Part shown: piece by piece, positions 1 through 56,007 of the stretch
Numbering within the stretch: position 1 is the stretch's first letter
Layout: each line of letters opens with the position of its first letter
Translations under genes and position numbers: made by a program
The notes under the pieces: generated by a model
What the model saw: only the letters and a program-made list of their open reading frames with translations
Told to the model about the DNA's origin: nothing
Database searches by the model: none
Origin: Actinomycetota bacterium
GTDB lineage: Bacteria; Actinomycetota; Actinomycetes; Mycobacteriales; Mycobacteriaceae
NCBI GenBank assembly: GCA_018268465.1
Contig: JAFDWN010000017.1
Span: 1 to 56,007, forward strand
Length of the DNA stretch: 56,007 nt
Direction of reading: 5' to 3'

Positions 1-53
1 CCGTCATCAAACGGAACCCGCCCACGAAGTTCTGCGACGAAAGCCCGGTCTGA
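1..53 (+). CDS. mftC: C-terminal end of mftC (mycofactocin radical SAM maturase), partial
   Basis: The window opens inside a reading frame (codons from base 3) that encodes 16 residues ending CDESPV before a TGA at 51-53. The next gene, mftD, starts 3 nt later. In mycofactocin clusters mftC, the radical SAM/SPASM enzyme that decarboxylates and cross-links the MftA core peptide, lies directly before mftD. The identity therefore rests on position, and on a terminal Cys that would suit a SPASM-type iron-sulfur ligand. Only the tail is present, so no domain can be checked. Confidence 0.6.
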   Translation, partial: VIKRNPPTKFCDESPV

Positions 54-56
54 ACC

Positions 57-1262
57 ATGGCGCGCCACGCCTGGTTCGAGACCGTCGCGCAAGCCCAGCG
101 TCGCGCGAAGAAACGGATGCCCCGGTCGGTGTACTCGTCGCTGCTCGCAGCCAGCGAGAAGGGGCTGAGCGTGTCCGACAACGTCGCGGCGTTCGGCGAA
201 CTCGGGTTCGCCCCGCACGTGGTCGGGGCGCTCGACAAACGGGATATGGCCACCACCGTCATGGGGCAGGACATCTCGCTGCCGGTGATCATCTCCCCGA
301 CCGGGGTGCAGGCCGTGCACCCCGACGGCGAGGTCGCCGTCGCCCGCGCCGCCGCGGCCCGCGGCACCGCGATGGGGCTGTCGTCCTTCGCCAGCAAACC
401 CGTCGAAGAGGTGGTGGCCGTCAACGGCAAGATCTTCTTCCAGATCTACTGGCTGGGCAGCCGCGACGAGATCGCCGAACGGGTGCACCGCGCCAGGGCG
501 GCCGGCGCGGTCGGGATGATCGCCACCACCGACTGGAGTTTTTCCGAGGGCAGGGACTGGGGCAGCCCGCGCATCCCTCAGACGATGAACCTGGGCACCA
601 TGCTGCGGATGTGCCCGGAGGTGGTGACCAAGCCGGGTTGGCTTTATGCATTCGGCAAGCGGCTGCGCCCGCCGGACCTGCGCGTGCCCAACGAGGGGCG
701 CCGCGGGGAACCCGGGCCGACGTTCTTCGAGGCCTACGCCAGGTGGGCGGCGACCCCGAAACCCACCTGGGCCGATATCGCGTGGCTGCGCGAGCAGTGG
801 GGCGGGCCGTTCCTGCTCAAGGGCATCGTGCGGGTCGACGACGCCAAACGCGCAGTGGATGCCGGTGTTTCGGCGATCTCGGTGTCCAACCACGGCGGCA
901 ACAACCTGGACGGCACACCGGCGGCGATTCGGTGTCTGCCCGCCATCGCCGAGGCCGTCGGCGATCAGGTGGAGGTGCTGCTCGACGGCGGTATCCGCCG
1001 CGGCGGCGACGTGGTCAAAGCCGTGGCGCTGGGCGCACGGGCGGTCATGATCGGCCGCGCCTACCTGTGGGGTCTGGCCGCCGGCGGGCAGGCCGGGGTC
1101 GAGAACGTACTCGACATCCTGCGCGGCGGCATCGACTCGGCACTCATGGGTCTGGGCCTGTCCTCGATCCACGATCTGGGTGGTGACGACATCGTGGTGC
1201 CACAGGGGTTCACCCGCCGGCTCGGCGCATCCGGCGTTGGAGCGCTTCCCTCGGCGTTGTGA
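57..1262 (+). CDS. mftD: MftD, FMN-dependent pre-mycofactocin synthase
   Basis: This 401-aa protein belongs to the FMN-dependent alpha-hydroxy-acid dehydrogenase family (lactate dehydrogenase LldD-like TIM barrel). An N-terminal DISLPVIISPTGVQ segment, LLKGIV (conserved Lys on a barrel strand), SVSNHGGNNLDG (catalytic His and FMN contacts) and the GRAYLWGL phosphate-binding end are all visible. In mycofactocin clusters MftD deaminates the AHDP intermediate to pre-mycofactocin, a redox-active alpha-keto amide. The ATG lies 3 nt after the mftC stop and the end overlaps mftE, so the genes form one operon. Another family member, a true L-lactate dehydrogenase, is unlikely given this context. Confidence 0.93.
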   Translation: MARHAWFETVAQAQRRAKKRMPRSVYSSLLAASEKGLSVSDNVAAFGELGFAPHVVGALDKRDMATTVMGQDISLPVIISPTGVQAVHPDGEVAVARAAAARGTAMGLSSFASKPVEEVVAVNGKIFFQIYWLGSRDEIAERVHRARAAGAVGMIATTDWSFSEGRDWGSPRIPQTMNLGTMLRMCPEVVTKPGWLYAFGKRLRPPDLRVPNEGRRGEPGPTFFEAYARWAATPKPTWADIAWLREQWGGPFLLKGIVRVDDAKRAVDAGVSAISVSNHGGNNLDGTPAAIRCLPAIAEAVGDQVEVLLDGGIRRGGDVVKAVALGARAVMIGRAYLWGLAAGGQAGVENVLDILRGGIDSALMGLGLSSIHDLGGDDIVVPQGFTRRLGASGVGALPSAL

Positions 1263-1285
1263 CAGGGGTGACAGGGGAGACTGCC

Positions 1286-2107
1286 GTGGTTTCCACGGCG
1301 TCCGGCGGGTGTCGTGATGGCCTATCCGACGTCGGCTTCGGCCCAACAACCGGGGCACACCAGGCGAATTCGGCCTACCATCGGCAGGTGGCTTCCCCCA
1401 GCGGGCTAGGGAACTCGACGTCGAGGCAGCTGCGCGGCATCGCGCCCGCATTGGTGGTGCCCGTCGGGTCGACCGAACAACACGGGCCACATCTGCCGCT
1501 GGACACCGACACCCGCATCGCCACGGCAGTGGCCTGCGCCGTCGTGGAACGGCTGACGGCCGACGGCGCGCCGCCCTGGTTGGTCGCCCCGGCGATCGGT
1601 TACGGCGCCAGTGGGGAACATGCGGGGTTCCCGGGCACGGTCTCCATCGGGACCTCCGCGTTGCGGCTTTTGCTGGTGGAGTACGGTAGATCAGCATTCG
1701 ACTGGGCGTCACGGCTCGTCTTCGTAAACGGGCACGGTGGCAACGTGGAGGCACTGGGGGCGGCGGCGGCTTTGCTGAGATACGAAGGACGTGACGTCGC
1801 CTGGCTGTCGTGCGGCGCCAGGAACGCCGACGCCCATGCCGGGCATACCGAAACGTCCGTACTGCTGCATATTTCACCGCACGATGTCCATACTGGAGAG
1901 CTGCTGGCGGGCAACACCGCACCGCTGAGTGAGCTGCTGCCTGCCATGCGCCATGGCGGAGTGGCAGCGGTGAGCGAGCTGGGTATCCTCGGCGACCCGA
2001 CCACCGCAACCGCCGGCGACGGTGCCCGCATCTTTGCCGAGATGGTCGCCGGATGCAGTGCGCGGATCGCGCGCTGGGTGCCCGACCGCGAAGGCATGCT
2101 CACGTGA
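1286..2107 (+). CDS. mftE: MftE, creatininase-family peptidase of mycofactocin maturation
   Basis: The protein has the creatininase-family metal site: [18 protein letters not shown] (Glu, His and Asp ligands), FVNGHGGN, and a later GHTETS acidic motif. In the pathway MftE removes the processed C-terminal Val-Tyr unit from the MftA peptide, releasing AHDP, the substrate of MftD. The frame is open from a GTG at 1259 that overlaps the mftD stop. I prefer the GTG at 1286 (273 aa) because GGGGAG precedes it by 6 nt. The first 30 or so residues look poorly constrained, and a shorter start at GTG 1388 cannot be excluded. The end overlaps the GTG of mftF by 4 nt. Confidence 0.9.
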
Positions 2108-3516
2108 CGGGCCCGCGGCTGCCCGACGGGTTCGCCGTCCAGGTGGATCGCCGGGTCAGGGTGCTCGGTGAGGGGTCGGCGCTGCTCGGTGGTACGCCCA
2201 CGCGGTTGCTGAGACTGGCCCCGCTGGCGCAGACCATGCTCAGCGGCGGCAGGCTCGAGGTCCACGACACCGCCAGTGCGCAGCTGGCGCGCACCCTGCT
2301 GGATGCGACGGTGGCGCATCCCCGGCCACCGAGCGGTCCGTCGCACCGCGATGTCACCGTCGTTGTTCCGGTGCGGGACAACCCTTCCGGCCTGCGACGA
2401 CTCGTCTCGGCGCTGCGCGGCCTGCGGGTGATCGTGGTGGACGACGGCTCCGCCGTGCCGGTGCAGCAGTCGGATTTCGGGGCGGTGCACTGCGACCTGC
2501 AGGTGCTCCGGCACCCGCGCAGCCGTGGTCCCGCCGCCGCGCGCAACGCCGGCCTGGCCGTCTCGACCACCGATTTCGTGGCGTTCCTGGACTCCGACGT
2601 GGTACCGCGTCGGGGTTGGCTGGAAGCGCTGCTCGGGCATTTCTGCGATCCCGCGGTTGCGCTCGTCGCCCCGCGGATCGTCGGCCTGCAAACGGCCGAC
2701 AACCTGGTGGCACGGTACGAGGCGGTGCGGTCCTCCCTCGACCTCGGGCTGCGGGAGGCGCCTGTGGTGCCCTACGGCACGGTCTCCTATGTGCCGAGCG
2801 CGGCGATCATCTGCCGGCGCAGCGCGCTGGCCGAGGTCGGCGGCTTCGACGAGTCGCTCACCTGCGGCGAGGACGTGGACCTGTGCTGGCGTTTCGTGGA
2901 GTCCGGGGCGCGGCTGCGCTACGAACCCATCGCGCTCGTCGCGCACGACCACCGCACTCGGCTGGCGGAGTGGTTCGCCCGCAAGGCGTTCTACGGGGAG
3001 TCGGCGGCCCCGCTGGCCGTGCGCCATCCCGGCAAGACCGCGCCGGTGGTGATTTCGGGCTGGACGTTGGTGGTGTGGGTGCTGCTGGCGATGGGGTCGG
3101 GACTCGGCTACCTCGCGTCGGTGGTTGTCGCGGCGTTCACCGGCCGGCGGATCGCCCACACCCTGCGGCCCGTGCAGACCCAGCTCACCGAGGTCGTCGT
3201 GGTGACCACGTACGGACTGTGGTCGGCGGCGCTGCAGCTGGCGTCGGCGATCTGCCGCCACTACTGGCCGGTCGCGCTGATCGCTGCGGCATTGTCCCGC
3301 CGCTGCCGGCACGTGGTGCTGGTCGCCGCCGTCGTCGACGGCGTCGTCGACTGGTTGACCCGCCGTGGCAACGCCGACGACGACACCAAGCCCGTCGGGC
3401 TGATCCCGTACCTGCTGCTCAAACGTCTCGACGACATCGCCTACGGCACGGGCCTGTGGACCGGCGTGGTCCGCGAACGTCATCTCGGTGCACTCAAACC
3501 CCAGATCCGGACGTGA
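2104..3516 (+). CDS. mftF: MftF, mycofactocin glycosyltransferase
   Basis: This 470-aa family 2 glycosyltransferase begins at the GTG of a GTGA overlap with mftE. An N-terminal 70-residue region carries the typical [10 protein letters not shown] start. The GT-A domain follows: [28 protein letters not shown] (the DxD metal motif) and [11 protein letters not shown] (the acidic base region). The C-terminal third has several hydrophobic segments, which suggests membrane association. MftF adds the beta-1,4-linked oligoglucose chain to pre-mycofactocin. Order and spacing within the operon support this assignment over a general GT2. Confidence 0.92.
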
Positions 3517-3525
3517 AGCATCCCC

Positions 3526-4968
3526 TTGCATAGCGACGTGCTGGTCGTCGGCGCGGGAAGTGCCGGGTCGGTGCTGGCGGCGCGACTCTCATCCGACCCG
3601 GCATGCCGGGTGACGGTCGTCGAAACCGGGCCGGCACCCTCGGATCCGCGGGTGCGTGCCCAGATCACCGACGGGCTGCGGCTGCCCATCGGCACCGCCA
3701 GTTCGGTCGTCCGCCACTACTGGACCACCCTGACCGATGACCCGCCGCGCCGCACGCAGATCACCCGCGGTGCCGTCGTCGGCGGCTCCGGAGCGGTCAA
3801 CGGCGGCTACTTCTGCCGCGGCCTGCCCGACGACTTCGACAGCTGGGGACTGCCCGGATGGCGCTGGGACGACGTCCTGCCGCATTTCCGCGCCATGGAG
3901 ACCGACCTCGATTTCGGCGGCCCCCTGCATGGGACTGACGGACCGATCCTGGTCCGCCGGGTTGCGGACTTCGACGGCTGCACAGCGGAATTCGTCAACG
4001 CCGTGACCGGCGCGGGCTACCGGTGGATCGACGACCTCAACGGCAGCACACCCGAAGCGCCGCTGCCGCCGGGGATCGGGGCGGTTCCGCTCAACATCCA
4101 CCGCGGCACCCGGCTGGGGCCCGGCGGGGCGTTCCTCCGCCCGGCGCGCAATCGGCCCAACCTTCGCCTCGTCCCCGACACCGGTGTCGTACGGATCCGG
4201 ATCGTCGACGGCCGCGCCCGCGGGGTGGAGTGCGTCGGGGCCACCGGCGAGACGTATCTGTCGGCCGACCGGGTCGTCCTGTGTGCCGGGGCGATCGGAT
4301 CCGCGCACTTGCTGATGCTCTCCGGAATCGGTCCGGCGGCGGCACTCACCCCGCTGGGCATCCCGGTGGTGGCCGACCTCCCCATCGGCATGGCGGCGGT
4401 AGACCATCCCGAATGGGTGCTGCCGGTGGACTTCACTCCGACGCACGACGTCCCACCGTTGGAGACGGTGCTGGTCACCGACGGACTCGAGATCCGGCCC
4501 TATACGGCCGGGTTCGCCGCGCTGGTGCACGGACCGGGGGACGATCCGGCCGACCAGCCGCATATCGGCGTGACGCTCATGACCCCGGCGGCGCGTGGCA
4601 GCGTGACGATCGTGTCTGCAGATCCGGGCGTACCCCCGGCCATCGACCACCGGTACGACAGTGCGCCCAGCGACGTCGCGGCCCTGCGCCGAGGCGGCGA
4701 GCTCGTCCGCGAAATCATCGGGCGGACAAGGGAAATCGGCTCACCCTCATGGTCGACATCCCAACACCTGGCCGGCACCGTCCCGATGGGTGTCGATGGT
4801 GACGACACGGCCGTGCTCGATGCCCGGTGCCGGGTCCGTGGAGTGGAATCCCTTTGGGTGGTGGACGGTTCCGTCCTGCCTCAGCCCACCCGCCGTGGCC
4901 CGCACGCCACGATCGCGATGATCGGCCACCGCGCCGCGGAGTTCATCGCACCGCTCGACTTCGCGTGA
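3526..4968 (+). CDS. mftG: MftG, GMC-family flavoprotein linked to mycofactocin reoxidation
   Basis: This 480-aa protein is a glucose-methanol-choline (GMC) oxidoreductase. It has an N-terminal FAD-binding Rossmann motif (VLVVGAGSAGSV), GAVVGGSGAVNGGYF (GMC signature 1), a central CAGAIGSAHLLMLSGIG (GMC signature 2) and a C-terminal RGPHATIAMIGHRAAEF with the active-site His region. Current knowledge connects MftG with electron transfer from mycofactocinol to the respiratory chain. It is in the same frame as mftF, 9 nt after its stop. The only early start before the FAD motif is a TTG, so the start is less certain than the identity. Its last 26 bases overlap the convergent racemase-like gene. 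Confidence 0.88.
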   Translation: MHSDVLVVGAGSAGSVLAARLSSDPACRVTVVETGPAPSDPRVRAQITDGLRLPIGTASSVVRHYWTTLTDDPPRRTQITRGAVVGGSGAVNGGYFCRGLPDDFDSWGLPGWRWDDVLPHFRAMETDLDFGGPLHGTDGPILVRRVADFDGCTAEFVNAVTGAGYRWIDDLNGSTPEAPLPPGIGAVPLNIHRGTRLGPGGAFLRPARNRPNLRLVPDTGVVRIRIVDGRARGVECVGATGETYLSADRVVLCAGAIGSAHLLMLSGIGPAAALTPLGIPVVADLPIGMAAVDHPEWVLPVDFTPTHDVPPLETVLVTDGLEIRPYTAGFAALVHGPGDDPADQPHIGVTLMTPAARGSVTIVSADPGVPPAIDHRYDSAPSDVAALRRGGELVREIIGRTREIGSPSWSTSQHLAGTVPMGVDGDDTAVLDARCRVRGVESLWVVDGSVLPQPTRRGPHATIAMIGHRAAEFIAPLDFA

Positions 4969-5635
4969 GCGCGGTGCCGACCGTCCCGGCGAGCGCCTCG
5001 GCCAGCCGCGTCGCGGCCGCCACACCGTCGATCACCGGAACCCCCAGGCGCACGGTCAGTGGTTCGGCGAAACGTGCCATGGCCGCGCAGCCCAGGACGA
5101 TGGACCTGCTCTGGTCACGGTGCAGTGCGCCGGCGCAGAGGTCGCCGATCTCGTCGATCGTCGAGTCGTCGGAATCGATACGCAGCACGGGGATATCGCA
5201 GGCGTGCACACCCCGGCACGCGGCGGGGGCGTAGGTGTCGGCAAGCTCACGACCCCGCGGCACCGTCGAGGACATCGACGTCACCACGGAGAAGCTGCCC
5301 GCCAGGAGTGCGGCCGCCGTCATCGCCGCCTGCGCGATGCCGAGTACCGGGGCGTCGAGGAGGTCCCGTGCCTGTGCCAGGCCGGGGTCGCCGAAACAGG
5401 CCACCACATACGCGTCGGGCCTGGTATGCGTCGGACGCTGTCGCGCCTCCAGTAGAAGCGCGAGGAGCGGTGGGACACAACGGCGTTCGTCGTCATCGCT
5501 TTCGATACTCGCCGGCCCGTTGGTGGGGTTGGCCGCCTCGACGACGGTGTCGGGGCGGGCCACGCGCGCGGCACTGGTGGCGATCGCTTCCGTCATCGAA
5601 GCGGTGGTGTTCGGGTTGACCAGCAGAAGCCGCAC
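4943..5635 (-). CDS. Asp/Glu/hydantoin racemase-family protein
   Basis: The 230-aa protein begins MRLLLVNPNTTASMT, the phosphate/carboxylate-binding start typical of HyuE-type hydantoin racemases and Asp/Glu racemase relatives. The two catalytic cysteines expected for a cofactor-independent racemase are present in VVACFGDPG and VLGCAAM. Its substrate is unknown: hydantoins, allantoin or an amino-acid derivative are possible. It converges with mftG and overlaps its 3' end by 26 nt. It lies 88 nt downstream of the exporter gene on the same strand, so the two may share a transcript. Confidence 0.82.
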   Translation of the reverse strand: MRLLLVNPNTTASMTEAIATSAARVARPDTVVEAANPTNGPASIESDDDERRCVPPLLALLLEARQRPTHTRPDAYVVACFGDPGLAQARDLLDAPVLGIAQAAMTAAALLAGSFSVVTSMSSTVPRGRELADTYAPAACRGVHACDIPVLRIDSDDSTIDEIGDLCAGALHRDQSRSIVLGCAAMARFAEPLTVRLGVPVIDGVAAATRLAEALAGTVGTALTRSRAVR

Positions 5636-5696
5636 GCTGCCAGGTTAACCGTCGTGGCCGGTGCTGCGCGCGGCGCGATGTTTCGTACCCGTTGCG

Positions 5697-5720
5697 GCAG
5701 CGGTATATTCTCGCCGCTGC
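5697..5720. other. Short inverted repeat between exporter and racemase genes
   Basis: GCAGCGG and CCGCTGC are separated by 10 nt that include TATATT. The repeat lies just 3' of the exporter stop on the minus strand and before the racemase start. It could be a weak terminator or a processing stem. There is no U-tract, so the role is undecided. Confidence 0.35.
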
Positions 5721-5723
5721 TCG

Positions 5724-7313
5724 TCAGGCCCGGTGCCGCCCACCCGGGTGATACCCGCGCAGGAAGCGCCACTGGCGCCCGTCGCGGCCAGGGGACCAGA
5801 CGACGACCAGGATGGCGGCGACGGCGATCACGGCGGCCATCACCGTCAGCGCCAGATCCATCGCCTCGACGAACGCGGACTTCGCGAGGTCGGCGAAACG
5901 TTCGCCCTGCGGTCCGAGTCGGCGCGACACCGAGAGGGCTTCGGCCAGCGAACCGAGAGCGGGTGCGCGCACCGGGTCGGGTACACCGCTCAGATATGGG
6001 GCGAGGACGTCGGTGTAACGGGTGGCCAAAAGTGAACCCGCCAATGCGATCCCCACCGCCGCGCCGACTTCCCGGGTCGTGTCGTTGACCGCCGACGCGA
6101 CGCCCTGTTTCTCGTCGGGCACGGCGCCCATGATCGCCGCCGTCGCGGGCGTGGTGCACAGGCCGATGCCGATGCTCATCACCAGCAGCGGCCAGGCGAG
6201 GTCGAGGTAGCCGGAGTCGGGCCGCAGCGTCCGCATGCACACCAGGCCGGCGGACAGGACCGCCAATCCGCCGGCCATCACCACCCTCAAGCCCAGCCCC
6301 GGCAGGTACAGATGGGTGGTGGTGGCCAGGGCGAGGACAGGTATCACCAAGGGGCACAGGGCGATTGCCGTGCGAATCGGGCTGTATCCCAACACCAGCT
6401 GGATGTACTGGATGACGACGAAGAAGAAGCCGAAGTTCGCGAAGAACAACAACGTGATGCCAAGCGCCCCGGTGGCGAAATCCGGCCTCCCGAACAGGCG
6501 TACATCCAGCAGGGGGTGGGTTCGGCGCAGTTCGGCGGCGGCGAACGCGGCTGCCAGGGCGACACCCGCGGCCATGCAGCCGTACACCGCCGGGTGCGTC
6601 CACCCGCGGATGGGTGCCTCCAGCACGCCGAAGACGAAGACGGCGACCGCCGCGCCGATCAACACCGCGCCGAACCAATCCAGGGGTGCCGCATCGGGAT
6701 CGCGCGACGAGGACACCGTGCACGTCAGCGCGAACATCACGACGCCCGCCGCGACGAAGGCCCAGAAGATCGACCGCCACGACCAGAAGTGCAGCAGGAT
6801 GCCCGATCCCAGGAAGCCGACCACGGCACCGGAGCCCGCGACGCCTGCCCAGATACCGATCGCCTTGGCGCGTTCGGCCCGGGGGAACGCGGCGGTCAGC
6901 AGCGACAGCGTCGCCGGCATGATGAAGGCGGCGCCGGCGCCGGTGACCGCCCTGGCCGCGATGATCTGCTGCGGGGAATCCAGGATCAACGGACCGGCCG
7001 AGGCGAGGGCGAAGATGGCCAGCCCGATGAGCAGTGCGCCGCGTCTGCCGTACCGGTCGCCGATGGCGCCCGCGGGCAGCAGTAGGCATGCCAGCACCAG
7101 GGTGTAACCGTCCACCACCCAGGTGAGTTGCGCCTGTGTCGCCGAGGTTTCCACGGCGACGTCGCCGAGGGCGGTATTGAGCGCCACCATCGAGATGACG
7201 ACCAGCGACACGCTCATGCACGCGACCGTCAGCAGCCACACGCGCCCACGCGCCGACGTCGTCATGCGGGGGTCGCCGACCTCGGGCCGGCCCGCGACGA
7301 GTCCGTCGGACAT
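5724..7313 (-). CDS. MFS exporter, DHA2 (14-TM drug:H+ antiporter) type
   Basis: The 529-aa hydrophobic protein has the length and layout of the DHA2/EmrB-QacA family. Motif A is visible as GAIGDRYGRRGALL after TM2, and a motif-C-like AGAAFIMPA occurs near TM5. The WVVDGYTLVLACLLLPAG segment is typical of the family. GGGAGGG lies 5 nt before the ATG, supporting this start over MTTSARG 16 residues later. It is divergent from a TetR gene with a palindrome over both promoters, the usual arrangement for a repressor-controlled efflux pump. The exported compound cannot be read from sequence. Confidence 0.9.
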   Translation of the reverse strand: MSDGLVAGRPEVGDPRMTTSARGRVWLLTVACMSVSLVVISMVALNTALGDVAVETSATQAQLTWVVDGYTLVLACLLLPAGAIGDRYGRRGALLIGLAIFALASAGPLILDSPQQIIAARAVTGAGAAFIMPATLSLLTAAFPRAERAKAIGIWAGVAGSGAVVGFLGSGILLHFWSWRSIFWAFVAAGVVMFALTCTVSSSRDPDAAPLDWFGAVLIGAAVAVFVFGVLEAPIRGWTHPAVYGCMAAGVALAAAFAAAELRRTHPLLDVRLFGRPDFATGALGITLLFFANFGFFFVVIQYIQLVLGYSPIRTAIALCPLVIPVLALATTTHLYLPGLGLRVVMAGGLAVLSAGLVCMRTLRPDSGYLDLAWPLLVMSIGIGLCTTPATAAIMGAVPDEKQGVASAVNDTTREVGAAVGIALAGSLLATRYTDVLAPYLSGVPDPVRAPALGSLAEALSVSRRLGPQGERFADLAKSAFVEAMDLALTVMAAVIAVAAILVVVWSPGRDGRQWRFLRGYHPGGRHRA

Positions 7314-7341
7314 TCACCCTCCCAGGAGGTTCGGCATTTTT

Positions 7342-7376
7342 GAGACTATCAATCTCGTAGCGAGACCGATAGTCTT
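7342..7376. promoter_or_regulatory. Palindromic operator overlapping two divergent -10 boxes
   Basis: The arms GAGACTATCAATCTCG (7342-7357) and CGAGACCGATAGTCTT (7361-7376) are inverted repeats with three mismatches around a TAG centre. Each arm contains TAGTCT, a good mycobacterial -10 hexamer: on the plus strand at 7370-7375 pointing at tetR, and on the minus strand at 7348-7343 pointing at the exporter gene. A TetR dimer bound here would block both promoters. The operator role is inferred from the arrangement. Confidence 0.75.
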
Positions 7377-7404
7377 GCCGGATCTGCTGGAGAGGGTGGT
7401 GGAC

Positions 7405-8043
7405 ATGGCGGGCGGCGAGGATCCGCGACCGGCCCGTTCCCGGGCGCGGCTGCTCGACGCCGCGACCGCCCTGCTGCGCTCGGGAGGTCCGGGTGCGGTG
7501 ACCGTCGACGCCGTCACCCGCGCCGCCAACGTTGCGCGGGCGACGCTCTATCGCCACTTCCCGAGCGCCAACGATCTGCTGGCGTCGGCGTTCCAGGCGA
7601 TGATGCCGCCCGCGCCGATGCCGCCCGACGACGGTCCGCTGCGTGACCGGCTGATCACCGTCCTGACGGCGCAGGCGGACCTCATCGCCGAGGCGCCGGT
7701 CACCCTGACCGCGATGGCGTGGCTGACCCTGGGCGCGGATATGGAGCAACTGCCGGGCCGGGGCGGTGGTGAGAGCCCCGCGGTGCGGGGGCTGCGGGAG
7801 CGGGTGGCCCAGCAGTACGTTGCGCCCTTCGATGCGATCTTCGACAGTGCCTCGGCCAGAGCCGAACTCGGTGACGTGGATCGTGTTCAGGCGGTGGCGC
7901 TGATGCTCGGGCCGGTGGTGCTCGGCAGGCTCAGCACGCTGCCCGGATTCGACTATCGGGCCTGTGTCCGCGCGGCGGTGGACGGTTATCTGGCGATCCA
8001 CGCCCGCGCCGAAAACGGTTTCAGCGCAACGTGTAACGAATAG
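7405..8043 (+). CDS. TetR/AcrR-family transcriptional repressor
   Basis: The 212-aa protein has an N-terminal TetR HTH: RARLLDAATALLRSGG, then VTRAANVARATLYRHF (recognition helix with the usual YRHF), then a C-terminal ligand/dimer domain containing AQADLIAEAPVTLTAMAW. The ATG at 7405 was chosen because the TetR fold begins about 10 residues later; in-frame GTGs at 7396 and 7399 are possible. It is divergent from the DHA2 exporter and probably represses it and itself through the 7342-7376 palindrome. Its 3' end overlaps the convergent P450 gene by 23 nt. Confidence 0.9.
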   Translation: MAGGEDPRPARSRARLLDAATALLRSGGPGAVTVDAVTRAANVARATLYRHFPSANDLLASAFQAMMPPAPMPPDDGPLRDRLITVLTAQADLIAEAPVTLTAMAWLTLGADMEQLPGRGGGESPAVRGLRERVAQQYVAPFDAIFDSASARAELGDVDRVQAVALMLGPVVLGRLSTLPGFDYRACVRAAVDGYLAIHARAENGFSATCNE

Positions 8044-9271
8044 GAAGATGCTTGAGCCCGCCGACGAACGTCGTCGCACTGAGCTCGGGCGGCCCCGCCA
8101 GCTCCACCGACTCCAGCCGCGGCACCAACTCGGCGAAAAGGCTGCGCATCTCCATCCGCGCCAGCGCGGCCCCCAGGCAGAAGTGCACGCCGAAGCCGAA
8201 CCCCAGGTGCTTGTTGGGATCGCGGCCCACGTCGAAGCGCGACGGGTTGTCGAACACGTCTTCGTCGCGGTTGCCGGACGCGTAGGCCAGGTAGACGGAT
8301 TCACCCTTGGCGATCGGCACCCCACGCACCTCGGTGTCCTCGGCGGCGGTGCGCATGAACTCCTTGACGGGCGTCGTCCAGCGCACCATCTCCTCGATCG
8401 CGGTCGGCATCAGATCGGGATTCCCGCGCAGCCTGCGCAATTCGGCGGGGTTGTCGATCAGGGCATGAAGCCCGCCGGAAATCGCGTCCTTGGTGGTGTC
8501 GTGTCCCGCGGTGGCCACGATGACGTAGTAGGACATGGTGTCCATATCGGACAGCTGCTCGCCGTCGACGCGCCCGTTGGCGATGGCCGAGGCGAAGTCG
8601 TCGGTCGGATGGGCGCGCCGTGACGCGGTGAGCTCGGTGAAATAGTTGAAGAAATCCATCAGCACGGCGAGCAGATCCTCCGGGGCCGTGCCGCGCCGGT
8701 GCTCCTCGTCCTCGCCGCCGAACAGTTCCTGCGTCAGCTTGAGCATCCGGGGGAAATCCGACTCCGGCAGGCCCAGCAGGGACAGGATCACGTACAGCGG
8801 ATAGTTGATGGCGACCTCGGTGACGAAGTCGCATTCCGGTCCGATCGCGCGCATCCGATCGACGTAGCGTTTGGCGAGTTCGTCGATCCTGCCCTCAAGA
8901 GCGCGCATCGCCTTGGGGCGGAACCACTCGGTGCCGATGGCCCTGATCTTGCGGTGATCGGGGTTGTCCATGTGGACGAGCGTGCGCAGCCCGGCGCCTG
9001 CCTCCCGTTGAACCTCCATGAGATCGTCGGCCTCTGCCGTGCCGAGCAGCGTCCGCGGCGCATTGAGGAACAGCTCGTTGGCCCGCTCGACGGCCATGAT
9101 GTCGGCGTGTCTGGTGATCGCCCAGAACGGGCGGTAGGGCGGATGGTCCACCCAGGCCACCGGCACCTCCGCGCGCAGGTGTGCCAGCGCCGCATACAGG
9201 CGCGGTTCGTCCGCGTAGGCCGTCGGATCGGCGAGCACTCTCGCGGCGTCATCCCTCGTGGGTGTGCTCAT
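8021..9271 (-). CDS. Cytochrome P450
   Basis: This 416-aa soluble bacterial P450 shows the I-helix oxygen-activation motif AGHDTTK, the K-helix ExxR motif (EEMVR) and the heme-binding loop FGFGVHFCLG, with the axial Cys at about residue 365. These belong to heme monooxygenases fed by a ferredoxin and its reductase; none is encoded next to it. AGGAG precedes the second ATG by a normal gap but touches the first ATG at 9277, so translation should start at MSTPTRDD. The closing VGGLKHLPIRY resembles mycobacterial lipid/steroid P450s. The CYP number and substrate are not assignable from sequence alone. Confidence 0.93.
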   Translation of the reverse strand: MSTPTRDDAARVLADPTAYADEPRLYAALAHLRAEVPVAWVDHPPYRPFWAITRHADIMAVERANELFLNAPRTLLGTAEADDLMEVQREAGAGLRTLVHMDNPDHRKIRAIGTEWFRPKAMRALEGRIDELAKRYVDRMRAIGPECDFVTEVAINYPLYVILSLLGLPESDFPRMLKLTQELFGGEDEEHRRGTAPEDLLAVLMDFFNYFTELTASRRAHPTDDFASAIANGRVDGEQLSDMDTMSYYVIVATAGHDTTKDAISGGLHALIDNPAELRRLRGNPDLMPTAIEEMVRWTTPVKEFMRTAAEDTEVRGVPIAKGESVYLAYASGNRDEDVFDNPSRFDVGRDPNKHLGFGFGVHFCLGAALARMEMRSLFAELVPRLESVELAGPPELSATTFVGGLKHLPIRYTLR

Positions 9272-9291
9272 CGGCATCTCCTCGGCTCAAC

Positions 9292-9305
9292 TTGACGGGT
9301 GTCAA
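9292..9305. promoter_or_regulatory. TTGAC-N4-GTCAA palindrome in the P450 promoter
   Basis: TTGACGGGTGTCAA is a perfect 5-bp inverted repeat. On the minus strand a -10-like TACACT lies at 9318-9313, so the palindrome would cover the start of the P450 transcript. It could be the binding site of a repressor encoded elsewhere. It does not resemble the 7342-7376 operator, so the neighbouring TetR is not the obvious partner. Confidence 0.45.
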
Positions 9306-9376
9306 TTCAGTGAGTGTACGTGGCCTGCGCCACACCGCGACCACTGCTGGCGGGGGAGACCTCACCTGCTTGTCAG

Positions 9377-9390
9377 TAGGCTGATCATCC
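9377..9390 (+). promoter_or_regulatory. Candidate leaderless promoter of the esterase gene
   Basis: TAGGCT at 9377-9382 fits the mycobacterial -10 consensus TANNNT. Eight nucleotides later comes the GTG that opens the esterase, with no ribosome binding site between. This spacing would put the transcript start on the start codon. No convincing -35 box is visible. Confidence 0.5.
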
Positions 9391-11007
9391 GTGCCGGCCC
9401 GATCGTCGCGACGCCAGGTCAGGGCATCCGCGATGGCCCTGGTGCTCGTGTGCGCCGTACTGCTCGTGGCCGCCTGCGGTCGCGGCGACGGTGCCACCCG
9501 CGAGGCCCGCCCCGCCGATCCTGCGCTGGTGCGCACGGCAACCGGCATGGTGCACGGTGTCGTCGCGCCCGACCATCGCCTGTTCGCCGGCATCCCGTAT
9601 GCGGCACCCCCGGTCGGAGTCCTGAGGTGGCAGCCGCCCGCCGCCGCGCCCGCCTGGAACGGGGTGCGCGACGCCACCGGGTTCGGGCCGCGGTGTGTTC
9701 AGGACCCCGGCGGGGATATGGAACACAATCGGTACACCTCCGAGGACTGCCTGACCCTCAACGTGTGGACACCCCCCGCCTCGGCGGAGCGGCGCCCGGT
9801 CATGGTGTGGATCCACGGTGGCGCGTTCGTGACCGGCAGCGGCGGCATCTACGACGGCGCCAGGCTGGCTTCGCGCGGCGACATCGTCGTCGTCACCATC
9901 AACTACCGGCTCGGGGCGCTGGGATTCCTGGCCCACCCCGCGCTCGGACCCGCCGGCCAGGTGGGCAACTACGGGCTGCTGGACCAGCAGGCCGCCCTGC
10001 GCTGGGTCAGGGACAATATCGCCGGCTTCGGCGGTGACCCGGACAAGGTCACGGTCGCCGGTCAATCCGCGGGCGGGATGTCGGTCTGCGACCACCTCGT
10101 CGCGCCGGGATCCGCGGGATTGTTCCGCGCGGCGATCATTCAGAGCGCGCCCTGTCAGGCACAGGCCGATCTGGCGACCGCCCGGCAGCGCAGTCTGGAG
10201 TACGCGGCGACGGCCGGGTGCGCGGATCCGGACACCGCCGCCGACTGTCTGCGCGCCCTTCCCGTGGACAAGGTACGGAAGCCCGTCTGGTACTTCGACA
10301 TCGGCGGCGAAACGCTGACCGGCCCGGTGACCGGGTCGGATGTGCTGCCGGTGGACCCCGTGACGGCATTCCGGCAGGGGCGCGTCACCGGGGTGCCGGT
10401 GCTGATCGGCACCACTCGCGACGAGTTCACCTTGTTCGCGGCAATGCGCTACCTGCGCGACGGGGTGCGGTTCACCGCGGCCGATTACCCGGCCCTGCTC
10501 GCCGAGGTGTTCGGCGCCGACGCCGCGGCGGTGCAGGAGCACTACCCCTTGCATGTCTTCGGCAGCGCCGCGGTGGCGTACTCGGCGGCAGTGACCGACA
10601 GCGCCTTCTCGTGTGTGACCGATCGGATGGCGCGGGACCTGGCCGGCGGCGCGCCGGTGTACGCCTACCAGTTCAACGACCGCGAGGCCCCCGCTCCCGC
10701 ATCGATGCGTTCGCTTCCATTCCCCGTGGGCGCCAGCCATTCCCTGGACCTGGCCTACCTGTTCACCGTCGACGGCGCCGCCGCACCGTTCGACACCGCC
10801 CAGCGGGCGCTGTCGGACCAGATGATCGACTACTGGAGCGCGTTCGTGACCGGCGGCTCACCCTCGGGTGCGGGCCGACCCGACTGGCCTGCGCTGCGGC
10901 CGGACGCTGCGGGGCAGCGGATGTCGCTACAGCCGGACGGCAGCAGGATCACCACCGACTTCGACACCGTCCATCAATGCCGGTTCTGGGCCGACCTGCA
11001 GCGCTGA
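9391..11007 (+). CDS. Type-B carboxylesterase lipoprotein
   Basis: The 538-aa protein starts with a lipoprotein signal: basic RSSRRQVR, a hydrophobic stretch and lipobox LVAAC with Cys29. The alpha/beta-hydrolase domain follows: oxyanion-hole segment VWIHGGAFVTGS, nucleophile elbow GQSAGG (Ser226), the acidic residue in TTRDEFTLF and the catalytic His in GASHSLDLAYLF. It is a secreted, membrane-anchored carboxylesterase; natural substrates are unknown. It starts with GTG, has no SD, and has a -10-like box 8 nt upstream. It is divergent from the P450. Confidence 0.92.
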   Translation: MPARSSRRQVRASAMALVLVCAVLLVAACGRGDGATREARPADPALVRTATGMVHGVVAPDHRLFAGIPYAAPPVGVLRWQPPAAAPAWNGVRDATGFGPRCVQDPGGDMEHNRYTSEDCLTLNVWTPPASAERRPVMVWIHGGAFVTGSGGIYDGARLASRGDIVVVTINYRLGALGFLAHPALGPAGQVGNYGLLDQQAALRWVRDNIAGFGGDPDKVTVAGQSAGGMSVCDHLVAPGSAGLFRAAIIQSAPCQAQADLATARQRSLEYAATAGCADPDTAADCLRALPVDKVRKPVWYFDIGGETLTGPVTGSDVLPVDPVTAFRQGRVTGVPVLIGTTRDEFTLFAAMRYLRDGVRFTAADYPALLAEVFGADAAAVQEHYPLHVFGSAAVAYSAAVTDSAFSCVTDRMARDLAGGAPVYAYQFNDREAPAPASMRSLPFPVGASHSLDLAYLFTVDGAAAPFDTAQRALSDQMIDYWSAFVTGGSPSGAGRPDWPALRPDAAGQRMSLQPDGSRITTDFDTVHQCRFWADLQR

Positions 11008-11014
11008 GCCGCCC

Positions 11015-11044
11015 CGGCGCCGTGGGGATCGCGCCGCGGCGCCG
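11015..11044 (+). terminator. Possible GC-rich hairpin after the esterase gene
   Basis: CGGCGCCG occurs at 11015-11022 and again at 11037-11044 with a 14-nt loop, just past the esterase stop. A U-tract is absent, so it may be only a weak or factor-assisted terminator. Confidence 0.3.
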
Positions 11045-11117
11045 AGTGTGGGGGCCGTGCACGTCGGAGGCCGATTTTGAGTACAGAAGGCCCACAGTCG
11101 AGCCGTCGACCAGGGAT

Positions 11118-11161
11118 TTGGAACCCGCCCGGATCTAGGGCATACTGTTCGGGTTGCCTTG
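11118..11161 (+). promoter_or_regulatory. S10 operon promoter and start-site motif
   Basis: TTGGAA (11118-11123), a 17-nt spacer and CATACT (11141-11146) form a SigA-type promoter. After 5 nt comes GGTTGCCTTG (11152-11161), which should contain or directly follow the transcript start. The same layout, including GGTTGCCTTG, occurs before rplN. The leader to rpsJ would be about 265 nt. Promoter use is inferred. Confidence 0.7.
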
Positions 11162-11210
11162 CGCCGGGTTCGCTCCGAGTAGCCGGATCCAGTACAACGG
11201 CATACGACCT

Positions 11211-11226
11211 GCGCCCGCACGGGCGC
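11211..11226 (+). promoter_or_regulatory. Leader hairpin 1 of the S10 operon
   Basis: GCGCCC-GCAC-GGGCGC is a 6-bp stem with a 4-nt loop in the untranslated leader of rpsJ. It is one of three stems in this leader that could be part of feedback control by a ribosomal protein. Confidence 0.45.
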
Positions 11227-11237
11227 GTCCGGTCTCC

Positions 11238-11271
11238 CTCCGAGCGTGACGATTATTCGTCGCGGACGGAG
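11238..11271 (+). promoter_or_regulatory. Leader hairpin 2 of the S10 operon
   Basis: The outer stem CTCCG/CGGAG and the inner stem GACGA/TCGTC (loop TTAT) are separated by a symmetric 5x5 internal loop. A helix interrupted by an internal loop is the kind of structure ribosomal proteins bind. No homology to the E. coli L4 site can be claimed. Confidence 0.45.
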
Positions 11272-11373
11272 CAGGTGGGCGACACGCCCGACCGCGGGGG
11301 CCGGTGAACCAGAGACAGGTAAACAGCGGCAGCATACGAGCGCGACATGCGCCGGGACAAACCAGGTCCATAC

Positions 11374-11389
11374 GGCCCCACGCGGGGCC
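11374..11389 (+). promoter_or_regulatory. Leader hairpin 3, just upstream of the rpsJ ribosome binding site
   Basis: GGCCCC-ACGC-GGGGCC is a 6-bp GC stem that ends 20 nt before the SD sequence of rpsJ. Its place suggests an effect on translation start or attenuation. Confidence 0.45.
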
Positions 11390-11417
11390 AGGACATGACA
11401 GTGAAGGTTGGAGAAGC

Positions 11418-11723
11418 GTGGCGGGACAGAAAATCCGCATCAGGCTCAAGGCCTATGACCACGAGGCGATCGACGCCTCGGCACGCAAGATCGTGGAGAC
11501 GGTCACCCGTACCGGCGCCAGCGTGGTCGGCCCGGTGCCGCTGCCGACTGAGAAGAACGTGTATTGCGTCATCCGCTCACCGCATAAGTACAAGGACTCG
11601 CGGGAGCACTTCGAGATGCGTACCCACAAGCGCCTGATTGACATCCTCGACCCGACGCCGAAGACCGTCGACGCCCTGATGCGCATCGACCTGCCGGCCA
11701 GCGTCGACGTCAACATTCAGTAG
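11418..11723 (+). CDS. rpsJ: 30S ribosomal protein S10
   Basis: The 101-aa protein begins [16 protein letters not shown] and contains GPVPLPT and [13 protein letters not shown], the standard S10 sequence. S10 sits in the 30S head and also serves as NusE in antitermination with NusB. The frame is open for 38 codons upstream, but the GTG at 11418 gives the universal S10 N-terminus and is preceded by GGAGAA. It is the first gene of the S10 operon, after a long structured leader. Confidence 0.98.
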
Positions 11724-11749
11724 ACATCCCAGTAGGAGATTCCAGAACC

Positions 11750-12406
11750 ATGGCTAGAAAAGGCATTCTGGGCACCAAGCTGGGCATGACGCAGGTGTTC
11801 GACGAGAACAACAAGGTCGTGCCGGTGACGGTCGTCAAGGCCGGGCCCAATGTCGTGACGCGCATCCGCACCCCCGAGCGTGACGGCTACAGCGCGGTCC
11901 AGCTCGCCTACGGCGAGATCAGCCCCCGCAAGATCAACAAGCCGCTGTCGGGTCAGTACGCCGCCGCCGGGGTCAACCCGCGCCGCCACCTCGCCGAGCT
12001 GCGTCTCGACGAGAGCGATGATGTGGCCGCGTTATACGAGGTCGGTCAGGAACTGACCGCCGAGATCTTCGCCGACGGCAACTACGTCGACGTCACCGGC
12101 ACGTCCAAGGGCAAGGGCTTCGCGGGCACGATGAAGCGCCACGGCTTCCGGGGCCAGGGCGCGGCACACGGCGCCCAGGCCGTGCACCGCCGTCCGGGAT
12201 CGATCGGCGGCTGCGCCACCCCCGGCCGCGTTTTCAAGGGCACGCGGATGTCGGGCCGGATGGGCAACGACCGCGTGACGACGCAGAATCTGGTGGTCCA
12301 CAAGGTGGACGCCGAAAACGGCGTGCTGCTGATCAAGGGCGCCATTCCCGGCCGCAACGGCGGTCTGGTCGTGGTTCGCACAGCGGTCAAACGAGGTGAG
12401 AAGTGA
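11750..12406 (+). CDS. rplC: 50S ribosomal protein L3
   Basis: The 218-aa protein starts [17 protein letters not shown] and holds [17 protein letters not shown] and [23 protein letters not shown], the extended loop that reaches towards the peptidyl-transferase centre. Known L3 mutations giving linezolid resistance lie in this loop; this copy reads as wild type. GGAG lies before the ATG, 26 nt after rpsJ. Confidence 0.98.
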
Positions 12407-13062
12407 TGACTGAGTTGAAGATTGACGTCAAGACGCCGGCCGGCAAGACCGAGGGTTCGGTCGAGTTGCCCGCCGCGCTGTTCGACGTCGAACCCAACAT
12501 CGCGCTGATGCACCAGGTGGTCACCGCCCAGCTCGCGGCCGCGCGGCAGGGCACCCATTCCACCAAGACCCGCGGCGAGGTGTCCGGCGGTGGCAAGAAG
12601 CCCTACCGGCAGAAGGGCACCGGCCGCGCCCGTCAGGGTTCGACCCGCGCCCCGCAGTTCACCGGCGGTGGTGTCGTGCACGGACCCAGGCCGCGCGACT
12701 ACAGCCAGCGCACCCCGAAGAAGATGATCGCCGCCGCGCTGCGCGGCGCGCTCTCGGACCGGGCCCGCAACGGCCGTATCCACGCGATCACCGAGCTCGT
12801 CGAGGGGCAGACCCCGTCGACCAAGAGCGCACGTGCGTTCCTGGCCGCTCTGACCGAGCGCAAGCAGGTGCTGGTCGTCATCGGGCGCACCGACGAGACC
12901 GGCTCCAAGAGCGTGCGCAACCTGCCCGGCGTGCATGTGCTCTCACCCGATCAGCTCAACACCTACGACGTGCTCAAGGCCGACGACGTGGTGTTCAGCG
13001 TGGAGGCACTGAACGCCTACATCACCGCCAACACCGCAGAGACGCAGGAGGTTTCAGCCTGA
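12406..13062 (+). CDS. rplD: 50S ribosomal protein L4
   Basis: The 218-aa protein has the exit-tunnel loop ([20 protein letters not shown]) and the C-terminal [16 protein letters not shown] of L4. The ATG shares one base with the L3 stop (TGATG), giving translational coupling; the GTG at 12403 is less likely. In E. coli L4 represses the S10 operon through its leader, which makes the structured leader here relevant, although that mechanism is unproven in mycobacteria. Confidence 0.98.
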
Positions 13063-13364
13063 TGGCGACCGTCACTGACCCCCGCGACATCATCCTGTCC
13101 CCGGTTATCTCGGAGAAGTCCTACGGACTGATCGAGGACAACGTCTACACGTTCGTCGTGCACCCCGACTCGAACAAGACCCAGATCAAGATCGCCATCG
13201 AGAAGATCTTCAAGGTCAAGGTCGCGTCGGTGAACACCGCCAACCGCCAGGGCAAGCGCAAGCGCACCCGCACCGGTTATGGCCAACGCAAGAGCACCAA
13301 GCGCGCCATCGTGACGTTGGCCGCGGGCAGCAAGCCGATCGACTTGTTCGGAGCGCCGGCCTGA
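13062..13364 (+). CDS. rplW: 50S ribosomal protein L23
   Basis: The 100-aa protein contains [37 protein letters not shown] and a Lys/Arg-rich [21 protein letters not shown] loop region. L23 lies at the polypeptide exit and is the docking site of trigger factor and SRP. Its ATG overlaps the rplD stop by one base. Confidence 0.98.
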
Positions 13365-13406
13365 CGGTCGGGGTAACAGGCTGAGACCTAGAGAGACTTA
13401 GAAGAC

Positions 13407-14246
13407 ATGGGAATTCGCAAGTACAAGCCGACGACCCCGGGTCGCCGCGGTGCCAGCGTCTCCGATTTCGCCGAGATCACTCGGGACCATCCGGAGAAGT
13501 CGCTGGTTCGTCCGCTGCACGGCAAGGGCGGCCGCAACGCGCACGGCCGCATCACCACCCGTCACAAGGGTGGCGGCCACAAGCGCGCCTACCGCGTCAT
13601 CGACTTCCGTCGCCATGACAAGGACGGCGTCAACGCCAAGGTCGCCCACATCGAATACGACCCGAACCGCACCGCGAACATCGCGCTGCTGCACTACGTC
13701 GACGGCGAGAAGCGCTACATCATCGCGCCGCAGGGGTTGGCGCAGGGGGCCACGGTCGAGTCGGGCGCCAACGCCGACATCAAGCCGGGCAACAACCTGC
13801 CGCTGCGCAACATCCCGGCGGGCACGGTGATCCACGCGGTGGAGCTGCGTCCCGGCGGCGGAGCCAAGATGGCCCGCTCGGCCGGTGCGTCGATCCAGCT
13901 GCTGGGTAAGGAAGGCACCTACGCCTCGCTGCGTATGCCGTCGGGTGAGATCCGCCGCGTCGACGTGCGCTGCCGCGCCACCGTCGGCGAGGTCGGCAAC
14001 GCCGAGCAGGCCAACATCAACTGGGGTAAGGCCGGCCGTATGCGCTGGAAGGGCAAGCGCCCCACGGTCCGCGGTGTCGTGATGAACCCGGTCGACCACC
14101 CGCACGGCGGTGGCGAGGGCAAGACCTCCGGTGGCCGTCACCCGGTCAGCCCGTGGGGTAAGCCCGAGGGTCGCACCCGCAAGCCCAACAAGCCGAGCGA
14201 CAAGCTCATCGTCCGACGCCGGCGCACCGGCAAGAAGCACCGGTAA
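13407..14246 (+). CDS. rplB: 50S ribosomal protein L2
   Basis: The 279-aa protein begins [21 protein letters not shown], has [16 protein letters not shown] and ends with the [16 protein letters not shown] and [10 protein letters not shown] segments of L2. The conserved His in HPHGGGEG contributes to peptidyl-transferase function and subunit joining. It lies 42 nt after rplW. Confidence 0.98.
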
Positions 14247-14267
14247 GAAGCCGAGGAGTAAGCAGCG

Positions 14268-14545
14268 ATGCCACGCAGCCTGAAGAAGGGCCCGTTCGTC
14301 GACGACCATCTGCTCAAGAAGGTCGACGTCCAGAACGAGAAGAACACCAAGCAGGTCATCAAGACCTGGTCCCGTCGGTCGACCATCATCCCCGACTTCA
14401 TCGGCCATACCTTCGCCGTCCATGACGGTCGCAAGCATGTCCCGGTGTTCGTCACCGAGGCGATGGTCGGACACAAGCTCGGCGAGTTCGCCCCGACGCG
14501 GACCTTCAAGGGTCACATCAAGGACGACCGGAAGTCGAAGCGCCG

Positions 14546-14549
<4 letters not shown>
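14268..14549 (+). CDS. rpsS: 30S ribosomal protein S19
   Basis: The 93-aa protein starts [19 protein letters not shown] and has [21 protein letters not shown] and [13 protein letters not shown], the standard S19 sequence. It binds the 30S head with S13. GAGGAG precedes the ATG, and the stop overlaps rplV by 4 nt. Confidence 0.98.
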
Positions 14550-15897
<1,348 letters not shown>

Positions 15898-15900
15898 ATC

Positions 15901-16317
15901 ATGCTGATCCCCCGCAAGGTCAAGCACCGCAAGCAGCACCACCCGGAGCAGCGCGGCATCGCCAGTGGCGGCACCTCGGTGAGCTTCGGCGACTACGGCA
16001 TCCAGGCCCTCGGCCATGCCTACATCACCAACCGGCAGATCGAGTCCGCTCGTATCGCCATCAACCGGCACATCAAGCGTGGCGGCAAGGTGTGGATCAA
16101 CATCTTCCCGGACCGCCCGCTGACCAAGAAGCCCGCCGAGACCCGCATGGGTTCGGGTAAGGGTTCGCCGGAGTGGTGGGTGGCCAACGTCAAGCCCGGC
16201 CGCATCCTGTTCGAGTTGAGCTACCCCGACGAGAAGGTCGCCAGGGAGGCCCTGACCCGCGCCATCCACAAGCTGCCGATCAAGGCACGCATCGTCACCC
16301 GAGAGGAGCAGTTCTGA
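15901..16317 (+). CDS. rplP: 50S ribosomal protein L16
   Basis: The 138-aa protein starts [19 protein letters not shown] and has [20 protein letters not shown] and [18 protein letters not shown] of L16. It organises the A-site tRNA region near 5S rRNA. It begins 3 nt after rpsC and its stop overlaps the rpmC start. Confidence 0.98.
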
Positions 16318-16550
16318 TGGCAGTAGGAGTGACGCCGGGCGAACTGCGCGAGCTGACCGACGACGAGCTGAAGGACAAGTTGCGCGAGTCGAAGGAAGAG
16401 CTGTTCAACCTGCGCTTCCAGATGGCGACCGGTCAGCTCGCCAACAACCGTCGGCTCCGCACGGTGCGGCAGGAGATTGCGCGCGTGTACACGGTGCTGC
16501 GCGAACGTGAACTGGGTCTGGCGTCCGGACCCACCGGTGAGGAATCGTAA
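16317..16550 (+). CDS. rpmC: 50S ribosomal protein L29
   Basis: The 77-aa protein has [23 protein letters not shown] and [21 protein letters not shown], the two helices of L29. The ATG overlaps the rplP stop by one base, which decides the start over an upstream open frame. L29 borders the tunnel exit beside L23. Confidence 0.97.
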
Positions 16551-16879
16551 TGGCAGAGAACACAACAACGGCCGGTACCCCGAAGTCGGGGGAGAAGGGC
16601 CCCAAGAAGACGCCGCGCACCGAGAAGCCGCGCGGCCGACGTAAGACCGCCATCGGTTACGTCGTGTCGGACAAGATGGAGAAGACCATCGTGGTCGAGC
16701 TCGAGGACCGTGTGAAGCACGCCCTCTACGGCAAGATCATCCGGACCACGAAGAAGGTCAAGGCGCACGACGAGGACGGGATCGCCGGTATCGGTGACCG
16801 CGTCTCGCTCATGGAGACCCGCCCCCTGTCGGCGACCAAGCGCTGGCGTCTGGTCGAGATCCTGGAGAAGGCCCGCTAG
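16550..16879 (+). CDS. rpsQ: 30S ribosomal protein S17
   Basis: The 109-aa protein has an N-terminal Lys/Thr/Pro-rich extension of about 30 residues, then the S17 OB fold: [34 protein letters not shown] and [23 protein letters not shown]. Its ATG overlaps the rpmC stop. It is the last S10-operon gene, followed at once by a terminator. Confidence 0.98.
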
Positions 16880-16891
16880 ATCGGCGAGCAT

Positions 16892-16930
16892 GACGACAAA
16901 GCCCCCGCTTCGGCGGGGGCTTTTGTCGTC
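16892..16930 (+). terminator. Strong hairpin terminator of the S10 operon
   Basis: GACGACAAAGCCCCCGC, loop TTCG, then GCGGGGGCTTTTGTCGTC forms a stem of about 17 bp with one bulged or mismatched base. It starts 13 nt after the rpsQ stop. The size and the TTCG tetraloop make it a clear intrinsic terminator, although the T run is within the stem and not after it. Confidence 0.88.
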
Positions 16931-16989
16931 GGGGCTGTCACAGTCATCACATTTCGGTTTCTTGGCATTTGCCAGCGAGCAATCCTGCC

Positions 16990-17003
16990 TACGCTAAACA
17001 GCG
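16990..17003 (+). promoter_or_regulatory. Candidate leaderless promoter of the polysaccharide cassette
   Basis: TACGCT (16990-16995) matches TANNNT and is followed after 8 nt by the ATG at 17004, with no SD sequence. A transcript from it would start on or next to the ATG. A TTGGCA at 16962 is 22 nt away, too far for a good -35. Confidence 0.5.
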
Positions 17004-18959
17004 ATGGAACTGCGCAAACACCTCGCTACGCGGTTGTCCGCCTTCGTTGCTGTGGGCTTACTGACGTTACTGTCGGCGGTGCCGGCGAACGCACAGCCCG
17101 AAGGGCAACCCGTTGGCGCCGAATCGCCGACATTGTCGCTGAATCTCCTCGGTATGGATCCTGACCTCGCGTTCTACGGCCAGGTCGGCGTTGCCACGCT
17201 CACCGTCCCCGTCCCGGCGGGGATGGTTCCGTCCACTTTGAACGTGTTCGCGCAACTCCCGGTGAATGTGCGCACGGCCACGGTGACGGTCTCGCAGGAC
17301 GATCGGGTGATCGCGCGGGTCGACGTGCCACCGGGTGGTCCGGCGCCCCTGGTGATCCCGCTGGCGGGTGCCCGCGTCGAGGACAATGCCGTGACAGTCT
17401 TGCTGCGCAGCTACCTGATGCCCGACGAGGGGTATTGCCTCGATCCGACCAATCCGCTGCGCCTGACCGATGCGACGGTGTCGTTCGCCGGCGTCGAACT
17501 CCCGCCCGCGGCGGTCGCCGACTTCCTGCCGCCGGTATTGCGCAAGTTGACCATCTACCTGGACCGGGAGCCGTCGCAGATCGAATCCGACGCCGCGGTG
17601 CAGCTCGCCACCGCGGTCGCCGCGCACTACGGCAAGCAGTATCCGCGGATCGAGGTCGTACCCACCGCCGACCCCGCCGTGCCGCCGCCCGGCAACTCCC
17701 CGGCCCTGGAACGTCACATCATCATCTCCGAGGGCCCGGACAGCGCGGTGTCGCTCTACGGTGACGGCCCGGGGATTCCCGCATTGCTCATCGCGGGACC
17801 GGCGAACGACCTGAACAACCAGACTCGGCTGGTCACCAGCAACGTGTCGCGGTACGCGCTGACCTCCCGGGCCGTGGTCGGGCCGCTGAAATCCACCCCG
17901 CAACTGCCCGGCAACGTCACCACGCTGCGGCAGCTGGGCCAGCCGGGGGTGAATGCGACGGCACTGAGCCCCCAGGTCGTCATCGGACTGGACCAGACCC
18001 GGCTGGGCCGATCGGTCCACGGGGTGCGGATGCATCTGCAGGGTTCCTACACCCCGCTGCCCCGCGACATCGGCGCGCAGCTGGTGGCGACGATCGGCGC
18101 CGAGACGATCGACCGATGGCCCGCGGATGCCGGCGGCGTCATCAACCGGTGGATCGACGTGCCGGACCGACTGCTGCATCGCTACACCGGAGTGGCGGTG
18201 CAGCTCAACATCTCCGGGAACACCGGACGGTGCGGGGAGTTCCAGCCCATCACCCTGACCATCGACGGGGAGAGCGTCGTGCAGACCAGCGCCGCTCATC
18301 CGCCGGTGCCCGCGGGCTTCCAGTCGTTGCCGCAGGCGCTGATGCCCAGGGTGCAGATCGGCATCGGCGATGACATCTACGCCGACACCGTGCGCGCCGT
18401 CGCGATCATGACCGGCCTGCAGCGGCTGAGCGCACTGCCGATCGACACGGCGGTGGTGCCGTTGGCCGTTGCCATCGACTCACCCAACCCCGCGGTGCTC
18501 ATCTCCCCGCGCGCATGGGCCGATCTGGACATCCGGCTGCCCGTGCTGGCTCCCGAGACGGTGCCCACCACTCTCGACGTGGTCGACGACAACGGCAACG
18601 CCACCACCCTGACCCTGTATCCCGACCTGCGGTTCGGCTCATTGCAGACGGTGTACGACGGGCGGCGGACGCTGTTGGTCGCGACGTCCAACGGCGCCCC
18701 GGCCCAGCTGGACGAACTGCTCACGTGGCTGAGCGCCGACGAACGCCGATGGTCGATCGTCGACGGCGTGGCCCTGCTCTCGGTCGCAGGGCGTGACCCC
18801 GTCACGGTGGCAGCACCCGACGTGACGGTCCCCGTTCCGGTGGACGACGACCAGACGAACACCACGCTGCTGTGGTGGTTCGGAGGTGCGTTGCTGGGTG
18901 CTGTCGCGATCGGCGCGGCCTGGATCCTGCGGGGCACACGGCGCCGTCCAGGCGGGTGA
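17004..18959 (+). CDS. BcsB-like secreted, membrane-anchored polysaccharide synthase subunit
   Basis: The 651-aa protein has a cleavable signal peptide (residues 1-30, ending PANA), a long beta-rich extracytoplasmic part and one C-terminal membrane helix (about 620-643) followed by a basic RGTRRRPGG tail. This matches BcsB, the subunit that takes the nascent glucan through the cell envelope. Two Cys-containing segments, DEGYCLDP (early) and GRCGEFQPITLTIDG (middle), recall the carbohydrate-binding/flavodoxin-like repeats of BcsB. It is the first gene of a four-gene operon with a GT2 synthase two genes downstream. Similarity is judged by eye, so BcsB-like is a family-level call. Confidence 0.65.
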   Translation: MELRKHLATRLSAFVAVGLLTLLSAVPANAQPEGQPVGAESPTLSLNLLGMDPDLAFYGQVGVATLTVPVPAGMVPSTLNVFAQLPVNVRTATVTVSQDDRVIARVDVPPGGPAPLVIPLAGARVEDNAVTVLLRSYLMPDEGYCLDPTNPLRLTDATVSFAGVELPPAAVADFLPPVLRKLTIYLDREPSQIESDAAVQLATAVAAHYGKQYPRIEVVPTADPAVPPPGNSPALERHIIISEGPDSAVSLYGDGPGIPALLIAGPANDLNNQTRLVTSNVSRYALTSRAVVGPLKSTPQLPGNVTTLRQLGQPGVNATALSPQVVIGLDQTRLGRSVHGVRMHLQGSYTPLPRDIGAQLVATIGAETIDRWPADAGGVINRWIDVPDRLLHRYTGVAVQLNISGNTGRCGEFQPITLTIDGESVVQTSAAHPPVPAGFQSLPQALMPRVQIGIGDDIYADTVRAVAIMTGLQRLSALPIDTAVVPLAVAIDSPNPAVLISPRAWADLDIRLPVLAPETVPTTLDVVDDNGNATTLTLYPDLRFGSLQTVYDGRRTLLVATSNGAPAQLDELLTWLSADERRWSIVDGVALLSVAGRDPVTVAAPDVTVPVPVDDDQTNTTLLWWFGGALLGAVAIGAAWILRGTRRRPGG

Positions 18960-18960
18960 G

Positions 18961-20460
18961 ATGACCACCACCGCGGGCGCAGCACCGCTGACGTGGCTGT
19001 ACTCGCTGCATCCGGCGTACCGGCTCATCCTGCGGTGGGGCTACATCGCGGTGCTCACCGTCGTCGCCTTCCGGGCGACGATACGCAGCGTCGTCGAATC
19101 CACCCTCGCCGGATCCTTGATCGGCTACGTGTTGGTGGTTCCGGTGGCGGCGGCGCTGGCCGCCGTGGGCGTGGCGCGGCGTCACCGCACGGAGCTGCCG
19201 ATCCACGACCGCCAGACCGACATGATCGTCGGGGTCATGGGTCAGGTTCTGGCCCTGCTGCTGCACGCGGTGCTGCTGCAGCGCTATGCGCTCTACTACT
19301 ACCTGTTGCGCCTGGACCTGGTCGCGCTGTGGGTGTTCGTGCTCAGCGCGAGCATCCTGCTGTTCGGCTTGCGCCCGGTGATCCGTTTCGCGTGGGTATG
19401 GGCGCTGCTGTCGATGGTGTTCCCGCTGCCGTACTACATCATCGTGATCCTGCTCGGCGGTACGGCGTTCGCCGCGGGCACGGGGACGATCGTCGTCGCC
19501 GGTGTGGCCGTGGGTATCGCGGTCGGCAGGGTCCCCAGGCGCGGAGTGATCGGCTCCGCGATCGTCTGGGTCGTCGGCATAGTGGTACTGGCGCTGATGG
19601 CGCACTACCTGCCGGATGCGCCCCTGATCGTCTACCAGGCGGTCCCCGCGCTCATGGCGATCTGCCTGGTCGGGACGGGCATGTTCCTGCACGTACGCCG
19701 TGGTGAACCCAAACGCCTGCTGAACCGGCAGGTGGAACCGCTTGCCGCCAAACAGGTCTGGGCCGCGCTTCCGGTGGTGCTCGTTGTCGCCGTCGCCCTG
19801 TCGTTCGTCCGGCTGCCCGATCCCGGTTTCACCCCGACCCGCTACGTCGACGGGTTGCGGCTCAATGGCGCGCAGCAGGCCCCGCCGGGGTGGCACTCCG
19901 CAACCATCGACGAGTACACCTGGGTCAGTAGGCTTTTCGGCGCTGATGCCACCCTGGTCCGGCAGAAGATGGTCGCTGACACCGGTGACCCCCGATTCGA
20001 CAAGTTCGCGCGGCCCCGCACGCTGGTCGTCGACACGACGACGACGCACCGGCCATTCTCGTTCAACGTGTATCCGGCGCGGGTGCTCTACCGCGTCGAG
20101 GGAATCCGGTTGAGTGCACTGCGCCCCGTCGATCTGGGCTACGGAGTCGAGGCGGATCTGTTCTCCGCGGTGGACGACCGCCTGCTGGTCACTTGGGATG
20201 CCCTGCAGTGGAAATGGTCCAACGGCGATACCGCGCAACGGATGCTGGTGATCGCCGTCGACAACCACGAGGACGACGCGCCCTTCCCCCAGCCGACAGG
20301 AGGGATGTTGCCGACGCTGAACTCGATGTTCACCGTGCTGTTCCGGGGGAACTCGGCGACCGACGACGCCGACCCCAACACCAAGGACGACCAGTTGCTC
20401 GTCGAGTTCGGCAGGGCACTGGTACGCAGTGAACTCGAGCCGCTCGGAGTCCGGCCGTGA
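18961..20460 (+). CDS. Exosortase-like polytopic membrane protein with EpsI-like C-terminal domain, catalytic Cys absent
   Basis: The 499-aa protein has about nine membrane helices in residues 20-285 and a soluble domain from about 290 to 499. The segment LLRLDLVALWVFVLSA followed by FAWVWALLSMVFPLPYY strongly recalls the exosortase core before its active site. The 40 or so residues that normally follow, with the AC(S/A)G cysteine, are missing or replaced by a Cys-free Gly-rich stretch. The C-terminal part (GLRLNGAQQAPPGWHSATID, FNVYPARVLYRVEG) looks like the exosortase-associated EpsI domain. The ATG is 1 nt after the BcsB-like stop. Function is unknown; a non-proteolytic assembly role in polysaccharide export is the best guess. 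Confidence 0.5.
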   Translation: MTTTAGAAPLTWLYSLHPAYRLILRWGYIAVLTVVAFRATIRSVVESTLAGSLIGYVLVVPVAAALAAVGVARRHRTELPIHDRQTDMIVGVMGQVLALLLHAVLLQRYALYYYLLRLDLVALWVFVLSASILLFGLRPVIRFAWVWALLSMVFPLPYYIIVILLGGTAFAAGTGTIVVAGVAVGIAVGRVPRRGVIGSAIVWVVGIVVLALMAHYLPDAPLIVYQAVPALMAICLVGTGMFLHVRRGEPKRLLNRQVEPLAAKQVWAALPVVLVVAVALSFVRLPDPGFTPTRYVDGLRLNGAQQAPPGWHSATIDEYTWVSRLFGADATLVRQKMVADTGDPRFDKFARPRTLVVDTTTTHRPFSFNVYPARVLYRVEGIRLSALRPVDLGYGVEADLFSAVDDRLLVTWDALQWKWSNGDTAQRMLVIAVDNHEDDAPFPQPTGGMLPTLNSMFTVLFRGNSATDDADPNTKDDQLLVEFGRALVRSELEPLGVRP

Positions 20461-21968
20461 CGGTGACAGAGCCGTCGCCGGAATCACCGGGCGCGGCCGA
20501 GTCGGCCCTCTGCCCGGACACCGCCACCCCCGAGGACCGTGAGTTCGCGCTACACCACGCGATCAACGGGTTGCGCGAGGAAGTCCCGGTGCGGTCCGCG
20601 TCGACCGCGGTGGTCGCATGGCAGCGCACGGTGTTGTGGGCGTTGTTGCTCGTGGTGGCCGGCCTGGCGGTCTGGCAGCCGCTGGCCACCGCGATCACCC
20701 TGATCGGCCTGTGCACCGGCGCCTACGTGCTGACGATGCTCGACCGGGTGCTGATATTCAAGGAGGGGCTGGCCGCACGCCCCATCATGATCAGCGACGA
20801 GCAGGCCCGCGCGATCCCGGACCCCGACCTGCCGCGCTACAGCATCCTGGTGCCCGCCTACAACGAGCCCGAAGTGGTGGCTGACCTGATCGGCGCGATG
20901 GCGGCACTGGAGTACCCCCGCGCCAAACTGCAGGTGCTGCTGCTGCTCGAGGCCGACGACGACGTGACGATCGCCGCCGCCCGCACGTGTGCGGAATCGG
21001 ACATGATCACCATCGTGCTCGTCCCGCCGGCCGAGCCGCGCACGAAACCCAAGGCGTGCAACTACGGTCTGCACTTTGCGACCGGTGAGATCATCACGAT
21101 CTTCGACGCGGAGGACCTGCCGGAGCCGCTGCAACTGCGCAGGGTGGCGGAGGCTTTTCGGGAGCTGCCCGACGACGTCGCGTGTGTGCAGGCCAAACTG
21201 GTCTACCACAACGGACACCAGAACCTGCTGACCGGATGGTTCACCGCCGAGTACGGTCTGTGGTTCGGCTACCTGCTGCCGGGGATGATGGCCACCGCCT
21301 CGCCGATCCCGTTGGGGGGCACGTCGAATCACCTGCGGCGCGAGGTGCTCGAGGAGATCGGTTCGTGGGATCCGTTCAACGTCACCGAGGACGCCGACCT
21401 CGGCTTGCGCATCCACGCGTCGGGTTACCGCACCGCGGTCATCGATTCCACGACACTGGAGGAGGCCAACAGCGATCCCATCAACTGGGTGCGGCAACGC
21501 TCGCGCTGGTACAAGGGATATCTGCAGACCTGGCTGGTCCACATCCGCGAGCCGGTGAAGCTCTATCGCACCCTGGGGCTGCGCAGCTTTCTTCGGTTCA
21601 ACGCGGTGCTGGCGGGCACCCCGATCATCGCGGTGCTCAACCTGGTGTTCTGGCTGATCACCGTGCTGTGGTTCCTGGGCCAGCCGGCGGTTGTCGGTGC
21701 GGTATTCCCCTGGTACATCTATTTCCCCGCGCTTGTCGCCCTCGTGTTCGGCAACTTCGCCACCATCTACATGAATTTGATCGCGCTGCGCGAGGACGAC
21801 CGTTCGGACCTGTTGGTGCCCGCCCTGACGGTGCCCGCATTCTGGCTGATGATGAGCGTGGCCGCCGCGAAGGGTCTCTATCAGCTGATCCGCAATCCGT
21901 CCTACTGGGAGAAGACCTTTCACGGTTTGGCGGCCCGTCCGGACGCCGACACCGGATCGTCGTCATGA
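20457..21968 (+). CDS. Processive family 2 glycosyltransferase, cellulose-synthase-like
   Basis: The 503-aa protein has two N-terminal membrane helices (about 57-97), a cytoplasmic GT-A domain and three or four C-terminal helices. All BcsA-type catalytic motifs are present: YSILVPAYNEP, DAED (217-220), TED (310-312) and QRSRW (347-351), which is the QxxRW processivity motif. A closing WEKTFHGL is common in bacterial beta-glycan synthases. A PilZ domain is absent, so c-di-GMP control of the BcsA kind is not expected. It overlaps the preceding gene (GTGA) and the next (ATGA). It should polymerise a beta-linked glycan together with the BcsB-like partner; the sugar is unknown. Confidence 0.85.
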   Translation: MTVTEPSPESPGAAESALCPDTATPEDREFALHHAINGLREEVPVRSASTAVVAWQRTVLWALLLVVAGLAVWQPLATAITLIGLCTGAYVLTMLDRVLIFKEGLAARPIMISDEQARAIPDPDLPRYSILVPAYNEPEVVADLIGAMAALEYPRAKLQVLLLLEADDDVTIAAARTCAESDMITIVLVPPAEPRTKPKACNYGLHFATGEIITIFDAEDLPEPLQLRRVAEAFRELPDDVACVQAKLVYHNGHQNLLTGWFTAEYGLWFGYLLPGMMATASPIPLGGTSNHLRREVLEEIGSWDPFNVTEDADLGLRIHASGYRTAVIDSTTLEEANSDPINWVRQRSRWYKGYLQTWLVHIREPVKLYRTLGLRSFLRFNAVLAGTPIIAVLNLVFWLITVLWFLGQPAVVGAVFPWYIYFPALVALVFGNFATIYMNLIALREDDRSDLLVPALTVPAFWLMMSVAAAKGLYQLIRNPSYWEKTFHGLAARPDADTGSSS

Positions 21969-23635
21969 CCGGCCGTCGGTGCAAGCAGGTGACCTTCGCG
22001 CTCACCTTCGCGGTGTACCTGGCGGTCGGATACTGGCTGCAGGTGCGCCACGGGTACATCCTCGGAGATGCGCTGTCACGGGTGCAGGCCGCGCAGAGCG
22101 TGATCTTCAGCAGGGACCCTCATCTGGCGGCCATCGGCTTTATCTTCACCCCGTTGACCGCGATGGTGGAGTTGCCCGCCGTCCTGTTGAGCCCGCTGTT
22201 CCCGGACCTCACCGCACGCGCATTCGCCGGATCCATCATGTCGGCATCGTTCATGGCCGCCGCGGTCGTGCAGATCATGTCGATCGGTACCGACCGCGGG
22301 CTGCCGCGTCCGTACACGGTCGCCATCACGGCGCTGTTCGCGGTCAACCCGATGATCGTCTTCTACGGCAGCAACGGGATGAGCGAAGCGCCGTTCATCT
22401 TCTTCGTGACCTGGGCGGTGCGCCGCCTGATCATGTGGATCGCCGACGACGATGTGCACCATCTCGTGGTGGCCGGCGGGATCGCGATGGCCATGGCCTA
22501 TCTGACCCGCTACGACGCCGTCGGCCTGATCGCCACCGCCGGCGTCGTGGTCGCCGTCACCACGTTCCGGCGCGCCCGCAGCGCCCCCCGTATCCACCGT
22601 GCGGCGCTGGATCTGCTGCTCGTCAGCGGACCGGGCTTCGCCGCCTTCATCGGGTGGGCGGTCGCCAGCTGGTTGATCACGGGCGACGCGTTCGCCCAGT
22701 TCACCTCCCAGTACGGCAACGCCGCCATCCTCGAACAATCCGGCGGCACCCAGGTCGAGAGCTTCGGCGCCGGGCTGGCCTTCGCCGCTGTCTGTATTGC
22801 GCTGCTGGCGCCGACGCTGGTCCCGATCGCCGTGTGGGCCGGCTATCTGCGGTGGCGCCGGCCCAGCTGGGCTGTCCTGGTCGTGCCGGTGGTGATGTAC
22901 GGAGCGGTGCTCGCGTTCCAGGCCTACGCCTACGCCACCGGCGGGACGTTCCCGTTCCTGCGGTTCTACATCGTGGCGATTCCGTTGGCCGCCACCCTGG
23001 CGATGCTGGCGGTGCCGGACGGCGTGCCCTCCGCTCCGAAGCGGCGCGGCCGCTACGCACCGGACGTGGATGCATCCGGTGGCACCCGGTCCGTCCGGGC
23101 CGCCTACCCGGCCGTCGCCCTGGCGTTCGCCGTCGGCGTCCCGGTGGCCGGGTGGGGGATGAGCCTGCCCCATTACGCCCCGCAGGAGTACGCGCTGGGT
23201 GCGGTGTTGCGGCCCGATCCCGACAGTGTCGATCCGCGAAAGGCCGTGGAGCGGCGCATCGCCGCCACGTTCTCCACCGAACGGGAGATCGCGCAGTACC
23301 TGGACAGCCTGGACCTGCCGGAGAGTTCCGTCATCACCGACACCGTCTACGGGTTCGCGGTGGTCGCCGCGTCGGAGAAACCCAAGACGTTCGTGGTGCC
23401 GTCGGATCCGGATTTCACCAAACTGCTCAACGACCCGGTGGCGCACGGTATCCGCTACCTGCTGTCGGTGCCCAACACCGGGCGCGGTGTCTCCGACGCG
23501 CTGAACATGCGATACCCGACGTTGTACGAGACCGGTTCGGATGTGGCGTCACTGGAATTGGAGGTGCCCAACGACGGTGACAGTCAGCCGGATTGGCGGC
23601 TCTACCGGGTGGGGGACGTGGTTCCGCTGCGATGA
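21965..23635 (+). CDS. GT-C/GT39-type polytopic membrane protein
   Basis: The 556-aa protein has about ten membrane helices and a C-terminal soluble region of about 150 residues. An acidic residue in the first extracytoplasmic loop (YILGDALSRV, Asp35) is in the place of the catalytic Asp of polyprenyl-phosphate-dependent GT-C enzymes. NPMIVFYGSNGMSEAPF resembles the matching region of ArnT/PMT-like proteins. The ATG overlaps the GT2 stop by 4 nt, so it belongs to the same operon and may decorate the glycan or its anchor. The donor and acceptor cannot be read from sequence. Confidence 0.7.
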   Translation: MTGRRCKQVTFALTFAVYLAVGYWLQVRHGYILGDALSRVQAAQSVIFSRDPHLAAIGFIFTPLTAMVELPAVLLSPLFPDLTARAFAGSIMSASFMAAAVVQIMSIGTDRGLPRPYTVAITALFAVNPMIVFYGSNGMSEAPFIFFVTWAVRRLIMWIADDDVHHLVVAGGIAMAMAYLTRYDAVGLIATAGVVVAVTTFRRARSAPRIHRAALDLLLVSGPGFAAFIGWAVASWLITGDAFAQFTSQYGNAAILEQSGGTQVESFGAGLAFAAVCIALLAPTLVPIAVWAGYLRWRRPSWAVLVVPVVMYGAVLAFQAYAYATGGTFPFLRFYIVAIPLAATLAMLAVPDGVPSAPKRRGRYAPDVDASGGTRSVRAAYPAVALAFAVGVPVAGWGMSLPHYAPQEYALGAVLRPDPDSVDPRKAVERRIAATFSTEREIAQYLDSLDLPESSVITDTVYGFAVVAASEKPKTFVVPSDPDFTKLLNDPVAHGIRYLLSVPNTGRGVSDALNMRYPTLYETGSDVASLELEVPNDGDSQPDWRLYRVGDVVPLR

Positions 23636-23760
23636 GCACGGTCGGGGCCGCGGCCCGTCCGAGCCCGGGTCGCCGCCCCGATTTCCGGATCGGCGGCGGG
23701 TTCGCCGGTGTAATGTCCGGGCGAAAAGGTGTTCGCGTGATCGCCCGGGAAAGGTCGGCC

Positions 23761-26112
23761 ATGGCTACGGAATTCAGGGGCAAGATCGAACTCGACATCC
23801 GGGATTCGGAGCCGGACTGGGGTCCGTACGCCGCGCCCACAGCGTCCGAAGAAGCGCCGAATGTGCTGTATCTGGTCTGGGATGACACGGGCATCGCCAC
23901 GTGGGACTGCTTCGGGGGTCTGGTCGACATGCCGGCGATGAGCCGCATCGCCGAACGGGGTGTCCGGCTGTCGCAGTTCCACACCACCGCGCTGTGCTCG
24001 CCCACCCGAGCCTCGCTGCTGACGGGACGCAACGCCACCACCGTCGGGATGGCCACCATCGAGGAGTTCACCGACGGATTCCCGAACTGCAACGGACGGA
24101 TTCCCTTCGACACCGCCCTGCTCTCGGAAGTGCTCGCCGAACACGGCTACAACACCTACTGCGTCGGCAAATGGCACCTGACACCGCTCGAGGAGGCCAA
24201 CCTGGCAGCCTCCAAACGGCATTGGCCGTTGTCGCGCGGGTTCGAGCGCTTCTACGGTTTCCTCGGCGGTGAAACAGACCAGTGGTACCCCGACCTGGTG
24301 TACGACAACCACCCGGTTGCGCCGCCGGCCACCCCCGAGGACGGCTATCACCTGTCGAAGGACCTGGCGGACAGGACAATCGAGTTCATCCGGGATGCGA
24401 AGGTCATCGCACCCGACAAGCCGTGGTTCACCTACCTGTGCCCCGGCGCCGGACACGCACCCCACCACGTGTTCGCCGAGTGGATCCACAAGTACTCGGG
24501 CCGGTTCGACATGGGTTACGAACGCTACCGCGAGATCGTGCTGGAGAACCAGAAACGTCTCGGTATCGTGCCCCCAGACACCGAATTATCGCCGGTGAAC
24601 CCGTATCTCGATGTCACAGGTCCCAACGGCGAGCCCTGGCCGCCCCAGGACACGGTGCGGCCGTGGGACTCCCTCAGCGAAGACGAGAAGCGGCTGTTCA
24701 GTCGCATGGCCGAGGTGTTCGCCGGCTTCCTGTCCTACACCGACGCCCAAATCGGCCGCATTCTGGACTATCTCGAGGAGACCGGGCAGCTGGACAACAC
24801 CATCGTGGTGGTGATCTCCGACAACGGCGCCAGCGGGGAGGGCGGTCCGAACGGGTCGGTCAACGAGACCAAGTTCTTCAACGGCTACATCGACACCACC
24901 GAAGAGAGCCTGAAGTTCTTCGACCGGCTGGGCGGCCCGGACACCTACCCGCACTACCCCATCGGCTGGGCGATGGCCTTCAACACGCCCTACAAGTTGT
25001 TCAAGCGGTACGCCTCGCATGAAGGCGGAATCGCCGACGCCGCAATCATTTCCTGGCCCGCCGGCATCGCGGCGCACGGCGAGGTGCGGGACAACTACGT
25101 CAACGTCTGCGACCTCACGCCGACCGTGTACGACCTGCTCCACATCACCCCGCCGGCCACCGTCCGTGGCATTGCGCAGAAACCCCTCGACGGGGTGAGT
25201 TTCACTGCGGCGCTGGTCGATCCGGACGCACCCACCGGAAAGGAGACCCAGTTCTACGCCATGCTGGGCACGCGCGGCATCTGGCACAGGGGCTGGTTCG
25301 CCAACACGATTCATGCCGCGTCGCCGGCCGGCTGGTCGAACTTCGACGCCGACCGCTGGGAACTGTTCCGCATCGAGTCCGATCGCAGCCAGTGTCATGA
25401 CCTGGCTGCCGAACACCCGGAGAAACTCGAGGAACTCAAGGCGTTGTGGTTCTCCGAGGCCGATAGGTACAACGGGCTACCACTGGCAGATCTCAACATT
25501 CTTGAGACCATGATGCGGTGGCGGCCCTATCTGGTGGGAACGCGCACGAGCTACGTGTACTACCCGAACACCGCGGAGGTGGGGATGGGGGCGGCCGCCG
25601 AGCCGCGCGGGCAGTCGCTGGCGGTGCTCGCCGAGGTCGCCGTCGACAGCACCGGCGCCGAGGGCGTGCTGTTCAAGCAGGGCGGTGCGCACGGCGGACA
25701 CGTCCTGTTCATCCAGGACGGGCGGCTGCACTACGTGTACAACTTCCTGGGCGAGCACGAGCAGCGGGTGTCCTCACCCGGCGCCGTCCCGGTGGGCAGG
25801 CACATCCTCGGAGCCGCCTACGCGCGCACGGGCACCGTCGAGAACAGCCACACCCCGCTGGGGGAGGTGACGTTGTTCATCGACGGCGAGGCCGTCGCGA
25901 CGCTGCCGGACGTCAAGGCCCACCCGGGCACGTTCGGGCTGGCCGGCGCCACCATCAGCGTGGGCCGCAACGCCGGGTCGGCGGTGTCCAGCGTCTACAA
26001 GGCGCCGTTCGCCTTCACCGGCGGCACCATCGCCCAGGTCACCGTCGACCTGTCCGGAGCGCCCTATTTGGACCTGGAAACCGAGCTGGCCCTGGCATTT
26101 TCGAAGGATTGA
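23761..26112 (+). CDS. atsA: Type I arylsulfatase
   Basis: The 783-aa protein has the sulfatase signature CSPTRASLLTGRN, with Cys79 as the residue converted to formylglycine. N-terminal metal ligands lie in LVWDDTGIATWDCFGG. GKWHL and SDNGASGEGGPNG carry other conserved active-site residues. The last 200 residues form a beta-rich C-terminal subdomain, and the length fits AtsA of M. tuberculosis as I recall it. The ATG at 23761 (ATEFRGKIELDIRDS) was chosen over an open frame from 23593 because the extra N-terminus has no family match. The next gene encodes the activating enzyme. No signal peptide is evident. Confidence 0.93.
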   Translation: MATEFRGKIELDIRDSEPDWGPYAAPTASEEAPNVLYLVWDDTGIATWDCFGGLVDMPAMSRIAERGVRLSQFHTTALCSPTRASLLTGRNATTVGMATIEEFTDGFPNCNGRIPFDTALLSEVLAEHGYNTYCVGKWHLTPLEEANLAASKRHWPLSRGFERFYGFLGGETDQWYPDLVYDNHPVAPPATPEDGYHLSKDLADRTIEFIRDAKVIAPDKPWFTYLCPGAGHAPHHVFAEWIHKYSGRFDMGYERYREIVLENQKRLGIVPPDTELSPVNPYLDVTGPNGEPWPPQDTVRPWDSLSEDEKRLFSRMAEVFAGFLSYTDAQIGRILDYLEETGQLDNTIVVVISDNGASGEGGPNGSVNETKFFNGYIDTTEESLKFFDRLGGPDTYPHYPIGWAMAFNTPYKLFKRYASHEGGIADAAIISWPAGIAAHGEVRDNYVNVCDLTPTVYDLLHITPPATVRGIAQKPLDGVSFTAALVDPDAPTGKETQFYAMLGTRGIWHRGWFANTIHAASPAGWSNFDADRWELFRIESDRSQCHDLAAEHPEKLEELKALWFSEADRYNGLPLADLNILETMMRWRPYLVGTRTSYVYYPNTAEVGMGAAAEPRGQSLAVLAEVAVDSTGAEGVLFKQGGAHGGHVLFIQDGRLHYVYNFLGEHEQRVSSPGAVPVGRHILGAAYARTGTVENSHTPLGEVTLFIDGEAVATLPDVKAHPGTFGLAGATISVGRNAGSAVSSVYKAPFAFTGGTIAQVTVDLSGAPYLDLETELALAFSKD

Positions 26113-26261
26113 CGATCGCGCCCCGCCGGAACACCCGCCTCCGCACCGGCCCCGGGCATCCGCCCTCGCCCGCCACGTCGAAACACCGGGCATAACGGGG
26201 GCGTGCGACGCGGCGGGGACGGGGTGCGGCGGGGCCTCGACGTCCTCCTACCCTGAGAGCC

Positions 26262-27152
26262 ATGCTCACCGACCTCGTCGACCTGCCGGGCGGCCGGTTT
26301 CGCATGGGTTCGACGGCCTTCTACCCGGAGGAGGCGCCGGTGCACACCGTCGCCGTCGCCGCCGTGGCCGTCGAGAAGCACCCGGTCACCAATGCGCAGT
26401 TCGCCGAGTTCGTCGCCGACACCGGATACGTCACCGTCGCCGAACGACCGCTGGACCCGGCGCTCTACCCCGGGGTGGCACCGGCTGATCTGGTGCCCGG
26501 TGCGCTGGTGTTCCGTGCGACCGCCGGGCCGGTGGACCTGCGGGACTGGCGGCAGTGGTGGGACTGGGCGCCGGGGGCCTGCTGGCGCCATCCGTTCGGC
26601 CCGGAGACGTCGTGGCGGGATCGCCCCGACCATCCGGTGGTGCAGGTGGCCTTCCCGGACGCCGCGGAGTACGCGCGCTGGGCCGGCCGACGGTTGCCCA
26701 CCGAGGCGGAGTGGGAGTACGCCGCGCGGGCCGGCGCGGACACCACCTACGCGTGGGGGGACGAGGCGGCGCCGGGCGGCCGGCTGATGGCCAACACCTG
26801 GCAGGGCCGCTTCCCCTACCGCAACGACGGTGCGCTGGGCTGGGCCGGCACCTCGCCGGTCGGGACGTTCCCAGCCAACGGGTTCGGACTGCTGGACATG
26901 ATCGGCAACGTGTGGGAGTGGACGACGACCCGATTCTCGGCACACCACCGGCCCGGCGCTCAGGGGGCGTGCTGCCCCCCGCCGCCGCCGTCCGCCGATC
27001 CCACGGTCAACCAGACGCTCAAGGGTGGTTCACATCTTTGTGCACCCGAGTACTGCCACCGCTACCGTCCCGCCGCCCGGTCCCCGCAGTCGCAGGACAG
27101 CGCAACCACCCATATCGGCTTCCGATGTGTGACGGATCTTCCTGAGGTATGA
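26262..27152 (+). CDS. Formylglycine-generating enzyme (sulfatase activator)
   Basis: The 296-aa protein is a full-length FGE. It has the N-terminal GGRFRMGSTAFYPEEAPVH, RLPTEAEWEYAARAG, GNVWEWT, and the C-terminal active site GGSHLCAPEYCHRYRPAAR with Cys260 and Cys265 five residues apart, as in copper-dependent FGEs. It oxidises the Cys of the CxPxR motif in AtsA, encoded 150 nt upstream. The final GFRC is also typical. The pair is also found, from memory, at the same place in M. tuberculosis. Confidence 0.94.
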   Translation: MLTDLVDLPGGRFRMGSTAFYPEEAPVHTVAVAAVAVEKHPVTNAQFAEFVADTGYVTVAERPLDPALYPGVAPADLVPGALVFRATAGPVDLRDWRQWWDWAPGACWRHPFGPETSWRDRPDHPVVQVAFPDAAEYARWAGRRLPTEAEWEYAARAGADTTYAWGDEAAPGGRLMANTWQGRFPYRNDGALGWAGTSPVGTFPANGFGLLDMIGNVWEWTTTRFSAHHRPGAQGACCPPPPPSADPTVNQTLKGGSHLCAPEYCHRYRPAARSPQSQDSATTHIGFRCVTDLPEV

Positions 27153-27186
27153 AAGCGGCTGTTTTGCAATGCTTTCCACGTATCGA

Positions 27187-28749
27187 TCAGAAGACCAGGA
27201 TCGCGAACACGGTGGACAGCACCAGGCCCGCCATGACCGGCAGGAAGCACTTACGGGCCAGCGTCAGCACCGGAACCCTGGCGAACCCGGCCACCGCGAT
27301 CAGCGAAGACCACGCGACCAGCGTCCCGCCGCCGGACCAGATATTGCCCATCTGACCGATCGCCGCCAGTGTCGCGGGATCCATGTTCACCGCCGGGCCC
27401 AGCGCCCCGGCCAGCGAGCCGGTGAGGGGCAGGCCACTGAATCCGGACCCTTCCAGCCCGGCGATCAGGCCGACCAGCAGGACCGCGAAGGCGGTGATGA
27501 ACGGGTTCGGCGACAGATGCGACTGCCCGGCGTTGATGAGATCGAAGAGGAACGCCGGTCCCTGCACGCCCTCGGGAAGGCCGAGTATCGCCGCCGAGAA
27601 GTCGCCGTTGCCGATGAAGAAGAAGCCGGCGATCGGCAGCACCACACCCATGGCCTTGAAGGCGAACACCAAACCGTCGACGACATGCTGCGAGGACGTC
27701 TCCAGAAAGTTGCGCTTGTCGTTGGCCGCGGACGCGACGAACAGAATCAGCGCCGCGATCCCCCCGACGATCGCCGCGGCGTCACCGCCTTTGAGCGGCG
27801 GCACCAGGCTGGTGAACTTGCCCAGCATCAGGTACACGATGAAGACGAGATAGATCAGCGGTACCAGCACAGCGAAAACCTTGGCGCACCGCATCTTCGG
27901 TGGCGCCGCCGGATCCTGTACGGGATCGGCCAGCACCACGGTCGCGGTCGGCGCGGCGACGGACTTGTCCGAATCGACCCCGCCCGGGCGCGGCGACGGT
28001 GCGGGCGCGGGGTCACCGGTGTTCAGCTCACCGCGCAGGCCGCTGTCACCGGGCGCCGGTGAGCGTCCGGCCTCGTCCTCCCATTCGGCCAACAGTTCCG
28101 GGGACGGCGCGCGCCAGGTGCGGCGCTGCATCACGTAGGTGATGAGCAGGGCCGTCAACCCGACGATGAGCGACAGCACCAGCGCCTTGTCGGCGACCGA
28201 ATCGGCGTCTACCCCGGCGGCCTTCGCCGAGATCCCGGGTGCGACCTTGATGATGTAGTCCGAGGACAGCGCCATCCCCTGACCCGCGATGGCGATAACC
28301 ATGCCCACCGACAGCGGCGAGAGACCCGCCCGGATGGCCACGGGGATGAGCACCGCTCCCACCAGGGGCACCGCGGGTGTGGGCCAGAAGAACAGCGAGA
28401 TCACGTACGTCACGATCGCGAGGATGATGAAGCTGCTGGTCCCCGCGCGCATCACCCGCCGGAACGGCGTCACCATCATCCGGTCGGCGCCCATCTCCCG
28501 CAGCGCCCCGAGCATCGCCGTGACGACGGCGATGATCAGGAAGATGTTGAACAACTCCTTGGCGGCGACCAGGCTGGCGTTGAAGATGGACGACAGCCCG
28601 GTGATCAGGCTGCCCGAGAACGCCCATGCGGTCAGCATGGTGGCGGTGACCGCAGGCACCACGATGTTCTTGCGCAGTGCCATGGTGATGAGAATGACGA
28701 CGATGCCGGCTAGGTAGATCCAATGAGCCGCGCCGAGATGTGTGTCCAT
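27187..28749 (-). CDS. Polytopic membrane permease, ion-transporter-like
   Basis: The 520-aa protein has about 12 membrane helices in two halves joined by a hydrophilic, Pro/Asp/Glu-rich linker (about residues 205-275). Conserved-looking segments are FFWPTPAVPLVGAVLIPVA, AGQGMALSSDYIIK in the first half and IGQMGNIWSGGGTLVAWSS in the second. This resembles ion-transporter-superfamily carboxylate carriers, but I do not recognise the family with confidence, and the substrate is unknown. AAGGG lies before the ATG at 28749; the frame stays open 136 codons upstream but that part is not protein-like. It converges with the FGE gene. Confidence 0.7.
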   Translation of the reverse strand: MDTHLGAAHWIYLAGIVVILITMALRKNIVVPAVTATMLTAWAFSGSLITGLSSIFNASLVAAKELFNIFLIIAVVTAMLGALREMGADRMMVTPFRRVMRAGTSSFIILAIVTYVISLFFWPTPAVPLVGAVLIPVAIRAGLSPLSVGMVIAIAGQGMALSSDYIIKVAPGISAKAAGVDADSVADKALVLSLIVGLTALLITYVMQRRTWRAPSPELLAEWEDEAGRSPAPGDSGLRGELNTGDPAPAPSPRPGGVDSDKSVAAPTATVVLADPVQDPAAPPKMRCAKVFAVLVPLIYLVFIVYLMLGKFTSLVPPLKGGDAAAIVGGIAALILFVASAANDKRNFLETSSQHVVDGLVFAFKAMGVVLPIAGFFFIGNGDFSAAILGLPEGVQGPAFLFDLINAGQSHLSPNPFITAFAVLLVGLIAGLEGSGFSGLPLTGSLAGALGPAVNMDPATLAAIGQMGNIWSGGGTLVAWSSLIAVAGFARVPVLTLARKCFLPVMAGLVLSTVFAILVF

Positions 28750-29129
28750 GGGGGACCCTTCGTTACCACTGCTCTGGGCTGCGCAGTGCGTTGCAGGAAT
28801 GTTCGGCGCGGTCGTGAGCTGGGTCAACGACAACAGTGCACAGCCGAGACAGCCTCTGTGTGTGCAGTATGCTCGCATCTTGTCGGTGGCATGTCCCGCT
28901 GTATCTTTCGCGTAACAATCGGCCGGGGATGACGCGCTTACCCCACGTTCACAACGGTTGCCGGCTGGGCATGTTGTCCACACCGCGCGCCGGCCGGTGT
29001 GCACGATCACGGGGCGTAGGCGCACGGACGGCCCCCCGGCGGTGACAGAGTGGAGCCCACGACCCTCGGCGGTCCGGTTGCCGTATCGCGGGGACCATTC
29101 GGGTAGACAGGCGGGACAGCAGCGCAGCG
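28750..29129. other. 380-nt divergent intergenic region
   Basis: No supportable gene is seen. The region must hold the promoters of the minus-strand permease and plus-strand MFS genes. An inverted repeat CACACCG...CGGTGTG (28979-29001, 9-nt spacer) is the only clear structure and could be an operator. The MFS ATG has no clear SD sequence. Confidence 0.5.
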
Positions 29130-30503
29130 ATGACCGAAAGACCTTCGACCACAACACGATCGCCCGCGCCCGGCGTCGACACCGGTACCCCGTTGGGGCT
29201 GGCGGCGCTGTTGGCGGGGACCCTGGTCGGCACCGTCAGCAACAACATCGTGAACGTGCCGCTGGGGGCCATCCTGGACGACTTCGACGCCCCGCTGGGC
29301 AGCGGCATCTTCGTGGTGGTCGGTTTCCTGGTGTGTTTCGCGGCGACCGTGCCGCTGGCCGGCTGGTTCGGCGACCGGTTCGGCCGCCGCCGGGTGTACT
29401 GCGCGGCGCTGATCGGGACCGCAATCTGTGCCGTGGGCGCCGCGACGGCGCCGACGCTGCCGCTGCTCGTCGCGTGGCGCTCACTGGGCGGACTGGCCGT
29501 GGCCGCCCTGGCCCCACCCGTGATGGGGCTGCTCACCTGGATGTTCTCGGGTGACCGGCGCGGCAGGGCGGTCGGCGCGTGGGCATCGGTCAACGGGCTC
29601 GGTCAGGCGATCGGACCGACGCTGGGCGGCGTGGTCGCCGATGCCTGGGGGTGGCGCTGGGTGTTCGTCCCGCTGGTGCCGGTGGCGCTGATCGGCCTCG
29701 CCGGCACGCTGCGCTACGTGCCCCGCTATCCCGGCACGCGGATCTCCTTCGACCTCGCCGGCGCCGCCGCGCTGACGCTCGGTTCGGCGCTGCTGATGCT
29801 GGGGGTCGCGCTGCTGCCGCAGCCGGGTGGCGTGGTGTGGCTGGCCGTGGGGTGCGTCGGCGCGGCGGCGGTGACGTTGGCGTGGTTCGTGTGGCACTGC
29901 ATGCGGGTCGCCGAACCGTTCGTCGACGTCCGCCTCGTCGCCGAGTCGCGCTTCGCCCGCAGCGCACTGGCCGCCTTCGCGCAGATGTTCTGCCTGGGCG
30001 CGACCCTGTTGGCCGTACCGCTCTACCTGGTCGGGCAGTCGGTGTCGATCTCGGCCGCCGGGCTGATCCTGTTCGCGGTACCCGCCACGATGGCGGTGCT
30101 CGCGCCGCTGGTCGGGCGGTGGCTGGATCCGGTCGGACCGCGGCTGGTGATGCGCACGGGTCTTACGGTGCTGATGGTCGCGCAGGCCGCGCTCACCGCT
30201 GCCGTCGCGCTGGCGGCGCCGCTGGGTGTGCTGATCCCCGTGCTCGTCGGCACCGGCGTCGGTGTGGCCCTGGTGCAGACGCCCGCGGCCACCGGCGCGA
30301 CGCGCTCACCCGCGGGGGAGGCAGGCACCGGACTGGGTCTGTTCAACCTGATCAGGTTCGGCGGTTCGGCGATCGGTGCGGCCTGGGTCGGTGTCGCGCT
30401 GGAGTTCGCCACCTATCCGACGGTGTTCGTCGTGTCGGCCGTGATCGTGGCGTTCGGCCTGGCCGGGTCCTTCGTCGGACCCGACCCGCAGCCGGTGCGC
30501 TGA
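29130..30503 (+). CDS. MFS transporter, DHA-type
   Basis: The 457-aa protein has about 12-14 membrane helices. Motif A appears as GWFGDRFGRRRVY after TM2, and AVGAWASVNGLGQAIGPTLGG carries the antiporter motif C in TM5. A second half with ATLLAVPLYLVGQSVSIS is typical of EmrB/QacA relatives. It lies 3' to 3' with the PucR-type gene (2 nt apart) and upstream of the HDO operon region, so it may move the substrate or a toxic product of that pathway. This link is by proximity only. Confidence 0.85.
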   Translation: MTERPSTTTRSPAPGVDTGTPLGLAALLAGTLVGTVSNNIVNVPLGAILDDFDAPLGSGIFVVVGFLVCFAATVPLAGWFGDRFGRRRVYCAALIGTAICAVGAATAPTLPLLVAWRSLGGLAVAALAPPVMGLLTWMFSGDRRGRAVGAWASVNGLGQAIGPTLGGVVADAWGWRWVFVPLVPVALIGLAGTLRYVPRYPGTRISFDLAGAAALTLGSALLMLGVALLPQPGGVVWLAVGCVGAAAVTLAWFVWHCMRVAEPFVDVRLVAESRFARSALAAFAQMFCLGATLLAVPLYLVGQSVSISAAGLILFAVPATMAVLAPLVGRWLDPVGPRLVMRTGLTVLMVAQAALTAAVALAAPLGVLIPVLVGTGVGVALVQTPAATGATRSPAGEAGTGLGLFNLIRFGGSAIGAAWVGVALEFATYPTVFVVSAVIVAFGLAGSFVGPDPQPVR

Positions 30504-30505
30504 CC

Positions 30506-32179
30506 TCAGCGGAAACTGGCTTCGCGATCCACCGCGGAGTGCACGTCGCCGAGCAGGTCGAGCCGGATCGCCAGCCACGCGGTGAACTGGTTGTCGGCGA
30601 CCTTGATGTCCATGCCGAGGGTGCGTGAGATCCGGTCCAGCTTCGCCAGCATCGTGTTGCGGTGGACGTTGAGCACTCGCGCGGTGGCGTTGACGTTTCC
30701 CCCCTCGCCGAGGTAGGCGGCCAGTGTCTCCAGCAGATCCGGAGCCGACCGCAACGGCCCAAGGACCTCGCGCACCAGCTGGCGGCCGGAATCGGCGTCG
30801 GCCACGGCGTTGAGCACGGTGAAGCTGCGCAGTTCCTGATACGAGGTGGCACCCACCCGGCGGAGCCGGCGGGCGATGCCGAGTGCGACGCGGGCCTCGC
30901 GGTAGCTCTCCCGCACCTGCCCGGCCCCGTGGGCCGCGCGTCCGTAGGCGACCGGGGCCAGCCCGCCGCGCCGCCGGGCGATCTCGACCGACATCGCGTC
31001 GGCGTACTCGGCCATCTCCTCGGCCATCGCGCTCTCCTGCTCCGAACGCAGCGTGCGGACCACCACCAGCACGTCCCCGATGACGGTGACGTAGGCGTGA
31101 ACGGACGGATGGGGAGCCACCCCCGCGGCGTAGCGGGCGAGGCGGACCATACTCGCGGCGGGGTTGTCGACGCCGCGGGGCAGCAGTCCCGGCGCCACGA
31201 ACACCCCGAACCGGGCGTCCAGCTCGATGTCGTGGTGTTCGGCACGGGCCCGCATATCGTGTTCGCTGGCGAAACTGCCGTGCACGAGAGCCTGGACGAA
31301 GTCGCCGCGAGCGCGCTCCTCGGCCTCGTCGACGCTGCGCTGCCGCAACATCTCCGAACCGACGATCGCGGTCGCCTGCTCGGTGAGCACCGAATGCCTG
31401 GCCAGGTCGTGGTCGCCGGGCTCGGCGCCGGGCACCAGTATCACCACCCAGCCCTCGAAGGTCTTGCCCAACCGGATGGCGCTGGCCACACACGTCCATG
31501 GGCTGCCGTGCGGACCGGTGACCTGCGCCACCCTGGTGTCGTGCGCGCCCGGGCGTCGGGCCGCGGCCGGCAGATCGGTGGCCAGCAGCTGGCACACCGG
31601 GTCGGCCAGCGGCGGCATCGACTCGGCCGTCAGTCCGTGGAAGGCCACCACGGCCCCGCGCGCATCCAGGGCCAGTGCGGGATTGCGCGCCAGATTGGAC
31701 ACCTCGCGGATGAGCGTCTGCAGGCCCGCGCCCCGGTGGAACAGCCCCGCCAGCGAGCTGTGTACGTGCGTGGAGTAGCGCATGACGTGCACTTCCTGGC
31801 TGAGCGCCCGCTCGGCCAGCAGGCGGTTGAGGGCGGCGAAACCCACGGGGACGGCCAGTTCGATGACGACCAGCCGCGGGGGCAGCCCCGTGCGGACGAG
31901 GTCGGCGGGCACGGCCCCGTCGACCAGCAGTGTGGTGGCGCCGCGCGCGATCAGCGCCGACAACGTCCCGCCGCTGCCCACCAGGGCTTCAGGGCGTGTG
32001 TAGACGGCGACGGCGTCGAGTGAATCAGGTTGGGAGAGAACCTCGTTGAGTGGAAGAACCCAGTTGAGCTCGACGTCGAGAAGGTCCTCGCCGGATACCA
32101 CCCTGGCGCCGAACATCAGTGACTCGTCCAGGAGTCCGCGTGCCGTCATGCGGCCGCCGTCGGTATGTGTTCGCGTCAT
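30506..32179 (-). CDS. PucR-family transcriptional regulator
   Basis: The 557-aa protein has an N-terminal PucR ligand domain (MFGARVVSGEDLLDVELNWV..., 10-140), a middle GAF/GGDEF-like region and a C-terminal HTH_30 helix-turn-helix (NVNATARVLNVHRNTMLAKLDRI) near residue 505. PucR proteins activate purine, amine or aromatic catabolism genes in response to substrate. It is divergent from the glcG-HDO operon with a 205-nt shared promoter region holding an inverted repeat, so it most likely controls that operon. The start is taken at MTRTHTDGG; MTARGLLDES, 10 codons on, is also possible. Confidence 0.88.
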   Translation of the reverse strand: MTRTHTDGGRMTARGLLDESLMFGARVVSGEDLLDVELNWVLPLNEVLSQPDSLDAVAVYTRPEALVGSGGTLSALIARGATTLLVDGAVPADLVRTGLPPRLVVIELAVPVGFAALNRLLAERALSQEVHVMRYSTHVHSSLAGLFHRGAGLQTLIREVSNLARNPALALDARGAVVAFHGLTAESMPPLADPVCQLLATDLPAAARRPGAHDTRVAQVTGPHGSPWTCVASAIRLGKTFEGWVVILVPGAEPGDHDLARHSVLTEQATAIVGSEMLRQRSVDEAEERARGDFVQALVHGSFASEHDMRARAEHHDIELDARFGVFVAPGLLPRGVDNPAASMVRLARYAAGVAPHPSVHAYVTVIGDVLVVVRTLRSEQESAMAEEMAEYADAMSVEIARRRGGLAPVAYGRAAHGAGQVRESYREARVALGIARRLRRVGATSYQELRSFTVLNAVADADSGRQLVREVLGPLRSAPDLLETLAAYLGEGGNVNATARVLNVHRNTMLAKLDRISRTLGMDIKVADNQFTAWLAIRLDLLGDVHSAVDREASFR

Positions 32180-32212
32180 CGGGTCGTCCCGCCCTCGAAG
32201 TGTGCGTTCTCT

Positions 32213-32252
32213 ACGGAGTACAGGAACTCCGTGCACTCAAACCATGTGCACT
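32213..32252. promoter_or_regulatory. Candidate PucR operator region
   Basis: ACGGAGT (32213-32219) and ACTCCGT (32226-32232) form an inverted repeat with a 6-nt spacer. GTGCACT occurs at 32231-32237 and again at 32246-32252. The elements sit between the divergent pucR and glcG genes, 34 nt from the regulator start. Binding is inferred. Confidence 0.45.
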
Positions 32253-32384
32253 TTAACCGTACGCGACAGGCGCCGCAGGTCATCTTGACCATGTCGCCGC
32301 GAACGGCGGAGCGGTAGACATGGCACACGGTCGGCCCAACCGGCGATCGGCAGGGGTCGCGGGGCCCCAGAAAGTGAGACGACT

Positions 32385-32837
32385 ATGCACCAGATCCACC
32401 GGATCACACTCGACGACGCACTGCCCTTGCTGGCGGCCGGACGTGCCAAGGCCGAGGAGATCGGCGTCAAGCAGACGCTGTGTGTCTGCGACGACGGCGG
32501 CAATGTCCTTGCGCTGCACCGGCTTCCGGGTGCGCGGTTGACGGGGGTCGACATCGCCATCGCGAAGGCGTTCACCGCCGCCGGGCACGAACGTGCGACC
32601 CATCTGTTCAACGAGCCGCCCAACGGACCCGCGCTGCCCGGCAACGAGGCGTTCGGGATCAGCCATATGCTGCCGGGCAAATTCGCCATCTTCGTCGGAG
32701 GGTTCCCGCTGGTCTTCGACGGTCAGATCGTCGGCGGTGTGGGCATCAGTGGCGGCAACGGCGAACAGGACAAGGCCGTCGGCGCGGCGATCCTGGCCGA
32801 GTTCGACGCCCTCACCGCCGCCGTCGCACGGCGGTGA
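32385..32837 (+). CDS. GlcG/HbpS family heme-binding protein
   Basis: The 150-aa protein is a single GlcG/HbpS (PduO C-terminal-like) domain: ITLDDALPLLAAGRAKAEEIG at the start, VCDDGGNVLALHRLPGARL, and FVGGFPLVFDGQIVGGVGISGG near the end. Members bind heme or corrinoids and are often encoded beside oxygenases or dehydrogenases; the exact role is seldom known. No signal peptide is seen, so it is cytoplasmic. It is the first gene downstream of the divergent promoter region with pucR, 189 nt before the HDO gene. Confidence 0.85.
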   Translation: MHQIHRITLDDALPLLAAGRAKAEEIGVKQTLCVCDDGGNVLALHRLPGARLTGVDIAIAKAFTAAGHERATHLFNEPPNGPALPGNEAFGISHMLPGKFAIFVGGFPLVFDGQIVGGVGISGGNGEQDKAVGAAILAEFDALTAAVARR

Positions 32838-33026
32838 CCGGCTGTGCACCTTGACCCCGACGCGGGCGGATCGGCAGTGGTTTTGTCCATCGCCCGCAGC
32901 CAGGGTCGACATTAATCTGGTTGCCGCAGAGTCAGTTTCGTACTTATTCCGTTCTATCTCCGCCGTCAGATCCGATCACTCTCCGCGGTGTGGCGGAGGC
33001 CTCTCTCACCCAGAAGGGACAATCCG

Positions 33027-33746
33027 ATGACCGAACTCCTCGGGCGCGACGAGTTTCGCGCCGAACTCGAGAATGCGATCAAGGGCCGCGAGGCCAAGAA
33101 TGCCTCATTCTCCAAGGCGTGGGCCGACGGCCGGCTGCAGCGCCACCACTTCGCCCGGTGGGCCGAGAACCATTACCACTACGTCGGACCGTTCGCCGAC
33201 TACTTGGCCAACATCTACGCCAACACCCCCGACCAGTTCACCGGGGCCAAGGACTTCACCCTGCAGAACATGTACGAGGAGGAGTTGGCCGACATCCGGC
33301 ACACCGACTTGCTCATCAAGTTCGGCGAGGCGTGCGGCACCACCCGCGAGCGCATCGAGGATCCCGACAACATGAATGCGATCACCCGGGGCCTGCAGTC
33401 CTGGTGCTACGCGGTATCGCAGCGCGAGCATTTCGTCGTGGCCACCGCCGCGCTGGTGGTGGGCCTGGAATCGCAGGTGCCCAGCATCTACACCAAGCAG
33501 ATCGTGCCGCTGCGCGAGGTGTACAAGTTCACCGAGGACGAGATCGAGTTCTTCGACCTGCACATCACCTCCGATGTGGTGCACGGTGAACGCGGCTACC
33601 AGATCGTGCTCGACCACGCCGACACCCCGCAGCTGCAGCAGCGCTGCCTGCAGATGGTGCGCTGGGGCGCGGAGATGCGCTTCTCGTACACCAAGGGTCT
33701 CTACGACACCTACGTCGCGCCCGAACTCGAGGCCGCAACCGTCTGA
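33027..33746 (+). CDS. Heme-oxygenase-like diiron oxidase (HDO), TenA/PqqC-like
   Basis: The 239-aa all-helical protein has the metal-ligand pattern of heme-oxygenase-like iron oxidases: EEELADIRH (Glu85, His92), GLESQ (Glu148) and LHITSDVVHGE (His179, Asp183, His187). Such proteins (PqqC-like/CADD-like) bind one or two irons and use O2 to oxidise, cleave or hydroxylate amines and acids. The ATG follows AGAAGGGA. A TAATCT at 32913-32918 could be a -10 box, giving a leader of about 100 nt. The two Rieske ferredoxins and reductase downstream would supply electrons, which makes this the likely terminal oxygenase of the cluster. A plain TenA thiaminase is less likely. Confidence 0.75.
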   Translation: MTELLGRDEFRAELENAIKGREAKNASFSKAWADGRLQRHHFARWAENHYHYVGPFADYLANIYANTPDQFTGAKDFTLQNMYEEELADIRHTDLLIKFGEACGTTRERIEDPDNMNAITRGLQSWCYAVSQREHFVVATAALVVGLESQVPSIYTKQIVPLREVYKFTEDEIEFFDLHITSDVVHGERGYQIVLDHADTPQLQQRCLQMVRWGAEMRFSYTKGLYDTYVAPELEAATV

Positions 33747-33763
33747 ACCCCGCCCCTCCCTGC

Positions 33764-33812
33764 GATTTCGGTGCGCTTACGTGCCCCGAGCGCACGTAAG
33801 CGCACCGGAATC
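33764..33812 (+). other. 21-bp near-perfect hairpin between HDO and Rieske genes
   Basis: The arms 33764-33784 and 33792-33812 pair over 21 positions with a single G-U in RNA, around a 7-nt loop CCCGAGC. The core is GGTGCGCTTACGTGC and its complement. It begins 17 nt after the HDO stop and ends 18 nt before the next ATG. No T-run follows, so it is not a classic terminator; partial termination, RNA processing or a miniature palindromic repeat are options. Confidence 0.75.
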
Positions 33813-33830
33813 GCTTCGAAAGGACACCCC

Positions 33831-34193
33831 ATGACCGCTGACTGGATCGCGGTGGCGACGACCGCCGACCTCGCCCGTCGACGCAAACTCCGCGTCGAAC
33901 TCGACGGCGTGCCCGTCGCGCTGTTCCAGGCGGCGGACCGGGTGTACGCCTTCCACGACGTCTGCGTGCACCAGGACCGGTCCCTGTTCAAGGGCACGCT
34001 GCTGCACGGCAAGGTCATCTGCCCGGGCCACCAGTGGCAGTTCGACCTCGAGACGGGATACGAAGAGAGCCAGGACCGTTGCCAACCCACCTACCCCGTG
34101 CGGGTCGAGGCGGACACCATCTACGTGCGCCCCGAACCGCGGGTCGGTACGGCCGTGCCGGCCGGACACGACGCAGAGGAGACTTCGCGATGA
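33831..34193 (+). CDS. Rieske [2Fe-2S] ferredoxin (first copy)
   Basis: The 120-aa protein has one Rieske domain with CVHQD and CPGHQ, the Cys-x-His and Cys-x2-His ligands, spaced as in ferredoxins of ring-hydroxylating systems. No catalytic (alpha subunit) domain is attached. It would carry electrons from the reductase encoded next, whose ATG overlaps its stop by 4 nt, to an oxygenase, here most likely the HDO. AGGA lies before the ATG, after the hairpin. Confidence 0.92.
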   Translation: MTADWIAVATTADLARRRKLRVELDGVPVALFQAADRVYAFHDVCVHQDRSLFKGTLLHGKVICPGHQWQFDLETGYEESQDRCQPTYPVRVEADTIYVRPEPRVGTAVPAGHDAEETSR

Positions 34194-35449
34194 GTGAGCG
34201 CACATTCGTCACCATCGGTGCCGGACAGACCGCCGCCGTCGCGGCCCGCACCTTGCGGCGGCGCGGATTCGACGGACGCATCGTGCTGATCGGCGACGAG
34301 CCGTACGCCCCCTACCAACGGCCGCCGCTGTCCAAGGAGTTCCTGGCCGGCGACGACGGCCTTGACACGCTGAGCATCCTGCCCGCCAGCTGGGTGGCCG
34401 ACAACGACGTCGAGATCCTCACCGCGACCACGGTAACCCGAGTCGACCCGGGCACGCGGCAGGTCGAAAACGACGGTGGCAAAACCATTCTCGCTGACGC
34501 CGTACTGTTCGCCACCGGCGGAACACCGCGGACGCTGACGGTGCCCGGCCCGCGCCCGGACCTCGTGCACCACCTGCGCACCGCCGACGACGCGCTGCGG
34601 CTGCGGCCGCTGATGGCGCCGGGACGGCGGCTGGCGCTGATCGGCGCGGGCTTCATCGGACTCGAGATCGCCGCGACCGCATCGGCCGCCGGCGCCGAGG
34701 TGACGCTGCTGGAAGCCGCCCCGGTGCCGCTCGGCCGGATCGTGGGTGCCCGGATGGGTGCCGAATGCGTACGCCTGCATCGCGACAACGGCGTGGACGT
34801 GCGCGCCGGGACGGCGGTCGCCGCGGTGCGGACGACCGCCGACGGTGTCCTCATCGAGTGCGACGGCGTCCCACCGCTGGAAGTCGACGCCGTGGTGGTG
34901 GGAATCGGCATCACCCCGAACGTCTCCACCGCCGTTGCGTCGGGTCTGGCCGTCGACGACGGCATCGTGGTCGACGCGCAGGGCCGCACCGCCGTACCCC
35001 AGGTATTCGCCGCAGGTGACGTCGCCCGCCGCTTCTCTCCGCGGGCCGGCACCCACGTGCGCCTGGAACACTTCGACAACGCCAACAAGCAGGGCGCGGC
35101 CGCGGCCAACGCGATGCTCGGGCGCGACGCGGTGTCCGACGAGGCCAACTGGTTCTGGTCGGACCAATTCGGCCACAACATCCAATTCATCGGTGCCGCA
35201 CCGCAGCACAGCGAAATCGTGGTGCGCGGCAATGTCGACGAGCGCGACTTCGCGGCGTTCTACCTCGAACACGGGGTGCTGCGTGGCGCATTCGCCATCG
35301 ACCGTGGCGAGGATGTCATGGTCGCGCGCGAACTGCTGGGCCGCAGCGCCGATGCCGCGGTGCTCGCCGACGAGGACGCCGATCTGTGGGAGCTCACCAC
35401 CACCGAATTCGACGACGACGCCCAGACCGCCGAGGTGACACACCGATGA
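34190..35449 (+). CDS. NAD(P)H-dependent ferredoxin reductase
   Basis: The 419-aa flavoprotein has an FAD motif TIGAGQTAAVAARTL, PYQRPPLSKEFL (the BphA4/putidaredoxin reductase signature), a NAD-binding motif ALIGAGFIGLEIAATA and VFAAGDVAR near residue 280. The C-terminal domain resembles that of BphA4-type reductases. It passes electrons from NADH to Rieske ferredoxins. ATGA overlaps at both ends couple it to the Rieske and ALDH genes. Confidence 0.93.
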   Translation: MSERTFVTIGAGQTAAVAARTLRRRGFDGRIVLIGDEPYAPYQRPPLSKEFLAGDDGLDTLSILPASWVADNDVEILTATTVTRVDPGTRQVENDGGKTILADAVLFATGGTPRTLTVPGPRPDLVHHLRTADDALRLRPLMAPGRRLALIGAGFIGLEIAATASAAGAEVTLLEAAPVPLGRIVGARMGAECVRLHRDNGVDVRAGTAVAAVRTTADGVLIECDGVPPLEVDAVVVGIGITPNVSTAVASGLAVDDGIVVDAQGRTAVPQVFAAGDVARRFSPRAGTHVRLEHFDNANKQGAAAANAMLGRDAVSDEANWFWSDQFGHNIQFIGAAPQHSEIVVRGNVDERDFAAFYLEHGVLRGAFAIDRGEDVMVARELLGRSADAAVLADEDADLWELTTTEFDDDAQTAEVTHR

Positions 35450-36906
35450 ACCACCACAGCGGCGCCGGGGAGAACGGCGCCAACTACATCGACGGCCGTT
35501 GGGTGCCAGCGCAATCCGGCGCCACCTTCGAGCGGCGCAATCCCGCCGACCCCTCCGACGTGGTCGGCGTCTTCCCGGATTCCGGACCCGCCGACGTGCG
35601 CGCCGCGGTCGACGCGCTGGAGAAGGCGGCGCCCGAGTGGGCGTCGGTTCCCCCGGAGAACCGGGCGCGGATCCTGGAATCGGCTGCGGCGCAACTTGAA
35701 TCGATGAACTCCCAACTCGTGGGCGAACTCATCCGGGAAGAGGGGAAAACCCGCGCCGAGGCGACGATGGAGGTCGGCCGCACACCGGCCAACCTGAGGT
35801 TCTACGCGGCCGAGGCGGTGCGAGCCACCGGCGCCACCTACCCGGCCGCGGGGGAAGGTCTGGTCTACACCGTGCGCGAACCGGTCGGCATCGTCGGGGT
35901 GATCACACCGTGGAACTTCCCGCTCAACATCCCCTCACGCAAGATCGGTCCCGCTCTGGCCGCGGGAAACCCCGTGCTGTACAAGCCGTCCGAGATCACC
36001 CCGCTGATGGGCCAGCGTCTGGTCGAAGCCCTGCTCGCGGCCGGGTTGCCCGCCGGTGCCATCGCCCTCGTGCAGGGCGGCGGCGGCGCGGGCGCCGCGG
36101 TGGCCGCCGACGTCCGGGTTGCCGCGGTGACATTCACCGGCTCCACCGCGGTCGGCAGGTCCATCCATCGCAACGTCGGACCGGACCGCCGCGTCCAACT
36201 CGAAATGGGCGGCAAGAACCCGGTGGTGGTGGCCGCCGACGCGGATCTCGACCGTGCCGCGGCGCTCATCGTCAAGGGCGCGTTCGGTCTCACCGGACAG
36301 GCGTGCACGGGCACGAGCCGCGTCATCGCCCTCGACGCGATCCACGACGCGCTCCTCGACCGCGTCGTGGCCAAGGCCGAAAGCCTGCGGGTCGGGGCCG
36401 GTGACCGGCCCGACGTCGACCTGGGGCCGCTGGCCAGCGCGGCGCAACTGGAGAAGTTCCTCACCTACGTGCGGGTGGGAGTCGAGGAGGGCGCCACCCT
36501 GCGCTGCGGGGGCACCGCGGAGGGTGACGGCGGATTCTTCGTCCGCCCCACGGTGTTCGCCGACACCGAACCCACCATGCGGATCGTCACCGAGGAGGTC
36601 TTCGGCCCGCTGGTGGCATTCCAGCGCGCGGCGTCCCTGGATGCGGCGCTCGAGCTGGCGAACGCCACGGAGTACGGGCTCTCGGCCGCGATCGTGACCA
36701 ACGACCTGAGCGCGGCCGCACAGTTCGCCCGGCGGGTCCGCAGCGGAGTGGTCAAGATCAACCAGTCGACCACCGGCAACGCGATGAACGCGCCGTTCGG
36801 CGGATTCAAATCGTCCAGCACGTCGACCTTCAAAGAGCAGGCAGGTCCGACGCTGATGGAGTTCTACCTGCTCGAAAAGACCGTCTACCTGACCCCCGCG
36901 GTCTGA
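35446..36906 (+). CDS. Aldehyde dehydrogenase
   Basis: The 486-aa protein is a full-length NAD(P)-dependent ALDH. It has TPWNFPLNIPSRKIGPALAAG (cofactor site), LEMGGKNP with the general base Glu253, GQACTGTSR with the nucleophile Cys287 and a C-terminal PFGGFKSSS. It would oxidise an aldehyde released by the upstream oxidase to the acid. The substrate cannot be told; semialdehyde dehydrogenases (gamma-glutamyl-aminoaldehyde, alpha-ketoglutarate semialdehyde) are the nearest in look. The start overlaps the reductase stop. Confidence 0.93.
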   Translation: MNHHSGAGENGANYIDGRWVPAQSGATFERRNPADPSDVVGVFPDSGPADVRAAVDALEKAAPEWASVPPENRARILESAAAQLESMNSQLVGELIREEGKTRAEATMEVGRTPANLRFYAAEAVRATGATYPAAGEGLVYTVREPVGIVGVITPWNFPLNIPSRKIGPALAAGNPVLYKPSEITPLMGQRLVEALLAAGLPAGAIALVQGGGGAGAAVAADVRVAAVTFTGSTAVGRSIHRNVGPDRRVQLEMGGKNPVVVAADADLDRAAALIVKGAFGLTGQACTGTSRVIALDAIHDALLDRVVAKAESLRVGAGDRPDVDLGPLASAAQLEKFLTYVRVGVEEGATLRCGGTAEGDGGFFVRPTVFADTEPTMRIVTEEVFGPLVAFQRAASLDAALELANATEYGLSAAIVTNDLSAAAQFARRVRSGVVKINQSTTGNAMNAPFGGFKSSSTSTFKEQAGPTLMEFYLLEKTVYLTPAV

Positions 36907-36933
36907 CCCCAACGCCAGAACACGGAGCTACCC

Positions 36934-37290
36934 ATGGAATTCAAGAGAGTCGCCCGGTCGGGGCAGGTGCCGGAAGGGATCGTGCGGCGCTTCTACGCCG
37001 ACGAGTACGAGTTCGCGGTGGCCCGTCTCAACGGCAAGGCGTACGCGTGCTCGAACTACTGCACCCATCTGGACTGCCTGCTGTCCTCGGGCAAGCTCGT
37101 CGACGACGGCATCGGCTGCTCCTGCCACGGCAGCGCGTTCGACCTGGAGACCGGTGAGCCGATCTGCCCGCCCGCCACCGAGCCGATCAAGACCTATCCC
37201 GTCCAGGAACGAGACGGGGAGATCTACGTCGGCGTCGACCCCGACGACATCCCGGAAGGCCCGCGGCGGCGGGCCAAGCGCGGCGCATGA
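36934..37290 (+). CDS. Rieske [2Fe-2S] ferredoxin (second copy)
   Basis: The 118-aa protein is a single Rieske domain with CTHLD and CSCHG as ligand pairs and GSAFDLETGEPICPPATEPIKTYPV, as in BphA3/NirD-like ferredoxins. It differs clearly from the first Rieske of the operon, so it is not a recent duplicate. It lies 27 nt after the ALDH gene and overlaps the GGT-like gene by 4 nt. It may serve a different step, or be an alternative carrier for the same oxygenase. Confidence 0.92.
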   Translation: MEFKRVARSGQVPEGIVRRFYADEYEFAVARLNGKAYACSNYCTHLDCLLSSGKLVDDGIGCSCHGSAFDLETGEPICPPATEPIKTYPVQERDGEIYVGVDPDDIPEGPRRRAKRGA

Positions 37291-38885
37291 ACCCGCTTCC
37301 GCCGCGCCCGTCGGCGCTGTCCTCCGGCGGCATGGTCAGCTCCAGCCACCCCGCCGCCAGCTTCGCCGGCGCCCGGGTGCTGGCCGAGGGCGGCAACGCC
37401 GTCGACGCGACACTGGCGATGGCGGCGATCACCTGGTTGACACTGCCGGGGCAGTGCGGGCCGGGTGGTGACGCATTCGCCGTGGTCAGAGAGCCCGACG
37501 GCAGAGTGTGGACCGTCGGCGGCTCGGGTTACGGGCCCGACGGCGCGACCCCCGAGTTCTACCGGGAGCGCGGCCTGTCGAGCATCCCGCTCGACGGGGC
37601 GCTGGCAGTCGCGGTCCCCGGAGCGCCGGCCGCACTGGCCGCCCTGCACGCGCATGGGGCGACGATCGCGCTGACCGACCTGTGGGAGCCGGCGGCCCGG
37701 CTGGCCGAGACCGGGCTGCCGTGTTCGGCCAAGACCGCGTCCGACGTCCGCACCGAAGTCGAGGCGCTGCGCGCCGATCCGGCGACGGCGGCCAACTTCC
37801 TCCCGGCGTCCGCGCCACCCCATGTCGGGGACCTGATGCGCCAGGCCGACCTCGCGCGCACCATCCGGCGGCTGTCCCGCGATCCGGGCGGCTTCTACAC
37901 CGGCGAGTTCGCCGAACGGGCGGTGGCGGCGCTGCGTGCCGGCGGTGCGCCGTTCAGCGGCGACGAGTGGGCTGCGACGGCGGACGCGACGCCGGCGCCA
38001 TCGGTCACCGGCAGCTACGCCGGCGCGACCGTGCACCAGACACCACTGCCGACCCCGGGCTGGATGGTGCTGCAGCAGGCCGCGCTCTGCGACGGCGTCG
38101 TCGGCTTCCTGCCCTGGTTGTCCGCCGAGGCGATCGACCGGCTGGCCCGCGCCGCCCGGATGTCCTTCGCCGACCGGTTCGCGTGGTGCGGCAGCGACAC
38201 CGGCGGCGCGCTGGAGGTGCTCGACCCGCAGCGGATCGAGCGGCAGCGCGCGGAACTCGAGAGCGGCAGGATGCCGGTGTTCAGCGTCCGCGCCGGTGAC
38301 ACCACGTCGACGGTCGCGGTGGACGCCGACGGCCGCGCGGTCAGCTTCATCCACTCGCTGGCGCTGACCTTCGGCGCGCGGTTCACCGTCCCCGGCACGG
38401 GGGTGGTGCTCAACAACCGCCTGGGCCGCGGCGCCTACCTGATCGACGGCCACCCGAACGCGGTGGCACCGCGCCGCAAACCGCTGCACACACTCAACGC
38501 GTGGATCGTGACCGACGGCGACCGGGGTGAGCTTCTGCACGTCGGAAACACCCCCGGCGGCGACGGTCAGGTGCAGTGGAACATGCAGCTGCTGTCCCAT
38601 CTGCTCGACCACGGACTGGACCCCCAGGAGGCGGTGGCGGCGCCGCGGTTCACCGTGTTCCCCGGATCGGACGCCGACGTCGTCGGCCTGCCCGACGAAC
38701 TGCGCGTCGAGACCACCATCGCCGAGCCCATCCGCGACGCGCTGCGCACCCGTGGCCACACCGTCGTCGCGCAGCCCGCGTATGGCGCCGGTGGCAGCGC
38801 GCAGGTGATCAGCCGCAGCCCGCGCGGTGTCTTGCACGGTGGTGCCGACCCGCGCCAGGAGGGTGTGGCGATCGGTGTCGACTGA
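37287..38885 (+). CDS. Gamma-glutamyltransferase-family Ntn hydrolase
   Basis: The 532-aa protein has the GGT large-subunit start (HPAASFAGARVLAEGGNAVDATLA), then the autoprocessing site GDTTSTVAVD, where Thr339 would become the N-terminal nucleophile. The small subunit contains GTGVVLNN and LHTLNAWIV. There is no signal peptide, so it acts in the cytoplasm, unlike classic secreted GGT. It could free an acid from a gamma-glutamyl conjugate, or act as an amidohydrolase, as some GGT-fold enzymes (oxamate amidohydrolase) do. TTST in place of the usual TTH-S motif favours a non-standard substrate. Confidence 0.88.
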   Translation: MNPLPPRPSALSSGGMVSSSHPAASFAGARVLAEGGNAVDATLAMAAITWLTLPGQCGPGGDAFAVVREPDGRVWTVGGSGYGPDGATPEFYRERGLSSIPLDGALAVAVPGAPAALAALHAHGATIALTDLWEPAARLAETGLPCSAKTASDVRTEVEALRADPATAANFLPASAPPHVGDLMRQADLARTIRRLSRDPGGFYTGEFAERAVAALRAGGAPFSGDEWAATADATPAPSVTGSYAGATVHQTPLPTPGWMVLQQAALCDGVVGFLPWLSAEAIDRLARAARMSFADRFAWCGSDTGGALEVLDPQRIERQRAELESGRMPVFSVRAGDTTSTVAVDADGRAVSFIHSLALTFGARFTVPGTGVVLNNRLGRGAYLIDGHPNAVAPRRKPLHTLNAWIVTDGDRGELLHVGNTPGGDGQVQWNMQLLSHLLDHGLDPQEAVAAPRFTVFPGSDADVVGLPDELRVETTIAEPIRDALRTRGHTVVAQPAYGAGGSAQVISRSPRGVLHGGADPRQEGVAIGVD

Positions 38886-39297
38886 TGCCCCCGCGCCCCC
38901 GGAACCGCAGGGTGACTATGTGCCGGCCACCGTCCACAACGGCGTCGTCTACACCGCGGGTATGACACCCAGGGTGGACGGACGGATGACCGTCACCGGC
39001 GTGGTCGGCGACTCGCTGACCACCACACAGGCCCGGGAGGCCGCCGGTGTCGCCGCCAGGAACGCGCTGGCCGCCGCGCGGGCGGCGCTTCCCTCCGGTG
39101 CGCTGCGCTGCCTGAAGATGACGGTGTTCGTGGCCTGCAGTCCCGACTTCCACGACTTGTCCCAGGTGGCCGACGGCGCGTCCGCGGTCATCGGGGCGGA
39201 GTTGGGCGCCCGGCTGCCCGCACGCAGCGCCATCGGGGTCCAAAGCCTGCCCTCGGGCGCGCCCGTCGAGGTCGAACTCGTCTGTGCGGAGGGCTGA
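38875..39297 (+). CDS. RidA/YjgF-family imine deaminase
   Basis: The 140-aa protein matches RidA-like proteins: YVPATVHNGVVYTAGMTPR, EAAGVAARNALAAARAAL, LKMTVFVACSPDFHDLSQVADG and ARSAIGVQSLPSGAPVEVELVC. These hydrolyse enamines/imines formed from amines and amino acids. The Arg that binds carboxylates is present in LPARSAIG. It starts at a GTG inside the end of the GGT-like gene (11-nt overlap), with AGGAGG 12 nt before it. Its presence suggests an imine intermediate in the pathway. Confidence 0.88.
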   Translation: MSTDAPAPPEPQGDYVPATVHNGVVYTAGMTPRVDGRMTVTGVVGDSLTTTQAREAAGVAARNALAAARAALPSGALRCLKMTVFVACSPDFHDLSQVADGASAVIGAELGARLPARSAIGVQSLPSGAPVEVELVCAEG

Positions 39298-39420
39298 GCC
39301 CCGCCGACCGTAACGTGGGGGCGGTTCGCGGCCGGATAACCCGCCGTGGCGTTACATTCGCGGAGGTGGCGCCGACACTCCCATTCGCCGATCCCGTGCG
39401 ACAGGCTGACCAGCGGCGAT

Positions 39421-39464
39421 TTGGTTCCTCGCGGTGCTTCGCCTAGACTTCACTGGTTGCCTTG
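39421..39464 (+). promoter_or_regulatory. spc operon promoter and start-site motif
   Basis: TTGGTT (39421-39426), a 17-nt spacer and TAGACT (39444-39449) form a good SigA promoter. Five nucleotides further on comes GGTTGCCTTG (39455-39464), identical in sequence and spacing to the rpsJ promoter. The leader to rplN would be about 120 nt. Confidence 0.78.
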
Positions 39465-39528
39465 GGCAGACCTCGTTCAGCCGCGCTTGCGTGGCAGACC
39501 CTGCGTGCCCTTCGGTGACAAAGACCGC

Positions 39529-39555
39529 GCACGTCCAGGTCGGTATCTGGCGTGC
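39529..39555 (+). promoter_or_regulatory. Leader hairpin upstream of rplN
   Basis: GCACG-T-CCAG, an 8-nt loop, then CTGG-CGTGC: a 9-bp stem with one bulged T. It ends 15 nt before the AGGAG of rplN, a fitting place for ribosomal-protein feedback. No known ligand can be named. Confidence 0.5.
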
Positions 39556-39580
39556 ATACGAAACCAGGTCAGGAGATCGA

Positions 39581-39949
39581 GTGATTCAGCAGGAATCGCG
39601 GTTGAAGGTCGCCGACAACACGGGCGCCAAGGAGATCTTGTGCATCCGTGTGCTCGGCGGCTCGTCGCGACGCTATGCCGGCATCGGCGACATCATCGTG
39701 GCGACCGTCAAGGACGCCATCCCCGGCGGCAACGTCAAACGCGGTGACGTGGTCAAGGCCGTCGTGGTGCGCACCGTCAAGGAGCGTCGCCGCGCCGACG
39801 GCAGCTACATCAAGTTCGACGAGAACGCCGCCGTCATCATCAAGAACGACAACGACCCGCGCGGTACCCGAATCTTCGGGCCCGTCGGTCGCGAACTGCG
39901 TGAGAAGCGCTTCATGAAGATCGTCTCGCTCGCCCCGGAGGTGTTGTAG
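39581..39949 (+). CDS. rplN: 50S ribosomal protein L14
   Basis: The 122-aa protein begins [24 protein letters not shown] and has [19 protein letters not shown] and [17 protein letters not shown], standard L14. The GTG at 39581, with AGGAG 5 nt before it, gives the universal N-terminus. It opens the spc operon after an unusual 22-kb separation from the S10 operon. Confidence 0.98.
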
Positions 39950-40267
39950 ATGAAGGTCCACAAGGGCGACACGGTGCTCGTCATCTCGGGCAAGGACAAG
40001 GGCGCCAAGGGCAAGGTGATCCAGGCCTACCCGACGCGTAACAAGGTGCTCGTCGAGGGCGTCAACCGGATCAAGAAGCACACCGCGGTCTCGCGCAACG
40101 AGCGTGGCGCCTCCTCCGGCGGCATCGTCACCCAGGAGGCTCCGATCCACGTCTCCAACGTCATGGTGGTCGACTCCGACGGCAACCCCACCCGCATCGG
40201 GTACCGCATCGACGCCGAGACCGGCAAGAAGGTGCGCGTCTCGAAGCGCAACGGCAAGGACATCTGA
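39950..40267 (+). CDS. rplX: 50S ribosomal protein L24
   Basis: The 105-aa protein starts with [22 protein letters not shown], the KOW motif of L24, which starts assembly of the 50S subunit, and ends [22 protein letters not shown]. It directly abuts rplN and overlaps the rplE start. Confidence 0.98.
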
Positions 40268-40839
40268 TGACCACTGTTGAGAAGGCACAAAAGGTGCAGC
40301 CCCGCCTGAAGGAGCAGTACCGCAACGAGATCCGCGACGCTCTGTTGAAGCAGTTCGAGTACGCCAACGTCATGCAGATCCCCGGCGTGGTGAAGGTCGT
40401 CGTGAACATGGGTGTCGGCGACGCCGCCCGCGACGCGAAGCTGATCAACGGCGCGGTCAACGACCTGGCGCTGATCACCGGCCAGAAGCCCGAGGTGCGC
40501 CGCGCCCGAAAGTCCATCGCACAGTTCAAACTGCGCGAGGGCATGCCCATCGGTGCGCGCGTGACGCTGCGCGGTGACCGGATGTGGGAGTTCCTCGATC
40601 GGCTGATCTCCATTGCGCTGCCGCGTATCCGTGACTTCCGCGGCCTGAGCCCCAAGCAGTTCGACGGCACCGGCAACTACACGTTCGGACTCAACGAGCA
40701 GTCGATGTTCCACGAGATCGACGTGGACTCGATCGACCGTCCCCGTGGCATGGACATCACCGTCGTCACCTCGGCGACGACCGACGATGAAGGACGAGCG
40801 CTGCTGCGGGCCCTCGGCTTCCCGTTCAAGGAGAACTGA
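40267..40839 (+). CDS. rplE: 50S ribosomal protein L5
   Basis: The 190-aa protein has [45 protein letters not shown] and the C-terminal [28 protein letters not shown]5 binds 5S rRNA and contacts the P-site tRNA. It overlaps rplX by one base. Confidence 0.98.
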
Positions 40840-40843
40840 GCGA

Positions 40844-41029
40844 ATGGCAAAGAAGGCGCTGGTCAACAAGGCCAACAAGAAGCCGAAGTTCAAGGTGCGC
40901 GGCTACACGCGCTGCAACAGGTGCGGACGTCCGCACGCGGTGTTCCGCAAGTTCGGCCTGTGCCGGATCTGCCTGCGCGAGATGGCGCACGCAGGCGAAC
41001 TGCCCGGTGTGCAGAAGTCCAGCTGGTAA
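40844..41029 (+). CDS. rpsZ: 30S ribosomal protein S14, zinc-binding type (S14Z)
   Basis: The 61-aa protein starts [20 protein letters not shown] and has CNRCGRPH and CRIC: two CxxC pairs 13 residues apart, making the zinc ribbon of the short C+ form of S14. Mycobacteria usually carry a second, zinc-free S14 elsewhere for zinc starvation. It lies 4 nt after rplE. Confidence 0.97.
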
Positions 41030-41137
41030 CACCAGCCGTAATAGCAAGAATCACAGACCAACTCAGAACAGGTACCGCGAAAGGCCCGCTGAAGGATTTC
41101 GGCAGGGAACCGGCGCGAGGAAGGTGAACCGGCTGTC

Positions 41138-41536
41138 ATGACCATGACGGATCCGATCGCAGACTTCTTGACACGTCTGCGCAATGCCAATTCGGCATAC
41201 CACGACGAGGTCGTGCTGCCGCACTCGAAGATCAAGGCGAACATCGCCCAGATCCTCAAGAGCGAGGGCTACATCTCCGACTTCCACACCGAGGATGCTC
41301 GGGTCGGCAAGTCGCTCATCGTGCAATTGAAGTACGGCCCGAGCCGCGAGCGCAGCATCGCCGGCCTGCGCCGGGTGTCCAAGCCCGGCCTGCGGGTGTA
41401 CGCGAAATCGACCAACCTGCCTCGGGTGCTCGGTGGTCTGGGCGTGGCGATCATCTCCACGTCGTCGGGCCTGCTCACCGACCGTCAGGCAGCACGGCAG
41501 GGCGTGGGCGGCGAAGTCCTCGCGTACGTGTGGTAG
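41138..41536 (+). CDS. rpsH: 30S ribosomal protein S8
   Basis: The 132-aa protein has [31 protein letters not shown] and the C-terminal [22 protein letters not shown] of S8. S8 binds central-domain 16S rRNA and, in E. coli, is the spc operon autoregulator. It lies 108 nt after rpsZ, the largest gap in this operon, with no gene seen in the gap. GAGGAAGG precedes it. Confidence 0.98.
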
Positions 41537-41558
41537 CGGGATAGGAGCCTGAAAGACT

Positions 41559-42098
41559 ATGTCGCGTATTGGTAAGCAGCCGGTCCCGGTTCCCGCCGGG
41601 GTCGATGTGACGATCGACGGACAGAACGTCTCCGTCAAGGGCCCCAAGGGTGCCCTGGCGCTGGCGGTCGCCGAGCCGATCAGCGTGTCGCGCAACGACG
41701 ACGGCGCCATCGTGGTGACCCGGCCCGACGACGAGCGGCGGAACCGTTCGCTGCACGGTCTGTCCCGCACCCTGGTGGCCAATCTGGTCACGGGTGTGAC
41801 GCAGGGATACACCATCAAGATGGAGATCTACGGCGTGGGTTACCGCGTGCAGCTCAAGGGATCCAACCTGGAGTTCGCGCTCGGTTACAGCCACCCCGTG
41901 GTGATCGAGCCGCCGGAAGGCATTTCGTTCGCGGTGGAGACGCCCACCAGGTTCTCCGTCACGGGAATCGACAAGCAGAAGGTCGGCCAGATTTCGGCGA
42001 TCATCCGTCGCCTGCGGAAGAACGACCCCTACAAGGGCAAGGGCATCCGCTACGAGGGTGAGCAGATCCGCCGCAAGGTCGGAAAGACAGGTAAGTAG
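41559..42098 (+). CDS. rplF: 50S ribosomal protein L6
   Basis: The 179-aa protein has [17 protein letters not shown] and the C-terminal [19 protein letters not shown] of L6, with a duplicated alpha/beta fold between. It lies by the sarcin-ricin loop. TAGGAG lies before the ATG. Confidence 0.98.
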
Positions 42099-42100
42099 AC

Positions 42101-42508
42101 ATGGCCACATCCTCAGCAACTGCCGCCGAGCGGAAGCCGGTGGGGCAGAACGTGTCCGAGACGCGGCGCCGTTCGCGTCTGCGCCGCCACGCCCGGCTGC
42201 GCAAGTCCATCGCAGGCACCGCCGATCGTCCGCGTCTGGTGGTGCACCGGTCGTCGCGGCACATCCACGTGCAGCTGGTGGACGACCTCACCGGCACCAC
42301 GCTGGCCGCGGCGTCCTCGATCGAGGCCGACGTGCGCGCGGTGGACGGTGACAAGAAGGCCCACAGCGTACGGGTCGGCCAGCTGATCGCCGAGCGGGCC
42401 AAGGCCGCAGGCATCGAGGCCATCGTGTTCGACCGCGGGGGGTACACCTACGGCGGCCGGATCGCGGCACTGGCAGACGCCGCGCGTGAAGGCGGGCTGA
42501 AGTTCTAG
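42101..42508 (+). CDS. rplR: 50S ribosomal protein L18
   Basis: The 135-aa protein has [38 protein letters not shown] and [27 protein letters not shown], the full L18 sequence with a short N-terminal extension. It binds 5S rRNA with L5. It starts 2 nt after rplF. Confidence 0.98.
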
Positions 42509-42542
42509 TGACGTACATCGTGAACAAGACTGAGAGGACTGC

Positions 42543-43214
42543 ATGATGGCCGAGCAGGCAGCTGCGACGGCGACCGACGGTCGGCCCGCGCGGGGTGACC
42601 GTGAGGGCCGGGGCCGTCGTGACGACCGCGGAGACCGTGGCGGCCGTGGCCGCGACGGTGGAGACAAGAGCAATTATCTGGAGCGCGTCGTTGCGATCAA
42701 CCGCGTCTCCAAGGTGGTCAAGGGCGGTCGGCGGTTCAGCTTCACCGCACTGGTGATCGTCGGTGACGGCAACGGGATGGTCGGTGTCGGATACGGCAAG
42801 GCCAAAGAGGTTCCCGCGGCGATCGCCAAGGGTGTCGAGGAAGCTCGCAAGGGCTTCTTCCGGGTCCCGCTGATCGGCAGCACCATCACCCATCCGGTCC
42901 AGGGTGAGGCCGCCGCGGGCGTGGTGATGCTGCGCCCCGCCAGCCCCGGTACCGGCGTCATCGCCGGCGGTGCGGCGCGCGCGGTGCTGGAATGCGCCGG
43001 CGTGCACGACATCCTGGCCAAGTCGCTGGGCAGCGACAACGCGATCAACGTGGTGCATGCCACCGTCGCCGCGCTGAAGCTGCTGCAGCGTCCCGAAGAA
43101 GTGGCGGCCCGTCGCGGCCTGCCGATCGAGGACGTCGCGCCCGCAGGCATGCTCAGGGCGCGCAGGGAGAGCGATGCGCTGGCGGCCGCCGCCGCGCGTG
43201 AAGGAAACGCATAA
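42543..43214 (+). CDS. rpsE: 30S ribosomal protein S5
   Basis: The 223-aa protein has a disordered N-terminal extension of about 45 residues rich in Arg, Asp and Gly, then the S5 core: [48 protein letters not shown] and [23 protein letters not shown]5 helps decoding fidelity and mRNA unwinding at the entry. ATG codons at 42543 and 42546 are adjacent; either may be used. Confidence 0.98.
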
Positions 43215-43217
43215 ACC

Positions 43218-43418
43218 ATGGCCGAGAAGGACTCAGCACAGCTGAAGATCACCCAGGTGCGTGGCATCATCGGTGCGCGGTGGAAGCAGCGCGAGAGCCT
43301 GCGGACGCTGGGGCTGCGGAAGATCCGCCAATCGGTGATCCGTGAGGACAACGCACAGACGCGTGGGCTCATCAAGTCCGTACACCACCTCGTCGAGGTT
43401 GAGGAGGTTGCCAAATGA
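43218..43418 (+). CDS. rpmD: 50S ribosomal protein L30
   Basis: The 66-aa protein has [30 protein letters not shown] and ends [12 protein letters not shown], the standard bacterial L30. It begins 3 nt after rpsE and overlaps the rplO start by 4 nt. Confidence 0.97.
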
Positions 43419-43858
43419 GCGTCATCAAGCTGCACGACCTGAAGCCGGCTCCGGGGGAGAAGACCCCCAAGACCCGCGTCGGTCGCGGTGAAGGTTCGAA
43501 GGGTAAGACCGCGGGCCGCGGCACCAAGGGCACCAAGGCGCGCAAGAACGTCCCCGTGGCGTTCGAGGGCGGCCAGATGCCGATCCACATGCGGCTCCCC
43601 AAGCTCAAGGGCTTCAAGAACCGCTTCCGCACCGAGTACGCGGTCGTCAACGTCGGCGACATCAACAAGGCGTTCCCGGAGGGCGGCACCGTCGGTGTCG
43701 CCGAACTTGTGGCCAAGGGACTGGTCCGCAAGAACGTCCTCGTCAAGGTGCTCGGCGACGGCAAGCTGACCGCCAAGATCGACGTCACCGCCCACAAGTT
43801 CAGCAGCAGTGCCCGCGAGGCCATCACCGCCGCGGGCGGTTCGGCCAGCGAGCTCTAG
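43415..43858 (+). CDS. rplO: 50S ribosomal protein L15
   Basis: The 147-aa protein has [33 protein letters not shown] (the extended basic N-terminal arm), [20 protein letters not shown] and the C-terminal [24 protein letters not shown]. It is the last gene of the spc operon here and is followed 51 nt later by a terminator; secY is not next. Confidence 0.98.
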
Positions 43859-43909
43859 GCGCACGACACGGCGGTCGTCGACACAGATCGCCGCCGTTGA
43901 AATACATTG

Positions 43910-43942
43910 GAAGCCCCCGCCGATATCTCAGGCGGGGGCTTC
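43910..43942 (+). terminator. Hairpin terminator after rplO
   Basis: GAAGCCCCCGCC, a 9-nt loop and GGCGGGGGCTTC make a perfect 12-bp stem, followed by CTGT. The stem shares AAGCCCCCGC with the rpsQ terminator. It should end the spc operon. Confidence 0.88.
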
Positions 43943-43974
43943 CTGTATCCCACGACAACGCCGAGGAGCAGCCT

Positions 43975-44322
43975 GTGAACCGCCGGATCGCCCGAATTCT
44001 TGCGTCGGCGTCGGCCGCCATCGGTATCGGCGCGGCGGGAATCGTGGGTGCGGGCCCGGCATCCGCCGACACCGCCGACGAGCAGTTCGCCGACGCGGTG
44101 GCCGAATTGGGTATCTCGGTGCCGGCCGACGTCGACGTGACGGCCGTGGGTCGCGGGATCTGCGATTCGCTCACCGCGGGACAGGCCAACCCAGCCCCGG
44201 TGGTGCGCGGGGTGGTGAGCAGGCTGCAGGGCACCGGCCTGGACCGCGGCCAGGCTGTCGGCATGATGCGCGCCTCGGTGGCCTTCTACTGCCCGCAATA
44301 CAGCCGTATCGTCGGCAGGTAG
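43975..44322 (+). CDS. Secreted DUF732-type mycobacterial protein
   Basis: The 115-aa protein has a signal peptide (basic NRRIAR, hydrophobic ILASASAAIGIGAAGIVGAG, cleavage near ASA) and a short domain with FADAVAELGI, GRGICDSLTAGQ and AFYCPQYSRIVGR. The two Cys can form a disulfide. This fits the DUF732 family, common in mycobacteria and of unknown function. It starts at a GTG with GAGGAG before it. It follows the spc terminator and converges with the acyl-CoA dehydrogenase gene. Confidence 0.8.
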   Translation: MNRRIARILASASAAIGIGAAGIVGAGPASADTADEQFADAVAELGISVPADVDVTAVGRGICDSLTAGQANPAPVVRGVVSRLQGTGLDRGQAVGMMRASVAFYCPQYSRIVGR

Positions 44323-44323
44323 G

Positions 44324-45517
44324 TCATACGAACGCACTCAGCCCGGTGAGCGCACGACCGACGATGAGTGTGTTCATCTCACGCGTGCCCTCATAGGAGT
44401 AGATCGCCTCCGCATCGGCGACGAACCGCCCGACATTGTGCTCCAGCAGGATTCCGTTACCTCCCATCAACTCGCGCGCCCAGCCCACGGTCTCCCGCAT
44501 GCGCGCGGTGCAGAAAGCCTTCGCCAGCGACGAATGCCGGTCCTCCGCGAGCCCCTGGTCCTGCAGCTGCGACAGCCGCACACACATACCCCACGACGAC
44601 GTGACGTTGCCGAGCATGCGCACCAGCAGATCCTGGACCAGCTGGAATCCGCCGATCGGGCGGCCGAACTGTTCGCGGGTGCACGCGTAGGCCAACGCGT
44701 TCTCGTAGGCGCCGCGCGCGCAGCCCACGGCCATCCACGCCACCCCCGCGCGGGTCATCCGCAACACCTCCGCGGTGGCCGCGAACGAATCGGCGCCCTG
44801 CAGCCGGTCGGCCTCGGAGACCCGGACGTCGGACAGCGTGATGAGCCCGTTCTGCACGATCCGCAGCGCGAACTTGTGCTGCTGCTTCTCGACGGTGAAT
44901 CCCGGCGTGGCATTCTCGACGACGAACCCCTTGACCTCACCGTCGGCGATGTCGCGCGCCCAGATCACCGTGACGTCGCCGAACGTCGCGTTGCCGATCC
45001 ATTTCTTCTGCCCGTTGAGAATCCACGTGTCGCCGACCCGCTCGGCGGTGGTCTGCAGCCCGCGCGACGCGCCCGACCCGACCTCCGGTTCGGTGAGGCC
45101 GAACGACCCGATCTTCTCGAAGCGGGCCATCGCGGGCAGGTACCGCTCCCGCTGCTCATCGGAGCCGCACAGGTAGATCGAGCCCATCGCCAGGCCGCTG
45201 TGCACGCCGTTGAACGTGGCGATCGAACAGTCGGTGCGGGCGAGTTCCATCGCGACCATACCGTCCAGCAGGAAACTGCCGCCGCCGCAGCCGTAGCCGC
45301 GGTACGGCAGTCCGCCGATGCCGAGTGCGGCGAACCCGGGCACGATTTCGAACGGAAACGTGCTCTTCGACCAGTGTTCGAGGACGACGGGCTGGACCTC
45401 GGTGGTCATGAAGTCGCGGACGCCGTGCAGGACGCCACGCTCGGCGTCGGTCAGCAGGCGTTCGTAGTCGTAGAAGTCGGCGGTGTCGATGCCGGGTGCG
45501 GTGTTCGTCGTTTTCAT
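44324..45517 (-). CDS. Acyl-CoA dehydrogenase
   Basis: The 397-aa flavoprotein has the ACAD layout: FGLTEPEVGSGASRGLQTTA and WILNGQKKWIGNA (middle domain signature), ATREQFGRPIGGFQ-type TREQFGRPIGGFQLVQ, and YSYEGTREMNTLIVGRALTG at the end, with the catalytic-base region Glu in SYEGT. This resembles glutaryl-CoA/short-chain dehydrogenases. It ends an operon with phaZ, phaC and an acyl-CoA ligase (ATGA overlap with phaZ), so it probably feeds or drains acyl-CoA for polyester turnover. AGGAGAA precedes the ATG at 45517; the frame is open upstream. Confidence 0.9.
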   Translation of the reverse strand: MKTTNTAPGIDTADFYDYERLLTDAERGVLHGVRDFMTTEVQPVVLEHWSKSTFPFEIVPGFAALGIGGLPYRGYGCGGGSFLLDGMVAMELARTDCSIATFNGVHSGLAMGSIYLCGSDEQRERYLPAMARFEKIGSFGLTEPEVGSGASRGLQTTAERVGDTWILNGQKKWIGNATFGDVTVIWARDIADGEVKGFVVENATPGFTVEKQQHKFALRIVQNGLITLSDVRVSEADRLQGADSFAATAEVLRMTRAGVAWMAVGCARGAYENALAYACTREQFGRPIGGFQLVQDLLVRMLGNVTSSWGMCVRLSQLQDQGLAEDRHSSLAKAFCTARMRETVGWARELMGGNGILLEHNVGRFVADAEAIYSYEGTREMNTLIVGRALTGLSAFV

Positions 45518-46320
45518 GCTCGTTCTCCTGGGGTGCGTAGGAAATGGGTGATCACAGGCGCGAATTGCGCGGCATTCGTGACCAGGTCGACGTGCCCGCC
45601 GGGATGCAGATGCAGTTCGGCATGCGGAATCAGGCGGGTGAGGATATGGGCATTGGCGGTCGGGACGATCGGGTCGTCGGTGCCCGCGATCACCAAGGTG
45701 CGCTGGCGGATCAGCGGCAGTGCGAACAGGCTGGTCCACATCGCGCCGGCGAGCAGTTGGTGGATATAGCCGATCCGCGACCCCGCGGGTGACAGGCGGC
45801 CGATGGCGGCAGCCGCGTCCGCGCCGCGTCCGCGTGCCGTGCCACCGTAGAGGTCACCGGCCACTGAGGCGGCGTAGTCGGCATCGTGCAGCCGGCGGGC
45901 CGTCAGCATCTTCGCCAGTACGCGCGGGTGGGCAGGGACCATGAGCGCTCCCGTTCCCGTTGCCGCGAGCACCAGCCGGCGGCACCGTCGCGGATTCTGG
46001 ACGGCGAATTGTTGCGCGAGCGCGCCGCCCCAGGAGACGCCGAGAACATCCACGGCCCCGTATCCCAGGCCGTCCAACATACGACCGAGTACCCATGCCA
46101 GGTAGGGGAATCCGTACGGCAGCCGCGACGCCGGCGATCTGCCGGCGCCCGGCACGTCGAACCGGATCACCGTCATATCCCGATCGAGCCGGGCCACGAG
46201 CGGTTCGAGGACTTCGAGGCCGACGCCGATGCCGTTGCACAGCACCAGCGGTACGCCGGTGCCCGGGCGGACGTCCACGCGGATGCGCTGGCCGCCGGTG
46301 GCCACGTAGGTCTCGGACAT
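45514..46320 (-). CDS. phaZ: Intracellular poly(3-hydroxyalkanoate) depolymerase, PhaZ
   Basis: The 268-aa alpha/beta hydrolase has GVSWGGALAQQFA with the nucleophile Ser96, VIRFDVPGAGRSP, RRLVLAATGTGALMVPAHPRVL, an Asp in IAGTDDPIVP and His in HPGGHVDLV. These match the Pseudomonas medium-chain PHA depolymerase closely. It lies 5 nt after phaC, the same phaC-phaZ neighbour relation as in Pseudomonas. The start is the ATG of MSETYVATGG; the open frame before it overlaps phaC and is a shadow. Confidence 0.85.
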   Translation of the reverse strand: MSETYVATGGQRIRVDVRPGTGVPLVLCNGIGVGLEVLEPLVARLDRDMTVIRFDVPGAGRSPASRLPYGFPYLAWVLGRMLDGLGYGAVDVLGVSWGGALAQQFAVQNPRRCRRLVLAATGTGALMVPAHPRVLAKMLTARRLHDADYAASVAGDLYGGTARGRGADAAAAIGRLSPAGSRIGYIHQLLAGAMWTSLFALPLIRQRTLVIAGTDDPIVPTANAHILTRLIPHAELHLHPGGHVDLVTNAAQFAPVITHFLRTPGERA

Positions 46321-46325
46321 GCTCG

Positions 46326-48014
46326 TCACGACTCCAACACGTAGGTGCCGGGCGCGGGGTCCTGCGCGGGAAAGCTCGCGCAGCCCGGCGACGTCGCGGC
46401 GTCGACCATCGGGCCGCTGCGTTCGGCGAGCCACGAGGCGTAGTGCGGCCACCACGAGTCGGTGGCGAGCGGGATCTGACCGATCCACTCGTCGGCGGTC
46501 ACGGCGGTGACGGGTCCGGCCCGGAAGCCGGCTTTCGGATTGCCCGGTGGGTTGACCAGCGAGGCGATGTGTCCGTTGGAGGCCAGCACGTAGGTGCTGT
46601 CCGTGCTGCCGAGCAACTGTGCGCTGCGGTAGGTCGCCTGCCAGGGACAGATGTGGTCGGCGATCCCCCCGATCACGTAGGCGTCCGCGGTGACCGTGCC
46701 GAGGTCGACGGGACTGCCGAGCATGGTGGCCGCACCCGGCGTGGTCAGCGAGTTGTGCAGGCCCATCAACACCATGTCGCGGTGCAGGGCCGCCGTCATC
46801 CGCGTGGTGTCGGCGTTCCAGTAGAGCACGTCGAACGGGGCGGGCTTGCGGCCCTGGACATAGTTGTTGACCCAGTACCGCCACACCAGATCGGTGGGGC
46901 GCAGCCAGGCGAACACCTCGGCCATCGCCCGGCCGTCCAGGTAGCCCTTTCTGGCGGACGCTCGGATCGCCGCCTGCGCGCCCCGCTCGCTGATCGCCGC
47001 CGAGGCGAATCCGGCGCGGTTCTGGTCCAGGACGGTGACGGCGAGCGTCAGGCCGGCCACGGTGTCGCCTTCGCCGATGGCGGCGAGGTGGGCGGACACC
47101 GTCGCCGCGAGGATCCCGCCCGAGCACGTCCCGAGCAGGTGCGCGCTGCGGGTGGCGCAGATCGTCCGAACCGCGTCCAACGCCTCGGTGATCGCAGCGC
47201 CGTAGCTGTCGAAGCCCCAATCTCGGTGCTGGGCAGTCGGATTGCGCCACGAGATGACGAAGACCTGCTGGCCCTGCGCGACGAGGTACTCGATCAAGCT
47301 GCGGCCGGGGGCGATGTCCAGGATGTAGTACTTGTTGATAACCGGTGGAATGACGAGGACCGGGACCTGCCGGACGGTCGGCGTCCGCGGTGCGTACTGG
47401 ATGAGTTCGAACATCGGGGTCCGCATCACGACCGCACCCGTGGTGAGCGCCAGCGTCTCGCCGACGGTGAACGCATCTGGCTCGACCATCGCGGGAAGCC
47501 TTGGCGCGGAAGTCATATCGCGGACGAACGCCCTGATCCCGCGGACCGCCGACAGGCCGCCGGTGTCGATCAGCGCCTTCCATCCCAGCGGGCTGAGCAG
47601 CGGATTGTTATTGGGTGACAGCCCCTCGACGACGTTGTCCAGGACGAACCGCAGCCTTTCGCGGTCCCGCCAGTCCAACTCGGCGTCCGCCAACAGCTGT
47701 GCCGCCGCCTCGGCGGCCGCCAGGTAGGTCTGCATGGATCGCCGCATCAGCGGATTGCCCTGCCAGGCAGGATCACTGAAACGCTTGTCCGTGCGCAGCG
47801 GAGCGCGCGATGAGGAGCCGGAGGCGATCGAGACGAGTTCACGGCCCAGCCCCCCGACCCGGCGCGCGACGGTGCCGGGCTGCCTGGCGAGGCTGCCGCC
47901 GAGCCGGGCCCAGGAGCGGTTCGGCATCATTCGGCCCGACAGCCCCCTGGCGGAGTCGACAAGCAGCAGGTCCAGCGGCGCGGCGGACTCGTCGGGGCGT
48001 GTCGTGTGCGCCAT
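46326..48014 (-). CDS. phaC: Poly(3-hydroxyalkanoate) synthase, PhaC
   Basis: The 562-aa protein is a class I/II-type PHA synthase. It has LIPPVINKYYILDIAPGRS-like VLVIPPVINKYYILDIAPG, the lipase-box-like LGTCSGG with the catalytic Cys297, WRYWVNNYVQGRKPAPFDVLYWNADTT, and GHIASLVNPPGNPK with the catalytic His; an Asp lies in GIADHICPW. It polymerises hydroxyacyl-CoA to a storage polyester. Its start is 3 nt after the acyl-CoA ligase gene. No phaP or phasin-like gene is seen in the window. Confidence 0.92.
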   Translation of the reverse strand: MAHTTRPDESAAPLDLLLVDSARGLSGRMMPNRSWARLGGSLARQPGTVARRVGGLGRELVSIASGSSSRAPLRTDKRFSDPAWQGNPLMRRSMQTYLAAAEAAAQLLADAELDWRDRERLRFVLDNVVEGLSPNNNPLLSPLGWKALIDTGGLSAVRGIRAFVRDMTSAPRLPAMVEPDAFTVGETLALTTGAVVMRTPMFELIQYAPRTPTVRQVPVLVIPPVINKYYILDIAPGRSLIEYLVAQGQQVFVISWRNPTAQHRDWGFDSYGAAITEALDAVRTICATRSAHLLGTCSGGILAATVSAHLAAIGEGDTVAGLTLAVTVLDQNRAGFASAAISERGAQAAIRASARKGYLDGRAMAEVFAWLRPTDLVWRYWVNNYVQGRKPAPFDVLYWNADTTRMTAALHRDMVLMGLHNSLTTPGAATMLGSPVDLGTVTADAYVIGGIADHICPWQATYRSAQLLGSTDSTYVLASNGHIASLVNPPGNPKAGFRAGPVTAVTADEWIGQIPLATDSWWPHYASWLAERSGPMVDAATSPGCASFPAQDPAPGTYVLES

Positions 48015-48016
48015 GG

Positions 48017-49537
48017 CTAACGGACCTCTTCTTCTGCGGGAACGGTGATCTCGCGGTGCAGGATCTTGCCGGTCGGCCCCTTGGGCAGGGCGTCGACGAA
48101 CCAGACCCGGCGCGGGTATTTGTAGGCGGCGACGCGCTGTTTGACGAAGTCGCGCAATTCGGCGGGGTCAACGTGCGTGCCGTCCCTCAGTGCCACCGCG
48201 GCACCGATCTCCTCGCCGAGGGTGTCGTGGGGAATGCCCACGACGGCGGCCTCGGCGACGGCCGGATGTGCGTAGAGCACCTCTTCGATTTCGCGGGGGT
48301 ACACGTTGAGCCCGCCGCGAATGATCATCTGCTTGAGCCGATCGACGATGGTGTAGTAGCCGTCGCTGTCGACCGTTCCGATGTCGCCGGTGCTGAACCA
48401 GCCGTCCGGTGAGATGGCTGCCGCGGTCGCCTCCGGCAGGTTCCAATAGCCCTTCATCACGTTGTGCCCGCGGATCTGGATCTCGCCGCGCTCGCCGGAC
48501 GCCACCTCGCGGCCGGCGGAGTCGACGACCCGCATCTCGACGCCCTCGATGGGGACGCCGATCGTGCCCGGCTTACGTTCCCGGTCCGGATGGTTGAAGC
48601 AGGCGACCGGTGAGGTTTCCGAGAGGCCGTAGCCCTCGAGGATGGCGCAACCGAAGGTCCGCTCGAAGTCGGTGAGCACCTGAACGGGCAACGCCGCGCC
48701 GCCGGAGGCGCAGGTGCGCAGCGTGGGCAACGGCGGCGCCTGCTCCGCCGGGTTCTCCCGCGCCGCGGCGAGCAGGCCCGCGTACATCGTCGGGACGCCC
48801 TGGAAGACCGTGACGCCGTGGGCGCGGATCACCCGCATCACGGTGTGCGGATCGAATCGCGGCACGAGGCTCAGCGACGCGCCCACCGAGACCGCAGCGT
48901 TGAGTCCACAGGTGAGGCCGAAGACGTGGAACAGCGGGAGGCAACCCATCACGACGTCGCCGGGACCGATCTGCATCAGCGTGCGGACGGTCACCTCGGC
49001 GTTGCGGCGCAGGCCGCCGTGGGTCAGTTCGGCACCCTTGGGTTTGCCCGTCGTCCCCGACGTGTGCAGCACGACGGCGGTGTCGTCGTCGCCGCGCGGC
49101 ACCGGTGCTGCCTGCGCGGGGAGGTCGGCGATCAGCTCGGTGAGCGCCGCGTCGTCGACGATCCAGACCCGGGCCGATGCGGCCGCGGCGCCGACCGACG
49201 CCGCGTGCGTGGAGGCCGGCGTGGCGATGAGCGCCCCGGCGCCGGTGTTGGCGAGGTAGTACTCGACCTCGGCCGCCTTGAGCAGCGGGTTCATCGGCAC
49301 CGCGATGGCGCCGCGGTGCAGGATCCCGTAAAACACCACGGCGAATGCGGGGGTGTTCGGCGCCATGACGCCGACCCGGTCGCCGGGCCGGATCCCGGCG
49401 CGATCCAGGAAGGTTGCGAACCGGGCCGCCGCGCTGTCGAACTCGGCGTACGTCAGCGCGGAGGTTTCGCCACGCAACGCCGTTCGGTGCGGATGGGCGC
49501 GGGCCGTGGCGACGAGGTTGAGACTCAGGCTGGACAT
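48017..49537 (-). CDS. Acyl-CoA ligase (ANL superfamily)
   Basis: The 506-aa protein has the AMP-binding signature LHTSGTTGKPKGAELTHGG, YGLSETSPV, GWFSTGDIGTVDSDGYYTIVDR and the C-terminal Lys motif PKGPTGKILHRE. It looks like a long- or medium-chain fatty acyl-CoA ligase. As the first gene of the phaC-phaZ operon it would activate (hydroxy) acids for polymer formation or reuse. GGAGGAAA precedes the ATG at 49537. It is divergent from a CdaR/PucR-type regulator. Confidence 0.92.
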   Translation of the reverse strand: MSSLSLNLVATARAHPHRTALRGETSALTYAEFDSAAARFATFLDRAGIRPGDRVGVMAPNTPAFAVVFYGILHRGAIAVPMNPLLKAAEVEYYLANTGAGALIATPASTHAASVGAAAASARVWIVDDAALTELIADLPAQAAPVPRGDDDTAVVLHTSGTTGKPKGAELTHGGLRRNAEVTVRTLMQIGPGDVVMGCLPLFHVFGLTCGLNAAVSVGASLSLVPRFDPHTVMRVIRAHGVTVFQGVPTMYAGLLAAARENPAEQAPPLPTLRTCASGGAALPVQVLTDFERTFGCAILEGYGLSETSPVACFNHPDRERKPGTIGVPIEGVEMRVVDSAGREVASGERGEIQIRGHNVMKGYWNLPEATAAAISPDGWFSTGDIGTVDSDGYYTIVDRLKQMIIRGGLNVYPREIEEVLYAHPAVAEAAVVGIPHDTLGEEIGAAVALRDGTHVDPAELRDFVKQRVAAYKYPRRVWFVDALPKGPTGKILHREITVPAEEEVR

Positions 49538-49671
49538 GGTTTCCTCCGCGGGTGCTGGCGGTGTGTTCGCTGCATCCAGCGTGCGGCCGGTCTCGACGAA
49601 CGCCGATAGTGGCGGGAACAATGTCAGCGGCCCCCCACTGTGGGCCCTCACACCGGGCATATCGTGTGCGT

Positions 49672-50856
49672 ATGGCTGGGGCGCCCGATCCGAGCATCGT
49701 CGAACTCGGAAGTACGCTGCTGTCCCGCGCCGGGGAGCTGGCCGCCGCCATGGCGGAGGTGATCCGTCGCGATGTGGGTTTCTATGCGTCCAACCCGGGT
49801 GTGGTCACCGACGACGAACTGCGGCGCAGTTGTGTGGCGAATATGACGTTCGTGTTCGACGCGCTGGCGGGCGGTTCGGACGCCGACGTGTCGGTGGCGG
49901 CCGAAACCGGCGAGCGACGCGCCGTCGCGGGCGTGCCGTTGGCCGCGGTGATGGCGGCCTACCGCGTGGGCTTCCGGTACATGTGGGAGTCGGCGTTGGC
50001 GCAGGCCAAGCAACTCGACATGCCGACGGACACCATTCTCGACGCCACCTCGCAGATCGTGGTCGCCCAGGACACGTTCACCCAGGCGATGTCGGGGGCA
50101 TTCCGGGACAAACTGACCCAACAGGTCCTCAGTCGCGAGGAGGAACGTTCGGCGCTGGTGGAGGCGATCCTGTTCGGGCGGATCACCGAGACCCAGAATC
50201 TGTGGGATGCCGCCGACGCTCTGCGGCTACCCGCGTCGGGCCCCTATGTCGTTGTGGCAGCAGAACTTCCGGGTATCGGTCGGGCAGGGCTGCCGGAGAT
50301 CGCGAGTAAACTCGACAGTCGCGACATCAAGTCCGCGTGGCGGCTGCTGCCCGATCTCCACGTCGGAATCGTGCATCTGCGCCGCGAGTCGACCCAGGCC
50401 GACCTTCTCGGCGTGCTCCGCTCCACCGCATCCTCGCGGGTCGGGGTCAGCCCGCCGTTCCCTGAACTCACCGGCACCGGCGACGCCCTCCGCTACGCGC
50501 GCCTGGCGCTCACCGGCCGCCCCAGCAACGGGGAGTTGGTCGAGGTCTTCGACCACTCGCTGTTGGCGGTCGCGGCGGTCGCGGCCCCCGACGTCATGGC
50601 TCGCGCGGGCCGCGGAGTGCTCGGCCCGCTCGACGACCTACCCGCCGAGGAACGCGAGATCCTGGTCCAGACCTTCGAGGCCTGGCTGGATGCGGGGGGG
50701 TCGGCGAACGAGACGGCGGCGGCCATCTTCGTCCACCCGAACACCGTCCGGCACCGGTTGCACCGCATCGAGGAACGCACCGGACGGTCGCTGTCACGGC
50801 CGCGCGATGTCGCCGAGCTGTGTCTGGCGTTCGAGGTCGACCGCAGGCTGTGCTGA
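49672..50856 (+). CDS. CdaR/PucR-type transcriptional regulator
   Basis: The 394-aa protein has an N-terminal helical sensor region (GVPLAAVMAAYRVGFRYMWE is common in actinobacterial members), a degenerate GGDEF-like middle and the C-terminal HTH_30 (GGSANETAAAIFVHPNTVRHRLHRIEERTGR). It is divergent from the acyl-CoA ligase-phaC-phaZ operon (134-nt gap) and so is the likely regulator of polyester metabolism. The ATG at 49672 (MAGAPDPSIVELG) gives the family-type start. It is not closely like the other PucR gene in this window. Confidence 0.87.
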   Translation: MAGAPDPSIVELGSTLLSRAGELAAAMAEVIRRDVGFYASNPGVVTDDELRRSCVANMTFVFDALAGGSDADVSVAAETGERRAVAGVPLAAVMAAYRVGFRYMWESALAQAKQLDMPTDTILDATSQIVVAQDTFTQAMSGAFRDKLTQQVLSREEERSALVEAILFGRITETQNLWDAADALRLPASGPYVVVAAELPGIGRAGLPEIASKLDSRDIKSAWRLLPDLHVGIVHLRRESTQADLLGVLRSTASSRVGVSPPFPELTGTGDALRYARLALTGRPSNGELVEVFDHSLLAVAAVAAPDVMARAGRGVLGPLDDLPAEEREILVQTFEAWLDAGGSANETAAAIFVHPNTVRHRLHRIEERTGRSLSRPRDVAELCLAFEVDRRLC

Positions 50857-50870
50857 CCGGTCGCCGATGG

Positions 50871-51215
50871 CTACGGGCGGTAGCCGCCGCAGCCCACCCC
50901 GACCACGCAGCCGCCACCGCCGGTGAAGTCACCGGAGCCACAGCCGACTCCGGTGACGCACCCGCCGCCCCGGCCGAATCCGCCCGACCCACAGCCGACG
51001 TTCGGGATACAACCCCCGCCCCCGCTGGCGTCGCCACCGCCGCAACCCGAGCCGTTGACGCAACCGCCGCCGCCCGGACTCTGCGCGAACACGCCGATCG
51101 AGGGTCCGGCCGCCGTCGCGAAGGATTCGGCGGCCGCCACCGGGGCCACGGCGATCGCCAGTACGGCCGCACCCGCCATCATCAGCGGGGCGACGAATCT
51201 CGAAACCGCTTTCAT
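50871..51215 (-). CDS. Secreted Gly/Cys-repeat peptide
   Basis: The 114-aa protein has a signal peptide (MKAVSRFVAPLMMAGAAVLAIAVAPVAAAE) and then four tandem repeats of about 17 residues with the form GGGC(V/I)xxxGCG(S/G)G. Each repeat has two Cys, eight in all, with almost no other chemistry. It may form a disulfide- or metal-linked surface peptide. I do not recognise a family. Codon 1 is the ATG at 51215; the end lies 15 nt from the convergent regulator. Confidence 0.7.
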   Translation of the reverse strand: MKAVSRFVAPLMMAGAAVLAIAVAPVAAAESFATAAGPSIGVFAQSPGGGGCVNGSGCGGGDASGGGGCIPNVGCGSGGFGRGGGCVTGVGCGSGDFTGGGGCVVGVGCGGYRP

Positions 51216-51338
51216 ACCAACCGGTCTACCCGCGAAGTGCGCCGCGGACCTTCCGGCTAGCAGGCATATTTCGGCCCGTCGCCCGGGTGGCCGGACCGGT
51301 GGCACCTTGGTGCGGGTCGGGCGGTGATCCGGGCCAGA

Positions 51339-52268
51339 TCACGACGGCAGCTGCGGAAGCACCTCGGCGGCAAGCCGTTCCATCTGCTCGTGGTCGGCGG
51401 CCACGGTGCCGCCGACGGGATTGAGCACCACCAGTTGCGCGCCGGCCTCGATCGCCCGGCCGACGGCGTCGGCGACCTGGGCCGCGGTGCCCCAGATCGC
51501 GATGTCCTCGTTGGAGGCCCGCGGGCCGTAGATCATGCCGAGTCCGGCAAGCACCGCACGTCGTGCCCGCTCCGCGTCGTCGTCGACCATCACGTACATC
51601 CGTTTGGCGATCGTGAACTCCGCCGGATCCTTGCCCTGGCGGTCGAGTTCACCCCGCACCCCGGCAGCCACCCCGGCGAAATCGGCGATGGTCGACGAGC
51701 CGGCGCCGATGAACGCGTCACCCAGCCGCACGGCGCGGGCCAGCGCCGCCGGCGCGTGCCCACCGAACCACAACGGCGGATGCGGACGCTGGATCGGCTT
51801 CGGGGTGATCCTCGCGGCCTCGACGTCACGGAACCGGCCGTGGAACGTCACCTCAGGGACATCGGACCACGCCGCTTTCATCAGCTGCAGACCCTCGGTG
51901 AAATAGCCGACGAAGGTCGCGGGATCCACACCGAACGCCGGGAACTGGCGGAACCCGCCTCCGGGCGCCACACCCAGGTCCAGGCGGCCGAGGCTGAGCC
52001 GGTCCACCGCGGTGGCGATCGCCGCGAGCTGCAACGGATCGTGCAGCGACGTGATGAGCACCGCGACGCCGAGCCGCAGGCGCTCCGTGCAGGCCGCCGC
52101 GTAGGCAAGGAGTTCCATCGGCGCGATCAACGGCCCCGGCCCGACGGTCTGTTCCAGCGTCCATCCGCCTTCGAAGCCGAGTTGTTCGGCACGCCTCAGG
52201 TAGGTCCGCAGGCCCGGCCCGCCGAATCCGCCGGTGTCCAACTGTGGAATCGAGATGGCGAACCGCAT
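51339..52268 (-). CDS. LLM-class F420-dependent oxidoreductase
   Basis: The 309-aa protein has the luciferase-like TIM barrel: MRFAISIPQLDTGGFGG, ERLRLGVAVLITSLHDPLQLA, SLGRLDLGVAPGGG, FRDVEAARITPKPIQRPHPPLWFGG and a C-terminal RAIEAGAQLVVLNPVG. In mycobacteria most proteins of this kind bind coenzyme F420 rather than FMN. The substrate is unknown. It is divergent from sppA with a 54-nt gap. Confidence 0.88.
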   Translation of the reverse strand: MRFAISIPQLDTGGFGGPGLRTYLRRAEQLGFEGGWTLEQTVGPGPLIAPMELLAYAAACTERLRLGVAVLITSLHDPLQLAAIATAVDRLSLGRLDLGVAPGGGFRQFPAFGVDPATFVGYFTEGLQLMKAAWSDVPEVTFHGRFRDVEAARITPKPIQRPHPPLWFGGHAPAALARAVRLGDAFIGAGSSTIADFAGVAAGVRGELDRQGKDPAEFTIAKRMYVMVDDDAERARRAVLAGLGMIYGPRASNEDIAIWGTAAQVADAVGRAIEAGAQLVVLNPVGGTVAADHEQMERLAAEVLPQLPS

Positions 52269-52322
52269 TTCTGCACGGTAGCCCCCGAGAACTCCCAACA
52301 CGCTGTGGGTAGCCTCGAAGGC

Positions 52323-54113
52323 ATGGTCGCCTTCCTGCCCGGTCTTCCCGGCCCCGACGACGTGCGAGCGGCGGTCCGCCGGCTGAACACCGCCCGCCAC
52401 CACGGCATCCCCGACGGATGTGTACTCGAACTCGACCTGATGTCGCTGCCGCCGGAGACAGCGGGGTTCGATCCGGTCGCCATCATCACCGGCGGCGGGC
52501 GCCCGATGGTGTTGCGGCAGGCCATCGAGGCGATCCACCGGGCCGCCGACGACGACCGCGTCGCCGGCCTGATCGCGCGCGTGCAGATCCCGGCCGCCGC
52601 GCCGGGTCCGGTGCAGGAGTTGCGGGAGGCGGTGGCGGCCTTCACCGCGCGCAAACCGTCGCTGGCGTGGGCCGAGACGTACCCGGGCACGCTGTCGTAC
52701 TACCTCGCGTCGGCGTTCGGCGAGGTGTGGATGCAGCCGTCGGGCACGGTCGGACTGGTCGGGTTCGCCACCAACGCGATGTTCCTGCGTGACGCGCTGG
52801 ACAAGGCGGGTATCGAGGCTCAGTTCATCGCGCGCGGCGAGTACAAGTCGGCGGCGAATCTGTTCACCGAGGACCGCTACACCGATGCCCACCGTGAGGC
52901 CGACAGCCGGCTCATCGAGAGCCTGCGGGCGCAGGTGTGGGAGGCCATCGCCGACTCCCGCGACATGCCGCCGGAGGCGGTCGACGCGCTGGCCGACCGG
53001 GCGCCGTTGCTGCGCGAGGACGCCGTCAGCGGCGGCCTGATCGACCGCATCGGATTCCGGGACGAGGCCTACACGCGTATCGCGGAACTCGTTGGGGAAG
53101 AGGGGATTTCACCGGAGCAGGGCGATGCCGACGGGGACGACGCGCCGCCGCGGCTCTACCTGTCCCGTTACGCGAAGGCAGGCCACGGCACCCCCTCGAT
53201 GCCGCCGCTGCCCGGCCGTGGCGCCAAACCGGCCATCGCGGTGGTGACCCTGCACGGCCCCATCGTCAGCGGCCGGGGCGGGCCCCAGCCACTGCCCTTC
53301 GGCACGTCCATCGCGGGCGGGGACACCATCGCCGCCGCGCTGCGGGACGCCGCCGCCGACGATTCGGTGTCCGCGATAGTGCTGCGGGTCGACAGCCCCG
53401 GTGGGTCGGTGACCGGCTCGGAAACCATTTGGCGCGAAGTGAATCGGGTCAAGCAGGGTGGTAAGCCCGTGGTTGCGTCGATGGGTGCGGTGGCCGCCTC
53501 GGGCGGGTACTACGTATCGATGTCGGCAGACACGATCGTCGCCAACCCCGGCACCATCACCGGGTCCATCGGTGTGGTGACCGGCAAGCTCGTCGCCCGC
53601 GAACTCAAGGACCGCATCGGAGTCGGGTCGGATTCGGTGCGCACCAACCCGAATGCCGACGCCTGGTCGATCAACGCGCCGTTCACCGACGAGCAGCACG
53701 CGCATGTCGAGGCCGAGGCGGACCTGTTCTACACCGACTTCGTCGAGCGTGTCGCCGAGGGCCGGTCGCTGACCGTCGCCGAGGTCGACGCGGTGGCGCG
53801 CGGGCGGGTGTGGACCGGTGCCGACGCCATGGCGCATGGGCTTGTCGACGAACTCGGCGGGCTGCGCACCGCGGTCCGGCGCGCGAAGGTGCTCGCGGGC
53901 CTGGATGCCGATGCCAAGGTGAAGATCGTCACCTATCCCGGCTCATCGATCACCGACATGCTGCGGCCGAAACCGTCGTCGCAGCCCGGCGCGGCCTCGC
54001 TGCCGGACGTGCTCGGCGTGCTGATCGGGCGCTCGGTGTCGGGACTGTTCGGGCAGGCCGAGAGGTCGCTCACCGGCGCGCACGTGCTGTGGCTGGGGGA
54101 GCACCGCTTCTGA
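52323..54113 (+). CDS. sppA: Signal peptide peptidase SppA (protease IV)
   Basis: The 596-aa protein has the duplicated SppA fold of the long (E. coli-like) type. The N-terminal half carries the general-base Lys in RGEYKSAANLF (Lys175), and the C-terminal half the nucleophile in AVAASGGYYVS (Ser393). VDSPGGSVTGSE and GTITGSIGVVTGK are typical. It degrades cleaved signal peptides at the membrane. A strong N-terminal membrane anchor is not evident. From memory, sppA also follows rplO in M. tuberculosis, on the opposite strand. Confidence 0.93.
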   Translation: MVAFLPGLPGPDDVRAAVRRLNTARHHGIPDGCVLELDLMSLPPETAGFDPVAIITGGGRPMVLRQAIEAIHRAADDDRVAGLIARVQIPAAAPGPVQELREAVAAFTARKPSLAWAETYPGTLSYYLASAFGEVWMQPSGTVGLVGFATNAMFLRDALDKAGIEAQFIARGEYKSAANLFTEDRYTDAHREADSRLIESLRAQVWEAIADSRDMPPEAVDALADRAPLLREDAVSGGLIDRIGFRDEAYTRIAELVGEEGISPEQGDADGDDAPPRLYLSRYAKAGHGTPSMPPLPGRGAKPAIAVVTLHGPIVSGRGGPQPLPFGTSIAGGDTIAAALRDAAADDSVSAIVLRVDSPGGSVTGSETIWREVNRVKQGGKPVVASMGAVAASGGYYVSMSADTIVANPGTITGSIGVVTGKLVARELKDRIGVGSDSVRTNPNADAWSINAPFTDEQHAHVEAEADLFYTDFVERVAEGRSLTVAEVDAVARGRVWTGADAMAHGLVDELGGLRTAVRRAKVLAGLDADAKVKIVTYPGSSITDMLRPKPSSQPGAASLPDVLGVLIGRSVSGLFGQAERSLTGAHVLWLGEHRF

Positions 54114-54116
54114 GGA

Positions 54117-55121
54117 TCAGAAGACACCGCTGTAGGCGTTGAGCGCGGGCTGGCCGCCGAGATGCGCATACAGCACCGTCGAGTTCGCTCCGATTTCGCC
54201 GGATGTGACGAGGTCGATCAACCCCGCCATCGACTTGCCCTCGTACACGGGGTCGAGGATGACACCTTCGAGCCGGCCCGTGAGCGTGATCGCGTCGACG
54301 GTGGACTGGACGGGGATGCCGTACAGGTCCCCGGCCCAGCCATCCAGAACCGTGATCTCGTCGTCGCGCAGTTCACGCCCCAACCCGATGAGTTCGGCAG
54401 TGGCGCTGGCGATCCGCTCGACCTGAGCGCGGGTTTGGGCGAGCGTGGCCGACGCGTCGATGCCGATGACCCGGCGCGGCCGCTCCTGCCCGGCGAATCC
54501 CGCGATCATGCCGGCGTGCGTTGAGCCCGTCACGGTGCAGACGACGATGGTGTCGAAGAAGATGCCGAGTTGGGCCTCCTGCTGCTGCACCTCATAGGCC
54601 CAGTTGGCGAAACCGAGGCCGCCGAGCCGGTGGTCGGATGCCCCGGCCGGGATGGCATACGGTGTGCCGCCGGATCGTTGGACGTCCTCGATCGCGCGCT
54701 GCCAGCTGTCCTTGAACTGGATGCCGAATCCGGCCGGGTCGAGGCGGACGTCGGCACCCATGATCCGCGAGAGCAGGATGTTACCCACCTTGTCGTTGAC
54801 CGAATCCGGCCAGTCGACCCACTTCTCCTGGACCAGAACGGCCTTGAGGCCGAGTTTGGCGGCGACCGCGGCCACCTGTCGGGTGTGGTTCGACTGCACG
54901 CCGCCGATGGACACCAGCGTGTCGGCGCCCTGTTCGAGCACCTCGGGGATGATGTACTCCAACTTCCGGGTCTTGTTCCCCCCGTATGCCAAACCGGAGT
55001 TCACGTCCTCCCGCTTGGCCCAGATCTTCGCGCCGCCGAGGTGGCGGGTCAGCCGCTCGAGGGGATGGATCGGACTGGGGCCGAAGGTCAGTGGGTAACG
55101 CGGGAAGTCGTCGAGCGCCAC
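54117..55121 (-). CDS. acdS: 1-aminocyclopropane-1-carboxylate (ACC) deaminase
   Basis: The 334-aa PLP enzyme has [10 protein letters not shown] with the PLP Lys50, [13 protein letters not shown] with Ser77, [11 protein letters not shown] with Tyr293 and Glu294, and [17 protein letters not shown] with Leu321. These are the residues that separate true ACC deaminases from D-cysteine desulfhydrases. It converts ACC, the plant ethylene precursor, to 2-oxobutyrate and ammonia. It starts at a GTG preceded by GAGGAG. It is divergent from a GntR gene with a palindrome between them and converges with sppA. Confidence 0.92.
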
Positions 55122-55218
55122 GAATTCTCCTCACAGGTGTCCTCGGGCGGGTGCCCGGATGGTCGTCGCACCGTGCCGGGGCGGCGGGACATCGCGCTGA
55201 GGATGCGAATCAGACGCA

Positions 55219-55240
55219 ATGCTACGTGCAATATATTGCA
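55219..55240. promoter_or_regulatory. GntR-type operator beside the acdS promoter
   Basis: TGCAATATATTGCA (55227-55240) is a perfect 14-bp palindrome. A minus-strand -10 box TAGCAT (55224-55219) lies only 2 nt away, placing the palindrome in the acdS promoter spacer. An imperfect copy, ATATTTTGCAT, overlaps the gntR start (55288-55298). The FCD-type GntR encoded next is the obvious ligand; effect on acdS (repression or activation) is unproven. Confidence 0.75.
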
Positions 55241-55282
55241 TCTCACCAAGTTGGCTGTCAACAGCGGTTGGCGGGGGTCCGT

Positions 55283-55295
55283 TACGATATTTTGC
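55283..55295 (+). promoter_or_regulatory. Candidate leaderless promoter of the gntR gene
   Basis: TACGAT (55283-55288) fits TANNNT and stands 7 nt before the ATG, with no SD sequence. The half-operator ATATTTTGCAT covers this box and the start codon, which would allow autoregulation. Confidence 0.5.
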
Positions 55296-55961
55296 ATGCC
55301 GGTGCCCGAGGAGAGCGGTAAACACAAGAGGCTGCTGCTGCGCGAACAGGCCTATGTCTCCCTCCGTGACGCCATCGTCAACGGCACACTCGCTCCGGGC
55401 GAGAAACTGCGCGATCCCGAACTGGAGAAGTGGCTTGGCATCAGCCGTACGCCGATTCGCGAGGCCATCGGCCGGTTGGAGGCAGCCGGCCTGGTGCACA
55501 CCACGCCCGGTCACTCGACGGTCGTATCCACCATCGAACGCAAGGCGATCCTCAACGCGCAGAGCGTGGCCGCCGCAATGCACGCGCTCGCCGTGCGAAT
55601 CGCGGTGCCGCTGATGGAAAAACCGGAGATCGACGCGATGGCCCAGGCGAACAAGCGGTTCGCCGCTGCGGTCTCGGCCGGAGACGCCGAAGGGGCCATG
55701 CGCGGCGACGACGACTTCCACGCCGTCGCGGTGCAGGCCAGCCAGAACCCGATGATCGCCTCGGTCCTCGAACAGGTCACCCCGGTGCTGCGGCGCCTGG
55801 AGTGGTTGCGTTTCTCCTCGCTGCCCGGCCGCGAATCGATCGCACAGCACAAGCGGATCGTCGACCTGTGCCGGCGCGGCGACGCCGACGGCGCTGCCGA
55901 GGCCACACGGCAGAACTGGGAGACTCTGGCCCTGCTGATCGACCGGCAGGACGCCTGGTAG
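55296..55961 (+). CDS. GntR-family regulator, FCD subfamily
   Basis: The 221-aa protein has an N-terminal winged helix: REQAYVSLRDAIVNGTLAPGEKL, then DPELEKWLGISRTPIREAIGRLEAAGLVHTTPG. The C-terminal helical FCD domain holds metal/ligand residues in DDDFHAVAVQASQNP and IAQHKRIVDLCRRGDADGAAEA. It most likely senses an ACC-pathway compound or related amino acid and controls acdS through the palindrome at 55227-55240. Confidence 0.92.
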   Translation: MPVPEESGKHKRLLLREQAYVSLRDAIVNGTLAPGEKLRDPELEKWLGISRTPIREAIGRLEAAGLVHTTPGHSTVVSTIERKAILNAQSVAAAMHALAVRIAVPLMEKPEIDAMAQANKRFAAAVSAGDAEGAMRGDDDFHAVAVQASQNPMIASVLEQVTPVLRRLEWLRFSSLPGRESIAQHKRIVDLCRRGDADGAAEATRQNWETLALLIDRQDAW

Positions 55962-56007
55962 ACCTCCGGGTGGAGGCCGCTGCCTAGTGGTGTGTCACAC
56001 AAATAGC
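55962..56007. other. 46-nt end of window, no gene seen
   Basis: After the gntR stop the remaining bases hold a short symmetric TGTGTCACACA (about 55992-56002) near the window edge. Nothing more can be said without the next sequence. Confidence 0.4.

Follow-up and report, generated by a model that had tools for sequence, protein, structure and literature searches.

Which oxygenase is served by two Rieske ferredoxins in a gene cluster that encodes no Rieske oxygenase, and what does such a cluster degrade or make? The question is raised by a contig of a mycobacterial Actinomycetota genome (GCA_018268465.1, JAFDWN010000017.1), of which positions 1 to 56,007, hereafter the window, were analysed. 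The evidence set out below favours, at a probability of roughly 0.6, a multicomponent system in which a heme-oxygenase-like dimetal oxygenase (HDO) draws on ferredoxins and carries out the first step in breaking down an anionic nitrogen compound.

Gene content and layout of the cluster

An open reading frame check and Pfam assignments recovered an eight-gene operon and a divergent regulator at 30506-39297, each gene in the place that a preceding sequence-only reading had given it, in the order PucR, then GlcG-HDO-Rieske1-FdR-ALDH-Rieske2-GGT-fold-RidA. The PucR-type regulator (30506..32179, minus strand, start codon assumed) carries HTH_30 and GGDEF_2 domains. The remaining genes lie on the plus strand and encode a GlcG/HbpS (DUF336) protein (32385..32837; PF03928 HbpS-like, 112 bits), the CADD-like HDO (33027..33746; PF14518 Haem_oxygenas_2, 119.9 bits), Rieske ferredoxin 1 (33831..34193; PF00355, 54.3 bits), an FAD ferredoxin reductase of the BphA4/putidaredoxin-reductase type (FdR, 34190..35449; Pyr_redox_2 and Reductase_C), an aldehyde dehydrogenase (ALDH, 35446..36906; Aldedh), Rieske ferredoxin 2 (36934..37290; PF00355, 64.2 bits), a GGT-fold Ntn hydrolase (37287..38885; PF01019 G_glu_transpept, 306 bits), and a RidA family protein (38875..39297, start codon assumed in a frame that opens at 38827; PF01042 Ribonuc_L-PSP, 55.6 bits). 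From HDO onward the intergenic gaps are 84, -4, -4, 27 and -4 bp, followed by a GGT/RidA overlap whose size varies with the RidA start chosen. The cluster reaches further upstream than had been recognised, to two co-conserved transporters: an MFS protein (29130..30503, plus strand; PF07690, 165.7 bits) and TRN, a 520-aa protein (27187..28749, minus strand) that has no Pfam match but shows the ion-transporter (IT) superfamily fold.

The Rieske oxygenase alpha subunit (PF00848, Ring_hydroxyl_A) is absent from the window, as had been claimed, and its seven matches in the genome all lie on other contigs. The companion claim that there is no P450 holds for the operon, where none was found among the scanned proteins, but not for the window, which has one at about 8111-8980 (minus strand), ~24 kb away from HDO. 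HDO thus keeps its place as the only oxygenase candidate in the cluster.

A predicted dimetal oxygenase distinct from CADD-type pABA synthases

An AlphaFold model of HDO (pLDDT 83.3) was matched by Foldseek to the folds of CADD, PqqC, UndA, and HrmI, with a TM-score by target of 0.87 against 1rcw. Alignment to CADD predicts E85, H92, E148, H179, D183, and H186 as metal ligands, and all six are invariant in 83/83 loci. With both the helical fold and the set of three histidines and three carboxylates, the protein is assigned to the HDO superfamily, for which excerpts of a 2026 review give more than 10,000 members and about a dozen characterised ones (PMC13108848). A literature search combining heme oxygenase-like with Rieske returned no report of an HDO paired with Rieske ferredoxins; the Rieske mentions in the excerpted review concern a Rieske dioxygenase (PMC13108848).

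The HDOs described in those excerpts are biosynthetic, making natural products or pABA (PMC13108848), and a biosynthetic or detoxification cluster (performing N-oxygenation, for example) or a CADD-like cofactor enzyme therefore had to be weighed here. The nearest characterised relatives, the pABA synthases CADD and NePabS, share the fold and the six metal ligands, while differing in gene context and in two further residues. In CADD, Tyr27 and Lys152 are sacrificed, according to the same excerpts (PMC13108848); the corresponding positions are Ser29 and Gln158 in 83/83 loci, and HDO scores 87.3 bits against the CADD family model TIGR04305, below its cut-off of 200. A CADD-type pABA synthase was rejected on these two grounds. 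The wider biosynthetic or cofactor reading is improbable as well, since the recurrent neighbours included no recognisable PKS, NRPS or ligase, and the cluster has transporters of the uptake type together with RidA, ALDH, and an Ntn hydrolase.

Co-conservation of oxygenase, ferredoxins and reductase

The cluster recurs in many soil actinobacteria. Conservation was assessed by tblastn (E 1e-6) in the best 80 of 510 relatives; counts are based on the 62 loci with 9 kb of sequence available to either side, the 18 others being omitted. That the genes are co-conserved had been anticipated, and the survey bears this out: HDO, Rieske1, Rieske2, FdR, and TRN were each present in 62/62 actinobacterial loci, with varying gene order, followed by PucR and ALDH (61/62 each), GlcG and RidA (60/62 each), MFS (58/62), and the GGT-fold gene (57/62). 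As the survey covered the nearest 80 of these 510 relatives, conservation may drop further out, and paralogues may have been counted in some loci for ALDH (identity down to 40%), PucR (at least 33%), and MFS (down to 42%). Oxygenase, ferredoxins, and reductase are co-encoded and co-inherited in 62/62 loci, the arrangement looked for in a ferredoxin-dependent multicomponent oxygenase akin to the AibHGF and MboAB systems discussed below.

Among congeneric genomes, orthologues of HDO, GlcG, and Rieske2 occurred in an identical set of 17/148; as these are linked genes of one locus in related genomes, the figure stands for co-inheritance and not for 17 independent events. In 72,556 plasmid records HDO was found in six and TRN in seven, which included all six with HDO, and the GGT-fold protein in none at E 1e-60. 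A looser HDO profile search was positive in 7/296 genomes of the phylum, five of them as distant matches. One locus from another actinobacterial family encodes an HDO with 73% identity and a single Rieske protein, with no FdR or TRN match within ~20 kb, and for this reason neither the second ferredoxin nor FdR nor TRN can be called universal.

Exchange of the electron chain in Burkholderiales

Both Rieske proteins have their cluster ligands intact in all matched loci (C45, H47, C64, and H67 of Rieske1 in 79/79; C43, H45, C62, and H65 of Rieske2 in 75/75), and the two share 33% identity over 85 residues. The PDB relatives of FdR are 3lxd, BphA4 (1d7y), and 1q1r. This BphA4 likeness, together with the genome's seven Ring_hydroxyl_A and numerous P450 matches, would suit a reading in which HDO works unaided and ferredoxins and FdR supply a Rieske oxygenase or P450 from another locus. 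The constant company of both ferredoxins, FdR, and HDO argues against it, and so does the way in which the chain changes. Three Burkholderiales loci keep TRN, ALDH, and GlcG alongside HDO. In place of the Rieske/FdR set, however, they encode two plant-type ferredoxins with a BenC-type reductase (Fer2-FAD-NAD), and in place of RidA and the GGT-fold protein, a protein of the imino-acid-reductase (OCD) family. The plant-type ferredoxins are 73-78% identical between two genera, with HDO conserved at 66-70%. This replacement, which the sequence-only reading did not include, is non-homologous and takes place beside HDO, and nothing else argues as strongly for HDO as the partner of the ferredoxins. 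Caballeronia also encodes, ~10 kb away, a Rieske oxygenase alpha/beta pair that could draw on some of those ferredoxins; neither of the two Cupriavidus loci gave a match to its alpha subunit. Electron supply to another oxygenase is consequently an improbable explanation, and a ferredoxin-dependent HDO is quite likely.

There are two partial precedents. MboA, of mangotoxin biosynthesis, requires the flavin/2Fe-2S reductase MboB, and the excerpted account describes MboAB as possibly the first HDO to have been characterised together with a redox partner of its own (PMC13185094). Both systems encode an NAD(P)H-flavin-2Fe-2S partner along with the HDO, and the domain make-up of MboB recurs in the Burkholderiales reductase. 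MboA differs in being biosynthetic, in acting on a tripeptide, and in that ferredoxins go unmentioned in those excerpts (PMC13185094), whereas catabolic-type genes and two ferredoxins are found here. The second precedent is the 2-aminoisobutyrate monooxygenase AibH1H2-AibG-AibF of Rhodococcus, described in excerpts of its report as a non-Rieske dimetal oxygenase that uses a Rieske ferredoxin and a reductase in amino-acid catabolism, in a catabolic cluster with a transporter and a dehydrogenase (PMC7782822). Unlike the present system, it is built on an amidohydrolase-fold pair, one ferredoxin, and an FMN-type reductase (PMC7782822).

Accessory enzymes and the type of pathway

The GGT-fold protein has its Thr nucleophile (T340) in all 66 aligned loci, with two further loci yielding no residue. 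The positions of R114, D433, S462, and S463 of E. coli GGT, which I take to be the gamma-glutamyl recognition residues, hold S, H, H/N, and T, and the score against the NCBIfam GGT model TIGR00066 is 230.3 bits, below the cut-off of 357.85. Its nearest solved chains, 2i3o and 2nlz, are GGT-related Ntn hydrolases. The protein, which lacks the gamma-glutamyl recognition residues, is probably an amidohydrolase. ALDH has C287 and E253 each in 77/78 matched loci and comes nearest to the NCBIfam model for 2,5-dioxovalerate dehydrogenase (506 bits, below the cut-off of 750), and the RidA arginine (R118, P0009 numbering) is present in 69/69 matched loci. TRN has the fold of DASS/TRAP-M/ArsB carriers, which places it in the IT superfamily, and resembles anion carriers. 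The PDB relatives of GlcG include NahX and EfgA, the latter a DUF336 formaldehyde sensor according to excerpts of its description (PMC8153426); by this likeness, a formaldehyde link is only suggestive.

The sequence-only reading had proposed an oxygenase-based analogue of the Puu putrescine pathway, in which HDO would oxidise a gamma-glutamylated amine and the GGT-fold protein would deglutamylate the product. The shared operon of GGT fold, ALDH, and RidA is compatible with this, and PuuC is among the NCBIfam matches of ALDH, though well down the list at 258 bits. The proposal nevertheless finds no support in the GGT-fold protein, whose recognition positions are replaced in all loci read and whose score falls under the GGT cut-off. 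Moreover, the GGT-fold gene is missing from 5/62 loci and from all three Burkholderiales loci, the anion-carrier likeness of TRN suits an amine poorly, and the recurrent neighbour clusters examined, by eye and in part with profiles, contained no recognisable ligase, in particular none resembling glutamine synthetase. A Puu-like route is therefore highly improbable.

A closer parallel is offered by the Rut pyrimidine operon, which combines an oxygenase, an amide hydrolase, a Rid protein, an aldehyde step, and a transporter, with the flavin monooxygenase RutA as its oxygenase. As a specific form of the favoured explanation, HDO and its ferredoxins would stand in for the flavin monooxygenase and cleave a lactam, an imide or an N-heterocycle; hydrolysis of an amide, a Rid step, and oxidation of an aldehyde would come next. 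The match is role by role, an amidase lies downstream of the cluster in several relatives, and an Arthrobacter plasmid has, next to the gene for a TRN homologue (42%), genes for an LLM flavin oxidoreductase and a flavin reductase together with an amidase, an ALDH, and a Rid hydrolase, and no HDO. Against it, no ring substrate is indicated, an ALDH takes the place of a reductase, and the Arthrobacter locus is a single one whose amidase and ALDH are only 36-42% identical to those here. In this exact form the idea is unlikely; the broader catabolism of an anionic nitrogen compound is reasonably likely.

Candidate regulatory elements and a hairpin behind HDO

The same bipartite element, TGTGCAC..(T)nACC...TTGACC, occurs upstream of GlcG (32245..32290, plus strand), as a candidate regulator site, and upstream of HDO (32843..32888, plus strand), in a candidate internal promoter region. 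A pattern derived from these two copies and an alignment consensus gave 85 matches in 80 loci: 25 lay no more than 300 bp from the PucR start, 22 were that close to HDO, and the remainder fell elsewhere. In 30 loci there were 49 matches versus 12 in a block-shuffled control, an enrichment that is partly circular because those two copies and the consensus went into the pattern. Among the more distant loci listed, 8/11 had no match near these genes or none at all.

Directly 3' of HDO and ahead of the Rieske1 ribosome-binding site lies a 23-bp hairpin (33762..33814, plus strand; -47.7 kcal/mol as RNA, z -9.7). A stem of at least 11 bp was found at this position in 65/83 loci. By comparison, 11-bp stems followed ALDH in 2/77, FdR in 4/77, GGT in 12/66, Rieske2 in 13/74, RidA in 19/69, GlcG in 21/74, and Rieske1 in 24/79 loci, and mononucleotide shuffles (five per locus) gave 7-15%. 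Scans of 32000-39600 for sigma-70-type promoters and intrinsic terminators gave none of either, and on this evidence the hairpin does not qualify as a U-tract terminator. An Rfam search of 26000-40000 up to E 1 gave a single match, to an implausible miRNA family far under threshold.

Proposed pathway and implications

I infer the following scheme from the gene set. The substrate would be imported by TRN, perhaps also by MFS, and electrons would pass from NADH to FdR, on to one Rieske ferredoxin or both, and from there to the dimetal site in HDO, which would activate O2 and oxidise the substrate, most likely adjacent to nitrogen or with C-C/C-N cleavage. An imine product would go to RidA, or to the OCD-family imino reductase in Burkholderiales, an amide to the GGT-fold Ntn hydrolase, and an aldehyde to ALDH, while GlcG/DUF336 may act by binding or sensing a reactive intermediate, whether an aldehyde or another. 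PucR would control the two promoter regions that share the element. The genes form one co-conserved cluster, and its role is judged likely to be catabolic, with steps at an amide, an imine, and an aldehyde, as the sequence-only reading had already suggested; the exact order of the steps is doubtful. Profile libraries, neighbour clusters, related plasmid loci, and literature searches yielded no name for the substrate.

Taken furthest, the locus may represent a catabolic multicomponent oxygenase of a new class, in which an HDO with two different dedicated [2Fe-2S] ferredoxins, exchanged en bloc with their chain, starts a Rut-like breakdown of an anionic nitrogen compound taken up by an unclassified anion-type carrier; this is put forward tentatively, at somewhat less than even odds. 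If true, it would extend HDOs to catabolism and ferredoxin-fed turnover, and would explain what a set of genes widespread in actinobacteria does, along with a transporter that belongs to no Pfam family. The cluster also names the partner proteins that reconstitution of this HDO would require.

Conservation and layout of the cluster

The genes that the sequence-only reading had listed for the cluster were all found where it had placed them, in a host genome of 6.88 Mb. They are tightly packed from HDO, the heme-oxygenase-like protein (33027..33746, + strand), onward, with 4-nt overlaps at Rieske1/FdR (the ferredoxin reductase), FdR/ALDH and Rieske2/GGT. Two transporter genes lie upstream: MFS (29130..30503, +), convergent with PucR (30506-32179, -) across a 2-nt gap, and TRN (27187..28749, -), divergent from MFS with 380 bp between them. 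The cluster is flanked at 23593-27152 and 39582-40839 by a sulfatase and FGE-type gene, and by ribosomal-protein-like ORFs (the rplN region, identified by eye); several Mycolicibacterium loci share both flanks. A DUF1275 membrane protein repeatedly adjoins the cluster (27 loci, e.g. L045:3664-4410), and a cytochrome P450 is encoded at 8111-8980 (-), ~24 kb from HDO.

Searching 84,980 species genomes for HDO gave 510 relatives; the 80 best of these were retained (81-97% identity, actinobacterial going by their titles), and the closest relatives of the window's record were Mycolicibacterium. Co-occurrence was counted in those 62 actinobacterial loci from the best 80 of 510 that had at least 9 kb on either side. 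HDO, Rieske1, FdR, Rieske2 and TRN were each present in 62/62, PucR and ALDH each in 61, GlcG and RidA each in 60, MFS in 58 and GGT in 57. The cluster is a conserved unit. Gene order varies among groups: in Actinomadura, for example, the GGT/RidA block sits 5' of HDO, and in Pseudonocardia it is on the opposite strand. A single set of 17 genomes, out of 148 in the genus, carried the orthologues of HDO, GlcG and Rieske2, and across the phylum HDO was rare (2/296 genomes at E 1e-30), with TRN found in 1/296 at E 1e-40.

HDO and the accessory enzymes

HDO scored 119.9 bits against Pfam Haem_oxygenas_2 versus 35.7 bits against TENA_THI-4, and its predicted fold resembles PqqC, CADD, UndA and HrmI. 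Alignment with CADD, a pABA synthase, gave the putative metal ligands E85, H92, E148, H179, D183 and H186, invariant in 83/83 loci. Both sacrificial residues of CADD are replaced in all 83, by Ser and Gln. A role as pABA synthase was rejected on these replacements; the Pfam match, predicted fold and six ligands make HDO a plausible dimetal oxygenase.

Key residues were retained in every matched locus or almost every one: Rieske cluster ligands (Rieske1 79/79, Rieske2 75/75 loci matched), ALDH Cys and Glu (each 77/78), RidA Arg (69/69) and the Ntn Thr of the GGT-fold protein (66/66). At positions R114, D433, S462 and S463 of E. coli GGT, which serve gamma-glutamyl recognition, the GGT-fold protein carries Ser, His, His/Asn and Thr. 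A gamma-glutamyl substrate is therefore unlikely, and the gamma-glutamyl hydrolysis proposed earlier was not upheld. GlcG is a DUF336 member; another member, EfgA, is a formaldehyde sensor, and further DUF336 proteins belong to aldehyde-containing pathways (PMC8153426).

Variation in the electron chain

Burkholderiales loci from Cupriavidus (L082, L084) and Caballeronia (L083) keep HDO (66-70%), ALDH (48%), GlcG (55-60%) and TRN (46-53%), and none of the three had a match to Rieske1, Rieske2 or FdR. They carry instead two plant-type ferredoxins on either side of a small protein, plus a Fer2-FAD-NAD reductase. The Caballeronia fdxA is 76-78%, fdxB 73-74% and the small protein 36-37% identical to the Cupriavidus counterparts in L082 and L084; the small protein (L083:11078-11428, L082:8403-8741) had no Pfam or NCBIfam match. 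An OCD-family protein (an imino-acid reductase family) replaces RidA and GGT. Going by these gene sets, the type of electron chain is switched beside HDO. Close to its cluster, Caballeronia also encodes a Rieske alpha/beta pair, of which the alpha subunit had no match in either Cupriavidus locus.

In a genome from another actinobacterial family, HDO is 73% identical and is accompanied by a single Rieske protein (36%), which counts against a strict two-ferredoxin rule. This locus also encodes GGT-like (28%), OCD-like (34%), GlcG (49%) and ALDH (51%) proteins; FdR and TRN had no match inside ~20 kb of HDO, and an oligopeptide-type ABC transporter, identified by eye only, is nearby.

Regulatory signals

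A bipartite element, TGTGCAC..nACC...TTG(A/T)CC, lies upstream of GlcG (32245-32290) and again upstream of HDO (32843-32888). The search pattern, partly circular in being derived from these two copies and an alignment consensus, had just one further match across the 56-kb window. Many close relatives have the element at those places, and most of the distant loci listed lack it there. The two elements are candidate PucR sites, with a candidate internal promoter.

Directly 3' of HDO is a 23-bp hairpin (33762-33814; z -9.7), lacking a U-tract in an intrinsic-terminator scan and with no other exact-pattern copy in its own genome. Stems of at least 11 bp occupied this position in 65/83 loci, the position being kept and the sequences differing; downstream of the remaining genes such stems were seen in 2-24 of 66-79. 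The hairpin may keep HDO expression higher than that of the electron carriers.

The transporter and a proposed route

TRN is a 520-aa membrane protein with no match in a Pfam scan at E 0.05. Its predicted model matches DASS, ArsB and TRAP-M carriers, all anion carriers, a likeness of fold and not evidence of substrate. The window's own genome has a single TRN at E 1e-40. A second paralogue was found in 13 loci, directly downstream of RidA in L005, L007, L008, L012, L013, L015, L016, L017, L026, L027 and L035, and elsewhere in L045 and L049; an amidase-signature gene follows it in several, and an amidase cluster was seen by eye in 8 loci.

By analogy with AibH1H2GF (PMC7782822) and MboAB (PMC13185094), electrons would likely pass from NADH through FdR and the Rieske ferredoxin(s) to HDO. 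The presence of RidA or OCD, the Ntn hydrolase and ALDH points to subsequent imine, amide and aldehyde steps, respectively. The HDO fold, ferredoxins and reductase each belong to a kind known already. The literature searched, which took in only a minority of subscription journals, held no description of an HDO that is catabolic and has ferredoxins dedicated to it.

On plasmid p1 of Arthrobacter sulfonylureivorans (L096, 12284-23624), a TRN homologue lies beside an LLM flavin oxidoreductase, a flavin reductase, an amidase, an ALDH and a Rid hydrolase, and HDO is absent from that region. This arrangement suggests that the pathway logic is Rut-like and its oxygenases interchangeable.
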